Origin: Pilaira anomala
Taxonomy: Eukaryota; Mucoromycota; Mucoromycetes; Mucorales; Mucoraceae
DNA: 64,000 nt
Assembly: GCA_025716855.1 (NCBI GenBank)
Contig: JAIXMQ010000004.1
Span: 496,001 to 560,000, forward strand
Direction of reading: 5' to 3'
Shown: positions 1 to 64,000 of the stretch, piece by piece
Layout: every line of letters starts with the position of its first letter
Numbering within the stretch: the stretch's first letter is position 1
Notes under the pieces: model-generated
What the model saw: only the letters and a program-made list of their open reading frames with translations
Databases searched by the model: none
What the model was told of the DNA's origin: nothing
Position numbers and translations under genes: made by a program

Positions 1-416
1 TAATTAAACTGTTGTTGCTGTTGAATAAGAAGCATATCTAATTCTTTTGCTCTAAGTTTCGCTTCTTCGGTTCTTCTTTTATCTTCTTCGACTTTACTTA
101 ATAAAATGAGACGTAAAAGTTCAGGTTGTGATTGATAATAGACAATAACGTCTTGAAGATCGCAAGCGAGTGGGTTAATTGCTGGATTATTGTTGTCGTT
201 ATTGTTATTATCATTACTGTTTTTGTTAACAGTAGGTAACTGCTGTGTTGACATAGAAACGGATGGAACAGAATTATCCTTCCATAAATTATATTCTTGA
301 GGTTGAGAAAATGAATTGGATTTGTTAATGGGAATAGGTCGGGCAAATGGTAACGATTCATTAGAGTAAAATATGTTGCTATCTTTTGACAATGTTGGGT
401 AACTTAATTCATTCAT
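1..416 (-). CDS. 5' part of a hypothetical protein (runs off the window)
   Basis: An open frame reads from an ATG at 416 to the window edge, giving about 138 residues without a stop. The first 80 residues are polar and low-complexity, rich in Asn, Ser and Pro, with a poly-Asn/Asp stretch. They are followed by a short conserved-looking segment (DLQDVIVYYQSQPELLRLIL) and a charged helix rich in Glu, Lys and Arg that runs into poly-Gln. The helix could form a coiled coil. The rest of the gene lies outside the window, so no function can be given. Frame length, the ATG context and the AT-rich upstream stretch support a real gene. The final in-frame bases at the edge are TA, so a stop or a further codon is equally possible. 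Confidence 0.6.
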   Translation of the reverse strand, partial: MNELSYPTLSKDSNIFYSNESLPFARPIPINKSNSFSQPQEYNLWKDNSVPSVSMSTQQLPTVNKNSNDNNNNDNNNPAINPLACDLQDVIVYYQSQPELLRLILLSKVEEDKRRTEEAKLRAKELDMLLIQQQQQFN

Positions 417-2756
417 ATTTTACGTTTTTTTTTTGGGTTTTCTGAAGAAAAAAAGGGGAAAGAGCGTCTATTAAATAAAATAAAAAGATGAAAAAATCCT
501 TTTCTGTAAATTCCCGCCCTTTTATTTCGAAAGCGAAAAAAGGTGGGTTGTAGAGTGAAACCAGTCAAAGTGGGATCACGCGGGATTTCATTAAGCGTAA
601 TATAAAACCCAGCTTTTACTCAAGCACTGGCACACAGCCAATAAAAGCTACTGATAGTAACTACCAGTCCATTGATTAGATCCCGCTTTATAGTGATTCG
701 TTCCCAAGCGTAAAGAGAGACTTGCTTAAAACAGTTATTCTCAATACAAAATTCCGTATTAACCCGCCATTTAAAATGCGTTTTATGTTGTGAGTTCTCA
801 AACTCAAAATGAAGAGACTGTATCGAATAATTTTTTATCAATGCTCATTTTAAACTTAGCATTAAATTTACTTACTTAATCTTGGCTGTGTAAATTTTGA
901 TAAAATTAGATTTTCATATGAAAGAAAAGAAACCAGGGTTACTTCAGACGGCGAAAAAATAGAACGAAAAAAATGAATCGATTTCTTTTCGCCCTGGGCA
1001 GAAACAGGGTCCTAGAAATTGTTTGTTAAATTTTTATAAATAGTATAACATTTGCCTATTTTACTTATTTATTTTTCTTGAGAAAGCTATTGTCCTACCA
1101 TTTTTCAAATGTATTATCTTTTTTTTTTTTTTTTTTTTTTTGAACATATGTTTATAAAAAAGAATTATTATGAATTAATTGGAGCAACGAACACAAAATA
1201 TATTAAGTAGAACTATAATTTAGACAATGCCTGGACTTCATTTTCATTGTATAAAGTGGTGTTTATACAATAAACGTTTTTTATTGCTCCTTCTTTTATT
1301 CCTCAATCTCGTGTAGGTTTTAAACTATATCTTATATAAAGTTTGACGATTTTTCAGCTTGTATAACCGGAAGGAGAATACTACAGGAAAGGAATACAGA
1401 AGGTGGATTAAAATGTCATCCCATTTTCAAGAAACATTTCTTGAATTCAAGCATCTGAGATCATTACCAGCTACATTTCTATCGCGTTTTACAGCGGGAA
1501 GGTGATTGCCCTTGCACTTTTTTGAGCTCGATCATTGTTTGATCATCTGTTTTAAATGAGCGACACAGAGCTTGCATGTGCTGTGATATTCTCACGGTAT
1601 ATGAAGATTATGCTTATCAAACTTGGACATCTAACATCATGTTGGCTAAAAATCCATTTCTATTTTATTTATTAAAAAAGACAATATTTAATAATGCTAC
1701 GTCAAAATATATAAAACGTGATATGATGACTTAACAATCAGTCTATTGTAAAGATATTATCAAAAGAACGCCAGATAAAAATCAACCAAGTTAAAGCCGT
1801 ATAATTGACCTATTAAATTCAGATATATATATATATATATTTATATTTTGAATAGATAATGTCTCAACACTTTAGTTATGGAACATAACTTTAACAGCCA
1901 AACATTTGAGAATTTATAATTCTTATTCACACAAACATCCATTAAAAGTCCGTGCCCCGTGTCTTTTACTTCGTTGTAACGTACCCCATTTACTACTTTA
2001 GTAGAATATTAGAATCATGCCGAAAAAAAGGGTCCAGCTGGTTTTTCAAATTGACGGGTAACATAATCACTATTGTGCCAGTTGCTCCGGTACATAACGC
2101 AGAGATTTTGCTATAATACTTACTATTCTTACATACTTTCTAGGTGCCATTACGCAATAGTTTTATTGGAACAACATTCCGCGGATCCATTTTTATCACA
2201 AGTTTATACACTGAAATTTAAATGGAACGAACAATTTCCCCAAAACAGCTTTTAGTACAACGCCATTATTTTCAAGCCCAAATCATTTGATCCTACCTAT
2301 TTATTGCATTCTATATGAGTGTATGTTATCTCTTTTATTTTTACTATTTGTAGTCGATTAGCTTATTTCTACTAATAGCTGATTCGTATAATACATACAG
2401 AATTTAATTGAGGTTAGAGTAGTACACATCATGGTTCAAGAAGATTAGTTTTATTTTACTTCTTCACTTGAACTAAAATAGTCCGATTCTTTTTGTTTCA
2501 ATCGATAGTTATTATGTAATCATTTTACTGCAACAAAAAGCATTATGGTAACACATTACAGCTAACGGTGCTTGAACTTTATCGCTAAGTAAAAAAGGTG
2601 TGTATGAAATCTGCTAGTTCCATTGAACTTGAATAAAATTTGGGGAAGAGCGGCAGTGATCCAGTTACTGCCAGAATTTCGAAGTAGAAAATAGAACAAA
2701 ATCAAAATTGACTCAATTAAAAAATAGCTTTGGCACTTTTAAAATTGGAGCATTTA
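417..2756. other. gene-poor AT-rich stretch
   Basis: No convincing gene is seen. The first 150 bp are probably the promoter of the minus-strand gene ending at 416. A 73-codon minus-strand frame at 620-841 has no recognisable motif and may be chance or a decayed element. A poly-T run lies near 1122-1141 and a short AT repeat near 1826-1841. Confidence 0.5.
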
Positions 2757-3125
2757 TTAAAAGTGAATTTTATCTCGGCAGTAACTGATATGTCGCTTAG
2801 AATGGCTGCAAAAAGCACGAAGTTTACTTACACAGACATTGTTGCAGGCGTCAGTAATTCTTTGAGATAAAGTCTGTTTGGTCATTAGGTTTTCACGCTT
2901 CATCTTACTCTTTACAAGAGCCTAGAAGCTCTCAATTGCGCTCAGCTCTGGGGAATACGGAGGCAAATGCATGACTCTGTAGCCTCTGCATTTGATCTTT
3001 CTTATCATGGGATAGGATTCGTGAATGGTGAAGTTATCCATAACAAAATAAGATTCCTTTAAATTTTTGTCCAAATCCATGATGTCAATCAGTTCGTTCA
3101 TAAACTTTAGATATGTACGACATAA
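2757..3125 (-). pseudogene. Tc1/mariner-family transposase relic (C-terminal half)
   Basis: The minus strand reads as the C-terminal catalytic half of a Tc1/mariner/IS630-type DDE transposase. It shows a VMDN block with the second catalytic Asp, then RGYRVMHLPPYSPELSAIES. The residue that should be Trp right after this block is a TAG stop. After the stop the frame continues as transposase-like sequence to a TAA at 2757. Upstream the match fades near 3125, so the N-terminal half and first Asp are missing. This is a dead fragment. Its sequence differs from the palindrome-associated mariner family further along the window, so it belongs to another subfamily. Confidence 0.75.
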
Positions 3126-3500
3126 AAATGCGACGAACTACTTTTTCATTTCGAGACACTTTTGCTTAGACACCTTTTTTTTTTATATGTATATAGATGG
3201 AGACAATTTATGGTTGCCTCAATCCTACTTCTTTATTAATATATCTATCCCAAAACAATTTAGAATGAGTGTAGTATCAAGCAGAAGTTAATATCCAAAA
3301 TATAAAACTATAAAAATTTAAAAACAAAAAACAAGATGAGATCAGACTAGCTGATTATAAAGAACGCACCTATCCTCGATAATAAATTACCTTTAAACAA
3401 ATAAATAAATAAATAAATAACCCCCCCCCCCGCCAGTCCAACATCTTATGTTCAGTAAAGGTTGCTAGGTATCCTAGCGTCCTAGCAAAAAAAAAAAAAA

Positions 3501-3830
3501 AGTCTGAATCTAAAAACCATCTGCACACATTTGATAATGTACCGATCTATACCTCAGATGTTATCACTAGCTTGATTGAAATGAAAGGCTATAGAACTAT
3601 ATATCTTCCCCCATATTCCCCCCTGAGCTCAATTTTATTGAAAACTTCTGGTCCATTGTCAAGAATTCGGTCAAACGAAATACCTTTACGGAAACAGAAG
3701 ATTTGAAAACCAGAGTTGCCGAAGCCAGTGGAAGTGTTAGTAGAAAGACCCTCTACAACATCGCCATCATTCTGTTAATAATTTTGAAAAATGCTTTAAT
3801 AAAAAACCACACTAATAATCTTTTAAGAAC
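3501..3830 (+). pseudogene. second Tc1/mariner transposase relic, opposite orientation
   Basis: The plus strand carries another DDE C-terminal fragment. A DNVPIYTSDVI block is followed by KGYRTIYLPPYSP, then a one-base frameshift in the C-run around 3617-3622. The frame then continues as ELNFIENFWSIVKNSVKR and a Glu/Lys/Thr-rich tail. The Glu of the catalytic ENFW block is kept, but the N-terminal half is absent. It points away from the relic at 2757-3125 and is clearly different in sequence, so the two are probably independent insertions rather than halves of one element. Confidence 0.7.
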
Positions 3831-4836
3831 GAACTTTTCAAATGTAAAAACGAAGTTTGGGGTGGAGCCCCTGTATCTATAACCATACTACTGGGGACAA
3901 TTTTCGCTGACGGTGTTATGTATTGACATTTCGTTGAAAAAGCCTACTTCAGCCATACGTAAGAAAAAAAAGAAAAATAGATGGCAAAAAATTTCAAATA
4001 AATGAAAGGGTAGGTACAGCGCACTTTTTGAGTTAATTGAGTTCAATGATGAATTGTTTGGACCGGTTTCTCATACTTTTCTCAACCATGGACCGAACAT
4101 TGCTATATATATAATTTCCAAAGAAGGTATCCCAGATAATATGGCAGAACCCCACCCTTGAATCCATTGATCGCACTCGGTTCATTTTTTACAAGCAGTA
4201 TTTTATTAATAACCAATCACCTTCTCAAAAATGATCCAACAATTCAGTATCTGTATACTTCAGCATTATCCCATCATCAAATCGACTTTAATTATATAAG
4301 GATATACCATTTACATTGATATATCTTCAACTCAGAGAATACGATATGCTAATGACACTCGCAAATACACTTAATCAACAACTGTTGGAAAAGCAGTTAA
4401 CGATGAAAAATCTAGAACTCTCACAATGAAAAAGGAAATATGACAATGATTCATTTACTGCAAAACCCTCATCTAGTAAAAAAAAAAAAAAATGCGACTG
4501 TCGCATCACTAACGTTATCCACAGCCACTACTAAAGTTGATAAAAATAATAACATGTATAAAGCAGCCATAAAATTTGTCGTTGAATTTAAGCAAAAGAA
4601 AGTGAGAGAAGAGTATAAAAAGAATGGGTCGCTTGTCTGAAAAACACCAGGAAAGCCAGAACAAACAAATTCTGATAGTTCAAATTAAACAGCTTTGGTA
4701 TTATTATTAGTATTTTTGAACACTAGTATAGTTATTTTTATTGAATAGCAATATCTGTCTTGTTCAAAATCCTTTGTTATATTCATGTTTATTTACTTGT
4801 TTCATTATTTGCGCTACTTATATCAAATACCACATC
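3831..4836. other. intergenic, no supported gene
   Basis: AT-rich DNA with no clear gene. A 66-codon plus-strand frame at 4440-4640 contains a Lys-rich helix-like segment but no known motif. It may be a further decayed element. Confidence 0.4.
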
Positions 4837-5406
4837 TTACACACGACTTTTTTGCTTCTTTCGGCTTGTTTCACTTGAGGAGGAGGAGGTGGCGGGCATT
4901 GAAGGCAGTAAGGGCCTCTCTAAACAGGTATCAAGCCAAGAAGAATCATCGTTATTATCTGCATGGAGGATATTCACAACAACATTCAGCACATCTTTCA
5001 CAATCTCACAACAAACCCAAGAATACAAGATGGCTGGTAATACTGTCGAACCAAATTTTTCTATTTTGCTGCTGATCTCGATCTTTTTGCCACGGGAAAC
5101 ACGAGAAACATAAGTACTAGGTCTATCTAATTCGACCATGGTACACGACAATCCGGAATGTAAAATACCAACAGTATGAATCACGGTTGATCGGTTATCA
5201 TAGCCAATCGCTTTGAGCGATGCATCCATCAAGTCTTTGAGCATTCTAGGCAATTTAATGAATCCGTCCTTCATGAAATTGGTGTTATAATCTTCTTCAA
5301 TTTTGGGTTTTGTCTCACTACCACCAAACTCCAATGGTAAATTGTGGACATTATCATACTGCCGGAACGCAAGATCACATTTATGACCGTAGGCGAGACG
5401 AGACAT
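4837..5406 (-). CDS. lineage-type hypothetical protein, 189 aa
   Basis: Intronless frame from an ATG at 5406. The start resembles a long family of unnamed Mucoromycota proteins as I remember it (inference): a CDLAF strand, then LEFGGSETKP, then a KLPRMLKDLMDASLKAIG helix, then VGILHSGLSCTMVELDRPSTY and a second helix. The spacing of Asp (residue 11), Glu (about 27) and Glu-x-Lys (about 31-33) is loosely like a PD-(D/E)xK nuclease core, but a conserved Asp-Glu-x-Lys triad is not certain. The tail is Ser-rich and basic (RKKQK). The protein may be a 5'-truncated member of the family. It is flanked by gene-poor, transposon-rich DNA, as expected for an expanded accessory family. Confidence 0.5.
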   Translation of the reverse strand: MSRLAYGHKCDLAFRQYDNVHNLPLEFGGSETKPKIEEDYNTNFMKDGFIKLPRMLKDLMDASLKAIGYDNRSTVIHTVGILHSGLSCTMVELDRPSTYVSRVSRGKKIEISSKIEKFGSTVLPAILYSWVCCEIVKDVLNVVVNILHADNNDDSSWLDTCLERPLLPSMPATSSSSSETSRKKQKSRV

Positions 5407-6550
5407 GTTTGATGTGACCAGACATGTTCATATATTATTTTGCTCACATATTTACATCATATACACAATCACTACCACTTGATCTATTATCCACCGATTA
5501 CTAATAGACATTCGTTCTACTAAGTTCTATATACTATCGTTCAGTAATACTGATCCGGTAAATAGTAACATGGATTGTCCGTTAACATTGACAAGTTCTG
5601 GTTATTCTACTTTACTATACTAACAGGAACATGGATCAATGTGACACGATGATTGGTATTGTTCTTCCTGCATTAATAACAAGCACGGACCTGAATAATG
5701 ATTTGCACTCAGTTTTGACATGTATACATATAGTCCCTCCATATTTTTGTAAATAATCTTGTTTTGTATCTAATTATTTTATAGTTCCTTTACTATTTTC
5801 GTATTCAATCTATATTCTATAGCTCGTGGAGGGAGAGCCTCACAAACGTCAAAGACAACAATAAAGTTTCTTTTTTTTTTTTTTTTTTTTTTTTTTATCA
5901 ATAAAAATATTAAAATGAACCATATACGTCATCCGAAGTATACGCCATCATTTTTTCATCCCATTCCTTTGTTTATTTTCTCCACAAAAAATGAGTAATA
6001 TGCCAATTTTAATGTTACTCAACAAAATTATATCTTGTGTAGCCATTACGTAAGATACGAAAAGCAACCAAGCATTTTTTCTTTTTTGTTCGCAAAGATT
6101 TTTAAGCAAAGTATTTACCATTAAAAACCATGTTCTGATTTACAATTAATACATTTAATCACTATTATCTTAAACTCTTTTTTTTTTAAAAATTAAAAAT
6201 GTCGATCACTTTTCCAATTAATGACAAAGTCAAAGTCAGTTAAAAGATCGAAGTAATAATAAAAATCCTACATGTTCCATTTGCGATTTGGCTTCTATAT
6301 CTCCTCTATTTTCAGAGCCTACAGCTATTTTCAAGTAGCAAGAATACTAGTTAAATCTTCTTATAAAAAAACATCTATCATCCTCTGTCAAACCATGATT
6401 AAATATAGATTTACTTCATATTACGATAAAAATAATGAAGCCGACGTTTTCAATCTCAATTATGTAAAAAAAAATCTCAATTGTATGAAGCAGTCTCGAT
6501 CTCAAGTGTAATCATTGTAATTGTTGTTTTGCTGCATTCCAGAGTATAAC
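5407..6550. other. intergenic region
   Basis: Contains the presumed promoter of the minus-strand gene ending at 5406, a long poly-T near 5871-5896 and the upstream region of the methyltransferase gene. A 79-codon plus-strand frame (6272-6511) lacks any motif and is probably chance. Confidence 0.4.
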
Positions 6551-7528
6551 ATGAGCGAATCAACCAAACCCAAAAGTAGAGACGATGGCGCTAGAATTTT
6601 TATTGACGACGATCGTTTAAATCAATTAGTTGAAAGAGCCCAAGAGATCATTTCGAAAGATAATACCGAAGTCCCTACTTTTTGGACCAGTAAATACAAG
6701 AAAGAAGCTGCCAAAAATTGGGATCTCTTTTATAAACGTAACACCACAAAGTTTTTCAAAGGTTAGATTACATTATATATTCAAAATGTATACCATGAGA
6801 CTGATCTTTGTCTTTTCTTTTGTTTGCAATTAGATCGTCATTGGACAGATAGTGAATTTCCTGAGCTTGGAGATCAGACGAAGGAACAAAAATGTTTAGA
6901 AGTTGGTTGTGGTGTTGGTAACTTTGTTTTCCCTCTCTTAGCTGACAACCCATCCTTATTCATGTATGCTTGTGACTTTTCTAAGCGTGCTGTTGATATG
7001 GTAAAGTCAAATGAAAGCTACGATGAATCTCGTTGTAAAGCATTTGTTTGCGATCTTACTGTCGATAAATTGACTGATAATATTCCAGAAAATAGTCTTG
7101 ACTTGGTAAGGATTATGTTCAGTAACTTCATGACAGAAAAAAACAGGATGAACTAAGATTTTAAATAGGTTTCCGCCATTTTTGTATTCTCTGCTATTCC
7201 TCCGGAAAAAATGCATATTGCAATCAAAAATATCTACAATGTTTTAAAGCCTGGAGGACTTGTTATTTTCCGTGATTATGGTATTTATGATGAAGCACAG
7301 ATCAAATTCAGCAAGTCTTCAGATAAACGCTTGGAAAATAACTTCTATGTACGACATGATGGTACAATGAGTTATTTCTTTTCAAAAGAAGAACTCCAAA
7401 CTAGATTTCAAGATGAAGGCTTTAATGCCAAAGAATGTCAATATGTATACCGTGAAACAACAAATCGAAGTATAGAAATGAGAATTGATAGAATTTTTGT
7501 ACAAGGCAAATTTGAAAAGCCATCATAG
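6551..7528 (+). CDS. METTL6: tRNA N3-methylcytidine methyltransferase, METTL2/6/8 (Trm140/141) family
   Basis: Three exons (6551-6761, 6834-7105, 7169-7528) join in phase. The N-terminal exon holds the WTSKYKKEAAKNWDLFYKRN block and continues into RHWTDSEF, both typical of the METTL6 family. The SAM-binding motif is LEVGCGVGNFVFPLL, followed by the acidic strand YACDFSKRAVDMVK. The third exon supplies FSAIPPEKM, LKPGGLVIFRDYG, NFYVRHDGTMSYFF and a C-terminal RIFVQGKFEKP, matching the family to its end. Family members methylate C32 in tRNA anticodon loops, usually serine tRNAs for METTL6, often together with seryl-tRNA synthetase. The start was chosen because the preceding in-frame region shows no conservation. 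METTL6 versus METTL2/8 is an inference from the short N-terminus. Confidence 0.88.
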
Positions 7529-8914
7529 GCATAGATAAACTAATTGGTTCGATAATAAAATCGCTCGAGTATTATATGTTTTAAGCTTCATACAATTCCA
7601 TTGGCATTTTGTTAGATTATTGTTATTCGTTTCTCACTCTTCTGTTCAATATATAAATTGATTTACAAAGAATGAAGAGTTATGCTCCATATTTGAGAGT
7701 ATTAGAAGAGCACTATTAGTCTAAGTTCCATTTCATCACTAGTACATATCGTGTAAGAGTAGATAAAACTGTATGCACCTCCAGCATTTTTTTTTTTTTA
7801 AATTTTATGAGCTGTTACTAAACGTAGTATGATGTAGTAGCTACTACCTACCAAATATTAATATATAATAGAACAAGTTCTATTGTGCGTAAAACAAATG
7901 AAAACCCATATCGTAATGATTAAAAGTATTATTTTTATAAATGTTTAAGTATCAAAGACGTGCTCACTAAATATACTTTTTGGCATTTATTTGATCCGAA
8001 AAAAAACATGAAAAAAAGGTTGAGTATTTATATAAGTTTTAAAGAAAACGTCATATATACTTACTTGAAATATTTAGCTAGTGACTAATCAACAACTTTG
8101 GAGAACGTTGTAACAGGAAAGCGTCCTTTTGCAGAAAGTTATCATAAAGTGCAATTTTAAGTTCTGCCAATAGTTACATCAATAATGATCTATCTAACAA
8201 TAACGAGAAAAATGTAATTCTTGTAAGAAGACTACCGCCGGTTCTTTATCCTTTATGATATTTTAGATCAGCCAGCTACATCTACATATATTTACTACTT
8301 TTACGATCAAGGATTTATCAAAAAGCACTCGTAAGCTAATGTTTTGTTGAAGTTTGTTTTATAAAGGACAAGACTGACTTCTCATATCTTCTTTCAACGT
8401 CGTCCTATATCATAAAAAAATTAAACAAGATCGAATTTAATTTGAGAAGAGATCATTTTATGTACATCCTTTTGTTACTGTCTTTAACTTAATATGAATC
8501 TTACATCTTTGTTATAGTTATAGTCTTTAATGATATGTCTTTACAACAATGTCCGGCCCGACGAAGTTACCTTTCATAAATCACCTGATAACGTCCGGAG
8601 TGCAGGAAGTTGTATCGGGATCTTAAAAATAACGTTTTGGTGTTTCGAACAGCATGTACCAGTGTAGTCTTTCTCTTTCCCCCTCAACGGTAATCCTTAC
8701 GTACGTATGAATAAAATCGAATACATCCAAGCATAGTCCATCACTACAAAGAGTATCAATGGAATATAATCTTGGATGAACGAAAAAAAAGTGGATAATA
8801 CAAGAAAAAAAAACTAACCTTTTAACTTTTTTTTTTAAATTATATACATATTTTTTTCCCATTCAATAACAATTCAATTATCAACATCAAACTATTTTTC
8901 GATATGAACAGACC
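7529..8914. other. intergenic; likely promoter and 5' UTR of eL13 at the right end
   Basis: No gene is seen over 1.38 kb. Just before the eL13 ATG the sequence ends in a pyrimidine-rich stretch and an AACAG that could be a 3' splice site. A 5'-UTR intron, common in ribosomal protein genes, would also remove a 6-codon upstream ATG at 8904 that otherwise overlaps the start. Confidence 0.4.
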
Positions 8915-9699
8915 ATGGTTTTGAAGCACAACAATCAATTGCCTAACCAGCATTTCCGCAAGCAATGGGACCGTCGTGTTAAGACTTGGTTCGATCAAGC
9001 CGGTCGCAAGAAGTCTAGAAGAATCGCACGTGTCCAAAAGGCCGGTCGTATTGCTCCCAGACCTATTGACGGTCTCCTCCGTCCTGCTGTCCGTTGTCCC
9101 ACTGTCCGTTACAACATGAAGTTGAGATCCGGTCGTGGTTTCACTCTTGAAGAACTCAAGGTAAATATTATATTTTTAGAGATAGAAAGAGACAGAGAGA
9201 GAAAGAGTAAAGTATTAAACATTTTTGGGACAATTTTTAATAGGAAGCTGGTGTCCGTCGTAAGGAAGCTCGCTCCATTGGTATTGCTGTTGACCACCGT
9301 CGTCGCAACAAGTCCAACGAGTCTCTCGAACTTAACGTTCAACGCTTGAAGGCCTACAAGGCTAAGCTCATCGTTTTCCCCCGTAAGGCTGGTAAGGCCA
9401 AGAAGGGAGATTCCGAAGCTGCTGAAGTCGCTTCTGCTGTCCAACTCCGTGGTGCTCTCTTCCCTGTTGAGCAAGTCGCTGCTGCTCCTGAAGCTCGTGC
9501 CATCACTGCTGAAGAGAAGTCCAAGAGCGCTTACATGACTCTCCGTTATGCTCGTTCTGCTGCCCGTACTCTCGGTGCCCGTGATAAGCGTGCCCGTGAT
9601 AAGGCTGAGGAGGAGGCCAACAAGGTAAGATCAAATTAAATTCGAGATTTATTTATTCAGACTTATTAACATACTTTTATAATTTTATAGAAGAAATAA
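8915..9699 (+). CDS. RPL13: 60S ribosomal protein eL13
   Basis: Three exons (8915-9160, 9244-9624, 9691-9699) encode 211 residues. The last exon holds only two lysine codons and the stop. The N-terminus [18 protein letters not shown] and the segments [21 protein letters not shown] and VRCPTVRYN are diagnostic of eL13, as is the internal [20 protein letters not shown]. Length matches the family (about 200-211 aa). Codon use is strongly biased (CGT for Arg, AAG for Lys, CTC for Leu), unlike neighbouring genes and as expected for very high expression. The protein is a structural part of the large ribosomal subunit. Confidence 0.97.
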
Positions 9700-9986
9700 A
9701 TTCTCTCAAAGCCAGCCAATCTACCAGTTTAATCGTATTCCAAATAAAAAGACTGACGATACGTTATACATAAAAAATATGGAAAATTACCCAAAAATAT
9801 AAATTATTATTTTGTTTTAAGTTTTGCTTTTAATAAGTGCGGAAACCTTGTGTATATGTGATTGAGTGGGTATATGTATGTACTCTTTTTTTTTTTTTTA
9901 GCATTAGGGTAATACAATTAGATGAAGTAGACATCCATCATAGAGACGGCAAAATTGAGTTATTTATTATTTTAAACAGAAAAATA

Positions 9987-10394
9987 TTACCAACCACTAG
10001 CTTGTCCATCACCTCTTGGATCACTACCGGCAGCAAGCACACGAAGTCCAGTTCTGGTATCAATATTTGAACGAATAATTTGACCGCGGCCAAACATAGC
10101 ACGTTCATGATTAACGAGATGATAACAGATATGTCCCTTAGATTCAAGTCCTGCAATTGCTTCCTTTGTCACACCTTCTTCTACATAGATAACAGAATGC
10201 TGAACTTCGGTGAATGAATAAGCGCCACCCACCAATCCAGGGCTTCCTTTAGGAGGAGCAATACAAATTCTAGGAAGATCGAGAGCATGTTGAGGATTTG
10301 AATCATAATGCTTCATATTTAAAATGACTTGAACTTGACCTTGAGGTTGCATAAAGGCACCCATCACTGATTTTTTTTTTTTTTTTAGAAAGTT

Positions 10395-10428
<34 letters not shown>

Positions 10429-12504
10429 ATGAATCTGATATTTTATATTACCACCAAAACAAGCTTCAAGATCATGACCCCCATTGTTTTTACGTGTAAT
10501 CATGGAAGGAATAATGGTATGATAAGGTCTCTTACTAGCTGCAAGACAATTAGGATGGTCTTCAATCAATACAAAGTTGCAGCCACGATTATGTAAAACT
10601 ACACCAGTCTTTTCAGCAATAATATGAGACTAAATACATAAAAAAAAAAGGTTATTACCGATCATTATTTAAAATTAATACATAAACTTACGCCGAAATG
10701 CATAAAGGTAGAATTCTGTAAAAGGAGTCAATTAATATGCAGATATTAAATTAAAAATCAGAAACTTACAATAAAACTACAGGCATTTCCTTCTGCATCT
10801 ACTACAGAAAAATAAACTGTATTGCCGTTTTTTTCGGGATAACCTTTATGAACATGATTGTTTCTATGTTTTAAATCAACTAATTTTGCACGTTCTCTAA
10901 GGTATTCCTAAAATTAAGGGGGGAGGGGTTAATATATTAGAATCTTAAAGATTTTTTTTTCTTACCTTGCTCAAAAGATGTTCTGTAGGTACATTCACTT
11001 TTTGAGGGTCGGTAACATAGTATCTAGTGTCAGCAAAAGCAATACGAAGCGCTTCGGTAATAATATGAATATAATCAGCAGAATTGTGTTCGATCTTTTT
11101 GAAATCGACTTGACCAGACTCTTCAAGCGCTTCAATGATACCAAGCGCAATAAGAGCAGTGATACCTTGGCCATTAGGAGGGATTTCCCAGACAGTCCAA
11201 TCATGGTAATCAATTGAAATAGGTTCAATAAGCTCACTGGTATGATTAGCCAAGTCTTCAGCTGTCATCAAACCACCGCGAGATTGAACAGCTTTGATGA
11301 TCGATTGACCTACAGGACCTTCATAGAAACCTTTTTTACCTTCTGCACCAAGTAACTTGAACGTTCTAAGTAATATATACAGTCAGCTTCTTTTTTTTTT
11401 AAAACAAAAAAAGAATTAGAACTTTACTTGGCGAGGGAAGGAAGAATCATGATTTCACCTTCTTTTGGTGCACGTTTATTATCAATTAACCACTCATTCG
11501 TTTCAAGGTCAGGATTTTTTTCTGCCAACTTATTAGCTTCTTTAGCCCACTAAAATAGATGAATATAACCTAAATAAGTATATATTAAACTAAAAGAGAT
11601 GATTTTATAATACTTACACCATGTGCCGAAATATGTGATACAGGAAAACTATAACCAAAAAACTGTTCAAAAAAAAAAAAATATATCTTTTTAAAAAATA
11701 AATATTTACCCCTTTTCAGCCAATTCAATGGCAGGAGTAAGCACAGTAGTTAGATCAACTTTTCCAGATCCAAACTCCTTTACTGTATCTACCCAAGCAG
11801 CAGCTGCACCAGGTACAGTAATAGCATGAATGCTATCACTAGGAAGAGCAGCATCTGAGATATTGCATTCATTACGAATATGGTCCATTGTAAGTGCAGC
11901 AGGTGTTCTATTTTAATTTAAATATTTTATAGATTGTATAAAAGAGTCACTTTCATATGCTTACCTTCCAGATCCATTGAGTCCTCTTACTGTGCGTAAC
12001 TTTGCGTCATAAAAGAGACAAAAGGCATCACCACCAATACCAGTTGACCCTGGCTCTGTTATAGGAAATTATTTTAGATCTTTTATTCAATTTCAGCATT
12101 ATTTATTTTTGTACCTGTTACATTAAGTGCAGCAGCTGATTAAAGATCAATTGTAAAAAGAAAAAAGTAAATATTCATTTTTTTTTGAAAAGAGTGGGAT
12201 TACTTATTTACCAACAGCGATGGCAGCATCCTACAAAATGGATTAAAATGCTTAATTTTTTATATAGAATTGATTTATGTATTACTTACAGCTGCGTTAC
12301 CACCTTTTCTAAGAATTGATAAACCAGCTTGAGTTGCAAGTGGTTGACTAGTAGTGCGTACATAAAAAAAAAAAAAAAAAAAGTATGACATGAGTAAAGT
12401 CATTTCAAAGTTGAATGAATAACTTACGAGCTAGAAACCATAGCGTGGGATCCATAGATGGTGGAACGACGTGAGATAAATGGTAAATTAATATTATTAG
12501 TCAT
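9987..12504 (-). CDS. gamma-glutamyltranspeptidase-like protein, bacterial YwrD type
   Basis: Thirteen short exons join in phase to about 578 residues. From the start at 12504 they are 12504-12428, 12347-12290, 12230-12212, 12135-12115, 12055-11965, 11907-11710, 11648-11618, 11549-11428, 11365-10966, 10907-10770, 10715-10692, 10629-10452 and 10366-9987. Family marks in order: [57 protein letters not shown] and, at the head of the small subunit, [13 protein letters not shown], whose Thr is the expected autoprocessing and catalytic nucleophile. The C-terminus has DPRGDG. There is no signal peptide or membrane anchor, so a cytosolic enzyme is likely, as in the YwrD subfamily. Expected activity is gamma-glutamyl bond hydrolysis or transfer from glutathione-like substrates. 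Confidence 0.88.
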
Positions 12505-13003
12505 ATTTAAGGAAGAAAAGTGAATTATAGTAAAAAAATAAATTCGTTACTAATTTATACTGAGATTCAAAGGCTTCACAAAAAGACAAATGTGGGGTAT
12601 GGGAATTATTCGAAGCTGCTGCCACATTAAGATTTATTAAATTGTGATTAAAAGTTACAAAGGCTATAGAGATTGTTTTTTTTTACGATTAACATTTGCA
12701 TACATGATTAAGAGAGATATATAAAGTTGAATAATTTTATTTTTCTTTTAAATAAGTGATGCTGAAAGTCTAGATAATATGTGATGTCAAAAAAATAAAG
12801 TTTACAAAAAGAAAGAAAGAGAAAGAGAGAGAAAGAGATTACAGTTATAAAATGTTGGGAAATATTGCTTTTGGTTTTGGGGAGTTTGTGTGTGTGATGA
12901 GTGTGTATGAATTGAGTATATATAATAAAAAAGAAAGAGAGAGAAAAAATAATAACAAAAAGGTGTGTGTGTGTGTGTGTGTAAGTGAGAGAGAAAGTGA
13001 TAT
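12505..13003. other. spacer between two minus-strand genes with GA- and TG-rich microsatellites
   Basis: This stretch is the promoter side of the transpeptidase and the 3' side of the next gene. It holds GA-rich simple repeats at about 12805-12840 and a (TG)n run at about 12963-12982. No frame with coding character is visible. Confidence 0.5.
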
Positions 13004-15109
13004 TTAACACATAATGTCAATATCTTCATCGGTATCTTCACAACCTTCAGAGTCAGATCTTGCTGTTGCTATTGCGATCACTTCAGATTCATTGGATATT
13101 AATTGTACTGGAACAGGTACTTGATGCATAATTGTTCGATTATCTACAACATCAAGATCCATTTGTTCATCACTATAGACTACCAGTACACTATCTTCAC
13201 TATCTTCTTCTGCTTCATTATCAGATGGTGCAAGCATTTCTTCTAATAAACGACGCTTGTGAATTGCAGCACGTCTTTTAGGTCTTGAAGATGCAATACT
13301 ATCAGGATCTTGAAACACATTTACTGAAGAAGTAACAAGTGCATCGTCATCACCTTTACGACGATTTTGTTTCTTTCCGGGTTTACTACTAGCAGTGTTA
13401 CTAGTACCATTAGGCTTTCTACGACCACCTCTTGCTTTATTATTTGGTAATGGGCCAGCAGTAGGATTCTTTTTTGAAAGAGATGCCATTGACATAGGAC
13501 CATGATTACTGTTAAACGAATTATGATTCTTGGAACTATTCATATGTTCATATTCAACAGATTCAGAAGAAGAAGATTCGGCATCAAGGTCTTCAGTTAA
13601 TTCTAAGCGAGATTGAGTTCTTGGTTTAGAAGGTTTACGACTTCTTGGTTTTGCTGGACGACGATTCTTGGTTTGTGGTTGACGACGACGATCATCTTCA
13701 TCATCATCATCGTCTTCTTCAATATGTAATGCAGGACGAGTACGAGGACCCTTTTTAGTAGTAGAAGTAGTAGTAGTAATAGTAGTAGGTTTTTTTGTAA
13801 TATAGTTATCGACATTGACAGTTGGACCACCATTTTGTTCCAAGATACAAGCATCAACATAAGATAAAACTTGAACCAATTGTTCGCGTGCCAGACACGA
13901 TAAATCGATTTCAACTTCATCTTCTTGTTGATTATTACTAGTCTTTTCTGTAGATAAAATAGGTAAAATACCAGGAAGCTTTTCAGGATTGAGTTGGTTA
14001 GTGATACGATCTAACAATGTTTCTTCAATTTGACGTTTATGCATAAAAGCATATGGACTAGCAGAAGGAGAAGAAGCACGAGAGCGACGGTGGATTGGTT
14101 CGTCATCGGATTCAGAATCATCAGATGAAGAATAACTAGCTCTACGACGACTATTCATATTAGCAACTGTTGTGGGAATAACTGTACTTTCGTCTTCAGA
14201 ATCTGACTCTTCTTCAGAAGATGAGCCATCATCACTTGATTCTTCTGAACTACTAGAACCTCTTCTACGTTTTAAAGTAGAATTATTCATTACTTCAACT
14301 GGTTGTTCAATAGTTGGTAATGTTTCTACTTGTTCGATAATTGATACAATTGGTTCTTCTGTAACATTTAATTGTTCTAAAATAGGTTCATTCTCAAGTG
14401 CATCAATAAGAATATCAGTAACGGGTTGGACAACAGGACTAATTTGAGCAGAACTATCCGATGGAGAAGAAGCTGAAGAAGTGGGAGCACTCATTTCAGG
14501 TGAAGAAGAATCATGAGCTGGAATATGAAGAGAAAGGGTGTTAAGAAAAAAAAAAAGAGTCCATTTAACCAGAAAGTTTTACTTTCTTACCAAAAGCTAA
14601 TTCATCATAAAATGCAGCTTGACTCATATCTTGAGTAAAGTTAAGTTGGTCTTGACCAAATAAATCTTCAAGTTGAATAGATTGAGCATACATTTGTGCA
14701 TCAAAATCTGTGAGACAAGCCGCATTTTCTCCCATCCAGGGTTGAAGCCAGGAATTCATCGATTCTCTGTTGTACAAATAAAAAAGTTAAATATTTGAAT
14801 GCAGGACAGTTAAAAAAAAATTTTTTTTTTTTGTACCTCATCATTAAATCTTGAACTTCGCCAGTTAAATCTTCAACAGGAAGGTCTGTTGGCCACTGAC
14901 CAGTTGTTGTTAATAATTGATTAAATTGTTCGTTATCGACTACTTGGTTAGAAGCGTCTAACTTCATGTTAGCGGGGAACCCAGTAGAAAAATTATCGTC
15001 GGTTGCGATTTCAGGTTGGTGTGCAATTGTAACTCTAAAAAAAAAAAAAAAAAACATTAGAAAAAAAAAAAAAAAAAAAGACTTGAGCTCGGTTGACTTA
15101 CCCTCCCAT
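13004..15109 (-). CDS. acidic/serine-rich nuclear protein with a NET- or FAM199X-like domain
   Basis: Four exons (15109-15102, 15034-14837, 14766-14591, 14517-13004) give about 631 residues. The first exon is only 8 nt (ATG GGA GG). Exons 2-3 encode a moderately conserved N-terminus with a WPTDLPVEDLTGEVQDLM segment. The large exon has acidic Ser/Glu/Asp tracts, then a compact domain near residues 280-350 (LLDRITNQLNPEKLPGILPI then VEIDLSCLAREQLVQVLSYV). That order, an initial helix, an acidic VEIDL strand and a final helix, matches the NET fold of BET proteins and the conserved core of animal FAM199X. Basic, RRK-rich and acidic tracts follow. A nuclear chromatin-related role is inferred; I cannot decide between NET-containing and FAM199X-like ancestry. 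Confidence 0.7.
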
Positions 15110-17263
15110 TATTTTAGAGATAATAAAATTGTGTTATATGAACGCGTTTAAAAGGTGTTGCCAAGATCAAGGGATCAGAATAAGTTTCAAAATTGTTGAA
15201 AAAAAAGAGGCTATTTTTTTTTTCTTTTCTAATATGATTTTTTTTTTCGGTCGCGGTGGTGTTACAAAATGTATTGCTCAAGTTGATTGTTAGTTTCAAG
15301 CAGCACTATTGCAGAGTGTGGGTTATGTTTAGTTATAGAAATAAAATACACAAAGCGGCTGGTTGATTCCTCCAAAGGTGAGAAAAAATATAAACGAAAA
15401 AACTTGTTTTTTTTTATTGTCAAATATGTGTTGAAAAAAAAAAAAAATTATTCGAGCCCAGCAAGAAAAAAAAAGTAATTTTACAGTCACAAAAAAAAAG
15501 CAGTACTTTTTCAAGTTTGTGTTTTGAGTCTATTTTCGTGCTCAATTCGATATATATTTTGTAGTTTTTTTATTTATTTGTAACTTCATTTATTCATTTA
15601 GAAACATTGACTTGATTGTTTTTCTAAAGGGATATATAAAATAAACTTTTTTTTAAACTTTTGCCTGAATATTGAGTTTGAATTAATCAAATCAAGACTC
15701 AGAAGACAGTCCAACCTGTCACATACAAAACTTTAAAAAAAAATTGTTGAGTGTGTTACCAAACTTTTTCATTGGCTTAGTCTCGAGTATATAAAAGCTT
15801 GAAATACCTATTGAAATACTAGATTAATGTCGTGATATAATGATGTTAATTGCATTTAAGTTACTTTTGTGCTCTTCTTTGCATATATATAAACTAGAAA
15901 CACGCTATCTGTAACAGTTCGATTTCATTACATCTCCAAGGGAACTAAAATCAAGCAGTCCTGTTTTAAACAACAGATTTTGAAAAGCTTTTTTTGTTGT
16001 TGTTGTTGTCCTACCATTATACGAAATATGGGATACAAATACATTTCCAACTTGAGGTTTACGGTTTGACTTAAAATGGAAGTCTCCAGATATATTTCGA
16101 CATCTCAAACAGATCAATAGTAATTTTGCATTATAAAATATGCATACTTACAAGGCTTTATTAAACGACTGCTTAATCATTTCTAATTGTTATACTTCGT
16201 TTATTTGCCGCCGTAGTTAATAAAAGTTCATGTCTATATAGAAAATATTAAATACAACAAAAGTTATGTTTTCACAGCCAAGTATTCATTCAATCCTGAT
16301 GAGAAAAAAAAAATTAATCAAAATCGGTTACTAACTTACATTTATTAAATTGTGTCAGAATCAAATGAACACAAACAATGACGGCTTTTTTTTTAAAAAA
16401 AAAAAAGCTTTTAGATATCAAAACTATACTCTTAACATTACTTTATCTTGAATTTCAGCCCGCTTCAAATGAACTATCGAATATCAAAATAGTCTGTATC
16501 TTACATTTGTTTAATCGGTTACGTCAAAAGACAAGACCAAGTCTAATAAAGTCGCATTTATTTCAACGTTACACGGACATTTATATATTCTATGCATAAA
16601 AATGGATGGAGACTTATAGTACCTGTTTGAAGTACAAACATAACCAGTAGTAAACACCTCTAATTGAATTTATGAGAAAATTTTATTTCAAGACCTGCAA
16701 CATGTACACACTGTTGATACAGCAGCATATTGAATCTTTTGACAAGGCTGTCTGTATCACCCTGCCAGACGAAAACAGGTGAAAATTATACCTCTGCTTA
16801 CTAAACCAGCTGGGTTACAAGATTTTTAACTTTATTTAAGACAGCCTTATTCGTTACTGATGTTAACATCGTTGTGTGCCAGTGTGTATTATAAGAGATA
16901 ATTACGATATAAATCGTCAAATAAAAGTATACAAATACAAAAACAAAAACTGACAGTTTTTACGTTATTAGATATATTTAAGCTCTAACTTGGTTTATTG
17001 GTAAATAACTTCAAGTTGTTATGCTTACTGGATTTTTGAAGCAAGGCTTTCACACTGTTTGAATTAGCAACTGTTTGTAAAAACTTAAGCTATACCAAGT
17101 GTAACATAAAACTCACATGATACACCCATCTTTTCTGCATTGTCATTAGACTGTATCACATTCCCTTAAGTTGTTCTTTTACTAGCGTTCTTTATACAAG
17201 GATTTTTTATTATCAATTATTATTTCGTTTTTTTTTTTAAAAAAAAAAATTCTCACATTAGCT
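15110..17263. other. 2.15 kb intergenic stretch
   Basis: Upstream region of the NET-like gene and downstream region of the DnaJ gene. It is AT-rich with several poly-A/T runs. Frames of 60-73 codons on both strands lack motifs or splice partners, so nothing supportable is annotated. Confidence 0.5.
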
Positions 17264-18574
17264 TTAACCTCTAATTTTTGGTGCCAATCTCCTTAATTCT
17301 TCACAGTGGGTCATTTTCATATTTTCAGCCTTTTTATATGCCTTTTCGTTACGTCCCACAATGCCAAACAAGACACCATCAGCTTGATTCAGTAAGTTGG
17401 CCCTATGTCTTTGTTCTGACTGACAATTTAATCGTAACTCTCCTAACCAATCTTTTTCGATTTGACGTTCAGTTCTGGAGAATTTGTGCATGTTATTTTT
17501 TACAGTGGTATCAAATACTTTGGGGTTGACATAGTAATTAATGTCATTTGCTCTTGTTGTTCTCAGATTGGTATTTGGTGGTGAAGGACGGAAGGTGTAG
17601 AGTGGTTCACTTTCGAACGAAAACAAAACAGCAAAAATGGCAAGGATAGCAATAAGGATGAGGGGCATCATTTGAGATAAACTGGCGGCAAGGTCATCTT
17701 CGCCGTTTCTTGTTTGTTGTCTCGTATACTGTTGTCTATACCTTTGCTGTTGTTGTTGCTGTCTAAATCTTTGTTGTTGTTGTTGAGCTCTCATGTTGGG
17801 CCCAAAAGAATTTCTCATGCCTCCTCCAAAGAACATGTTAAATAAGTCTTCAGGTGAGACATCATCGGCCGATCTTCTATTATATGCGTATTGTTGTTGA
17901 TGGTAAGAAGCTGCAGAGGATCTACCTCTACTACCATCGGCATCGCCACCTTCATCATGAATCGCTCTCTTATTTGAATCAGATAATATGTCGAAAGCTT
18001 TTGCAACCACTATTATCAATCCTTAAATCAGTACAACCCCCCTTCTTTTTTTTTTTGAACTAAATGTAAACTTACATTTAAATGCTTCGTCCGCACCTGG
18101 CGCACTATTTTTATCAGGATGAAATTGTAATGCTTGCTATGAGAAAACGATTGAGTCAATGTTCATAATTCGTTTTTTAAAACAAGAAATAATAAAACAA
18201 ACCTTTCTGTAAGCTTTTTTAATTTGATTATCTGTTGCGTTTTTGTCGACGGATAATATTTTATAGTAATCTTTATTACATGCCAAAATAGTCTTCACGG
18301 CTCGCACTTGTTCAGTTGTGTATTTTCTTTCTTGCACAGGCTCTGGTGCTTTATGTGTTTTAGGTGTGGTAGCAGAAGTGGTAGGGGAAGCAGTCGCTTT
18401 TCTAGGTTCAGCATTCTTTTTTTGAACTATACTCAACAACTGTTCGCCTTGAGCGGTTGGAAATAATCGAATGGACTTCTCTGTGAATCGCACTGCTTTA
18501 GAATAATCACCCGATTCCATGGCTTTCCTTGCAATCGTTAAACATTTTAATGCTTCATCTTTATTACTTTCCAT
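17264..18574 (-). CDS. DNAJB12: ER membrane J-protein, DNAJB12/DNAJB14 type
   Basis: Three exons (18574-18203, 18136-18076, 18009-17264) join in phase to about 392 residues. The N-terminus (MESNKDEALKCLTIARKAME) matches the short helical region of DNAJB12/14. The J domain starts near residue 101 (KDYYKILSVDKNATDNQIKK), and exon 2 supplies the HPD tripeptide in QFHPDKN. A Gln/Arg-rich linker and a hydrophobic segment near 257-275 (MMPLILIAILAIFAVLFSF) follow. The tail matches DUF1977, with YYV and a Cys/Glu-rich end. Such proteins sit in the ER membrane with the J domain facing the cytosol and recruit Hsp70 for membrane-protein quality control. It shares a 0.4 kb divergent promoter with the INTS2 gene. 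Confidence 0.9.
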
Positions 18575-18980
18575 TTTTTATTTTATTGAACTGGTATTCC
18601 GTTGAAAAACAAAGAAAAAATATAAAAAAGAAGTAAACAAAATAAGTACAGATAAAATCTCAACAATAATATGTGTAACTCCTCGATATATCTGTTCCCT
18701 TTTGATTGGCTCAATAGGCTATCTTCTTCTGCTTTTTCTTCTTTCTAAACTATAACTTGTTTGTGACAACTACTTTATTTGAAAAGAGGTTGTATCAGAA
18801 TAATTTTATTAATCGATATCATAAAAAAAGAATCATAAGAAAAGATTGTATTTTCCATCATCTGTAAATGTTTGCAGTGATGGCTAAGAACAACAAACTC
18901 TTTAACTTTAAACTCCCTTTTTTTTTTATTGTACAAGTTCGTTTTACAAGGATAAACAAACGTCCTTTTCCTGTTACGTA
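18575..18980. promoter_or_regulatory. shared divergent promoter region (DNAJB12-like / INTS2)
   Basis: A 406-bp gap separates two divergently read start codons. It is AT-rich with T-runs and holds no frame of its own. A bidirectional promoter is inferred from geometry only. Confidence 0.5.
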
Positions 18981-21182
18981 ATGAGTAAAAAGTGCTTTAA
19001 CCTCGATTCTTTTTATCAACTATTAAAGGGACGTGTAACTCATAATATTGATTACACAAAATGGTTACTCGATTGCATGGATAACGCAACCTTACCAATA
19101 CACCCTAAATTCAGTCTTGTCATTAAAGAATTCGTACAAAGGTTTTTTTTCTATACATAAAAAAAAGAGCTAGTTTTTTCTTCTTCTTCACGAAAGCTTA
19201 GTATTATTATTTTGTAGTATATTTCTGACAAAACATTGTCAAAAGATCCCCAACGATATTGTACAATCTCACTTTAAGGATCTATCAACTATCTCTACGA
19301 CACAGATCTTGATGTTACTTTACGTCTTGACATTTAACGATTATATTATTGCGGTAAGAACCGAACCTAAGCTTATGGCACTTGCTAGTTCTTCTACTAC
19401 AGCATTTGAACAAACAGGTATTTTTTTTTATCAATTTTTATCTTGTATATGTTGAATAACCTGTTAGATTGATCTCATTGTTAGAATATCTTGTTGATGA
19501 TCGGATCCCGATACGATACGTATTAAATTATATTGAAACATATCAAGGCGGAAGCGCATATAAAAATATCTATGCCGATTTATTAGCATTGTCAGCCAAT
19601 TTGTATCCTGAATTATTTGACATTACCAGTTTTTTATTGCACGAAGGAAAAGAATCAGAATCAGAAACACTTTGGGATATCAAAACTATGAATAAGGATT
19701 GGATACGTAGTGTACAACCTGTTCAAATCAAACAATTGTTAGATCAATGGGAAACAGATCCGTCACTTGTTATTAATGGTAACACTTTAAACTTTACCCG
19801 CTCATTTGAATGTACTAAGTTTTATCTTGTAGTACTATCTCATCTGGAAACCTTCTCTTCGCCCGACATAGAAGAATATGCAAAGTCAATGATATCGTCA
19901 CTTATACCACCTTGTCTAGATAGAAAGTAAGCTTCTAGATATACTGTTTTTTATTTAATTTTTTATATTAAAAAAGCTAGCTAGGTTGGATGTGAGAGTA
20001 GCAGATGCTTTTATTTCGACATGGGAGTCATTTAATCGAATTATACCACACACATTATGGAAAATTACTACAAACTTCTTGACACCAGACGATTATAGCT
20101 TGAATGATTTGATTCAAGATCCACATATTATATTTAAATGTGATAAACGTTTATTTAGATCAGGGTCATTATTACCGATTTGGCTACATGTATTGTCTTG
20201 TTTGCGAACGACATCAAAGCACCGTATCTGGAAACGATATCATACAGTATATCCTCGTACGGATAACAATACGATCAATTCTCGGAATGTATTGGCATTA
20301 ACGAACGCGCAAGATACAGTCATGCTTCAATTGCTATTGGAAATATGTTTGGAAAAACCTGAAGATAAAGACAATAAAGGTTTAAATACAGAACTGATAA
20401 TATCATATAGTTTTTCTAACTAAACATTTTCTCCTTTAGATGCATTGGATCAATCAAGAAAACTTATTTGTAACTTCATTCATTCTATCTTTATTGATGG
20501 CGATAGAGATATGCTATTAGCCAAAATTTTGCATTTCCAAACGTATTCTACAGATTTAATTCCGGTTGTAGTAGATCTAATCCCGTCTATTTATATCGTT
20601 CTTTCATTTATTCCTGAATTAACAAGACAGCCACAATTAGATAAACAAGTCTTTGGTATCCTAATAGCATGCTGTCTCTGTGAGAAATATCCACTTGAAA
20701 ATTAGTAAGTTATCATTTATTATTTAATTATTATACCATGTCTTAATTTCTTGTAACTTTTTTATTTTGTTTTGTTTATAGCTTAGTCACTGCAGAAAAA
20801 CATGTACTTCCTCGTTTATTAAGAATTGCATTTCCTATTACTCGTGAAGGACAACCTTCGCAAGTATGTGTGCCTTCTGAATACCTTGTCAAGGCTATCC
20901 CAGGCTTTGTTAATTTAGCTAGAGCGTTCCCTCATTTCGGGCCTACTATTTTAAAAGCATTTGGTGGTAAGGCTTAGAATATACTTTATGCAATTATTTT
21001 TCTCATTTTTTTTTATTATAGATATCACAAAGGGATTACCAGAGCCACGTCAGTTTATTGGCCAAGAAGGCACAAGTAAAATCATTCTGGTATTGCAATT
21101 ACATAAAGTATTGAAGGATACAACTGAGCTTGTTCAAATTGAAGTCGATCGTAAAGACAAAGTTAATAAAGTGACACTTTAA
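18981..21182 (+). CDS. INTS2: Integrator complex subunit 2 (INTS2)-like, short form
   Basis: Seven exons (18981-19141, 19218-19417, 19485-19926, 19985-20379, 20440-20704, 20782-20966, 21022-21182) join in phase to 602 residues. The C-terminal half carries the clearest family signal. [20 protein letters not shown] and [19 protein letters not shown] correspond to the INTS2 segment with proline-rich and KQ-x-FAILL features. These are followed by PRLLRIAFP and [13 protein letters not shown], which match the conserved end of animal INTS2. The protein is all-helical and about half the length of animal INTS2 (about 1200 aa). INTS2 is a core scaffold of Integrator, which cleaves snRNA and nascent transcripts. 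Lack of a protein search keeps some doubt; another HEAT-like nuclear protein is the alternative. Confidence 0.72.
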
Positions 21183-21356
21183 GTTTTTATTTTTAGTGAT
21201 AAATCATAAAAAGTAGGAAACCAAAAGAAAAAAAAAAAGCTATTCTTTCTTCTTCACAATTTATAAAGTCTGCATATTGAATGGATGTTCCTTTATTTTT
21301 ATTTTTTGTCTGGGACGAACTATTTATTTATTTTCTGAATGAATTTCATCTTTTTG

Positions 21357-21836
21357 TTAAATCTTCTGTTCTAAATATACAAGTGAGCAATTATTTTGGG
21401 TATTTGGGTTGCTTAGTGATACAGAGCAGGGCTCAGGTTTGCTTGAATATAAACGTAAATAATGTTCGACCACACCTGTATGACCATCCTTTATTTCATA
21501 TATGGAACCTATTGTAAGTTCTGGTGTCCAAGGGAAAGAAAGAAAAAAAAAAAGTCAGTTATACGAGTTTAAGTCTAAAGAAATGAAGCTTTATGAACCT
21601 GATGTTGTGTTGAGAATTATGCAGCCTGTATCGTCAGCAATTAAATATTCATAAATCGTAATGGCTATAGGGAAATGACAAAGTTATAAACGAAGAAAAA
21701 AAAAACAAAAGTTTTTATTCTTACGTTTTGGTTGAATTACTTCGAGACGAATGATGAGTTCAATGACTTTAAATTGTGAATGAATACGAAAAGTATCTGG
21801 TTTTAAACTACTGATATGAAAAAGACTAGATGTCAT
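21357..21836 (-). CDS. small OB-fold protein, SOSS-B/hSSB1-like
   Basis: Three small exons (21836-21725, 21664-21599, 21520-21357), each too short to stand out alone, join in phase to 113 residues. The sequence reads as one OB fold: an N-terminal SSLKP entry, a long beta-strand with FKVIELIIRLEV, then YEYLIADDTGCIILN, TIGSIYEIKDGHTGVVEHYL and RLYSSKP. Order and spacing fit hSSB1/NABP2, where the corresponding parts are the VLE strand, VADKTG, PGDIIRLT and TLYTG. Family members bind single-stranded DNA, and in animals they work in the SOSS complex with INTS3. It lies tail-to-tail with the INTS2-like gene, 174 bp apart. Another OB-fold protein remains possible. Confidence 0.6.
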
Positions 21837-22081
21837 GGTAATTTGATAATTTTTACTATAAAAAAAAAAGGGGCTTTTTAAAAGGAGGAAAAGTGTGTTG
21901 TAAATGAAAAAGATGTGTGGTGTTTTTTTGCGTGCGTGTGATAATAAAGAGGAAAAGAAGAAAACAAAATAAAAGCGAGAGTGAGAGAGGGAAACGAGAG
22001 AAATAAAATAAAATATTTAAAGCTCAACATTATTTACAGGTCTAAAAGAGAAAAAAGAGAGAGAGAGAGAGGAGAGTACGT

Positions 22082-23260
22082 TTACTTGTTACGGACGTAT
22101 TTACCAACAACAACAGCGTGATCTCTCTCATAAGGTTCAAGAGTCAATTGTTCTTGAGGCTTAATTCTTTCTTCTTGGAGCTTCTTAACTTCACGAGCGA
22201 AAACAGTGGCGGCATCAACAGTAGAATCAATACAAGAAGCCTTGATTGAAATAACAATATGACCATCGTTCTTAAGGAAATGATGAGCATTCAAGGCAAT
22301 AATACGAGCTTGATCGGGTTGAGCAACATCAGCAAAAATGACATCTACCATAGGGACGAGCATACGATATTTTTGAGGATGACGAGCATCTTCAATGATG
22401 GGAACAACGTTAGTTCTCTTCTTAGCCATGTTAATTAAATCACGACCGGGACGGTGAGAGAATTCGACAGCATATACAGCTCCCTCGGGGCCAACAATAT
22501 CGGCAACGTGAGAGACGGAAGTACCAGAGGCAGCACCAAGATATAAAACCTTCTTACCGGGAGCAATATGAATGTGATCAAGACCACCAAGAACAGCAGC
22601 TGCTAACTTGGATCTGAAAGGATTCCAAACACGGTATTCGATCTTTGTACCATCGGGTCCATCAATGGAAATACGCTTCTCACCATAAACAGCTTCACCG
22701 GGAACAAGGTTCTTAGTGACTAAAAGATCTTCCTTACCACGGGCAACGAAGATACCGGCATGTCTGTGAGGTTCAACAACAACCTTGGCACCACCACGGG
22801 CACCACCGCCGAAACCACCGCGGCCACCACGGGGGGCACCACGACCACCACGGGGAGCACCACGTCCTCCTATAAGATGAAAAAAAAAAGTAGGTATTTT
22901 TAGTATATTTTCCATCGTCATATAAAATATTCCGTCTATCATTCAGCTTACCACCACGTCCACCACCACGGCCTCCGCGATCACCACCGAATCCACCACG
23001 TCCACCACCGCGGCCTCCACGATCGCCACCGAAGCCACCACGGCCTCCACCACGACCTCCACCGAATCCACCACGGCCACCTAATAATAAACATAAAAGA
23101 AACAATTAGAAATTTGGATACTTTAAATATATAAAATTCTTTCAAACAACTTACCACGATCGCCACCGAAACCACCACGGCCTCCACCACGACCTCCACC
23201 GAAACCACCACGACCTCCACGATCACCACCGAAACCACCACGTCCACCTTCGTAAGCCAT
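22082..23260 (-). CDS. NOP1: fibrillarin (rRNA 2'-O-methyltransferase)
   Basis: Three exons (23260-23155, 23080-22952, 22869-22082) join in phase to 340 residues. The first two exons and the start of the third are an RGG/GGF-rich domain, the normal glycine-arginine rich N-terminus. From about residue 105 the fold is canonical: [42 protein letters not shown], the SAM motif [34 protein letters not shown] and [15 protein letters not shown], ending in the expected [12 protein letters not shown]. The protein is the methyltransferase of nucleolar box C/D snoRNPs. It is divergent from the UPF0390 gene on the other side of a 345-bp gap. Confidence 0.97.
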
Positions 23261-23605
23261 TGTTATCTTTTTTTAGTTGTTATAAAAAGGGTTGTTTTAA
23301 AATATGTTGAGTTGTTTTGAAAGATCTATTGAATCGTCCAAAAGCTGTCTAAACAAAAAAAAAAAAATAGATATGAAGAAAGGAATAAAAAAAATGTTTT
23401 TTTTAGAGAGAAAAAAAAAATATTTTAAACACAATTCCTTGAGCTTTTTTCATTTGACGTGTGGCTTATTCTTTTGTTCATGCAACCGTGACTTTATTTC
23501 ATAATCGAACTTCTAAAGTGGCTGAGTTGAAGATGAGAAAGCTTTCCCAATCCAGGCAACAAAAAGAGTTTTTTTTTTCTTTTTTTAACTGATTAAGAAG
23601 TAAAT
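23261..23605. promoter_or_regulatory. shared divergent promoter (fibrillarin / UPF0390)
   Basis: A 345-bp region between two start codons facing away from each other. It is rich in A/T runs. Co-regulation as ribosome-biogenesis genes is an inference. Confidence 0.45.
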
Positions 23606-23970
23606 ATGGTTCAAGGGTCAAAGACAAAGAAGCCTGGAAAGCCCAAGCAAAGTGGTGGTAGAGAGAAGAAGGGTATCATGAAGAAAGGATGTAAGTTGAA
23701 TGATTTTTATTTTGCTTCGAGTCAATAGAAAATACTTATACTTTAAAAAAAGCTAGAAGAATTCCACCCAAGCAAGCTGCTTTAGTTAAACAACGTGCGC
23801 TTGATAAGAGATTAACTGCCGATATTAATAAGAATATTGAAAGACAAATGTCTGTAAAAGCCAACGCAGTCGGTAAACTTACTATCATGAAGAAATTAGC
23901 TGAAGAAAAGGTTACCGTTGAAGATAAAGCCAAACTTAAGCGATCATCCAACACTCGTTTGACTCAATAA
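23606..23970 (+). CDS. UPF0390 / DUF2462 small basic protein
   Basis: Two exons (23606-23690, 23753-23970) join in phase to 100 residues. The N-terminus MVQGSKTKKPGKPKQSGG is Lys/Gly-rich. The second half (RRIPPKQAALVKQRALDKRL then IERQMSVKANAV, LTIMKKL) aligns with the family typified by human C19orf53, whose core is a PKK segment, a Gln/Lys helix, an IRKKIEHDV helix and a hydrophobic KLALLK. The molecular role of the family is poorly known; members are small, basic and nuclear or nucleolar. Position next to fibrillarin is suggestive only. Confidence 0.8.
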
Positions 23971-24157
23971 TTTTTGTTTACACACACACATATTTTCTGT
24001 ACTATATTGCTTTTTCATATCCCCCACACACACACACACATTACAACTTTTTTTTCATTCACCAAAATAAAAAAAGGGATTATTTTTTTATTTATTTAAT
24101 ATGTGCAAAATAATGGAATATGATATGTGTAATAATATGAATGTGAAGAAAAACATC

Positions 24158-26435
24158 TCAATGTCTTTTGTTATTTGTTTTCTTTGATTTAGGCTTTTGA
24201 GCAAAGACAGAAGCAAGTAATGGTTCAGGATCTAGACCGAGAATCGATCCAGCTTGTCGGTATCCAGCTTTTGCTTCTTCAATAATAAATGACTTGGTCT
24301 TATATTTTTTCGCTAGTGATTCAGATAATCGTTTTCTATCTACTTCTGGATCACCTACTTCACATATACAATTTCTCTCAACCCAACCCCTTTTTTTTTT
24401 ATATTATAATCAGTAACACTTTTTTTTTTTTTTTTTGTAATCAAAAAAAGAGAAACTTACCATCTATGGTTTTCAGCTACTTGTAGAAATTCCACAAGAA
24501 CATCTCCATGATATCTTCTACTCGCTAAAACTTTAGGAGGCGTTTCTTCATCCGAAAGATTCAAGAACTTAGCAGGATGTGAAGGATAGCCTGTAACTCT
24601 GGCCCAAACAATTTCTCCTCGCTTAAAATTAGGAACCGGAATATCATTTCTTTTTCTGCGAGCAAATTTAGGAGGATGTGCTTGATGTGCTTGTTCCTGA
24701 TTCGGTTCTTCATCCGAAGAAGACTTGTTTTCATCTTCATCCACATAAACCCAGCCAACGGGTGCATACTTTTTACGGTTTTCCTTAAACACCTCGACTG
24801 GTTTATCCAAATGAGATACTCCGTTATAGGAAGAAAATAATGTACGTGCTTCATGCGAAATCTTGGGTCGTTTTGTTAGTTCTTCAATACATGCTTTTAA
24901 TCCTGCACTACGAGTTAAACGAGATGCTGAAGATGTGGTGGGTGGTTCCTTTCGTTTTTCGCCACCTGTATTATTATCTTTTTCTCTCTTTACTGAGACT
25001 TGCTTTCCCTTTTTTGATCCTTCTATAGCTAGACTTGAGATGCCTTCAGATATTTCTTCAATCTTGGTTTTTTGGTTATTCGATTGAGTTGCCTCGGTTA
25101 GGTTCATCTCCGTCTGCTTTTCTTCTTGGATTTTCTCCAAAGCTTGTAATTCCTGTAATCTCTTTTCTTCTCGTTTTTGGATACGTTGTTGTTCCCGCAT
25201 TCTTTGTTCTGCAAAATAGTTGGTAATACTGGTTTGTGTTGTCTTTCCATTATCTAGGACATTCAGCGATTGAATTGAACGTTCTTGTACTTTATTTACA
25301 ACTTCGATATCCTTTGAGGGTTCCTCTGCAGTAGTAGATCTTAACTTTCGCGGTGGTAGTGGAGGTGATTGGTTATTTGAGGGATTGATTTCGATTGTAT
25401 AAGGTTCGATTTCAGGTAATGACATATTATCCTCTTCTTGATCATGTAAAGATAAATCCGTCGACTCCAAATCATCATTTGTTTCCCGTTCATATTCAAA
25501 AATGGAAGGATCAATCGGTTCAGACCAAATACCATCAACCAATTGAAACCTACTCATCTTATACTCTGCCAAAGCAAATAACTTTTTAGACGCCAATTTC
25601 AATTTAGTGGCTACTTTGTAATATCGAGTATCCGTCGCATTGTAATCCATACTATTCTCCCAGATCAAAGAAACATCTGCCTTAAATTGATCGAGCGTCA
25701 TGTACTCATGAGAAGCCATCTTTTGATAGATTTCAGAAAAACACATACTTTTTGCAATAATTGAATTGTAATCGGGTGCTTCTTCGGCTGTGACATGGTT
25801 TAAAAAGTACTTGTTTCGATCAATTTCCATAAATTGGTTTAGAATCGGTCGAATCACGTATTCAAGTGGGAACATGATCATTTCCAAATACGCTTTTTGT
25901 TCTTTGGTTCGCTCTAACTTTTTACGTTCTCGTTTTTGAATTTGCTCAGATAACATGCGTACTTTTTCTAAATCGGTTCGTAACTGTGCAATCACCTAAT
26001 ACATTGATATTAAATTTTGATTACTTATAATATAAATATACTTGAACTTTACCGTTTGACGTACTCGTAAATCAATTTCACCTTGATTATGTTTTGTTGA
26101 AGCAGTCCAAGGCTAATGATATATATATATATTGATATGAATATTTAAAATATATATATACATGTAAAAAATTTACCTCCAAGTGTAATCGCTTTAACAA
26201 TGGTGCTCCTCTTCGGGATTCTCGTTTTAAAGACCAATAATGAGAAATAGCAGTAACTAATTGAGGCCTCTTTCTTATACCTGAATTTTTGACACAAACT
26301 AAATTATCAATTTTAGCCAAAATGACATCAGGTGTAATAGGAACACCAGTAGAATAATGAAGTTGATGAGCACGAGCTACTTTGTTATTTGCATTATTAA
26401 AATGTTCTCTTGTTAAAGAAGTAGTCGTAGTGCCC

Positions 26436-26466
<31 letters not shown>

Positions 26467-27724
26467 CTCGACCACGACCTCTACCTCTACCACGTACTAC
26501 TACTGCAGTTTGTTGAAGTAACGGTTGTGTTGAAGAAGTATATAAAGATTTATCTACAATGTATTCTTTTGGCGTATGTTTATCACAATAAGCTTTCAAG
26601 ATAACACCTTCAGTTTGAGAAGTATGAGAATTCATTTTCATACATAATTTAGCAGTTTTAGCACAAGTAACATGAAATGCGGAGAAACAATGTTTGTTAT
26701 CGCATTGAATACAGGCACCTTGTTTTTTGCGACAGATGAAACAAGTTAACTTCCATCTACTTTTTGGTATATTATTAATCATATCAATCGGTTCCATATA
26801 GATCGTATTACTGACACCCACTTCTGGAATCCAAATGGCACAAAGTAAATGTCCCCATTGATTTGTATTGGTTTGTTTAAATGCTCCACCTTCATTTGGA
26901 CAGAATAAACAGGAAACTGGATATTCGGGTGAAATCATACATTTTCTACAGAGCCATTGACCTTCGGGTATATAAGGTATTCCATAACAGTCTTGATGTA
27001 CTGCTACATTACATCCATCACAAAATACGATTGCGTTACTATTCTCTACTTCTGTATCATCACATACTGCACATGCTGAATCTTCTGGTAGAATAATTTG
27101 TTCTGATATTGATTTAGGCGCATCTTTAATCTATACACAATAATAAAAAATTAAAAAAAAAAAAAAAAAAAAAAAAAGACAAACAATTTGACATATTTTA
27201 TATACCAGACAAAACCATTCTTTCTCTAGTTTATCCATGATACATTCAAACAAGTAAGGTGATATATCACCTAATTTTTCTTTTCTTCGTTCTTTATTAT
27301 ATAATTGAAGCCATGCTCTATCTTGTTCATCCATATCATATTCTACTGTATCATATAACTCTGTATCAGATGGTTCAATATAGTGAATATAATGATTTTC
27401 TGGTCTTTTAAAAGGTTGATATAAATCATGGTGTAAAGCTAATAAATTGTTTTGTTGATGATTTTGTTCTTCTTCCTCTTCTTCACCTTCTTCTGTTTCT
27501 TGAACACATTTTGAATAATTTACTTTAGGTAAACGAGATAGTTCTACACCTTGTGTAGTATCGCGTAATAGAGGACTATCACACCTGATAATAGGTAAAG
27601 GTTGTGTGATATCAATATTATATGTTGCTGTACTAGAAGATTCCTGAACTTCGTTTTGTTGTAACGCTGTAATGTTGTTCCTTTTAGGTCTGCCTCTTCT
27701 GTTAGTTGTCTTTGTACCAGACAT
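24158..27724 (-). CDS. BRPF/Nto1-type chromatin scaffold (EPC-like, PHD-knuckle-PHD, bromodomain, PWWP)
   Basis: Five exons (27724-27206, 27130-26177, 26112-26053, 25995-24461, 24389-24158) give 1099 residues. A polycomb-enhancer-like segment (about 115-150) contains YIEPSDTELYDTVEYDMDEQ. The first PHD starts at CAVCDDTEVENSNAIVFCDG and runs to PEGQWLCRKC. A zinc knuckle and extended PHD follow (CLFCPNEGGAFKQT, WGHLLCAIWIPEV, CIQC, HVTCA). A bromodomain lies at about 553-652 (PLEYVIRPILNQFM to YNATDTRYYKVA). A PWWP domain near 967-1045 begins RGEIVWARVTGYPSHPAKF, crosses the last intron and ends at HRWGWV. This is the full animal BRPF1 order, longer than yeast Nto1, which lacks the last domains. 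Such proteins hold MYST acetyltransferase complexes on H3. An RGRGRG/poly-Ser linker sits inside exon 2. Confidence 0.9.
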
Positions 27725-27948
27725 TTTTTTTTTTAATTTGGCAGATTAAAATGAGAACAAAAAAGAAGGTTTTCGTATAAGCTTTTTTTTTTTTTTTTTT
27801 TTACCCCCTCATTCTATACTTTTCTGCTGATATACTCTGAGTTCAAATGTAATGAAATCCCTTTCAAAACTCTTTGTCACCAAAAAGAAAAAATATTTTT
27901 CTTTTTCTCTCTCTCTCTCTCTCTCTTTCTTTATACTAACTTTTTATA

Positions 27949-29046
27949 ATGTCGACTAGCTTTTGGGGTAAGTTTAAATAAATTTAATAAAAGAAATGAT
28001 ATTTAAAAGGAATTTATGGATAGGACACCGTATGGTTCCAGGTGAATCTTATCCAATTCACGGTAACGGCATTCTTACATTGAGTCAAGTAAATCTATCT
28101 TTTTTTTTTTTTTTTTTTTCGTTACTATTGTTTATTTTATTTTTAACACCCACAAACAAAATAGGCCTCTTTAGAAGCTGATCCAAAGGAAGGAAAGACC
28201 TGGTTAAAAGTCCATGCTAAAGGTCACACGTTTATGTTATGTTCACTTACAAAAGACAAGGTAATGAATAACTTTTTTTTTTTTTTGGCGACTAAACAAA
28301 AAAAAAATCCCCTTGCTAACACGGTTACACAGATTGAATGTCAACTTTTATCTCATACTTTTATTGAAGAAGATGACGCCACATTAATACTATGTGGAGC
28401 AAAGTAAAATATTTGTTTTGTTTTCTTTAAAGCATTTTTTATTAACTATTTTTCTTTAGTCCTGTAAATTTAGTTGGATCTTTATTGGATGATGATATGG
28501 AATATGATTCAAGTGACACAAAGGACGTTGACATGAATGATATTGGAGATGATGATGAAGAAGAAGATGACGAAGACCGAGAGACGATTACAGGAGAACC
28601 TAGATATGGTGGATATTTAAGTGATTTATTGGGACCTGATTTACCTGATGATGATGATGATGATTATTTTGACGAAGATGATGACGACGAATTAGATGAG
28701 GGAACAGATCACTACGGTACTTTAGCTTTCCGTGATCCAAATGATAATGAATATTTAGGTGGTTTTGAGTTAAGTCATTTTAATCTTGGTCCAAAGATAC
28801 CTGGTTTACATACGGTTGATTTAAGAAAAGAAGAAAAAGACGAGGAAGATACATATTTAAAGTAAGTGTTTAAAAAAATTATAATGGTTACTATGGTGTT
28901 TTAACTTTTTTTTACTTGTATCTAGTGATAATATTGCTAAAGGTCTAGTTAATGCACTTTTAAATAGTGGTGATAAACCTCAAATCAAAAAGGGTAAAGA
29001 ATTTTTAAAGAAATTGAAACAACAACAACAACGTAAAAAAAATTAA
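27949..29046 (+). CDS. nucleoplasmin-like (NPL) domain acidic protein
   Basis: Six exons (27949-27967, 28024-28088, 28165-28260, 28333-28403, 28460-28861, 28926-29046) join in phase to 257 residues. Residues 1-85 read as the nucleoplasmin-like beta-barrel of fungal and insect FKBP39/Fpr3/Fpr4 proteins: FWGHRMVPGESYPIHGN, LTLSQASLEAD, KHTFMLCSL and ECQLLSHTFIEEDD. A long Asp/Glu tract follows (about 90-165), interrupted by GGYLSDLLGPDLPDD. The C-terminus is basic (KKGKEFLKKLKQQQQRKK). No FKBP isomerase domain follows, unlike Fpr3/4, so it looks like a stand-alone histone chaperone. It is divergent from the BRPF gene across about 225 bp. Confidence 0.78.
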
Positions 29047-29092
29047 AAAAAGAAAGAAAAAAAAAAAAAGAAACTGTAAATATATATTTATA

Positions 29093-30104
29093 TCAGCATA
29101 AATTTCCTTTTGCAAAACATCGACTTCCAGTATATCCAATAAAGCCAATGTATTGTAAATCCAAATTACTAGTATCATTACCTAATAGCTTGATCAATAC
29201 ATATTTACATGATTTTTCCTTCATATCAATCACGGATTGACAATCCATTGTCGCATTAAACCACGCTGCTGGATCTGAATCATCTAATTGTTCTCGATTC
29301 ATTTCTGTATATCTTTCATAATTCTCTTGTGTAAATAGATCAAATCCACGCGTACGCTCAATATCAATTGGTTCATGCGAAACAAATATCATGCCTTCCT
29401 TACATGGTGCTGTATATCTATATATATATATACACATAAATTAGAGGGGGGGGGGGGAAAGCAACTTGTTATCATTACACTTTACCCATGCTCTGGTGAT
29501 TTGATAATAATGTGTGATAGAGAACAGCATGTACTTTTATTTTCACCCCCGTTATACCTCATTAATATATTGACTGTACCATACCGTTGAGAGCTAAACA
29601 TATAAGAATATTTAACATGTATATATATATACATATATATGTTTCTTTTTTTTTTCTTTTTTTTTACCAGTAAACACTGCCATCATTTTTCAACACATTT
29701 TCTATCCTATAAGTTGCACTATATCTTCCTCCATCTTCTACACAAATTTCAAACTTTAATGGAACATAATTTCTATTATTTGGTCTTTCTTCTATTTGTA
29801 TTTCTCGAATCAAACTTAAATCTACTGCTTTTTCATCAAACGTACAGTGTAAATCATTTACCGCGGTTGGACCAATCTGATAATTATCTGATCTGATAGC
29901 ATACTCTCTTGTCATTGAAATAGCAGAACTTATACTCCCTGGTCGATGATCAAGTTCTGTTGTTGTAATCGCACTTGGTGGAGGTCTTCGTATTAAACGA
30001 GGAATACGTTGTGGATACCTTGTATTTGTATCTATATACATATCTGACCTTGTTCTTGTAGTTGAAGGGGATATTAATCTTTCTGGTCTTCGAGGTTGTG
30101 TCAT
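29093..30104 (-). CDS. unknown beta-rich protein, 289 aa
   Basis: Three exons (30104-29668, 29593-29486, 29417-29093) join in phase to 289 residues. The first 60 are Arg/Pro/Ser-rich and probably disordered. From about 65 the sequence alternates beta-like strands: LKFEICVEDGGRYSATYRIE, GTVNILMRYNG and KYVLIKLLGND, ending with LDLQYIGFIGYTGSR. The last part (K-x-V-x-I-K-LLGN, then an IG-F-IG strand) looks like a jelly-roll/galactose-binding-like domain of the DOC type, but no family can be named with confidence. There is no signal peptide or membrane segment. It is tail-to-tail with the NPL gene only 46 bp away. Confidence 0.6.
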
Positions 30105-30209
30105 ACTGAATACATAAAAAAAAAAATTAAAGAATGAGAGAGAGAGAGAGAAAAGTGAAACAAAACAAAAAATTTATTGCATAAATATCAAAAAATGAAG
30201 TTCAAGATT

Positions 30210-31277
30210 TCATTGAGCAGCAGCAGTAGCAGCAGAAGCGGAAGCGGCAACAGAAGCAGCGTGAGCTTCTTTTCCTCGGTTAATAAGATAATCCACTTCA
30301 ACTACTTTAGTTAAAGGAATAGCCCATTTCTTATAAAGGTCTACAACCACATCAACGGGAATCTTTAAAAGTTTTGAAGTACCTTCTTGTTCTTCATCTA
30401 GTGTTTGACCATATACCAAGGCCTTTCTACGAAGTCTTTCTAACACTTTCTTTTCTACTAATTTATTTGTTAATAATTCATCTATTTTTTCTCTATCATT
30501 GGCTAAAGCAAGACGAATGTATTCCTCGGGATTTGATCTAAACTTTGATTCCGCAATGAATTTACCTAGGAAAAAATTTAATTAACTGTTATATATCAAC
30601 CTTGCTTTTTCGTCATTTACCAAAATGGATACGTTTACTTAATGCTTGTAACGCTTCAATATCTTTTGTGGCTGAACTACCATAATTCTTATCGTCACCT
30701 TGTTTACAAATCGTGGGAAGAATATCCTTGACATAAAAGTCCATAATTCGATTATTTACATTGATATCATCAGGTACAATAAATTGTTCAAAATCCAGTT
30801 TGGGAAGAATAGGTTCAGGTAGAGGTGAAGTAAATGCATATTCGTCAGGACTAGAATAATAAAAAAAAAAAAAAGAGTGGGTATTTTTATTTTTTTTAAG
30901 AATAAGACTATTTTCTTCCTTACCTAGTGTATCGACGTACTTTAGCTATACATAATCAAAACATGTTAAGAGATGTTACATAAATTTGTATTATTTATTT
31001 ATTTACCGTGGACTTTTTCTGTTTCCCAAAAGAAATATTCTAGAAAATTACGATCACCAGTCGCTCCATTAAATTCTAAAGCTCCCTTTTCATAAATACA
31101 AGGATTCATAGCGAACTGAGCACGTTCAATAAGTGCTACAAAAATAAAATTTCATTAAAAATTATCCGAAAAAAAAAAGTACGTGTTCCCTTATTTTTTT
31201 TTACCAAAGATAATTGTGTCCTCTAAGCGAATAAGTGTACTACGTAACTTATCAAGTGTATAAGGACCTTCTGCCAT
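30210..31277 (-). CDS. ARO7: chorismate mutase (AroQ class, fungal Aro7 type)
   Basis: Five exons (31277-31205, 31135-31007, 30945-30924, 30850-30621, 30565-30210) give 269 residues. The N-terminus (LDKLRSTLIRLEDTIIFALI then ERAQF) is the classic Aro7 helix with its catalytic-site Arg. Further marks are FLEYFFWETEKVHAKVRRY, SPDEYAFT, DFYVKDILPTIC, KRIHFGKFIAESKF and LTNKLVEKKVLERLRRKA, ending in VVDLYKKWAIPLTKVVEVDYL. The enzyme converts chorismate to prephenate at the branch to phenylalanine and tyrosine, and in yeast is allosterically set by Tyr and Trp. An Ala/Ser-rich tail of about 18 residues extends beyond the usual end. Confidence 0.95.
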
Positions 31278-31873
31278 GGTCTGAATGAGTTGTAATGAGG
31301 AAGAGATAAAGAACCAAACTAAAAAAAAACTGTGTCGGATGCTTAAAAGCCCTTAAAAAAATGACTCATTCAGTGTAATGCACTGAGGAAAAAAAAAAAA
31401 AAGATATTTAAGGTGTTTGTTTGGCAAATTTAAAAGTTTCCATGGTAACTCAAAATATACAACAATCTTTTTTTAAAAATTAAAACTTTATGGAATTGAC
31501 TTTTTTAAATCATGATGGAATTTAATTCATATAATATTTATTCTTTCTAACGTTATATATAACAATTAAAATGTATTGATTTAAAAACATAGAATTCGTT
31601 TAAATGCAATCATAAAGAAGAGGAATAAACTCTTCTTCATTGATCAAATTAAAGTTCAGTCCGAGAGAATTATATTCTACGTCACCTCTCAATTGCAAAA
31701 GGATAATAACAAAAAAAGCTGAAAAATATACTTTAACAAGTTCCTTTTTTTTTATTATTTTCTTTTTATCGCTTTAAAGAAAAAAAAAAGGAAGAAGAAG
31801 GGAAGAAAGAAACCACTCAAAACACATATACATACACATAACAAACAGAAAAAGGAAGAAAACGTTTCCAACC

Positions 31874-31904
<31 letters not shown>

Positions 31905-31940
31905 CAGTTTTTTTTTTTCTTTGTCCTTTTTTAAAAAAAC
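31278..31940. other. divergent intergenic region
   Basis: A 663-bp AT-rich gap between two start codons facing away from each other, with T-runs near 31877-31900. It holds no supported frame and is presumably the promoter of both flanking genes. Confidence 0.45.
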
Positions 31941-34900
31941 ATGTCAGATACAAACCCTGAAAGATCAAATCGAGATGGCCCAAGCAGAATTGATAATTTA
32001 CAACAACACATTGAAAATGTGATGAAAGGGTTTCATGGTAGTAATGCGATTGCATATAAGAACAAGAACGAATACGTTACTTATTCAAGACCTGCTGATT
32101 GTTTGAAGCTTAGTTCCAGCACAGATGAATTCGTACCTGACAATAAACAATTCTGGCCCGTCTTGAATAATATGGGTGCACCATTACCAACACGTCTAAC
32201 CCTTAGACCGAATCGCGCTGATGATCCTGAATGGAAAGTACCTGCCATCGATAAAACACCTATTCAAGCTTTCCCTCAAAGTAAAGGGCTCAAGTTACGA
32301 CAAGTGGACGAAATCATTAACGATAGACAACTTTATAGTCAATTTGCTCCACCACATCCACAACCTCAACCACAATCACGATCACAACAATCCATAACAA
32401 CCGCACAAGAAAATCAACTTCGTTTACCTTCTTCAAATTCACATGCATCAAAGAACTTTGAACCTCCACTTTCTACTGTACAAGGTGTATTGGATATTAT
32501 CACGGAGACTTCTAGAAAACCTGCCAGACCTGGTGCCACACAAAAGAAATCATCTTCTACTACTACCACTACCACCAATACATTGGCTGTCAACTCTTCT
32601 GGTGCCTCAAACAGGCCTAGGAAATCTTCATTATTAAAATCGGAAATCACATCTGATTCCGACAAACCAACACCGACCCAAGTGGGATCAAAAAAACCAA
32701 TGTCGTTATTAACAAATAATAATACCGACCATCATCCTCATCATCATCCTCGTGTTTCTTCTAAAAGTAATTCTGTACAAAAGAACAAGTATGAGCAAGA
32801 TATACCGGTTCGTATTTTCTATTTACGTTTTTATCATTTTACTTGATTACTTAATGTATTATATATATATATATATATTTATATATTTAGGACTTAATTG
32901 AAGCACGTAATTATTTACTTGAAGAAACAGATGAGGTTGAATACAAGAAATTGGATCATCTTCTTGAGTAAGTACTGTAACAAGAATAATAATTCAAAGT
33001 TTTTACTTATTTTATTTTATTTTTGTCATAGCAACAAAACCAATACCCGATACATGCCTCGACCAAAATTATTCTTGCATTTCAAAAAGCCAATACCGGT
33101 ATTAAAAAATGAAGCAACAAAATCCATACCCTCTGGTAAAGCCATCGAGCATGAACCCACTGTAAATAAGAAACTGGGGCCACCAGAACACCCTACTCAC
33201 TCTCGTAAGTTTGATTTTGTATATATATATATATATATTCCAAGAAATCATATTCACTGTTTATTTATTAGCCGTAAAAACTAAATCTGTTGATATACCG
33301 ACTAATACCTCTACCACCTCTTCCTCATCTTCCTTTATCACCAATAAACCAAGCATTGCACCTACCACAATCCCAACACCACTACCACCAGCACCATCAC
33401 CTGTCAAGAAATCGCTGAGCGATCAACCCACCAAAGTGATAGAAGAAAAAGCAGCATCTGTCTCAGAGAAATCAGCTTATCCTAGCTCAATTCCAGCCGC
33501 TTTCCTTCGAAAGATGAAGATTCCCAAGCGAAAAACATCTGAAATTGAATTAGAAGAAGGTGAAACCATTAGTCCATCTCCTTCTCCACTTCATTCAGAT
33601 ATGCCTCCTGTCAAATCTGAACCAAGTAGAAGATCGAGACATGAGAATAATATGGATTTAGATGATTCTATATTACCTCCACCTCCACCTCCACCTTTAC
33701 TTGCTTCCTCTTCTCCACCTCCTCCTCCGCCGCCATTACCATCTACTACTACTGTTCATGAACAAAGTAATAGTAGTAGTAGTAGTAGCCGAAAGTATAG
33801 TACCAGTAGTAGTAGTCGACGCGAAGAAGAAAGATCTTCCTCAAGACGTAGAGATAGATATGCTGATGATATGCGTCGTGGTAGTACATGTTCCAAACGT
33901 TCAACACATTATAGATCGCGATCCCGATCACGATCAAGATCAAGATCACCAAAGCGTTCTAGCAGTCGAAGACAAACGAGTTCTGAATCATCACGTAATC
34001 GTCCTGAAAAGCGCAAATCATCGGATGTCAAGTACGAAGATACTTCTTCATCACTGGGCAACAATTCAAAACGACAACGTGCAGAGAATAAAGAATCAAC
34101 GCGAGATCGTGACAGATTAATAGAAAAGGAAAGATTGTTAGAAAAAGAAAGATTGGCTGAAAAGGAAAGATTGGCAGAAAAAGAAAGAGTGTTGGAAAAG
34201 GAAAGATTGGCTGAGAAGGAAAGATTGGCTGAAAAGGAAAGATTGATCCTTGAAAAAGAAAAGTTGATTGCAGAGAAAGAAAAGGCGGCAGCAGAGAAAG
34301 AAAGAGTGGCAGCAGAGAAAGAAAAGGCTGTGTTAGCAGAAAAAGAAAGAATTGCAGAAAGAGAGAAAAGTGAAGCTTCAGCTGCTGCTGCTGCTGCTGC
34401 TGCAGAGAAAGAAAAGAAACGTTTGAATGAAAAGAATCGTGTATCAGAAAAAGAAAATAAGAAATCTTCATCATCATCCACAAAAAGTAAAGAAAATAGC
34501 TTATCTGCAACTGCACCTAATGCAGAAACACCTGGACAATTCAAATTGTTTTCTATTATGTAAGTATATACACACAAGATGCACAGACAATTGTAAAGTA
34601 ACACAATTTTTAGGTTTAACAAATTGGCGCATGCAAATAAACGAAGAGGAGATCATGAAACGAACCCAGTATTTGCAATGATTGATCACTTTCATGCATT
34701 TTGTGATTACATCTTGCATTTTTACTATTCAGATCGAGGAAATCCTACGGCAAATTTTAAGCATGCATCTGTAGCCTGGAAAAGTATTTTCCCATTTACC
34801 GATAGCCTTTTAAAGAAGTTGGAAACACAAGGAGAATATGAATTGTATGGATTATGTAAAAGACTAAATTCATTAATTCGTTTCTACATGTACAATCGTA

Positions 34901-35295
34901 TGGAATCTTCTACTCGACCTCTTTTATCACAACAAATCAATAACACTAACAAGGAAAAGATGACAGATAGAGCATGTGTTGAATTATCAGAGAATTTATT
35001 AAATGAATACGAAAAAGCAGAACGTGCCTATAAAGAATCGGATCGTTTCATGAATTATAGTACTTTAGTAACTGAATATCCTGAAACTTTCCGTAATGTC
35101 TGTATGGAAGGAAACTTGTTGGCTGGTATCACTTTAGGTGGGGAAGCTGGTGTCTCTGTTTCCCCCATGTTTCCTTTCGCTCCTTATTCTCCATTACATC
35201 ATGCGGCTATCGTTGCTAAGTGTATCTTGGCTGAATTCGTCTCTAAAAATAAGTTGAATTATACACCTATTTCCAAGTGTGATGACTTTATGTAA
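31941..35295 (+). CDS. large disordered protein with a helical C-terminal domain, possibly AF4/FMR2 (AFF)-like
   Basis: Five exons (31941-32807, 32891-32967, 33032-33204, 33272-34559, 34614-35295) give about 1028 residues. The first ~110 residues are ordered-looking (EYVTYSRPADCLKLSSS, FWPVLNNMG). The middle is low-complexity: Ser/Pro-rich, PPPPP tracts, an RS-repeat stretch (RSRSRSRSRSRS), then a long Glu/Lys/Arg coiled coil of repeated LAEKER units. The last ~225 residues form an all-helical domain: AMIDHFHAFCDYILHFYYSD, WKSIFPFTDSLLKKLE and LYGLCKRLNSLIRFYMYNRM. Helix order and the LxxLC-x-LxxLIxxxMxxxM pattern resemble the C-terminal homology domain of AF4/FMR2 scaffolds of the super elongation complex. 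The AFF assignment is an inference; the gene itself is firm. Confidence 0.6.
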
Positions 35296-35454
35296 AATTT
35301 AATAATAAAGCTAAAAAATAATAATAACCTTTATATCAAAGTCTTTTTTGACAACATTATCGTAGTTTTAATAAAATTCCATGTGTATCACAATGTGTAT
35401 CTTTTTTATTCACTTCTTTTTTATTTCTTCTTCTTCTTCTTTTAGTTTAGTTTT

Positions 35455-38400
35455 ATGCCTTACACACCTTACACGTTGCAGACTATACTTTCTTCTCCGC
35501 GTATAGAGGAGCCTATACAACCTTCCACTAGCTCCTCTTTCTTTTCAAGAAGACCAACTTCGCCTTCTTCCAATGACGGAGTTACTTCTCCTATTATTCG
35601 ATACTCATCTACTAACCGTATAGATTCAGTTGGTGCCTGGGGTAAATTTTTATAATAATAATAAAAAAAAAAGAATAAACTATTGACATTATACGTGTAG
35701 ATAGTGATTTATACTGTGGCACTTCTGATGGTGTAGTTTTACATTATTCCCTCGAAGACCATGCGTCACCAACAGAAGTAAGCATAAAAAAAAAGTCAAA
35801 CACCTTTTTTTTTTTTTTTTTTTTTTTTTTTATTCATCTTTATTATACTAGACTTTTTCAACTCATTTAGAAAACACGATCCATTTAGGACTTGGAAAAC
35901 GAAGTGTAGAACGTATTTTATTAATACCTCAAGTATCAAAAGCTGTTGTTCTTTGTGGTAAAAAAAAATAAAAAATCGAAAAAATACAACATAATATGCT
36001 AATACTTTTCGTGATATATAATAGATTCTACACTTTCATTTTTTTCTTTACCCTTTTTCGATCCAATTCCAACTTCCTTTATACAACCTATTAAAGGCGT
36101 CTCTTGTTTCTCTCATGATATAGGTGAGGAAGGTAGAATTGGTGAAGATGGTACTGTAGAATTATCTGTAGTGAAAAGAAGAGCAATTCAAATATATAAA
36201 ATTGGTGAATCCATGCATTTAAAAAAGGTACATTTTCCCCTTTAAAGGTACAGAAAAAAAAATCTTACATATAAAATAGGAAATACCACTAGTGGATGGT
36301 GCCATTACATTAACTAGACACGGTAAAATTCTATGCTTGGCAGATAATCAAATTTATAAAATCATCAATTTGCAACAATCATCCGTGACGAATTTGATCC
36401 CGATACCTCAAGTCGCTTATAGTCCACCTAGTCTATTAGGATCCGGTACACACCCATGTCCACTTGTAGCAGTAGTGAAACAAGACGAATTTTTAATGGT
36501 GAGCGGTACTTCCGATAGTCAAATCGGTATCTTTGTAAATGGAAATGGAGATGCTATTCGAGGTACTTTAGAATGGTCCAGTTTTCCTAAAGCATTATGT
36601 GTCGAATTCCCATACGTCGCAGCACTTTTACGTAACAATTCAATTGAAATCCATAATATCTTGGATCAAAAACTATTACAAAAGATTCCGTTAGACCCAG
36701 CCATGGAAGCAAAAGGCATGACTTTTGGTCATGGTATTAAAGTATGGATGGATATATTAGCCAAGAAATTAAGAAGACATACTTGGCACCAAGAAGAAGA
36801 TGCAGAATTAGCGAGTGTATTAGAAAGAGAAATCAGTCGATACTCTACAGCCGCTGCTCGAATTTTAATCTATGGACATGATACTGTATTAGCTCAAGTC
36901 ACAACTCCTTTAGTAGTCCAGGTAGATAAATTATTAGAGAATAGTTTGATAGAGGAAGCAATGGAATTAGCTGAACAAGCTAGAAATACAATGTCAAATG
37001 ATAATAATGTATATATGGAGAGGCTAAGATCTGAATTGAATTATACTTATCAGAAATCGGGTTTATTGCTCTTAAAAGAAACTTTATTTGACGACGCCTT
37101 TGCTTTATTATCAAAAGGTGATATGGATCCTCGTGTGGTGATTCATTTATTTGAAGGCTTAGCACAGCCTAAATGGTTAAAGGAATACCCTGCCATCTTA
37201 TTATTTAATGGTATTCGAATCCTGATAGAAGAATTAGGTTCAATTAAAAATATCGTGAATCAGCAAGAGTCGGTATCATCCAATGAAACAGATGAAACTG
37301 CATCAGCGAATGGTGCACCAGAAATGCGTCGTGTTTTGTTATTGAATGCAAGAGAAGCCCTAAGTAAATACTTGTTGTTGGAGCGAGGAAAACGAAAGGA
37401 TCGGTTAGGTCAAAATGATACGATATGTAAAGTCATTGACACCTGCTTGTTAAAGATTTACATGTCGCAAAAAAATGATGATGCAATTTATAGACTTTTA
37501 AAACAGCCCAACGATTGTAGTGTGGAAGATTGTGCTAAAGCTTTATCCAAGTCAAAGGTATTTATATTTTTATTATTTTTTTTTTATAAATATGCAGTAC
37601 TAATTTTATTACTCTTTAGAAATATTATGCATTATCTATCATGTACGAATCAAAACACATGTATGAAAAAGCGTTAGATATATGGACAAAGTAAGTTTAA
37701 TATATTGTATCAAGATCACTTTTGTTAATGAATACATATAAAATAGAATTTATTCGGGCGAACTTCCAGATCCTGAATTTAAAGATGGATTAACGAGAAT
37801 TAAACGCTTATTGTTAAGAGACATTCAATCAGAAGAACTTCCTTTATCAGTAATTATGCATTATGCATGGTGGTTGACACATCAAAGTCCTGCTGATGGT
37901 GTGGAAGTATTTACTCGATCACCTCGCACAAAAGATATGGACCCCGATGAAATTCTTGAAAAGCTAGAAAATTATAGTAATGATGGTGTTCGTACTTATC
38001 TTGAATACCTTGTTCTAACACAACATAGCGAAAGAGCTGAATATCATACAAGGCTTGCTTGTAGTTATGTACGTGATGTTCAAAGAGAAATTGAAAGTAA
38101 TCATCAATTAAAACAAATGCAAAATTTAGTGGATCAATTTAAAAAGCATGTAAATCCAATTAAAATGATTGAAAACTCAAAAGAAGAATTAAATCAAGTT
38201 ACTTTTGTTGGTTTTCTTGGATCACAAAAATCTCCTTTAATCAGACTTCGATTATTATTGATTCGATTACTTCAAAGCTCTCAACTCTATTCGCCTGAAA
38301 CTTTATTAACTGTACTAACAAAGGCTGGTCCTTTAGATATAGAAAAGGCAATTGTTTTTGGAAGAGTAAGTTAAAATAAAATAGTCCACATGTTTATGTA

Positions 38401-39318
38401 TCGTCATTAATATATATATTTTAGATGAGTAAACACAAGGAAGCACTTGATATCTTGATTCATGAATTAAGTGATTTCGTTGGTGCAGAAACGTATTGTG
38501 TTACCAACGGACAAAGTACAGGTGTCATCCCCACTGTTACTTCAGATGACGATGATCACCACCAAACACTTGCTCGCTCTTCTTCCCTTACAATTAATAA
38601 TAAGCCTTTACCACACCTTTACCAAAAAGAAGAACAAGTAGAAGAAGATGAATCTTATCTTTCAGAAGAAAACTTGAATGAAAGAAGAACTCTTTTTACA
38701 ATGTTGTTTAAATCATATCTCTCTATCAAGGACAAGTAAGATATATATATATATATATATATAAAGCTCTGAAGAAAAAAAAAGTATTTATATTGTAACC
38801 TATTTTAGTGACCTCAGAATTGCGCGTAGTATGCATTTATTAAATACACAAGGATTTTATCTTGATACGTTGGAGGTAAATTAAAATATGACGTATCTAA
38901 TTAAAGGCTATAACTCAAATGGATGTATACAGGTACTTGAATCTATACCCGAAGATTGGTCAATTCAAGTGCTTCAAGAATTTTTGATTCGATCTCTGAG
39001 AAGATCATTAGATGATTATAATGAAAGTAGAATTGTACTCGGTTTAAGTAGAGGAGAAAATTTAATGGTAAGTAGTAGCCTTTACTTATTAAACAAAAAA
39101 AAGGGGGGGGGGGGCTAATCTTTTTGTTATAAATTTAGGTGAGTAGTGATATGATCAAGACTTACCAAGAAATTGGACCAATTTCTGTAGACTTTGAAAC
39201 AACTTGTTTAAAGTGTCATCGTATTATTGCCAACACAATATTTGTTAGAGAAAGTGAACATGGGCAAATACTTCATCTTCATTGCGCAAAACTATTGGGA
39301 CTCGTTGAAGAACAATAA
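35455..39318 (+). CDS. TGFBRAP1/Vps3-type CORVET subunit (Vps39/TRAP1 family)
   Basis: Eleven exons (35455-35641, 35701-35777, 35852-35957, 36025-36227, 36280-37557, 37620-37690, 37747-38365, 38425-38735, 38809-38875, 38933-39067, 39139-39318) join in phase to 1077 residues. The N-terminal CNH-type region shows LYCGTSDGVVLHYSLED, VLLC-like DSTLSFF and VKRRAIQIYKIG. The middle is a clathrin-repeat-like helical array. KKYYALSIMYESKHMYEKAL, GVEVFTRSPRTKDMDPDEIL, YLEYLV and AEYHTRLACSYV are close to TGFBRAP1. The C-terminus has LNTQGFYLDTLEVLESIPED, SRGENLM and a zinc-finger remnant with CLKCHR and HLHCAK. CORVET tethers early endosomes with Rab5. Confidence 0.92.
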
Positions 39319-39411
39319 GGAAATATTATTTGTATACCATCAGATGATTAGTATGATGGTTACACACGTGATAAACTATTGTTCTATTTAACATAAAAAC
39401 GTCTTTTCTGA

Positions 39412-39448
<37 letters not shown>

Positions 39449-39559
39449 CTTTTTTTTTCTCTCTATTGCTTGGATGTCTATAGTTATAAACAGGTTTAAA
39501 CCAATAATAAATAAACCAACAAGTAACAAAAAAATCGGAAGCTTTTCTCCTATAATAAT

Positions 39560-40087
39560 ATGATGATGATGTTAAAACCACCTGCATATCAAAAGATTCA
39601 ACAAACTTCATTTTTAAATCCACCAAGTTATATAGTTTATAATGATGTTCGATTTTTAATTATTGATACGCCATCAATTAATAATATGCCTCGATACATA
39701 AAGGTAAAGGCGCATTTATTTAAAAGTCTATAAATAATATTTTTTTTGCCAAGCCCTCTCATAAATATATATCATTATAGGAGTTTGAACGTTGGAATGT
39801 GACAGATGTCGTTCGATGTTGTAAAGCTACTTATTCACAAACTATACTTAATGATCGTGGTATAAAAGTGCATGATTGGATATTCTCTGATGGTGATCCA
39901 CCTTCTAACAATATCATTGATGAATGGTTAAATCTGGTTAATTCTAGGTTTAAACATGAAGAAAATACTATAGTGTATGATGATCAAAAGGAAAAAGAAG
40001 ATGAAACGATAAATGAAGAAGAAGACCAAGCAATTATAATAAAGAAGAGACCATGTATAGCTGCACATTGTGTTGCAGGGTTAGGAA

Positions 40088-40121
<34 letters not shown>

Positions 40122-40337
40122 ATAACATCAATTCCCTGCATTTTCCTTTTATTAATATGATATCTGTATAGAGCTCCTGTCTTGGTAGCTATTGCATTGA
40201 TTGAAGAAGGAATGGATCCATTAGATTCAGTAGCTTTCGTTCGAAAACATCGACAAGGTGCAATCAACAATAGACAATTAAAGTATTTAGAAACTTATAA
40301 AAGAAGAAGAAATCAAACTTCATGCATCATCAGCTAA
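39560..40337 (+). CDS. PRL-type (PTP4A) prenylated phosphatase
   Basis: Three exons (39560-39703, 39781-40088, 40172-40337) give 205 residues. Marks in order: [56 protein letters not shown] with the general-acid Asp, the catalytic loop [19 protein letters not shown], and [20 protein letters not shown]. The end CIIS is a CaaX-type prenylation box, and a basic stretch (KRRRNQ) precedes it as in animal PRLs. An unusual acidic insert of about 30 residues ([19 protein letters not shown]) lies between WLNLV and the catalytic loop. The ATG is repeated four times, so the exact start is open. The enzyme probably works at endomembranes or the plasma membrane. Confidence 0.93.
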
Positions 40338-40640
40338 TAACAACAAACAAGGAGCCCTCTCTCTCTCCCTTTTATTTGCTTCCTTTTTTTTTTTTTTTTT
40401 TTGCTTTTAAATGTAAATACAAACTCGTCGATCTTTTTTTTTTTTTTTTTAGCACACTGCATAAAAACTCTCTTTTTTATTGAATAAAAATAAGACACAG
40501 TATGAATGTTGTAATAATAAAACATGAATATTAATAGTAGTATAAAAAGGTTGCGTAGGTAAAATAAAATTACTCGGAATTATATAAACAAAAAATAAAA
40601 TATACTTTGAATATATATATATTATGTATATCTATCTTTT
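40338..40640. other. tail-to-tail intergenic spacer
   Basis: 303 bp with poly-T runs near 40383-40402 and 40434-40450. No coding frame is visible. It must hold the 3' ends of both converging genes. Confidence 0.5.
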
Positions 40641-41420
40641 TTACTGTAAGATATAAGCAGCACATGCTAAACCAAGACCGACTACGACCTTTGACATTTG
40701 AGTGGTAGCACCACTATTGGGTAAGATGGATGCAGATGCAGCAGGACGCATTGAAGAACCGGAAGCAGCGTCTAAAATAAAATAAATAAGAATATGTTCA
40801 CTGTATACATGCATTTTTTTTTTAAAAAAAAAAGAAACTTACGACTAGCAGACCAAGTAGAGCTGGCAGACCAGGCAGAACTGGTGGACCAAGCAGAAGA
40901 AGAAACTTGAGACCAAGCAGAAGAACTACCAGTGGGTGAAACAGAAGAGAAAGAAGAAGATTGAGATACAGCAGATGACCATGAAGAAGTAGGCATGGAT
41001 TCAGTTGAAGACCAAGCGGAGGATTGATTGGCAACACTGGATCCGCTAGGTTTGGCAGATTCACTCATTACAGCAGATTGGCTTGCAGCAGCAGAAGTGG
41101 GCTTGGCAACGCTAGTGGGAGCAGCAGCGCTGGTAGGAGCTTGAACAGGAGAACGGACGGTATAAGCGGGATCAACACCAGGCCAGTGGTTGGAAACACA
41201 GCTTGAGTAACATGCATCAGTTCTACAGTTACTGACACAAGTGTTGGCATCAGTTACTATATAGATTGATATGTTAGAGTTATAATATTGAAAAAAAAAT
41301 TATAAATATCTTACCACACTTGTTAAGACAAGTACTATCGGTGGGAGCACAAGCGCATTGAGCGTTGACAACGGACATGATGGAAGCACCAATAAGAGCA
41401 GCAATGTATACACTTTTCAT
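40641..41420 (-). CDS. secreted Cys-rich, Ser-rich GPI-type surface protein
   Basis: Three exons (41420-41315, 41256-40843, 40771-40641) give 216 residues. A signal peptide starts MKSVYIAALIGASIMSVVNA. About 55 residues then carry eight cysteines in a spaced CAC...C...C / C...C...C...C pattern, followed by a long stalk of Ala/Ser/Pro and repeated SSAWS units. The end is a short hydrophobic segment (VVVGLGLACAAYILQ), typical of a GPI-attachment signal. Glycosylphosphatidylinositol anchoring in the cell wall or plasma membrane is inferred from this layout. The number of cysteines resembles CFEM-type domains, but spacing is not a clear match. Confidence 0.78.
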
Positions 41421-41955
41421 GATATTATTATTGTTATTTAACTCGAAGTAGAGAGGGATAATAAAAAAAAAGAAGGATTGAAAGTTATGACCCTTTTTAT
41501 ATCAAAAAAAAAATTTTTTTGTTGTGAAAAACATAATGCAGTTTATCTTCTGCCTTCTTTTTTAATGCAGTTTATTTTGATCTAACTTTATTTTTGTGCA
41601 GTGTATGTAAATCCTTAAGTCATTTAAAAAAAAATAACAGTTGGTATTTTCCAAATAGAAGAAAAAAAAAGTATTGTGTAACATCGAATTCTGTATCACG
41701 AAATTTGTGAACAGATATAATTTAAAAGAAATTCTACCCTTTTTCGTTACGATTATAGAGTTTCTTTTTACTTAAAAAAATACATGACTGCTATATAAAC
41801 TCTTCTAACTGAAAATATAGTGTTATGTGTGTATATAATTCCTGACTCAGCGTTCTATAATATAAAAGTCACATTGCATTTATTTTATTTTACCCCTTTT
41901 CTCCCTTTTTTTTTTTATTCCGTTATCTTAATAGTTTGACGTATTCAGTTTATAC
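41421..41955. other. divergent intergenic region
   Basis: 535-bp region between the surface protein gene and the small transporter gene. AT-rich, no frame of its own; presumed promoters for both. Confidence 0.45.
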
Positions 41956-42705
41956 ATGGTTGATCTGCTTGACAATTCGATCTTTTCGGGATTCCTTCTG
42001 ATAGTTGCAGGCTGCACACTTGCATTACAATCAGGTATACCGATGTTCTTATATTTTGTATTCTTATATTCATCTTTGTAAAAACAATATTTAGGTTGTA
42101 ATGCTACACTCACTAGATACGGTGGTAGATCGTTCTCTGTCGTCATGTCTTTTACAGTGGGCTTACTATGCTGTTTTATATTTTTCGGTATTGATGTTGG
42201 TGCACTAGGTACCCCTTTACCTACTGAAGCAGTCAAAAGTATACATTACACACACTAAAAAAAATATGTATTTATGATTCAGTTTTAACATTTTTTTATT
42301 TTTTATTCTATATTAGGTGCTCCAGCGTATGCTTGGATCGGTAATATAAATAAACAAAATAGTGTATCTGGGTACATTATGAATCTAACTCTATTGTTTA
42401 TATCATTGTAATAGGTGGGTTTTGTGGTTTTTTCTATGTACTCTCGAATATCATAGCAGTCCCTCGCTTGGGTGTCGGAACATCTCTTGCTTTATTTGTC
42501 TGTGCACAGGTATAATCTTCTGATCACAGCATCTAGATATAAAATGCATTATATACTTAATCGTGCGCTTTTCCAATAGGTTATAACAGCATGTATTGTA
42601 GATAATTGGGGACTTGTTGGTGTAGATGTTAGACCTTATACTACTTGGAGAATTATTGCTTCGATCGGAGCAGTCTTTTGTGTGGGTGTTATCACACGAT
42701 ATTAA
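41956..42705 (+). CDS. small membrane protein, YdcZ/DUF606 (DMT) family
   Basis: Five exons (41956-42034, 42095-42238, 42317-42340, 42415-42509, 42580-42705) join in phase to 155 residues, the normal length of the family. It has about five membrane spans: SGFLLIVAGCTLALQSGCNA, MSFTVGLLCCFIFFGIDV, AYAWIGGFCGFFYVLSNIIA, TSLALFVCAQVITACIVDN and IIASIGAVFCVGVITR. Typical family motifs are NATL and the YAWIGG motif followed by PRLGVG. Members are DMT-superfamily transporters of unknown substrate, known mostly from bacteria. The 24-nt third exon makes it easy to miss. Confidence 0.8.
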
Positions 42706-43343
42706 ATTCTAATTCGTTTGCTTGTACATTTTTTTTTTGTATTACAGCGCATCTAGATTCTTTTTTCAACAGTGGATCGATACATACTCTTTTTTTTTCA
42801 TTCTTTATACATAATTTCATAATAAACCTTTTACTTTTTTTTTTTCTATAAGCAAAAAAGAAACAACATTTCAATTCCTGTTAAGACTCTGGGATGTAAG
42901 TGGAACAGTATTTCGATTCGAAAAAGTTTTTGGCTTGTATTTGAAAAGATACTTAGATATTTATTCTGATATATATAAAGATATTTCTCGGATAGAAGAT
43001 CTACACTACATTTAAAGTCCAGATACAGTAAGAACTGCAAATTTTGTCACTTCGAGGAGGTATTGATTCATCTTTCAGCAAAATTACGAGGCTAGCTAAT
43101 AGATACTAATTTAGCTAATATTCGCTTACATAACAATGCAATTATTACTACGATGATCAGGAAAAGTCTATCAATATTAGAAATATGCAAAAATAGAGTA
43201 TAGGCCATCATCATATAAGCTCTTGTTTTACTGTAAACCTGCATTTTTATTAAAAAATTTTAAGCACTGATCTCAACTCTGATCTGGAAATGAACCTCTT
43301 ACATTAATAATCACTTGTCTATGATACTTAAATAAACCTCGTA
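42706..43343. other. intergenic, left flank of the palindrome
   Basis: 638 bp of AT-rich DNA without a supported gene. It is not repeated on the far side of the palindrome, so it marks unique flanking sequence. Confidence 0.5.
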
Positions 43344-43345
43344 TA

Positions 43346-44909
43346 CTGGATTTCCCACTGTTTTTGGGACACGGTTTGAAAATTTTTGGGAGTAAATGTC
43401 AGAGTTGTTTGAACAAAATCAGAATTATTTTTTGAATAAAAAATAAATATGTCCACTTTTGATATCGATATGTCTGAACTCTGTTTAGAAGACCAAACAA
43501 CGGAAGTATATGTTAGTCTTATGTAGATGATGAGAATTGAGTAAGATGGTATAAGCGCAATGGAATTAGATGAGGAAGTGAACGAAACCGTTGGCATTAC
43601 AGCTGAGACGGAACAATTTGAATCTGAACAAGAAGAGGAAGAGGAAAACAGTTCGCAAGAAAAAAAACCAGACCTACTGGGGATCATAAAAAAAGAATTG
43701 GAAAAAAAAAAAGCTCGCTTACAGAAGCTACAGCGATCTTCAAATTGTCGGCTTTCTTGAGCAGCTTACCGAAGGTGTAAGTACTATGGAAGCAGCCAAC
43801 TGTTTTGGCATATCAAGAAGCTCAGCATATAGATTTAGAAGCCAATGGCTCTCATCTGGTAGGGGTAGTTCGTAAGAAGAGAGGGTCAGCTGAAGGTAGT
43901 ATGTCATCCTTAAAACAGGAACATACAGACTTTATTATCAACTATATTGAAAAGTTTGCTACAGCAACTATTGAGCACATAAAAGACGAGCTAGTAAAAG
44001 AATTTAAGGATTTAGTAATTAGTAAATCTGGACTTGAGCGCCATATGAAGACCCATTGTTGTGCGCTATCCTTAAAGCGATTAGAAAAAATACCAGCCAA
44101 GCGTAACGATGAAGACACTATACGACAACGAAGAGAACGTGTCGAAACGTTTATTGCTGACAAGGATACGGGTTTTGAGCGCAACTGTGTGTTTTTAGAT
44201 GAAGCAGGCTTCAATTTACATATAGTGAGAAATAGAGGATGGTCTGCAAAAGGAAAGCCTGCTAAGACCATTGTACCTACGAACAGAGGTACATCCATAA
44301 CGATTTAGGAGCCATATCTTCTGCTGGGGTTATAATATATCGTTAAGAAAACCCACTCCGGCGACTAATGCTAAAAAGAGAAAGCTCGACGGAAAGGCTG
44401 TCAAAATCACGAAAGGTACCAATACCAGCCATTACTTAGCTTACCTTTGCAACGTCATGGATGTTTTAGATAAAAATAAGATGCAAGGTTTTTACCTAGT
44501 AATAGATAATGCCCCAATCCATGGACCAAGAGGTAAGGTTATGAATGATTATATTGTCAGTAGGGGTTATAAGTGTGTTTACTTGCCACCATACTCCCCA
44601 TTTTTGAATCCTATCGAAGAGTTTTGGTCTAAGGTTAAGGCAGGTATCAAAAGATCTCCTATCGATGGCAAGGATACTCTCACACCAAGAATATTAGAAT
44701 CATGTTCTAAAGTAACTTTGAGTGATTGTAGAGGATGGATAAGACATTCTGTATCTTTTTTTTCCCGTTGCTTAGCCGAAGAGCAGATGCTATAGTTTTA
44801 TTTTAAAAATAATAAATATTCCAAAAATTTTAAATAATTGTTCAAAAAATAATTCTGATTTTGTTCAAACAACTCTGACATTTAGTCCCAAAAACAGTGG
44901 GAAATCCAG
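43346..44909 (+). mobile_element. Tc1/mariner element, left copy
   Basis: A 1564-bp element runs from CTGGATTTCCCACTG at the left to its inverse at the right, with TA on each outer side (43344-43345 and 44910-44911). The two TIRs share CTGGATTTCCCACTGTTTTT and then a common block up to about 80-100 bp, except that the left end has about 24 extra bases (CGGTTTGAAAATTTTTGG-like). The transposase frame inside is broken. Its twin is 56347-57910. Confidence 0.9.
43560..44795 (+). pseudogene. broken mariner transposase, left copy
   Basis: Three fragments in different frames make one DDE transposase: 43560-43760 (acidic N-terminus), 43805-44308 and 44457-44795. A helix-turn-helix-like part (STMEAANCFGISRSSAYRFR) spans 43780-43850 with a frame change after it. 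The middle part has FLDEAGFNLHIVRNRGWSAK with the first Asp. The third has LVIDNAPIHGPRG with the second Asp and YLPPYSPFLNPIEEFWSKVK with the final Glu. Frameshifts near 43860, 44308 and 44335 disrupt the gene. No plausible introns explain them, so it is a dead copy. Confidence 0.85.
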
Positions 44910-44911
44910 TA

Positions 44912-45612
44912 CTCTTTTATACTGGCCCTTTTATAATTAAATCACAAACGGTGTTACCTCAACCTTTTTTCTTTATTATCTTTTTTATTTACAAACTTAG
45001 GTGGTACAACAACCACTTTTTCTTATAAATACCCCCTTCATTTTGTAGTTAAATAAACTTTAAGTTAGATTTTACTAGAAACTTCAAATAAGTAATTAGG
45101 TTATCCTTATATTATCTCTGATATTTTGAACTGTCAACCCCATTTTGTATATAATACCTCTTCGCTTTGATCTTCTGAATTCACTTTTGGTAATTCGTTA
45201 CCTGTCTTATATTTGATTATATTCTTTTTATTTGTATTGAAAACTATTGTATTTCCTACGCTCCCATTAAAAACGGATTATTATCCCCTTGTTATTCTAT
45301 AACGACGTCGATAATTCTTTTTAGAGTCTAGCTGTATCTCCCACTTTTTCAGCGAATAATATATCTAAGTCTTTTTAAATAAGTTAACAGCTATATAGTC
45401 TGGTGCTCACATTTTACTTTATTAATTGTTTGTTATATAACTTTTAATAACCTCTTCACTTGTATACTGCTATAAACTATTAGACGTATCAACGGTTTAC
45501 CATTTTCCCAACTCCCACCATTTTTTTTTTTTTTTTACAAGAATTATACTTTTATTTTATTGTTTTTTTACAAAAATTATACTTTTATTTTAATTTTTTT
45601 GAATATCATACT
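44912..45612. other. non-coding stretch in the left arm
   Basis: 700 bp between the mariner copy and the poly-T run (45613-45667). It holds a short tandem duplication (AAAATTATACTTTTATTTTA-like, near 45535-45600). No gene is seen. It is mirrored at 55641-56344. Confidence 0.5.
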
Positions 45613-45667
<55 letters not shown>

Positions 45668-45670
<3 letters not shown>

Positions 45671-46398
45671 TTCAAATTGAAGATTATTTAAATAATTAGA
45701 GGTATCATCGCTACAATAGGCTTCAAATTCAGTAATTTGATGAATATCTGAAGCATTGGAATGATTAGAGACGGTGGTATCAATATCAAGACCAGCTTCA
45801 ACGTTAGAAGTTTGAAGACCATCAGAAGCATTAGAATTATTAGAAGCATTAGAATTATTAGAGTCATAGAGTTATTAGAGTATTGGAGGTATTGAAGTAC
45901 TGAGTACTGAGTATTGAAGTATTGGAGGTATTGGAGGTATCCTTATCAAGACCAGCTTCAGCTTTAGCAGTACGAAGACTCTCTAAAGTGTCATGGAAGA
46001 CTTCATCATCAAGATCAGCGTCATCTGTCAAGCTAAGGGAAGAGGTAGCATCATTATAATTTTCAGTTACTATAAGTAAAAGTGTATCAGTATAAATGAA
46101 CTTGTATTTAAAAAAAAAAATTACCTTCAGTATGAAGACTGTCTGGATGAATGTTCTCTTTGTGATCTGTACCACCAGAGAAGGTTAGCTTTGATTTGGT
46201 ATTACTAGTGTTTTGCACCTCATTATGAGTTATTGATAAATAACCTAAGGGTCCAGACTTGAGACGTTTGGTATTAAGAGGAATTTCACCTTCAAACTTT
46301 CGCTTTTTTGATGAGGATGATGAGCCAATAGCTGAAGAAGAAGATGCAGAGGAAGAAGATGTATTATAGGCAGTAGATGAGGAGGAGGATGAAGTCAA
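45668..46398 (-). pseudogene. truncated second copy of the multi-SIM gene, left arm
   Basis: This stretch repeats the 3' part of exon 1 (poly-Ser, KKRKFEGEIPLNTKRLKSGP, HKENIHPDSLHTEG), intron 1 and exon 2 of the multi-SIM gene lying just inside it. It has small changes (for example LSITHNE instead of LPITHNE). It ends at the start of intron 2, where the A-run has grown to about 55. The VNTR part (around 45870-45945) is scrambled compared with the right-arm twin, so the frame is broken here. It lacks a start codon and is not expected to be expressed by itself. Confidence 0.7.
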
Positions 46399-48275
46399 GT
46401 AAAGACAAAGTTACAGGTCTATTGTCTTCAAAACCAGTAGGGAAAGCCTGTACACCATCATCATCACTATCCTCTGTTAAATCAATTATTGAGCCATGTG
46501 TGTTAGGCATACTTGAGTTGTTGTATGGATATGGACGAGAAACAACTATGGGACTATCATCATCACTATCCTCTGTTAAATCAATTATTGAGCCATGTGT
46601 GTTAGGCATACTTGAGTTGTTGTATGGATATGGACGAGAAGCAACTATGAGACTATCATCATCGTCATCATCATCAAGGATTTCAATAACTGGAACATTA
46701 GGAGGTGGCGTAAAGTTACTTTGAGCGGGTTCAATAGGTGATATAGTAGTATCACTAAGTATTATTACTTCAGGAGATTCAGGAGTGACAAGTTCAGTAT
46801 TTTCAAATTCAGTAGTTTCAGACTCCGTAGTAGTAACAGGTTCGATAGTAGTCTGAAGACTGGCTGAAGCGGCGCCAAGGTAATCTGTATCATAATCATC
46901 AGAATCAGAAAAGATAGCTTCATTAAAGAGGTCAATTATGGGGCTTTGATTACTTTCTGAAGCATTGGAATCAGTAGAGATATCAGTAGTAGTTGGAATT
47001 TCATTAGCTAAATAGTAATTTTAGTAAATTTGTTACTATGTGTCTTTTTTTTTTTTACCTTCAAATTGAAGATTATTTAAATCATTAGAGGTATCATCGC
47101 TACAATAGGCTTCAAATTCAGTAATTTGATGAATATCTGAAGCATTGGAATGATTAGAGACGGTGGTATCAATATCAAGACCAGCTTCAACGTTAGAAGT
47201 TTGAAGACCATCAGAAGCATTAGAATTATTAGAAGCATTAGAATTATTAGAATCATTAGAATTATTAGAGTCATTAGAGTTATTAGAGGTATTGGAGGTA
47301 TTGGAGGTATTGGAGGTATTGGAGGTATTGGAGGTATTGGAGGTATCCTTATCAAGACCAGCTTCAGCTTTAGCAGTACGAAGACTCTCTAAAGTGTCAT
47401 GGAAGACTTCATCATCAAGATCAGCGTCATCTGTCAAGCTAAGGGAAGAGGTAGCATCATTATAATTTTCAGTCACTATAAGTAAAAGTGTATCAGTATA
47501 AATGAACTTGTATTTAAAAAAAAAAATTACCTTCAGTATGAAGACTGTCTGGATGAATGTTCTCTTTGTGATCTGTACCACCAGAGAAGGTTAACTTTGA
47601 TTTGGTATTACTAGTGTTTTGCACCTCATTATGAGTTATTGGTAAATAACCTAAGGGTCCAGACTTGAGACGTTTGGTATTAAGAGGAATTTCACCTTCA
47701 AACTTTCGCTTTTTTGATGATGATGATGAGCCAATAGCTGAAGAAGAAGATGCAGAGGAAGAAGATGTATTATATGCAGAAGAGGAGGAGGAGGAGGATG
47801 AAGAAGAGTTGTTATTATTAGTATGTACAGGAGAATAAGAGTGATGATCACTTTTCATATGTTTATATGAAGATAAAATGGTATCTTCCTCTTCTCTTTC
47901 TTTTCGTTTGCCTAATATGGTAGTATTTGGTCCATTTGAAGAAGAAGAGGAGAAATTATTATTTTGCGCAGTAATATTTTGCTGTTGTTGTTGTGCTTGA
48001 CGTCTTTGAGCAATTATGCGTTGCTTTCGAAGATCTTCCATATCAACACCTAACATAGACCATTTGGATGGGTTTTCAAGCCCTGTTTCAACGAAAAAAG
48101 CATAAGTGCTGTCATCAAGGACCATGTCTTTATTTTGTTGTTGTTCCAAGTCATGAAGATCAATTATTGAACTTGTACTGTCTGTGGAATTGGGTCCAAC
48201 ACCATGAGAAGTAAAGTCTTCTCTTTTACCTGTGTTATTATTATTATCTTTGGTATAATATCTTGTTCTGGACAT
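46364..48275 (-). CDS. low-complexity protein with several SUMO-interacting-like motifs (left copy, intact)
   Basis: Three exons (48275-47531, 47475-47059, 47007-46364) give 601 residues. Exon 1 is Asn/Gln/Ser-rich with a short ordered part (STYAFFVETGLENPSKWSML) and a basic KKRKFEGEIPLNTKRL stretch, probably a nuclear signal. Exon 2 has an Asn/Thr/Ser VNTR. Exon 3 holds hydrophobic-acidic cores of SIM type: PIIDLF (~410), VIIL, VIEILDDDD (~494), and two copies of SIIDLTEDSDDD (~527 and 560); a weaker one, SIIDLHDLE, is near 37. The 3' end runs into the duplicated poly-Ser segment in another frame and stops after IYCL. No known family. The motifs suggest binding to SUMO or SUMOylated proteins. 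Confidence 0.7.
46457..46654 (-). repeat. two tandem 99-bp units carrying SIM-like motifs, left arm
   Basis: The coding segment SRPYPYNNSSMPNTHG followed by SIIDLTEDSDDD occurs twice back to back (46654-46556 and 46555-46457), with two or three changed residues (SLIVA versus SPIVV). It is mirrored at 54587-54784. Confidence 0.85.
47286..47347 (-). repeat. 9-bp VNTR encoding Ser-Asn-Thr, left arm
   Basis: About six tandem AATACCTCC-type units in exon 2 of the multi-SIM gene, followed by looser Asn-Ser/Asn-Asp units. The right arm has the same number of units in its main copy (53895-53955). Confidence 0.85.
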
Positions 48276-49086
48276 GATTGGGTAAAATAAAAAAATAAAA
48301 TATGGCAAAGAAGAAGAAGAAAAGAGAAATGAAAAGAAAGAAAAAAAAAGGGCGTTTTGTTTACTTGAAGTAAAAGTCACAAATGATGACGCCCGTATTC
48401 GCTCACCCAGAAAAGTTAAATAAGAGAAATAAAAAGCAATTGAAGAGATCAAGTTTTAGCAGCAGCACTCTTTGGTGAATATATGTTGGCTTGTTAATAC
48501 GAAGTAATGACATGAAGGAACTAACATCGGGGTTAATTCTATTTTATCTCCTTTTTGTTATATATATGCATCTTGTGTATTCAAAGGACCGTGCTTTTTT
48601 TTTGATAGAATACAGAAAAGCTTTTGAAAGTAGATGGTATAACTATCCTCATTTGATTTGCTGTACGATATATAGTACTTTACAGATATTCATATGCTTA
48701 TTCTCTTGTTTACACAAATTAAACATGATGATACCTAAATCTGACAACTAGTATTAAAGAAGACGTTTAAGATACAAGTATATGATATATACATTGTGTG
48801 TATATAAAGGTATTCTCATTGTCCAATACAAGATTATGTCATGAAGACAACTAGATTGCCATAGTAACTATTTACAAAAAGATCATCTCTTTCAAAACAA
48901 GTGACAACCTAGACTTTTCGTACTACATAAAAAAAAAGTTCATTTATAACTTTAATGCAGTAAAAAAATAAAAATAAAAAAATGTATGCAAGTTACATAT
49001 TTGATCCATCCAAGGAAGGTGTTCTTTAACTCTCATGTAAAAGATAAAAGACTAGTTATTGGATGTAGAAAATATTTTTTATTAAA
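48276..49086. other. intergenic stretch in the left arm
   Basis: 811 bp between the multi-SIM gene start and a truncated gene fragment. It likely includes the promoter of the multi-SIM gene. A plus-strand 86-codon frame inside (48491-48751) has no motif. It is mirrored in the right arm. Confidence 0.45.
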
Positions 49087-49356
49087 TTAGGTTTTTTTGG
49101 ATAGAGGTTGGTAGATATTATTTAGTAAATGATCCAAATCTTTAGGCAAAGGTAATTCAGCATCTTGATTAACTAATCTATAATTTTCAAGACGTTCCAC
49201 TTGATGACATAATCCAGACAAGTACAAATTACGTTCTTTTTCTGGAGAGAAACTATATCTTTGTCTGTTATAAGCGGGACGATCCATAGATTTGACCAGC
49301 AAGTCGGCTGTATCTTTAAGCTCTTGTATTAATAATTGTTCATATGATAACCATTC
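49087..49356 (-). pseudogene. 3' exon of a severed unknown gene, left arm
   Basis: An exon of 89 codons starts after a good acceptor at 49357-49358 and stops at 49087. Its product has an amphipathic helix (LLIQELKDTADLLVKSM), then PAYNRQRYSFSPEKERN and LPKDLDHLLNNIYQPL. The expected upstream exons are missing because a mariner end lies 94 bp upstream. The fragment is identical in both arms. I do not recognise the family. Confidence 0.6.
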
Positions 49357-49451
49357 CTAAATAAGAAACACATGCAAATTGATTTATTTCATGCAAAAGT
49401 GTGATTTGTAACACGTATCCTTTTTAAATTCCTTCCGTGATTTTACCACTA

Positions 49452-49536
49452 CTGGATTTCCCACTCGGTTTGAAAATTTTTGGGACTAAATGTCAGAGTT
49501 GTTTGAACAAAATCAGAATTATTTTTTGAACAATTA
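49452..49536 (+). mobile_element. solo mariner end, left arm
   Basis: 85 bp match the TIR of the mariner copy at 43346, starting TA then CTGGATTTCCCACT, and stop at AACAATTA where the Harbinger-like element begins. The rest of the mariner element is absent. Confidence 0.8.
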
Positions 49537-49903
49537 GGGATGTTCAGACCAATTTGTGCTAAAATCTGACAAACTTACGTTAGCCAATAAAATTAATTTG
49601 GGTCTGAACACCCCAAATGCAAAAAAAAATTGAATTTTAGTCCAATTTTTTAGTTGACAGATGATGTAAATCTTTCATTATGCAATTAGTTTCTTAAGTG
49701 AATAAACTTTTTTTTCTGTTCCTACTCTTCTTTATCTTATATACTTTGTATTTAACTATATCTTAAATCTTTATAAAAATGGCCAACCAACGTCCCATCC
49801 AAAAAAAAAAAAAAAAAAAAAAAAAAACTAATGCTATTACTGCTATGGAAAAAAACAGACGTGATAAAGGAAAGAATGGACAAATCGGGGTAGTTCCTAA
49901 AAA
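49537..49903 (+). mobile_element. half of a Harbinger-like element, left arm
   Basis: The stretch starts with GGGATGTTCAGACC, has an inverted match GGTCTGAACACCCC 50 bp further (49601-49614), and encodes the first part of a basic protein from ATG 49779 (MANQRPIQ, poly-Lys, TNAITAMEKNRRDKGKNG). It stops at 49903, two bases before the GGGG of the next element. GGG-starting TIRs and a preceding TTA agree with the PIF/Harbinger superfamily; this is inferred. Confidence 0.6.
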
Positions 49904-49914
49904 TAGGGGTGTTC

Positions 49915-50769
49915 TGTGATGTACGTTCTTTATTGAAGTAGGAAAAATGTGAGCACACGCTGTAAGGTTGCGAACCAAGATTTAAATAATAAGTAGAAAG
50001 GAGGAACTTAGAGGAAGGAAATGTAGAGGTTGTCAAAATTTATCTTTAATTTACGAAGAAATAAAGAATTCAATTGAGCAGAAAAAAAAAGATGTATTCT
50101 TATATAATATAGGAATGGTTCTCTTTTAAAATATGTTGAGCTTAGGTCTAAAGGTCACTAACAATACACGAAGTATATATAATGTATAATAGACGAAGAT
50201 GATCAACGGAACACAAGTATTGATTATCAATTCTTATAAAGATAGATATGTATCACTCGCTAATTGTTTAAGGCCCACCAATATATATCTCTTATGAATA
50301 AGAGTTCTTTATTGACGAGATGACTTAAGATAAAAAAAGTATGGTTCTCTATAGCTTTAAAGCCTAAAGATGTATGCTTTTTATTTATGTAGATTGTGGG
50401 ATCAGATATTATTCTTAAAAGAAAGAAATGTTTCTAAAACCACTGAAATACGATACGTTTAGACTTATTCTCTTAGTGTATTCTAAGAGAAAGATCACTA
50501 AAACGGTTTCTTTTGATATGACAAAAGAAGGGGAAAAAGGAAAAGAAAAAAAAAAGAAATAATAAAAAAAAAAGAAAAGTTTACACTGCCTTAGCAAGTG
50601 TAGAAAAAAAAAGGAATAAATAAGATTTTGATTGAGATTCGACTCAAGAACTTTATTGAAAGGTGAAAAAAAGGGGAGTATTTATAAAGAAAAAGAAATA
50701 AGGTTTGACGATAGAAGAAAAGATAGGAAACAGGTGATTTTACCAAAACAAAAAAAGGCAGTCGTTACA
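49915..50769 (-). mobile_element. solo LTR, about 855 bp
   Basis: Ends are TGTGATG and GTTACA, i.e. TG...CA. The four bases GTTC occur just before (49911-49914) and just after (50770-50773), as a short target-site duplication that splits the GGGGTGTTCAGACC TIR. Read on the minus strand, TATAAATA lies near 50686-50679 and AATAAA near 50657-50652, in promoter and polyadenylation order, so the minus orientation is preferred. No internal retrotransposon genes are present. Confidence 0.6.
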
Positions 50770-50957
50770 GTTCAGACCAATTTGTGCTAAAATCGTGCAA
50801 AATTTAAAATAATCTGATTGGTTAAAAAAAATTGTCAGATTTTTATAATTGAACACCTAAACCGCAAAACAAATCTTTGTTTAATTTGCATTTTGGTACA
50901 AATTATGCGTCATGTCAAAAAAAATATGTCATTATAACGACTAGATTACTTTCTGCT

Positions 50958-51003
50958 TTTCTCTTTTCTCTTTTCTCTTTTCTCTTTTCTCTTTTCTCTT
51001 TTA
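50958..51003 (+). repeat. (CTCTTTT)n microsatellite
   Basis: About six tandem 7-bp units upstream of the plus-strand frame of the Harbinger-like element. Confidence 0.85.
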
Positions 51004-51062
51004 TATCTGTGTATAATTTTCTCTTTTATAATATAATAACCAACAAACAGCAATATCGTACA

Positions 51063-51209
51063 ATGCCTAGAGTTTTCCCAAAATCCAACTTGATAAAGTC
51101 CTTGAAGAAAAGTGGAAAAGAAACAAAGGTGCTTGTCAAATCCTACATGGAAACATTGCAACGTCCTGTTACTGTAATTTTAAGCGTCGTGCACTATACA
51201 AGATATTGA
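51063..51209 (+). pseudogene. truncated transposon frame, MPRVFPK type
   Basis: 48 codons starting MPRVFPKSNLIKSLKKSGKE and ending early in HYTRY. Short, basic, placed about 290 bp inside the element end. Probably the remnant N-terminus of one of the two transposon proteins. Confidence 0.45.
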
Positions 51210-51245
51210 TAAATGTATGTAAAGATCACATTAAGAATCATTTCA

Positions 51246-51464
51246 CTAGAACTCGAAATCCACCAAGTAATCCGTAGGAGATTGCTGGTTACGCTCGCCG
51301 ACGGGTTTATCCCAACTAATGTATGTTTTGCTAACATTGTTTTTAGGAACTACCCCGATTTGTCCATTCTTTCCTTTATCACGTCTGTTTTTTTCCATAG
51401 CAGTAATAGCATTAGTTTTTTTTTTTTTTTTTTTTTTTTTTTGGATGGGACGTTGGTTGGCCAT
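51246..51464 (-). pseudogene. truncated transposon frame, MANQRPIQ type
   Basis: 72 codons with a poly-Lys stretch, then MEKNRRDKGKNGQIGVVPKN and ISWDKPVGERNQQSPTDYLV, ending DFEF. The pattern of a Trp/Asp-rich strand followed by a helix could be the start of a Myb/SANT-like DNA-binding part. The left-arm twin is cut after VVPKN. Confidence 0.45.
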
Positions 51465-51706
51465 TTTTATAAAGATTTAAGATATAGTTAAATACAAAGT
51501 ATATAAGATAAAGAAGAGTAGGAACAGAAAAAAAAGTTTATTCACTTAAGAAACTAATTGCATAATGAAAGATTTACATCATCTGTCAACTAAAAAATTG
51601 GACTAAAATTCAATTTTTTTTTGCATTTGGGGTGTTCAGACCCAAATTAATTTTATTGGCTAACGTAAGTTTGTCAGATTTTAGCACAAATTGGTCTGAA
51701 CATCCC

Positions 51707-51791
51707 TAATTGTTCAAAAAATAATTCTGATTTTGTTCAAACAACTCTGACATTTAGTCCCAAAAATTTTCAAACCGAGTGGGAAATCCAG
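51707..51791 (-). mobile_element. solo mariner end, right arm
   Basis: Reverse complement of 49452-49536; ends GGAAATCCAG then TA. Confidence 0.8.
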
Positions 51792-51886
51792 TAGTGGTAA
51801 AATCACGGAAGGAATTTAAAAAGGATACGTGTTACAAATCACACTTTTGCATGAAATAAATCAATTTGCATGTGTTTCTTATTTAG

Positions 51887-52156
51887 GAATGGTTATCATA
51901 TGAACAATTATTAATACAAGAGCTTAAAGATACAGCCGACTTGCTGGTCAAATCTATGGATCGTCCCGCTTATAACAGACAAAGATATAGTTTCTCTCCA
52001 GAAAAAGAACGTAATTTGTACTTGTCTGGATTATGTCATCAAGTGGAACGTCTTGAAAATTATAGATTAGTTAATCAAGATGCTGAATTACCTTTGCCTA
52101 AAGATTTGGATCATTTACTAAATAATATCTACCAACCTCTATCCAAAAAAACCTAA
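51887..52156 (+). pseudogene. 3' exon of a severed unknown gene, right arm
   Basis: Identical product to 49087-49356: starts after a TTTAG acceptor at 51884-51886, stops at 52156. Upstream exons are cut off by the mariner end at 51707-51791. Confidence 0.6.
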
Positions 52157-52966
52157 TTTAATAAAAAATATTTTCTACATCCAATAACTAGTCTTTTATC
52201 TTTTACATGAGAGTTAAAGAACACCTTCCTTGGATGGATCAAATATGTAACTTGCATACATTTTTTTATTTTTATTTTTTTACTGCATTAAAGTTATAAA
52301 TGAACTTTTTTTTTATGTAGTACGAAAAGTCTAGGTTGTCACTTGTTTTGAAAGAGATGATCTTTTTGTAAATAGTTACTATGGCAATCTAGTTGTCTTC
52401 ATGACATAATCTTGTATTGGACAATGAGAATACCTTTATATACACACAATGTATATATCATATACTTGTATCTTAAACGTCTTCTTTAATACTAGTTGTC
52501 AGATTTAGGTATCATCATGTTTAATTTGTGTAAACAAGAGAATAAGCATATGAATATCTGTAAAGTACTATATATCGTACAGCAAATCAAATGAGGATAG
52601 TTATACCATCTACTTTCAAAAGCTTTTCTGTATTCTATCAAAAAAAAAGCACGGTCCTTTGAATACACAAGATGCATATATATAACAAAAAGGAGATAAA
52701 ATAGAATTAACCCCGATGTTAGTTCCTTCATGTCATTACTTCGTATTAACAAGCCAACATATATTCACCAAAGAGTGCTGCTGCTAAAACTTGATCTCTT
52801 CAATTGCTTTTTATTTCTCTTATTTAACTTTTCTGGGTGAGCGAATACGGGCGTCATCATTTGTGACTTTTACTTCAAGTAAACAAAACGCCCTTTTTTT
52901 TCTTTCTTTTCATTTCTCTTTTCTTCTTCTTCTTTGCCATATTTTATTTTTTTATTTTACCCAATC
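52157..52966. other. intergenic stretch in the right arm
   Basis: Mirror of 48276-49086, with homopolymer differences (an 8-T run here against 9 A on the left). Likely holds the promoter of the right multi-SIM copy. Confidence 0.45.
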
Positions 52967-53894
52967 ATGTCCAGAACAAGATATTATACCAAAGATAATA
53001 ATAATAACACAGGTAAAGAGAAGACTTTACTTCTCATGGTGTTGGACCCAATTCCACAGACAGTACAAGTTCAATAATTGATCTTCATGACTTGGAACAA
53101 CAACAAAATAAAGACATGGTCCTTGATGACAGCACTTATGCTTTTTTCGTTGAAACAGGGCTTGAAAACCCATCCAAATGGTCTATGTTAGGTGTTGATA
53201 TGGAAGATCTTCGAAAGCAACGCATAATTGCTCAAAGACGTCAAGCACAACAACAACAGCAAAATATTACTGCGCAAAATAATAATTTCTCCTCTTCTTC
53301 TTCAAATGGACCAAATACTACCATATTAGGCAAACGAAAAGAAAGAGAAGAGGAAGATACCATTTTATCTTCATATAAACATATGAAAAGTGATCATCAC
53401 TCTTATTCTCCTGTACATACTAATAATAACAACTCTTCTTCATCCTCCTCCTCCTCCTCTTCTGCATATAATACATCTTCTTCCTCTGCATCTTCTTCTT
53501 CAGCTATTGGCTCATCATCATCATCAAAAAAGCGAAAGTTTGAAGGTGAAATTCCTCTTAATACCAAACGTCTCAAGTCTGGACCCTTAGGTTATTTACC
53601 AATAACTCATAATGAGGTGCAAAACACTAGTAATACCAAATCAAAGTTAACCTTCTCTGGTGGTACAGATCACAAAGAGAACATTCATCCAGACAGTCTT
53701 CATACTGAAGGTAATTTTTTTTTTTAAATACAAGTTCATTTATACTGATACACTTTTACTTATAGTGACTGAAAATTATAATGATGCTACCTCTTCCCTT
53801 AGCTTGACAGATGACGCTGATCTTGATGATGAAGTCTTCCATGACACTTTAGAGAGTCTTCGTACTGCTAAAGCTGAAGCTGGTCTTGATAAGG

Positions 53895-53955
53895 ATACCT
53901 CCAATACCTCCAATACCTCCAATACCTCCAATACCTCCAATACCTCCAATACCTC
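53895..53955 (+). repeat. 9-bp VNTR encoding Ser-Asn-Thr, right arm
   Basis: About six AATACCTCC units in exon 2 of the right multi-SIM copy, same count as on the left. Confidence 0.85.
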
Positions 53956-54586
53956 TAATAACTCTAATGACTCTAATAATTCTAATGATTCTAATAATTC
54001 TAATGCTTCTAATAATTCTAATGCTTCTGATGGTCTTCAAACTTCTAACGTTGAAGCTGGTCTTGATATTGATACCACCGTCTCTAATCATTCCAATGCT
54101 TCAGATATTCATCAAATTACTGAATTTGAAGCCTATTGTAGCGATGATACCTCTAATGATTTAAATAATCTTCAATTTGAAGGTAAAAAAAAAAAAGACA
54201 CATAGTAACAAATTTACTAAAATTACTATTTAGCTAATGAAATTCCAACTACTACTGATATCTCTACTGATTCCAATGCTTCAGAAAGTAATCAAAGCCC
54301 CATAATTGACCTCTTTAATGAAGCTATCTTTTCTGATTCTGATGATTATGATACAGATTACCTTGGCGCCGCTTCAGCCAGTCTTCAGACTACTATCGAA
54401 CCTGTTACTACTACGGAGTCTGAAACTACTGAATTTGAAAATACTGAACTTGTCACTCCTGAATCTCCTGAAGTAATAATACTTAGTGATACTACTATAT
54501 CACCTATTGAACCCGCTCAAAGTAACTTTACGCCACCTCCTAATGTTCCAGTTATTGAAATCCTTGATGATGATGACGATGATGAT

Positions 54587-54784
54587 AGTCTCATAGTTGC
54601 TTCTCGTCCATATCCATACAACAACTCAAGTATGCCTAACACACATGGCTCAATAATTGATTTAACAGAGGATAGTGATGATGATAGTCCCATAGTTGTT
54701 TCTCGTCCATATCCATACAACAACTCAAGTATGCCTAACACACATGGCTCAATAATTGATTTAACAGAGGATAGTGATGATGAT
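54587..54784 (+). repeat. two tandem 99-bp units carrying SIM-like motifs, right arm
   Basis: Units 54587-54685 and 54686-54784, each ending SIIDLTEDSDDD. Mirror of 46457-46654. Confidence 0.85.
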
Positions 54785-54842
54785 GGTGTACAGGCTTTCC
54801 CTACTGGTTTTGAAGACAATAGACCTGTAACTTTGTCTTTAC

Positions 54843-55577
54843 TTGACTTCATCCTCCTCCTCATCTACTGCCTATAATACATCTTCTTCCTCTGCATCTT
54901 CTTCTTCAGCTATTGGCTCATCATCCTCATCAAAAAAGCGAAAGTTTGAAGGTGAAATTCCTCTTAATACCAAACGTCTCAAGTCTGGACCCTTAGGTTA
55001 TTTATCAATAACTCATAATGAGGTGCAAAACACTAGTAATACCAAATCAAAGCTAACCTTCTCTGGTGGTACAGATCACAAAGAGAACATTCATCCAGAC
55101 AGTCTTCATACTGAAGGTAATTTTTTTTTTAAATACAAGTTCATTTATACTGATACACTTTTACTTATAGTAACTGAAAATTATAATGATGCTACCTCTT
55201 CCCTTAGCTTGACAGATGACGCTGATCTTGATGATGAAGTCTTCCATGACACTTTAGAGAGTCTTCGTACTGCTAAAGCTGAAGCTGGTCTTGATAAGGA
55301 TACCTCCAATACCTCCAATACCTTCAATACCTCCAGTACCTCCAGTACCTTCAATACCTCCAATACCTCTAATAACTCTAATGACTCTAATAATTCTAAT
55401 GCTTCTAATAATTCTAATGCTTCTGATGGTCTTCAAACTTCTAACGTTGAAGCTGGTCTTGATATTGATACCACCGTCTCTAATCATTCCAATGCTTCAG
55501 ATATTCATCAAATTACTGAATTTGAAGCCTATTGTAGCGATGATACCTCTAATTATTTAAATAATCTTCAATTTGAA

Positions 55578-55640
<63 letters not shown>
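54843..55640 (+). pseudogene. truncated second copy of the multi-SIM gene, right arm
   Basis: Direct repeat of about 53449-54182, shifted by roughly 1.4 kb: 3' part of exon 1, intron 1, exon 2 and then a poly-A of about 60 at the former intron 2 donor. The Asn/Thr VNTR is altered (SNTFNTSSTSSTFNTSNTSN). Unlike its left twin, the frame through exon 2 is open here. There is no proper start codon and no exon 3. Confidence 0.7.
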
Positions 55641-55641
<1 letters not shown>

Positions 55642-56344
55642 AGTATGATATTCAAAAAAATTAAAATAAAAGTATAATTTTTGTAAAAAAAACAATAAAA
55701 TAAAAGTATAATTCTTGTAAAAAAAAAAAAAAAATGGTGGGAGTTGGGAAAATGGTAAACCGTTGATACGTCTAATAGTTTATAGCAGTATACAAGTGAA
55801 GAGGTTATTAAAAGTTATATAACAAACAATTAATAAAGTAAAATGTGAGCACCAGACTATATAGCTGTTAACTTATTTAAAAAGACTTAGATATATTATT
55901 CGCTGAAAAAGTGGGAGATACAGCTAGACTCTAAAAAGAATTATCGACGTCGTTATAGAATAACAAGGGGATAATAATCCGTTTTTAATGGGAGCGTAGG
56001 AAATACAATAGTTTTCAATACAAATAAAAAGAATATAATCAAATATAAGACAGGTAACGAATTACCAAAAGTGAATTCAGAAGATCAAAGCGAAGAGGTA
56101 TTATATACAAAATGGGGTTGACAGTTCAAAATATCAGAGATAATATAAGGATAACCTAATTACTTATTTGAAGTTTCTAGTAAAATCTAACTTAAAGTTT
56201 ATTTAACTACAAAAATGAAGGGGGTATTTATAAGAAAAAGTGGTTGTTGTACCACCTAAGTTTGTAAATAAAAAAGATAATAAAGAAAAAAGGTTGAGGT
56301 AACACCGTTTGTGATTTAATTATAAAAGGGCCAGTATAAAAGAG
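55641..56344. other. non-coding stretch in the right arm
   Basis: Mirror of 44912-45612; about 700 bp with a short tandem duplication next to the poly-A. No gene seen. Confidence 0.5.
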
Positions 56345-56346
56345 TA

Positions 56347-57910
56347 CTGGATTTCCCACTGTTTTTGGGACTAAATGTCAGAGTTGTTTGAACAAAATCA
56401 GAATTATTTTTTGAACAATTATTTAAAATTTTTGGAATATTTATTATTTTTAAAATAAAACTATAGCATCTGCTCTTCGGCTAAGCAACGGGAAAAAAAA
56501 GATACAGAATGTCTTATCCATCCTCTACAATCACTCAAAGTTACTTTAGAACATGATTCTAATATTCTTGGTGTGAGAGTATCCTTGCCATCGATAGGAG
56601 ATCTTTTGATACCTGCCTTAACCTTAGACCAAAACTCTTCGATAGGATTCAAAAATGGGGAGTATGGTGGCAAGTAAACACACTTATAACCCCTACTGAC
56701 AATATAATCATTCATAACCTTACCTCTTGGTCCATGGATTGGGGCATTATCTATTACTAGGTAAAAACCTTGCATCTTATTTTTATCTAAAACATCCATG
56801 ACGTTGCAAAGGTAAGCTAAGTAATGGCTGGTATTGGTACCTTTCGTGATTTTGACAGCCTTTCCGTCGAGCTTTCTCTTTTTAGCATTAGTCGCCGGAG
56901 TGGGTTTTCTTAACGATATATTATAACCCCAGCAGAAGATATGGCTCCTAAATCGTTATGGATGTACCTCTGTTCGTAGGTACAATGGTCTTAGCAGGCT
57001 TTCCTTTTGCAGACCATCCTCTATTTCTCACTATATGTAAATTGAAGCCTGCTTCATCTAAAAACACACAGTTGCGCTCAAAACCCGTATCCTTGTCAGC
57101 AATAAACGTTTCGACACGTTCTCTTCGTTGTCGTATAGTGTCTTCATCGTTACGCTTGGCTGGTATTTTTTCTAATCGCTTTAAGGATAGCGCACAACAA
57201 TGGGTCTTCATATGGCGCTCAAGTCCAGATTTACTAATTACTAAATCCTTAAATTCTTTTACTAGCTCGTCTTTTATGTGCTCAATAGTTGCTGTAGCAA
57301 ACTTTTCAATATAGTTGATAATAAAGTCTGTATGTTCCTGTTTTAAGGATGACATACTACCTTCAGCTGACCCTCTCTTCTTACGAACTACCCCTACCAG
57401 ATGAGAGCCATTGGCTTCTAAATCTATATGCTGAGCTTCTTGATATGCCAAAACAGTTGGCTGCTTCCATAGTACTTACACCTTCGGTAAGCTGCTCAAG
57501 AAAGCCGACAATTTGAAGATCGCTGTAGCTTCTGTAAGCGAGCTTTTTTTTTTTCCAATTCTTTTTTTATGATCCCCAGTAGGTCTGGTTTTTTTTCTTG
57601 CGAACTGTTTTCCTCTTCCTCTTCTTGTTCAGATTCAAATTGTTCCGTCTCAGCTGTAATGCCAACGGTTTCGTTCACTTCCTCATCTAATTCCATTGCG
57701 CTTATACCATCTTACTCAATTCTCATCATCTACATAAGACTAACATATACTTCCGTTGTTTGGTCTTCTAAACAGAGTTCAGACATATCGATATCAAAAG
57801 TGGACATATTTATTTTTTATTCAAAAAATAATTCTGATTTTGTTCAAACAACTCTGACATTTACTCCCAAAAATTTTCAAACCGTGTCCCAAAAACAGTG
57901 GGAAATCCAG
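56347..57910 (-). mobile_element. Tc1/mariner element, right copy
   Basis: 1564 bp, the same length as the left copy, with TA at both outer sides (56345-56346, 57911-57912). It is the mirror image of 43346-44909. Confidence 0.9.
56461..57696 (-). pseudogene. broken mariner transposase, right copy
   Basis: Fragments 57696-57496, 57451-56948 and 56799-56461 encode the same peptides as the left copy, with frame breaks at equivalent places. Shared inactivating changes show the two copies descend from one already dead element. Confidence 0.85.
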
Positions 57911-57912
57911 TA

Positions 57913-58327
57913 CGCCAATTTTAAAAAAAAAATGATCGTGTCCTCTCTCGGCCCCCGTAAAGATCTACATTGAAATACCTTTCTAATTGATAATTTATAC
58001 TTTTAAGAGAGAATAGACAACTTATTAATAAGAAAGAGACATGTATATAAGAATTACTCTAGCAAAAATACTGTTACAAATAAAATCTGTAAATTATCTA
58101 TACATCACAGTAACTTTCCTTTGAATTTAAAAATATGAATACGTATCCATTTAAATTTTACTTAATATCGTTTGATGGACGAGCCATCCTTAATTGATCA
58201 TGTATTACATAACGTTTAATCTCAGCCGAGAGGATTTTGTTTCTGAGAAAATTGTGCAGAAAGATAAAATAAAGGGTTTTCTTTTTTGCTTATTCGTTTT
58301 TTTTTAAAAAAAAAAAAAAAAAAAGTT
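57913..58327. other. right flank of the palindrome / bZIP promoter
   Basis: 415 bp of unique sequence that does not match the left flank. It ends in a long A-run just before the bZIP start. Confidence 0.5.
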
Positions 58328-59904
58328 ATGTCAACCTCGTCACACGAAAGTAATAGCGAAACAGCTACCAACCATTTTGCTTTTCAACATTTCGATCAAG
58401 AATGTGATTTTGGAGTTGAGAATGAGAAAGGGCAGCGAGTTAGAAAAAGAAAGAAGCCCGGACGTAAACCGAACCCACCTTCGGTACAAGAAAGAAGAGC
58501 TCAAAATCGGGCAGCCCAAAAAGCCTTTCGAGAGAGAGAACACCAACGCAAATTGGAAAAGGAAAAGAAATTTGAAAGATATCATGAAGAGATTAAAGAC
58601 TTAAGGAAGCAATTGGCAATCGTTCAATATGAAGCAAAATATTTAAAAGCCTGTGTTTTACATCTTACGCTCTCCTGCTTAGTGCATCGTGGATCTGTAC
58701 CTCATATATGGACTGAATCTCGAATCATACCCAGTAACGATCATGGTGAATATAAGAAACCATCGCTTAAACCTGATGATGAGAACACAAAGGATGAAGC
58801 AAAACAAACTCCAGCTTTATTAGATATGCTTATAGAAAATAACTGTATAATGGATTTCGATAAAGCATTGTCGGCAACAACAGAAAATACATCGCTCTCA
58901 AATTACATGAAAAATAACGCTAATGCAAGTCCTGAAGAAATATTATGTTCTTCATATCAGAAATATATTGATCAAGAAGTGGTTACTCTGAATAAAAAAT
59001 CTCAAGAGCCATGTAGGAGTTTTCCAAACGCCAAAAGGAAATCAAAAGCGGCTGTTCCGGTTCAATCTCCTACGCCTTCTGAAGAAAGCCTTGATAGGCA
59101 TGTTTTATCGCTGCCACATCAATCCTCGCCGCCTCAAGAGACCTTATCATCAGTACATCAAGGAACAACCTTTGATGATTTTTCATCAACTACTTCACAT
59201 TCAGACAGAGAACAAACTGATATACCACAGCCTAATAACCAAGCCTTAATGGTTCAACAAAAACCTATTGTCGGTGTAATATCTGAACCACCTTCATTAA
59301 AAACGTCTGAAGATCTTAGAAATATGCCACCATTGCAAGCTTTACATATTCTGAAGCTTCAACTAAAAATGGGTAGTATCCTAGGTCCTATGACACCAGC
59401 TGCGCTATTACCAAGTATGTATATATCATTTACTTTTTTTTAACAAAACAATAAATTAACCATATCTTCTTTTTTTTTTTTTTTTTTTTTTTTTTAGCTG
59501 CTATACAAAGAGTCATACCTCATGATATCCGAATTGATTTTATGCCAGGAGCATCTATTCGAGACCGTATGATTCTATTTCAAGATTATTATAATATTGA
59601 TGAATGTTTTCAATATTTGACACAAAAGTCATTTTTCAAGGGTGGTGATGTACGGGATTCCAGAAATTGGGTAGTCGATCCTAAGTATTCGATACAATTC
59701 TGGTTTATTTCTCATTTACTTGTGGAGCAAACTTATGATGATTGCTTTGATAAAAAACGTGCTGAAATTGTTCATAAGGAATACATGTCTGATGAAATTG
59801 ATAATGATGTAAACAATACCAATAACTTTGAACACATATCGGCGGAAAGATCCACTGCTTCCGAAAGAAGAAGTTTTACAGGTGAGAATCCTTGCGTATG
59901 GTAG
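58328..59904 (+). CDS. bZIP transcription factor (Yap/AP-1-like) with DUF3425-type C-terminus
   Basis: Two exons (58328-59414, 59498-59904) give 497 residues. The basic region QERRAQNRAAQKAFREREHQ (about 57-76) has the fungal Yap/Pap1 signature N-x-x-AQ-x-x-FR, followed by a leucine-type heptad helix. A long Ser/Pro/Gln-rich middle has possible phospho-sites (SPTPSEES). The C-terminal exon matches the DUF3425 pattern of fungal bZIPs: IPHDIRIDFMPGASIRDRMI, then NWVVDPKYSIQFWFISH. Cysteine-rich redox domains of Yap1 are not obvious. A donor-like GTGAGA at 59881 with an acceptor near 60050 could give a slightly different C-terminus. Confidence 0.85.
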
Positions 59905-60853
59905 CCCTAATAACGAGACCCACATTATATCCTTATTGCGACATTTATAAGAGTAATAGAAAAAAATAAAAAGACCAAGTTTTTATGATAAAAAAAACTC
60001 TCGCCAAGTCCAAATATTATTTTTGTCTTCTCTTTATTTTTTAACTTACAGCGATAGTATTAATACTACTGTTAAATAATACGCGATGATAAGTTAATAG
60101 AGTGTGCTATCTTTTTTTTTAAAAATTTTGATTTTATAAAATTTGAAACATTTACCTAAAAATAAAAATTTTTAAAGTCGTAAAATCATCAAATTTCGAC
60201 AAATTTCAACAATATGTCGAAATTTAACTCTTAAATAAAAACAATTAGATGAAAGTATAACAGCAATTAAGGCACTTGTTAAGCTTCAATTACTTTAATA
60301 TAACAGTCATGACACAGAATGAACGCTAGAAAAATTATTTTTTATGATACTATACTCTAATACCTCAATTCAAACCATATTTTCTTTGACAGCAGGTATA
60401 AATTAAACTTTCTTCTCTTACTTAATTAGTGTCTGTTCATTATTTATATCCAGTAATATATGATACTTAATTATACTTATCTATCTTCTCTCAATTTATT
60501 CAAAATGGCCCCAAAATAAATAATCCCAGCGACACGACTGACAATAGGCTCGATCAAAGAAACTTCTTACTGCCAACAAGTATTATATTCCATCAGCTTC
60601 CGGTTCTTTCAGCTCTTTTCGCCTCATTAATAGCCTTGTTTTGTTCATACAAGCCTTTTACTTTGATAAGGGTAAGGCTATTTTAAACAATTTAAAAGTT
60701 AAAGTAAATCAAAAAATAACATTATTGCAATGTTTCAAATTATGATAGGGAGCAGCTGGCAAAGTGAATACCTAATCACGTGTATATCACGTGTTACTAC
60801 CGCAACTTTTATTAAAGTAATATATATTAATTTAAAAAATAACAATCACAAGC
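59905..60853. other. intergenic
   Basis: 949 bp of AT-rich DNA. It has inverted runs near 60120-60235 (AAATTTCGAC / GTCGAAATTT) that could form a hairpin. No gene is seen. Confidence 0.45.
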
Positions 60854-60926
60854 AGCACCATGGCGCAGCAGGAAGCGCGCAGGGCTCATAACCCTGAGGT
60901 CGTCTGATCGAAACGGACTGGTGCTA
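60854..60926 (+). tRNA. initiator tRNA-Met (CAT)
   Basis: A 73-nt cloverleaf folds fully: acceptor AGCACCA (60854-60860) with TGGTGCT (60919-60925), D stem GCGC/GCGC, anticodon stem CAGGG/CCCTG around loop CTCATAA with anticodon CAT at 60887-60889, and T stem GTCTG/CGGAC. Eukaryotic initiator marks are present: A1-T72 as the first pair, three G-C pairs closing the anticodon loop (GGG/CCC) and an ATCGAAA T loop instead of TTCGAAA. No intron is present. This is the tRNA used only for translation start. Confidence 0.95.
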
Positions 60927-60930
60927 CTTC

Positions 60931-60936
60931 TTTTTT
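60931..60936 (+). terminator. Pol III terminator of tRNA-iMet
   Basis: A run of six T four bases after the discriminator base, as expected for RNA polymerase III. Confidence 0.85.
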
Positions 60937-61506
60937 GCCGTTTCCGCCTGAATTGAAACAGCGATTTTTTTTTTTTTTTTTTTTTTTTTGCATGACTTTA
61001 AAGAACTTTAAAAAACTATTAATTGATGTAGTTAAATCCTTAGGATATAAAACAAGATTAGATGAAAATGCTCGAAATATTATTAGAGACTTTCTAAGTC
61101 CATCAATTCTCAATATAATAAATATTAAATTTATAAAAAATTATTTTCTTCAGTTTGGAAGTTTTAGATTTTAATCAATGTAGATGTAGTGCTTTAAATG
61201 TTTGGTTAAAAATATTATGGTGCTATGAGTTTTAGAAAAATGGTTCGCTTATTTTGCTTAGCACAATAAATACTAAAACGTATATATACTTTAAAAAAAG
61301 TATACAGGATGACTATTTAATGATAGTAGCAAACTTAGTATTGTAATATAATAAAAGCATAGTAGTAAATGAAACAACGTATGTATGTACACATTATATT
61401 GCATCGAGAAAAAAAGCGCAGTTAAGTGAACAAAATAATTAATAAAGCTTGGCAAAAAAATATATAAAAAGCTAATAAAAATACAATACGTATATACAAT
61501 GATAAT
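60937..61506. other. intergenic
   Basis: 570 bp, AT-rich with a T-run at about 60965-60989. A 79-codon plus-strand frame spans it but has no motif or neighbour that supports it. Confidence 0.4.
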
Positions 61507-64000
61507 TTATTTATCTTTATGTGAAGATGATTTAAAATTAGCTTTCAAAAACTTCATGAGATCCTTTCCTTCAGTAAGAATATCCACATAAGGGCTTTCA
61601 ACAGGAACCCAATCTACCGTCCAAGCTTCACCTTCTTTAAAGCTGATAATTTCATTCCAATCATCAAACAAAGGAGAGTTATCTAGTGGAATATTTCGTC
61701 CGTTTTTAGTTGTGATTTTTGTCACACGTCTTGTTTGGTAAGATGCAACAATATGAATACGCTCTGCCAGCATCTTTCCTGTATCAGTCGGTTGAATACG
61801 AATCCAAACACGTTGCTCAGGGTTGACACTCGCTACTGTAATATGACGATCTTCCTTAGCAGCTATAAAATTTAATAAAGGTTAGAAATATGTTGTTAAA
61901 AACAAAAAGTAGAAATAAAATACTTTACTTGATTCAGGTAATTTAGGTAATATTTTGCTGCCTTTAGAGTTATCGTTTTCTTCATAATATCCATAATCAG
62001 AAGCAGGAACAGCTATATTATAAAAAGTTAGATATATTTTTTAGTTTCTGTTTTTTTTTTCTGGTTTTTTTTTTTACCTTGTTGTTTTTTATTGTATGGA
62101 TTATTAGCAGACATCATAGGTGGAGCACCAGCTCTCAAGATACTAGTAGGGTATACCGTATTATTGACATATTTTTCTACTACGGGAGGACTAAAAAAGA
62201 CAGGTGTGGGTGCAGGCGTAGGCTGTTGTTGAAACACGGGTGTACTTTCCATACTTGTTAAGAGAGCAGGTCGTGCATGTTGAATAGGTGTTTGAAATCT
62301 TGGTTCAATTTCTTCACTTTCTTTTTCCTCATACTTACGTATCTCAACTACCTCCTGACTCTTCTTTTCTTCATACACTCGAATATCTGACGTTGGTTCC
62401 ACTGCAATTTTCGTAGATAATTGACGTTTCACAATAGTTGGATCTAAAATTTCAACTGTTGCTACAGCTGCATGTTCGATAGTTGGTTTTTTAGTAACTT
62501 TGACTGCAAATGTATCAGCAAAAGGATCTGATGGTTCAGGGTCTGATTCTCTTCGGTCATAAATCATGTCTGAATAATCGTATTCGGATTCATCGTCTGA
62601 CGTAGGAGCTGGTGCGGGTGGTGTAGGTGGTCGTTTACTGACTGGGATTAATGTATCCCATTCATCCTCTTCTTCATCATCGTTTTCTCCTTCTTCATCT
62701 GGCTTCAATGTCATGATCGAGTTCGAAAAGATAGGTTTAGGTGGATGTTTTTTAAAGTAAGGGTTTGTGGTACTTGTTTGCTGTTGCTGTTGATTCAATG
62801 GCTTGGAACTCACTGTAGACGATGATTGATTTTTTAATGGCATTGAAGTTAAAGTAGATGTAGATTGGTTGTTCAATGGAATAGATGTTAAAGTAGATGA
62901 AGATTGATTGTTCCATGGTATGGAACCCATCGTAGGAACTGTAGGTGAAGAATGATGATGTACTGATTGTGATACTGGTGGTAATGGTGTTGATACAGAT
63001 GAAGGTTGTGTTGGAAGTGAGCTACCATAAATTGGTGTTGAGTAACTAGGTTCGGTATGTTGATAGCTTGGTTGATCATTATAACTTGGAGGTGGTGCAG
63101 AGGGGGTACCATTATAATTTTGTTGTGAAGTGTTATGATAACTGGATTGTAAAGGCGGGAGAGGGGTATAGCTCTGTTGAGTAGACGGAGCATTGCTATA
63201 GCTCTGTTGAGTAGGTGGAACATTGTTATAGTTATGTTGAGTAGATGGAACGTTGTTATAGCTTTGTTGTTGCTGAGGGGGAGGTGTTGTTATATGATTA
63301 TAATTCTGTTGTACAGGTGACGTATTATGGGTGTAAGGTCCATTTTGAGCGATATCGTTACTAGTTAAAGGCAATGAGATGGGAGTAGAGTTTTGACGAG
63401 AATAATTTGGGTAAGTAGGTGGGTAAGCAGGTGCAACGGGTATAGTTGTAGCAGAAGCTCTTTGGTGCATTGTAGATGAGATAGGAGAAGTTGGACGATT
63501 GTGGTTAGATGCAATTGATGTATAACTTGATGAAGATGTATCTATCGGTTCTGGCATAGACATATGAGTACTAGGTGCTACAGGACGTACGGGAGATGTA
63601 TTGATTTGTGGTTGCGAAGTCGCAACAGTTGGTTTAGCAGGAGCAAGAGCAGGTGTATTTTGATAAAATACAGAATTAGATGCAGGTGTAGGAGATGTTA
63701 TCGAAAATTGAAGCGAGGATAAGTATGATTTGACAGGCTTTTGTGATGGTAGGGTTGGGGATGCAGACATATTTTGATGTCTAGGTGGTAGTGAAGGTTG
63801 CGAAGACGATGACGATTGTAAACCATAAAGGGGTTTAGGTAACAATGAAGACGTAGGAATTGAACTCGTAGAATTATTACCATGTGCAGTTGATAAGAGA
63901 GAAACTGATGTAAATAAAATGATGATATATTAGTTACTATGTATAAATATAAAGATTATATGATAGTACATACTTGAGGAATTATAAGCTCTTGGCTTTG
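61507..64000 (-). CDS. proline/serine-rich adaptor-like protein, C-terminal part (5' end outside window)
   Basis: Exons seen: 64000-63974 (partial), 63904-62078, 62012-61929 and 61862-61507. The long exon is rich in Pro, Ser, Gln and Thr, with repeated YNNVPSTQ/YSNAPSTQ-type units, SH3-ligand-like LPPRH and PPTPPAPAP motifs and NQSSST repeats. Acidic stretches (EEGENDDEEEDEWDTLIPV) follow. The last exons code an ordered domain of about 115 residues: VNPEQRVWIRIQPTDTGKML, IVASYQTRRVTKITTKNGRN, SPLFDDWNEIISFKEGEAW and VDILTEGKDLMKFLKANF. I do not recognise this domain; it may be a ubiquitin-like or RA-type fold. A cytoskeletal or signalling adaptor is plausible. Window end cuts the N-terminus. 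Confidence 0.75.

What the first reader, a model, noticed from the sequence alone, without database searches (positions are those of the whole stretch)
43344..57912. A 14.57 kb palindrome whose outer ends are transposon TIRs flanked by TA
Each arm is about 6.57 kb. The structure starts and ends exactly at CTGGATTTCC next to TA, so the entire palindrome has the ends of one giant mariner-like element and could in principle behave as a composite transposon. It carries two genes, two gene fragments and several other elements. Long perfect palindromes are unstable in most genomes, so either it is young or it is kept by arm-to-arm gene conversion. Real biology and assembly error both need to be weighed.
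Basis: partly seen in the sequence, partly recalled or inferred. Interest (0 to 1): 0.88.

Follow-up and report, generated by a model that had tools for sequence, protein, structure and literature searches.

The report
Folded-back mariner composite transposon palindrome
In a dung fungus, a jumping unit made of two mariner-type transposons around a copied host gene appears to have been broken and repaired by folding back on itself, leaving a 14.6 kb near-perfect palindrome that begins and ends exactly at transposon ends.

Summary
The palindrome is in the assembly as described: arms 43344-49903 and 51340-57912, no substitutions, 19 gap bases. Both outer ends fall on the TA beside a 1.56 kb Tc1/mariner-type element (A). 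The arm is not unique: A(+)-cargo-A(-) units, whole or partial, lie at nine other dispersed places in this genome (probably Pilaira anomala). Ordinary cargo, about 6.2 kb, is an SNF2-RING helicase gene plus the neighbour's last exon, derived from a tandem duplication still present without A at C215. One unit (C159) lies in a repeat whose other copies read straight through its TA, which fits insertion as one piece. The window palindrome derives from such a unit. Its centre is a fold-back inside a smaller transposon (X) inserted in A(-), not a transposase junction. Best explanation: break, fold-back priming, copying through cargo and A(+), then annealing to the oppositely oriented A(-). A second, older inverted duplication (C193:225369-232650, helicase inside, 8 substitutions) also ends exactly at mariner-type ends and TA on both sides. 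No reads were available.

The parts
43346..44909 (+). Element A(+), 1564 nt, Tc1/mariner-type, TIR CTGGATTTCC, flanked by TA (43344-43345, 44910-44911); transposase frame broken in this copy
   Evidence: genome copies; DDE_3; TIRs; longest motif-bearing frames 175 and 164 aa
44912..49449 (+). Left copy of the cargo: solo LTR, helicase gene remnant (N-terminal part only, internally repeated), last exon of neighbour gene
   Evidence: (recurs, whole or in part, in 9 dispersed units and twice at C215)
44952..45491 (+). Solo LTR inside the cargo, TG..CA, 4-bp target duplication ACGG; related pairs with starts about 7.3 kb apart on C28 and C82
49087..49356 (-). Last exon of the neighbour gene (left arm); fuller gene at C215
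   Evidence: tandem-duplication junction at 49359-49394
49452..49534 (-). Remnant (3' terminal 83 nt) of element A(-), at the TA where other units carry A(-)
   Evidence: 3'-type subterminal GAACAATTA, not 5'-type GAACTATC
49537..49903 (-). X': inverted copy of the right 367 nt of element X, inside the left arm
49896..49914 (.). Fold-back junction: X' interior (CCTAAAAA) joined to TA plus the left end of X (GGGGTGTTC)
49906..51706 (+). Element X, TA-flanked mariner-type element of about 940 nt (TIR GGGGTGTTCAGACC), interrupted by Y
49915..50769 (+). Y: LTR-like insertion (TG..CA) in X, 4-bp target duplication GTTC
51709..51791 (+). Second copy of the A(-) remnant (right arm)
   Evidence: (arms I3)
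51794..56344 (-). Right copy of the cargo (inverted); last exon of neighbour gene at 51887-52156 (+)
56347..57910 (-). A': inverted copy of A(+), identical to 43346-44909, flanked by TA
   Evidence: (p-distance 0.0)

Best explanation
The palindrome is a rearranged copy of a dispersed composite transposon. Step 1 (read from sequence): at C215 a host segment with an SNF2-RING helicase gene and the last exon of its neighbour was tandemly duplicated. Step 2 (state seen, order inferred): elements A came to sit, in inverted orientation, at the same TA on both sides of one repeat unit. Step 3 (supported for C159, inferred for the rest): the A(+)-cargo-A(-) unit moved to new TA sites through its two outer TIRs. 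Step 4 (inferred): in the window copy X inserted in A(-), 83 nt from its inner end; a break came at or just outside X; the left end folded back on X with about 3 nt of pairing, primed synthesis, and copied X', the A(-) remnant, the cargo and A(+). Step 5 (inferred): the new copy of A(+), now in A(-) orientation, annealed with the rest of A(-) across the break and sealed the chromosome, so the palindrome ends exactly at an A end and keeps two unlike flanks.
For: Unit: in 8 of 8 dispersed units whose right end lies in the contig A(-) stands there (C113, C159, C171, C208, two on C1, two on C182); A(+) stands at the left end of C113, C159, C171, C184 and the window copy. A(-) copies share a 3' deletion (with a larger variant in one C182 copy), A(+) copies another. 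Origin: neighbour gene and A-free tandem units joined at the same TA at C215; the 36-nt duplication junction is exact in both window arms, at C215 and in 7 of 8 dispersed units with a right end (the eighth, one C1 copy, is truncated before it). One-piece insertion: joined flanks of C159 match 15 of 34 non-self places across the join; 5 of 5 fetched copies read through the TA. Transposase source: solo A copies 0.1-0.3% apart, 2 of 30 A loci with a 450-451 aa stop-to-stop frame. Fold-back: X' interior joined to TA plus the X left end, AAA shared with the inferred flank. The right outer element is identical to A(+). Age: no substitutions between arms against 5.1-7.6% to ten other cargo copies. 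Recurrence: C193 has an inverted duplication with a 2981-nt loop, likewise ending at oppositely oriented mariner-type ends. Yeast precedent: the most common outcome of foldback inversions joins oppositely oriented repeats on the two sides of the same break, most easily explained by annealing of the extended hairpin end; loops reach thousands of nt in strains with intact MRE11 and SAE2 (PMC7467729, passages).
Against: Three nt of microhomology is weak and could be chance; the yeast stems were as short as 4 bp, not 3. The lost part of A(-) is inferred from other units. No base of the right outer element differs from A(+), so annealing was at its very end or later conversion erased the trace. The A(+) deletion lies between 6-nt direct repeats and also occurs at the 5' ends of two A(-) copies (C159, C208), so it is an imperfect marker. 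Two of two inverted duplications ending exactly at TIR and TA is also what mobile palindromes would show, and for C193 no resident partner element is known. Origin of the right flank was not testable. The turn lies right at the TA of X, which the model does not explain.
Confidence: 0.5

Rival explanations
1. Fold-back made the palindrome elsewhere, and the finished palindrome, now with an intact TIR at both ends, moved here as one 14.57 kb element.
For: Outer TIRs inverted and next to TA; the simpler composite fits one-piece insertion; A was recently active; a second inverted duplication, C193:225369-232650, has mariner-type ends and TA on both sides too.
Against: One copy only; no empty site found for either palindrome, both having single-copy flanks.
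Confidence: 0.22
2. Same fold-back, sealed by recombination or copying with an A elsewhere, so that the right flank comes from another place.
For: A copies lie on at least 16 contigs; in a yeast system duplications ended and translocations joined at delta elements or PAU genes (PMC10622511, section 11).
Against: The oppositely oriented A(-) across the same break is the nearest partner. Nothing here tests it.
Confidence: 0.12
3. Assembly error: a folded chimeric read or a wrong path through A copies duplicated one arm.
For: The arms differ only by homopolymer-type indels; amplification and missed adapters give false palindromes in long reads (PMC6218980, passages). No reads were available.
Against: 1436 nt of spacer separate the arms, unlike a simple missed-adapter read. 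Both flanks are unlike and without a second full copy. The arms have independent indel states. The C193 structure of the same type carries substitutions between its arms, so it is not a copy made by an assembler. Amplification chimeras with a loop are not excluded.
Confidence: 0.09
4. Alternative transposition: A transposase acting on ends of separate or sister copies made the inverted duplication directly.
For: TIRs and TA at the outer ends; such rearrangements are known for maize Ac/Ds (titles and abstract starts only).
Against: The inner junction is inside X, with no A end there and no TA just before that point in any of 5 aligned X copies.
Confidence: 0.03
5. Two units lay head to head and arm-to-arm gene conversion made them identical.
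For: Within C113 and C159 the two inverted A copies are closer to each other (1.4 and 1.5%) than to most other A copies.
Against: It would have to cover 6.56 kb without one substitution left and stop exactly at A; the X'/X geometry is that of one folded X.
Confidence: 0.03

Closest known systems
Foldback inversions of Saccharomyces cerevisiae, first class of resolution (ura3-52/URA3; eLife 2020, PMC7467729, passages read)
   Same: Inverted duplication with a loop between the arms, short pairing at the turn, far end at an oppositely oriented repeat on the other side of the break.
   Different: There selected laboratory rearrangements, mostly in repair mutants; here a resident structure in a genome assembly, with transposons supplying the repeats and the fold-back site.
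Pack-TYPE transposons formed by joint mobilisation of neighbouring insertions, including Os-Pack-Mariner cluster 217 (PMC8903248, passages and section 9 read)
   Same: Two related elements and the DNA between them treated as one unit through the outer TIRs; TA target for mariner types.
   Different: The worked examples in that section carry gene pieces of 58-280 bp; here both flanking elements are about 1.5 kb and the cargo is about 6 kb with all the helicase domains.
Bacterial composite transposons (passage of PMC9977792; otherwise recalled)
   Same: Two copies of an element around cargo.
   Different: Eukaryote host, Tc1/mariner-type ends, cargo from a host tandem duplication.
Ac/Ds alternative transposition in maize and rice (search listing only; otherwise recalled)
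   Same: Ends of separate elements used together to rearrange DNA.
   Different: There the junctions lie at transposon ends (recalled); the inner junction here does not.

Membership tests
Tc1/mariner (IS630-Tc1-mariner) element, for A | TA target duplication on both sides | tested here: met
   single TA in the uninterrupted copies of the C159 site
Tc1/mariner (IS630-Tc1-mariner) element, for A | DDE transposase of Tc1 type | tested here: met
   DDE_3, E 5.9e-24, plus HTH matches below cut-off in solo copy L021; relatives named Tc1-like transposase in other Mucorales
Tc1/mariner (IS630-Tc1-mariner) element, for A | Terminal inverted repeats | tested here: met
Composite (Pack-type) DNA transposon, for A-cargo-A | Same unit with clean outer ends in several unlike places | tested here: met
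   left ends in 5 unlike flanks (window included); right ends in 6 contexts; outer TIR of A(-) intact in 6 of 8 units; both A present in 3 of 9 dispersed units, two others running off their contigs
Composite (Pack-type) DNA transposon, for A-cargo-A | Empty target site uninterrupted | tested here: met
   C159 only: 15 of 34 non-self matches cross the join, though the repeat ends about 69 nt to its right; 5 of 5 aligned copies uninterrupted. Other units not tested
Composite (Pack-type) DNA transposon, for A-cargo-A | Movement observed or excision products | not testable with these tools
   needs isolates or an assay
Composite (Pack-type) DNA transposon, for the whole palindrome | More than one copy, or an empty site | tested here: inconclusive
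   one copy; flanks gave no empty site
Fold-back inverted duplication | Arms with a non-repeated loop and microhomology at the turn | tested here: met
   loop 1436 nt; 3 nt shared, counted on an inferred flank
Fold-back inverted duplication | Far end at a repeat homologous to the copied arm | tested here: met
   far end is the outer end of A'
Fold-back inverted duplication | Ancestral one-arm state known | tested here: inconclusive
   ordinary units exist elsewhere, but this site before the event was not found. For C193 a one-arm relative exists at C160:456152-457644, 95%
Alternative transposition product | Junctions at transposon ends only | tested here: not met
   inner junction lies in the interior of X

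The most novel reading that the evidence does not exclude
Fold-back repair is a birth route for gene-carrying mariner elements. A host gene next to a single transposon end is copied back in inverted orientation, so one TIR becomes two, and gene plus arms become a TIR-bounded palindrome that a transposase can move. The window palindrome (A ends) and C193:225369-232650 (X ends, host HMG-CoA-lyase-like and SNF2 helicase sequence inside) would be two independent products, both around related helicase genes. This would answer how such elements take up whole genes, and the selected helicase cargo may help them.
Probability: 0.2. Interest if true: 0.82.

Novelty: new variant of a known kind. Interest (0 to 1): 0.6.

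Why it matters
If real, it is a natural and very young record of a repair route known mainly from yeast selection experiments, with each partner still readable. It shows how two mariner-type elements, a tandem duplication and a helicase gene became a dispersed unit in a Mucoromycete. With C193 as a second case it raises a testable question: do palindromes with transposon ends only end there by repair, or does fold-back create new gene-carrying elements?

Tried and rejected
X self-insertion (X end attacking a TA inside X): rejected, none of 5 aligned X copies has a TA just before that point. A different A inserted at the inner TA of the window copy: considered because its TIR lacks the deletion of other A(-) copies; rejected for an undeleted ancestor with X inserted, since its subterminal sequence is of the 3' type. 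Empty site for the window palindrome: each flank searched apart, no answer. Empty site for C193: joined flanks found only themselves. Other palindromes: 74 held loci (294,384 bases, overlapping; window pieces hold one arm each) scanned, one hit, C193. Literature: one paper holds 'Pilaira anomala' and 'genome', each once, listing only. No fungal Tc1/mariner composite of this kind seen in the rows listed (14; 10; 0; 2; 1; 3), judged by titles and abstract starts except for the papers named as read; PMC3538342 (not opened) reports transduplication in the fungus Pyrenophora, so gene carriage by fungal transposons as such is not new. Nothing on such palindromes in Mucorales in the 10 rows shown of 191.
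Full report
What was checked. The window lies in a 34.25 Mb, 225-contig genome at C160:496001-560000. A protein named Pilaira anomala, held from a contig of 858,838 bases, matches C149, which has the same length, at 99, 97, 90, 97 and 92% over its pieces at 140.5-143.5 kb. I take the organism to be Pilaira anomala (Mucoraceae). The arms align over 6576 columns with 0 mismatches and 19 gaps; the indels are in homopolymers or short repeats, the kind that long-read consensus can leave. How this assembly was sequenced is not known to me. With 20-nt seeds no other inverted repeat of 120 nt or more was found in the window.

The arm is a family. The cargo between the two A elements (44911-49451) gave 93 matches in the own genome, a lower bound. 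Grouped by place they are the two window arms, nine dispersed units (C113, C159, C171, C184, C208, two on C1, two on C182), two tandem units on C215, and shorter pieces, including related LTRs on C28, C68 and C82 and diverged helicase paralogues on C149, C160 and C193. A(-) stands at the right end of all eight dispersed units whose right end is in the contig; C184 runs off its contig. A(+) stands at the left end of C113, C159, C171 and C184. Both C182 and both C1 units lack it and begin at cargo positions 66, 138, 151 and about 568; C208 runs off its contig. The right outer TIR is intact in six of eight; in C113 its first 14 or so bases are changed and in C171 it is cut off. Flanks beyond the outer ends are unlike, except that C182 (twice) and C191 share a right flank and one C1 copy shares its right flank with C208, which look like segmental duplications. 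C191 keeps A and 17 nt of cargo.

Origin of the cargo. The ordinary cargo (6.2 kb in C113) codes for SNF2, RING and helicase C domains; the best named relatives are Mucorales SNF2 proteins, and names further down include Ris1 and RAD5; calling it Uls1/Rad5-type is my recall. C215 has two tandem units without A, and next to them a fuller neighbour gene: a 324-aa frame, then after an intron-like gap the 89-aa frame that lies at the right end of the units. The duplication joined this gap to an upstream point with CATG shared by both. The 36-nt junction is exact at C215, in both window arms and in 7 of 8 dispersed units with a right end. A stands at the TA about 80 bases from it. How two A elements came to equivalent TAs in opposite orientation is not known.

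Movement as one piece. With the flanks of the C159 unit joined over one TA, the search gave 36 matches: 2 are the site itself, 15 run across the join to position 415-420, and 19 cover one side or simple sequence. Five of the 15 were fetched and all five read through the TA. The repeat ends about 69 nt right of the join, so support on that side is short. Replacement of a lone A by a composite through recombination is not excluded. Three solo A copies are 0.1-0.3% apart, and 2 of 30 A loci have a frame of 450-451 aa with both motifs.

Selection on the cargo. Of ten SNF2 stretches in nine loci, five gave an uninterrupted 320-codon match: C113, one C182, one C1, both at C215. The other five (C159, C171, one C182, one C1, C208) had stops, gaps or split matches and were left out. 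The ten pairs have dN/dS 0.08-0.24; the three pairs of dispersed copies alone have 0.18-0.24. This points to purifying selection in at least part of their history, but half the stretches look broken, gene conversion from host copies could mimic it, and leaving out broken ones biases it down. Matches in the window stop at residue 374 of the paralogue, before the SNF2 part.

Anatomy of the centre. From 49452: 83 nt of A of the 3' type, TA, X' (inverted copy of the last 367 nt of X), then TA and the left end of X, interrupted after 9 nt by Y, then the rest of X, TA, and the second 83-nt A piece. X is about 940 nt with TIR GGGGTGTTCAGACC; Y has TG..CA ends and a 4-bp target duplication. The left side of X should border A(-) sequence; the join to X' shares 3 nt with that inferred flank. 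No TA precedes the break point in 5 of 5 X copies. So the turn looks like a microhomology fold-back, not a transposase product.

Why the outer end is exact. The right outer element is identical to A(+). In an ordinary unit the other side of a break at X would hold the rest of A(-), in the orientation of this copy; annealing there closes the chromosome at an A end. In yeast the most common outcome of foldback inversions joins oppositely oriented repeats on the two sides of the same break, and loops of up to thousands of nt occur (PMC7467729, passages). Closure at dispersed repeats is the alternative (PMC10622511, abstract and section 11). A later move through the outer TIRs would give the same ends.

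C193:225369-232650 (7278 nt between the TAs) has arms 225369-227529 and 230511-232650 around a 2981-nt loop. The arms match over 2054 columns with 7 substitutions and one 4-nt gap, with one more substitution and a poly-A length difference further out. Both outer ends are TA plus the X TIR. A 960-aa frame with SNF2, RING and helicase C domains runs from the loop into the right arm. The arm also exists once, 95% alike, at C160:456152-457644, where it continues into a gene with HMGL-like matches and no X or A end was found in the 1101 nt fetched on that side nor in the 1101 nt at 451900-453000. Parts of the arm also lie in an X-ended element of about 2.5 kb at C101:364687-367180 and beside X at C193:203.7-205.3 kb. 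Its flanks have no second copy. So two of the two inverted duplications that I know here end at mariner-type ends and TA, and both involve helicase copies. I came upon it because I was following helicase paralogues, so this is no unbiased count.

Age. With 5.1-7.6% between the window cargo and ten other copies over about 3 kb, arms as old as the family would show over 300 substitutions; there are none. The palindrome is young, or its arms convert each other, or it is an artefact.

Known or new. Joint mobilisation of neighbouring elements with the DNA between is proposed and exemplified for plant Pack-TYPE elements (PMC8903248, section 9). The present unit fits that kind but carries a gene with all its domains between two elements of 1.5 kb. 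I found no such unit described for fungi; the library is open-access only.

Noticed in passing
L072-L074 (C193:217-241 kb), element 225369-232650: Second near-perfect inverted duplication, X-type mariner ends and TA on both sides, SNF2 helicase in the loop and right arm, 8 substitutions between arms; one-arm relative at C160:456 kb.
   Followed up: partly
C101:364687-367180 and C193:203729-205328: X-ended elements that appear to carry a piece of host sequence shared with the C193 arm (HMG-CoA-lyase-like side): Pack-type behaviour of X.
   Followed up: no
L054, L016, L055 (C215:55.5-71 kb): A-free tandem duplication of an SNF2-RING helicase gene beside a fuller neighbour gene; one unit has the solo LTR, the other does not.
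   Followed up: yes
L021, L022, L023 (C170 twice, C182:589 kb): Solo A copies 0.1-0.3% apart, two with a long transposase frame: A was active recently.
   Followed up: partly
C1:1-4 kb, C178:3 kb, C182:11 kb, C184, C191, C208, C215 end: Many A copies lie near contig ends, perhaps subtelomeric or assembly-breaking repeats.
   Followed up: no
window 45614-45667 and 55581-55640: T/A run of 54 and 60 nt, one per arm, one of the few differences between arms.
   Followed up: no
window 60854-60926: tRNA gene (Rfam RF00005).
   Followed up: no
window 22085-22942, 24460-27130, 36280-37674: Ordinary host genes: fibrillarin; bromodomain and PHD-finger frames side by side; CNH/Vps39 protein.
   Followed up: no
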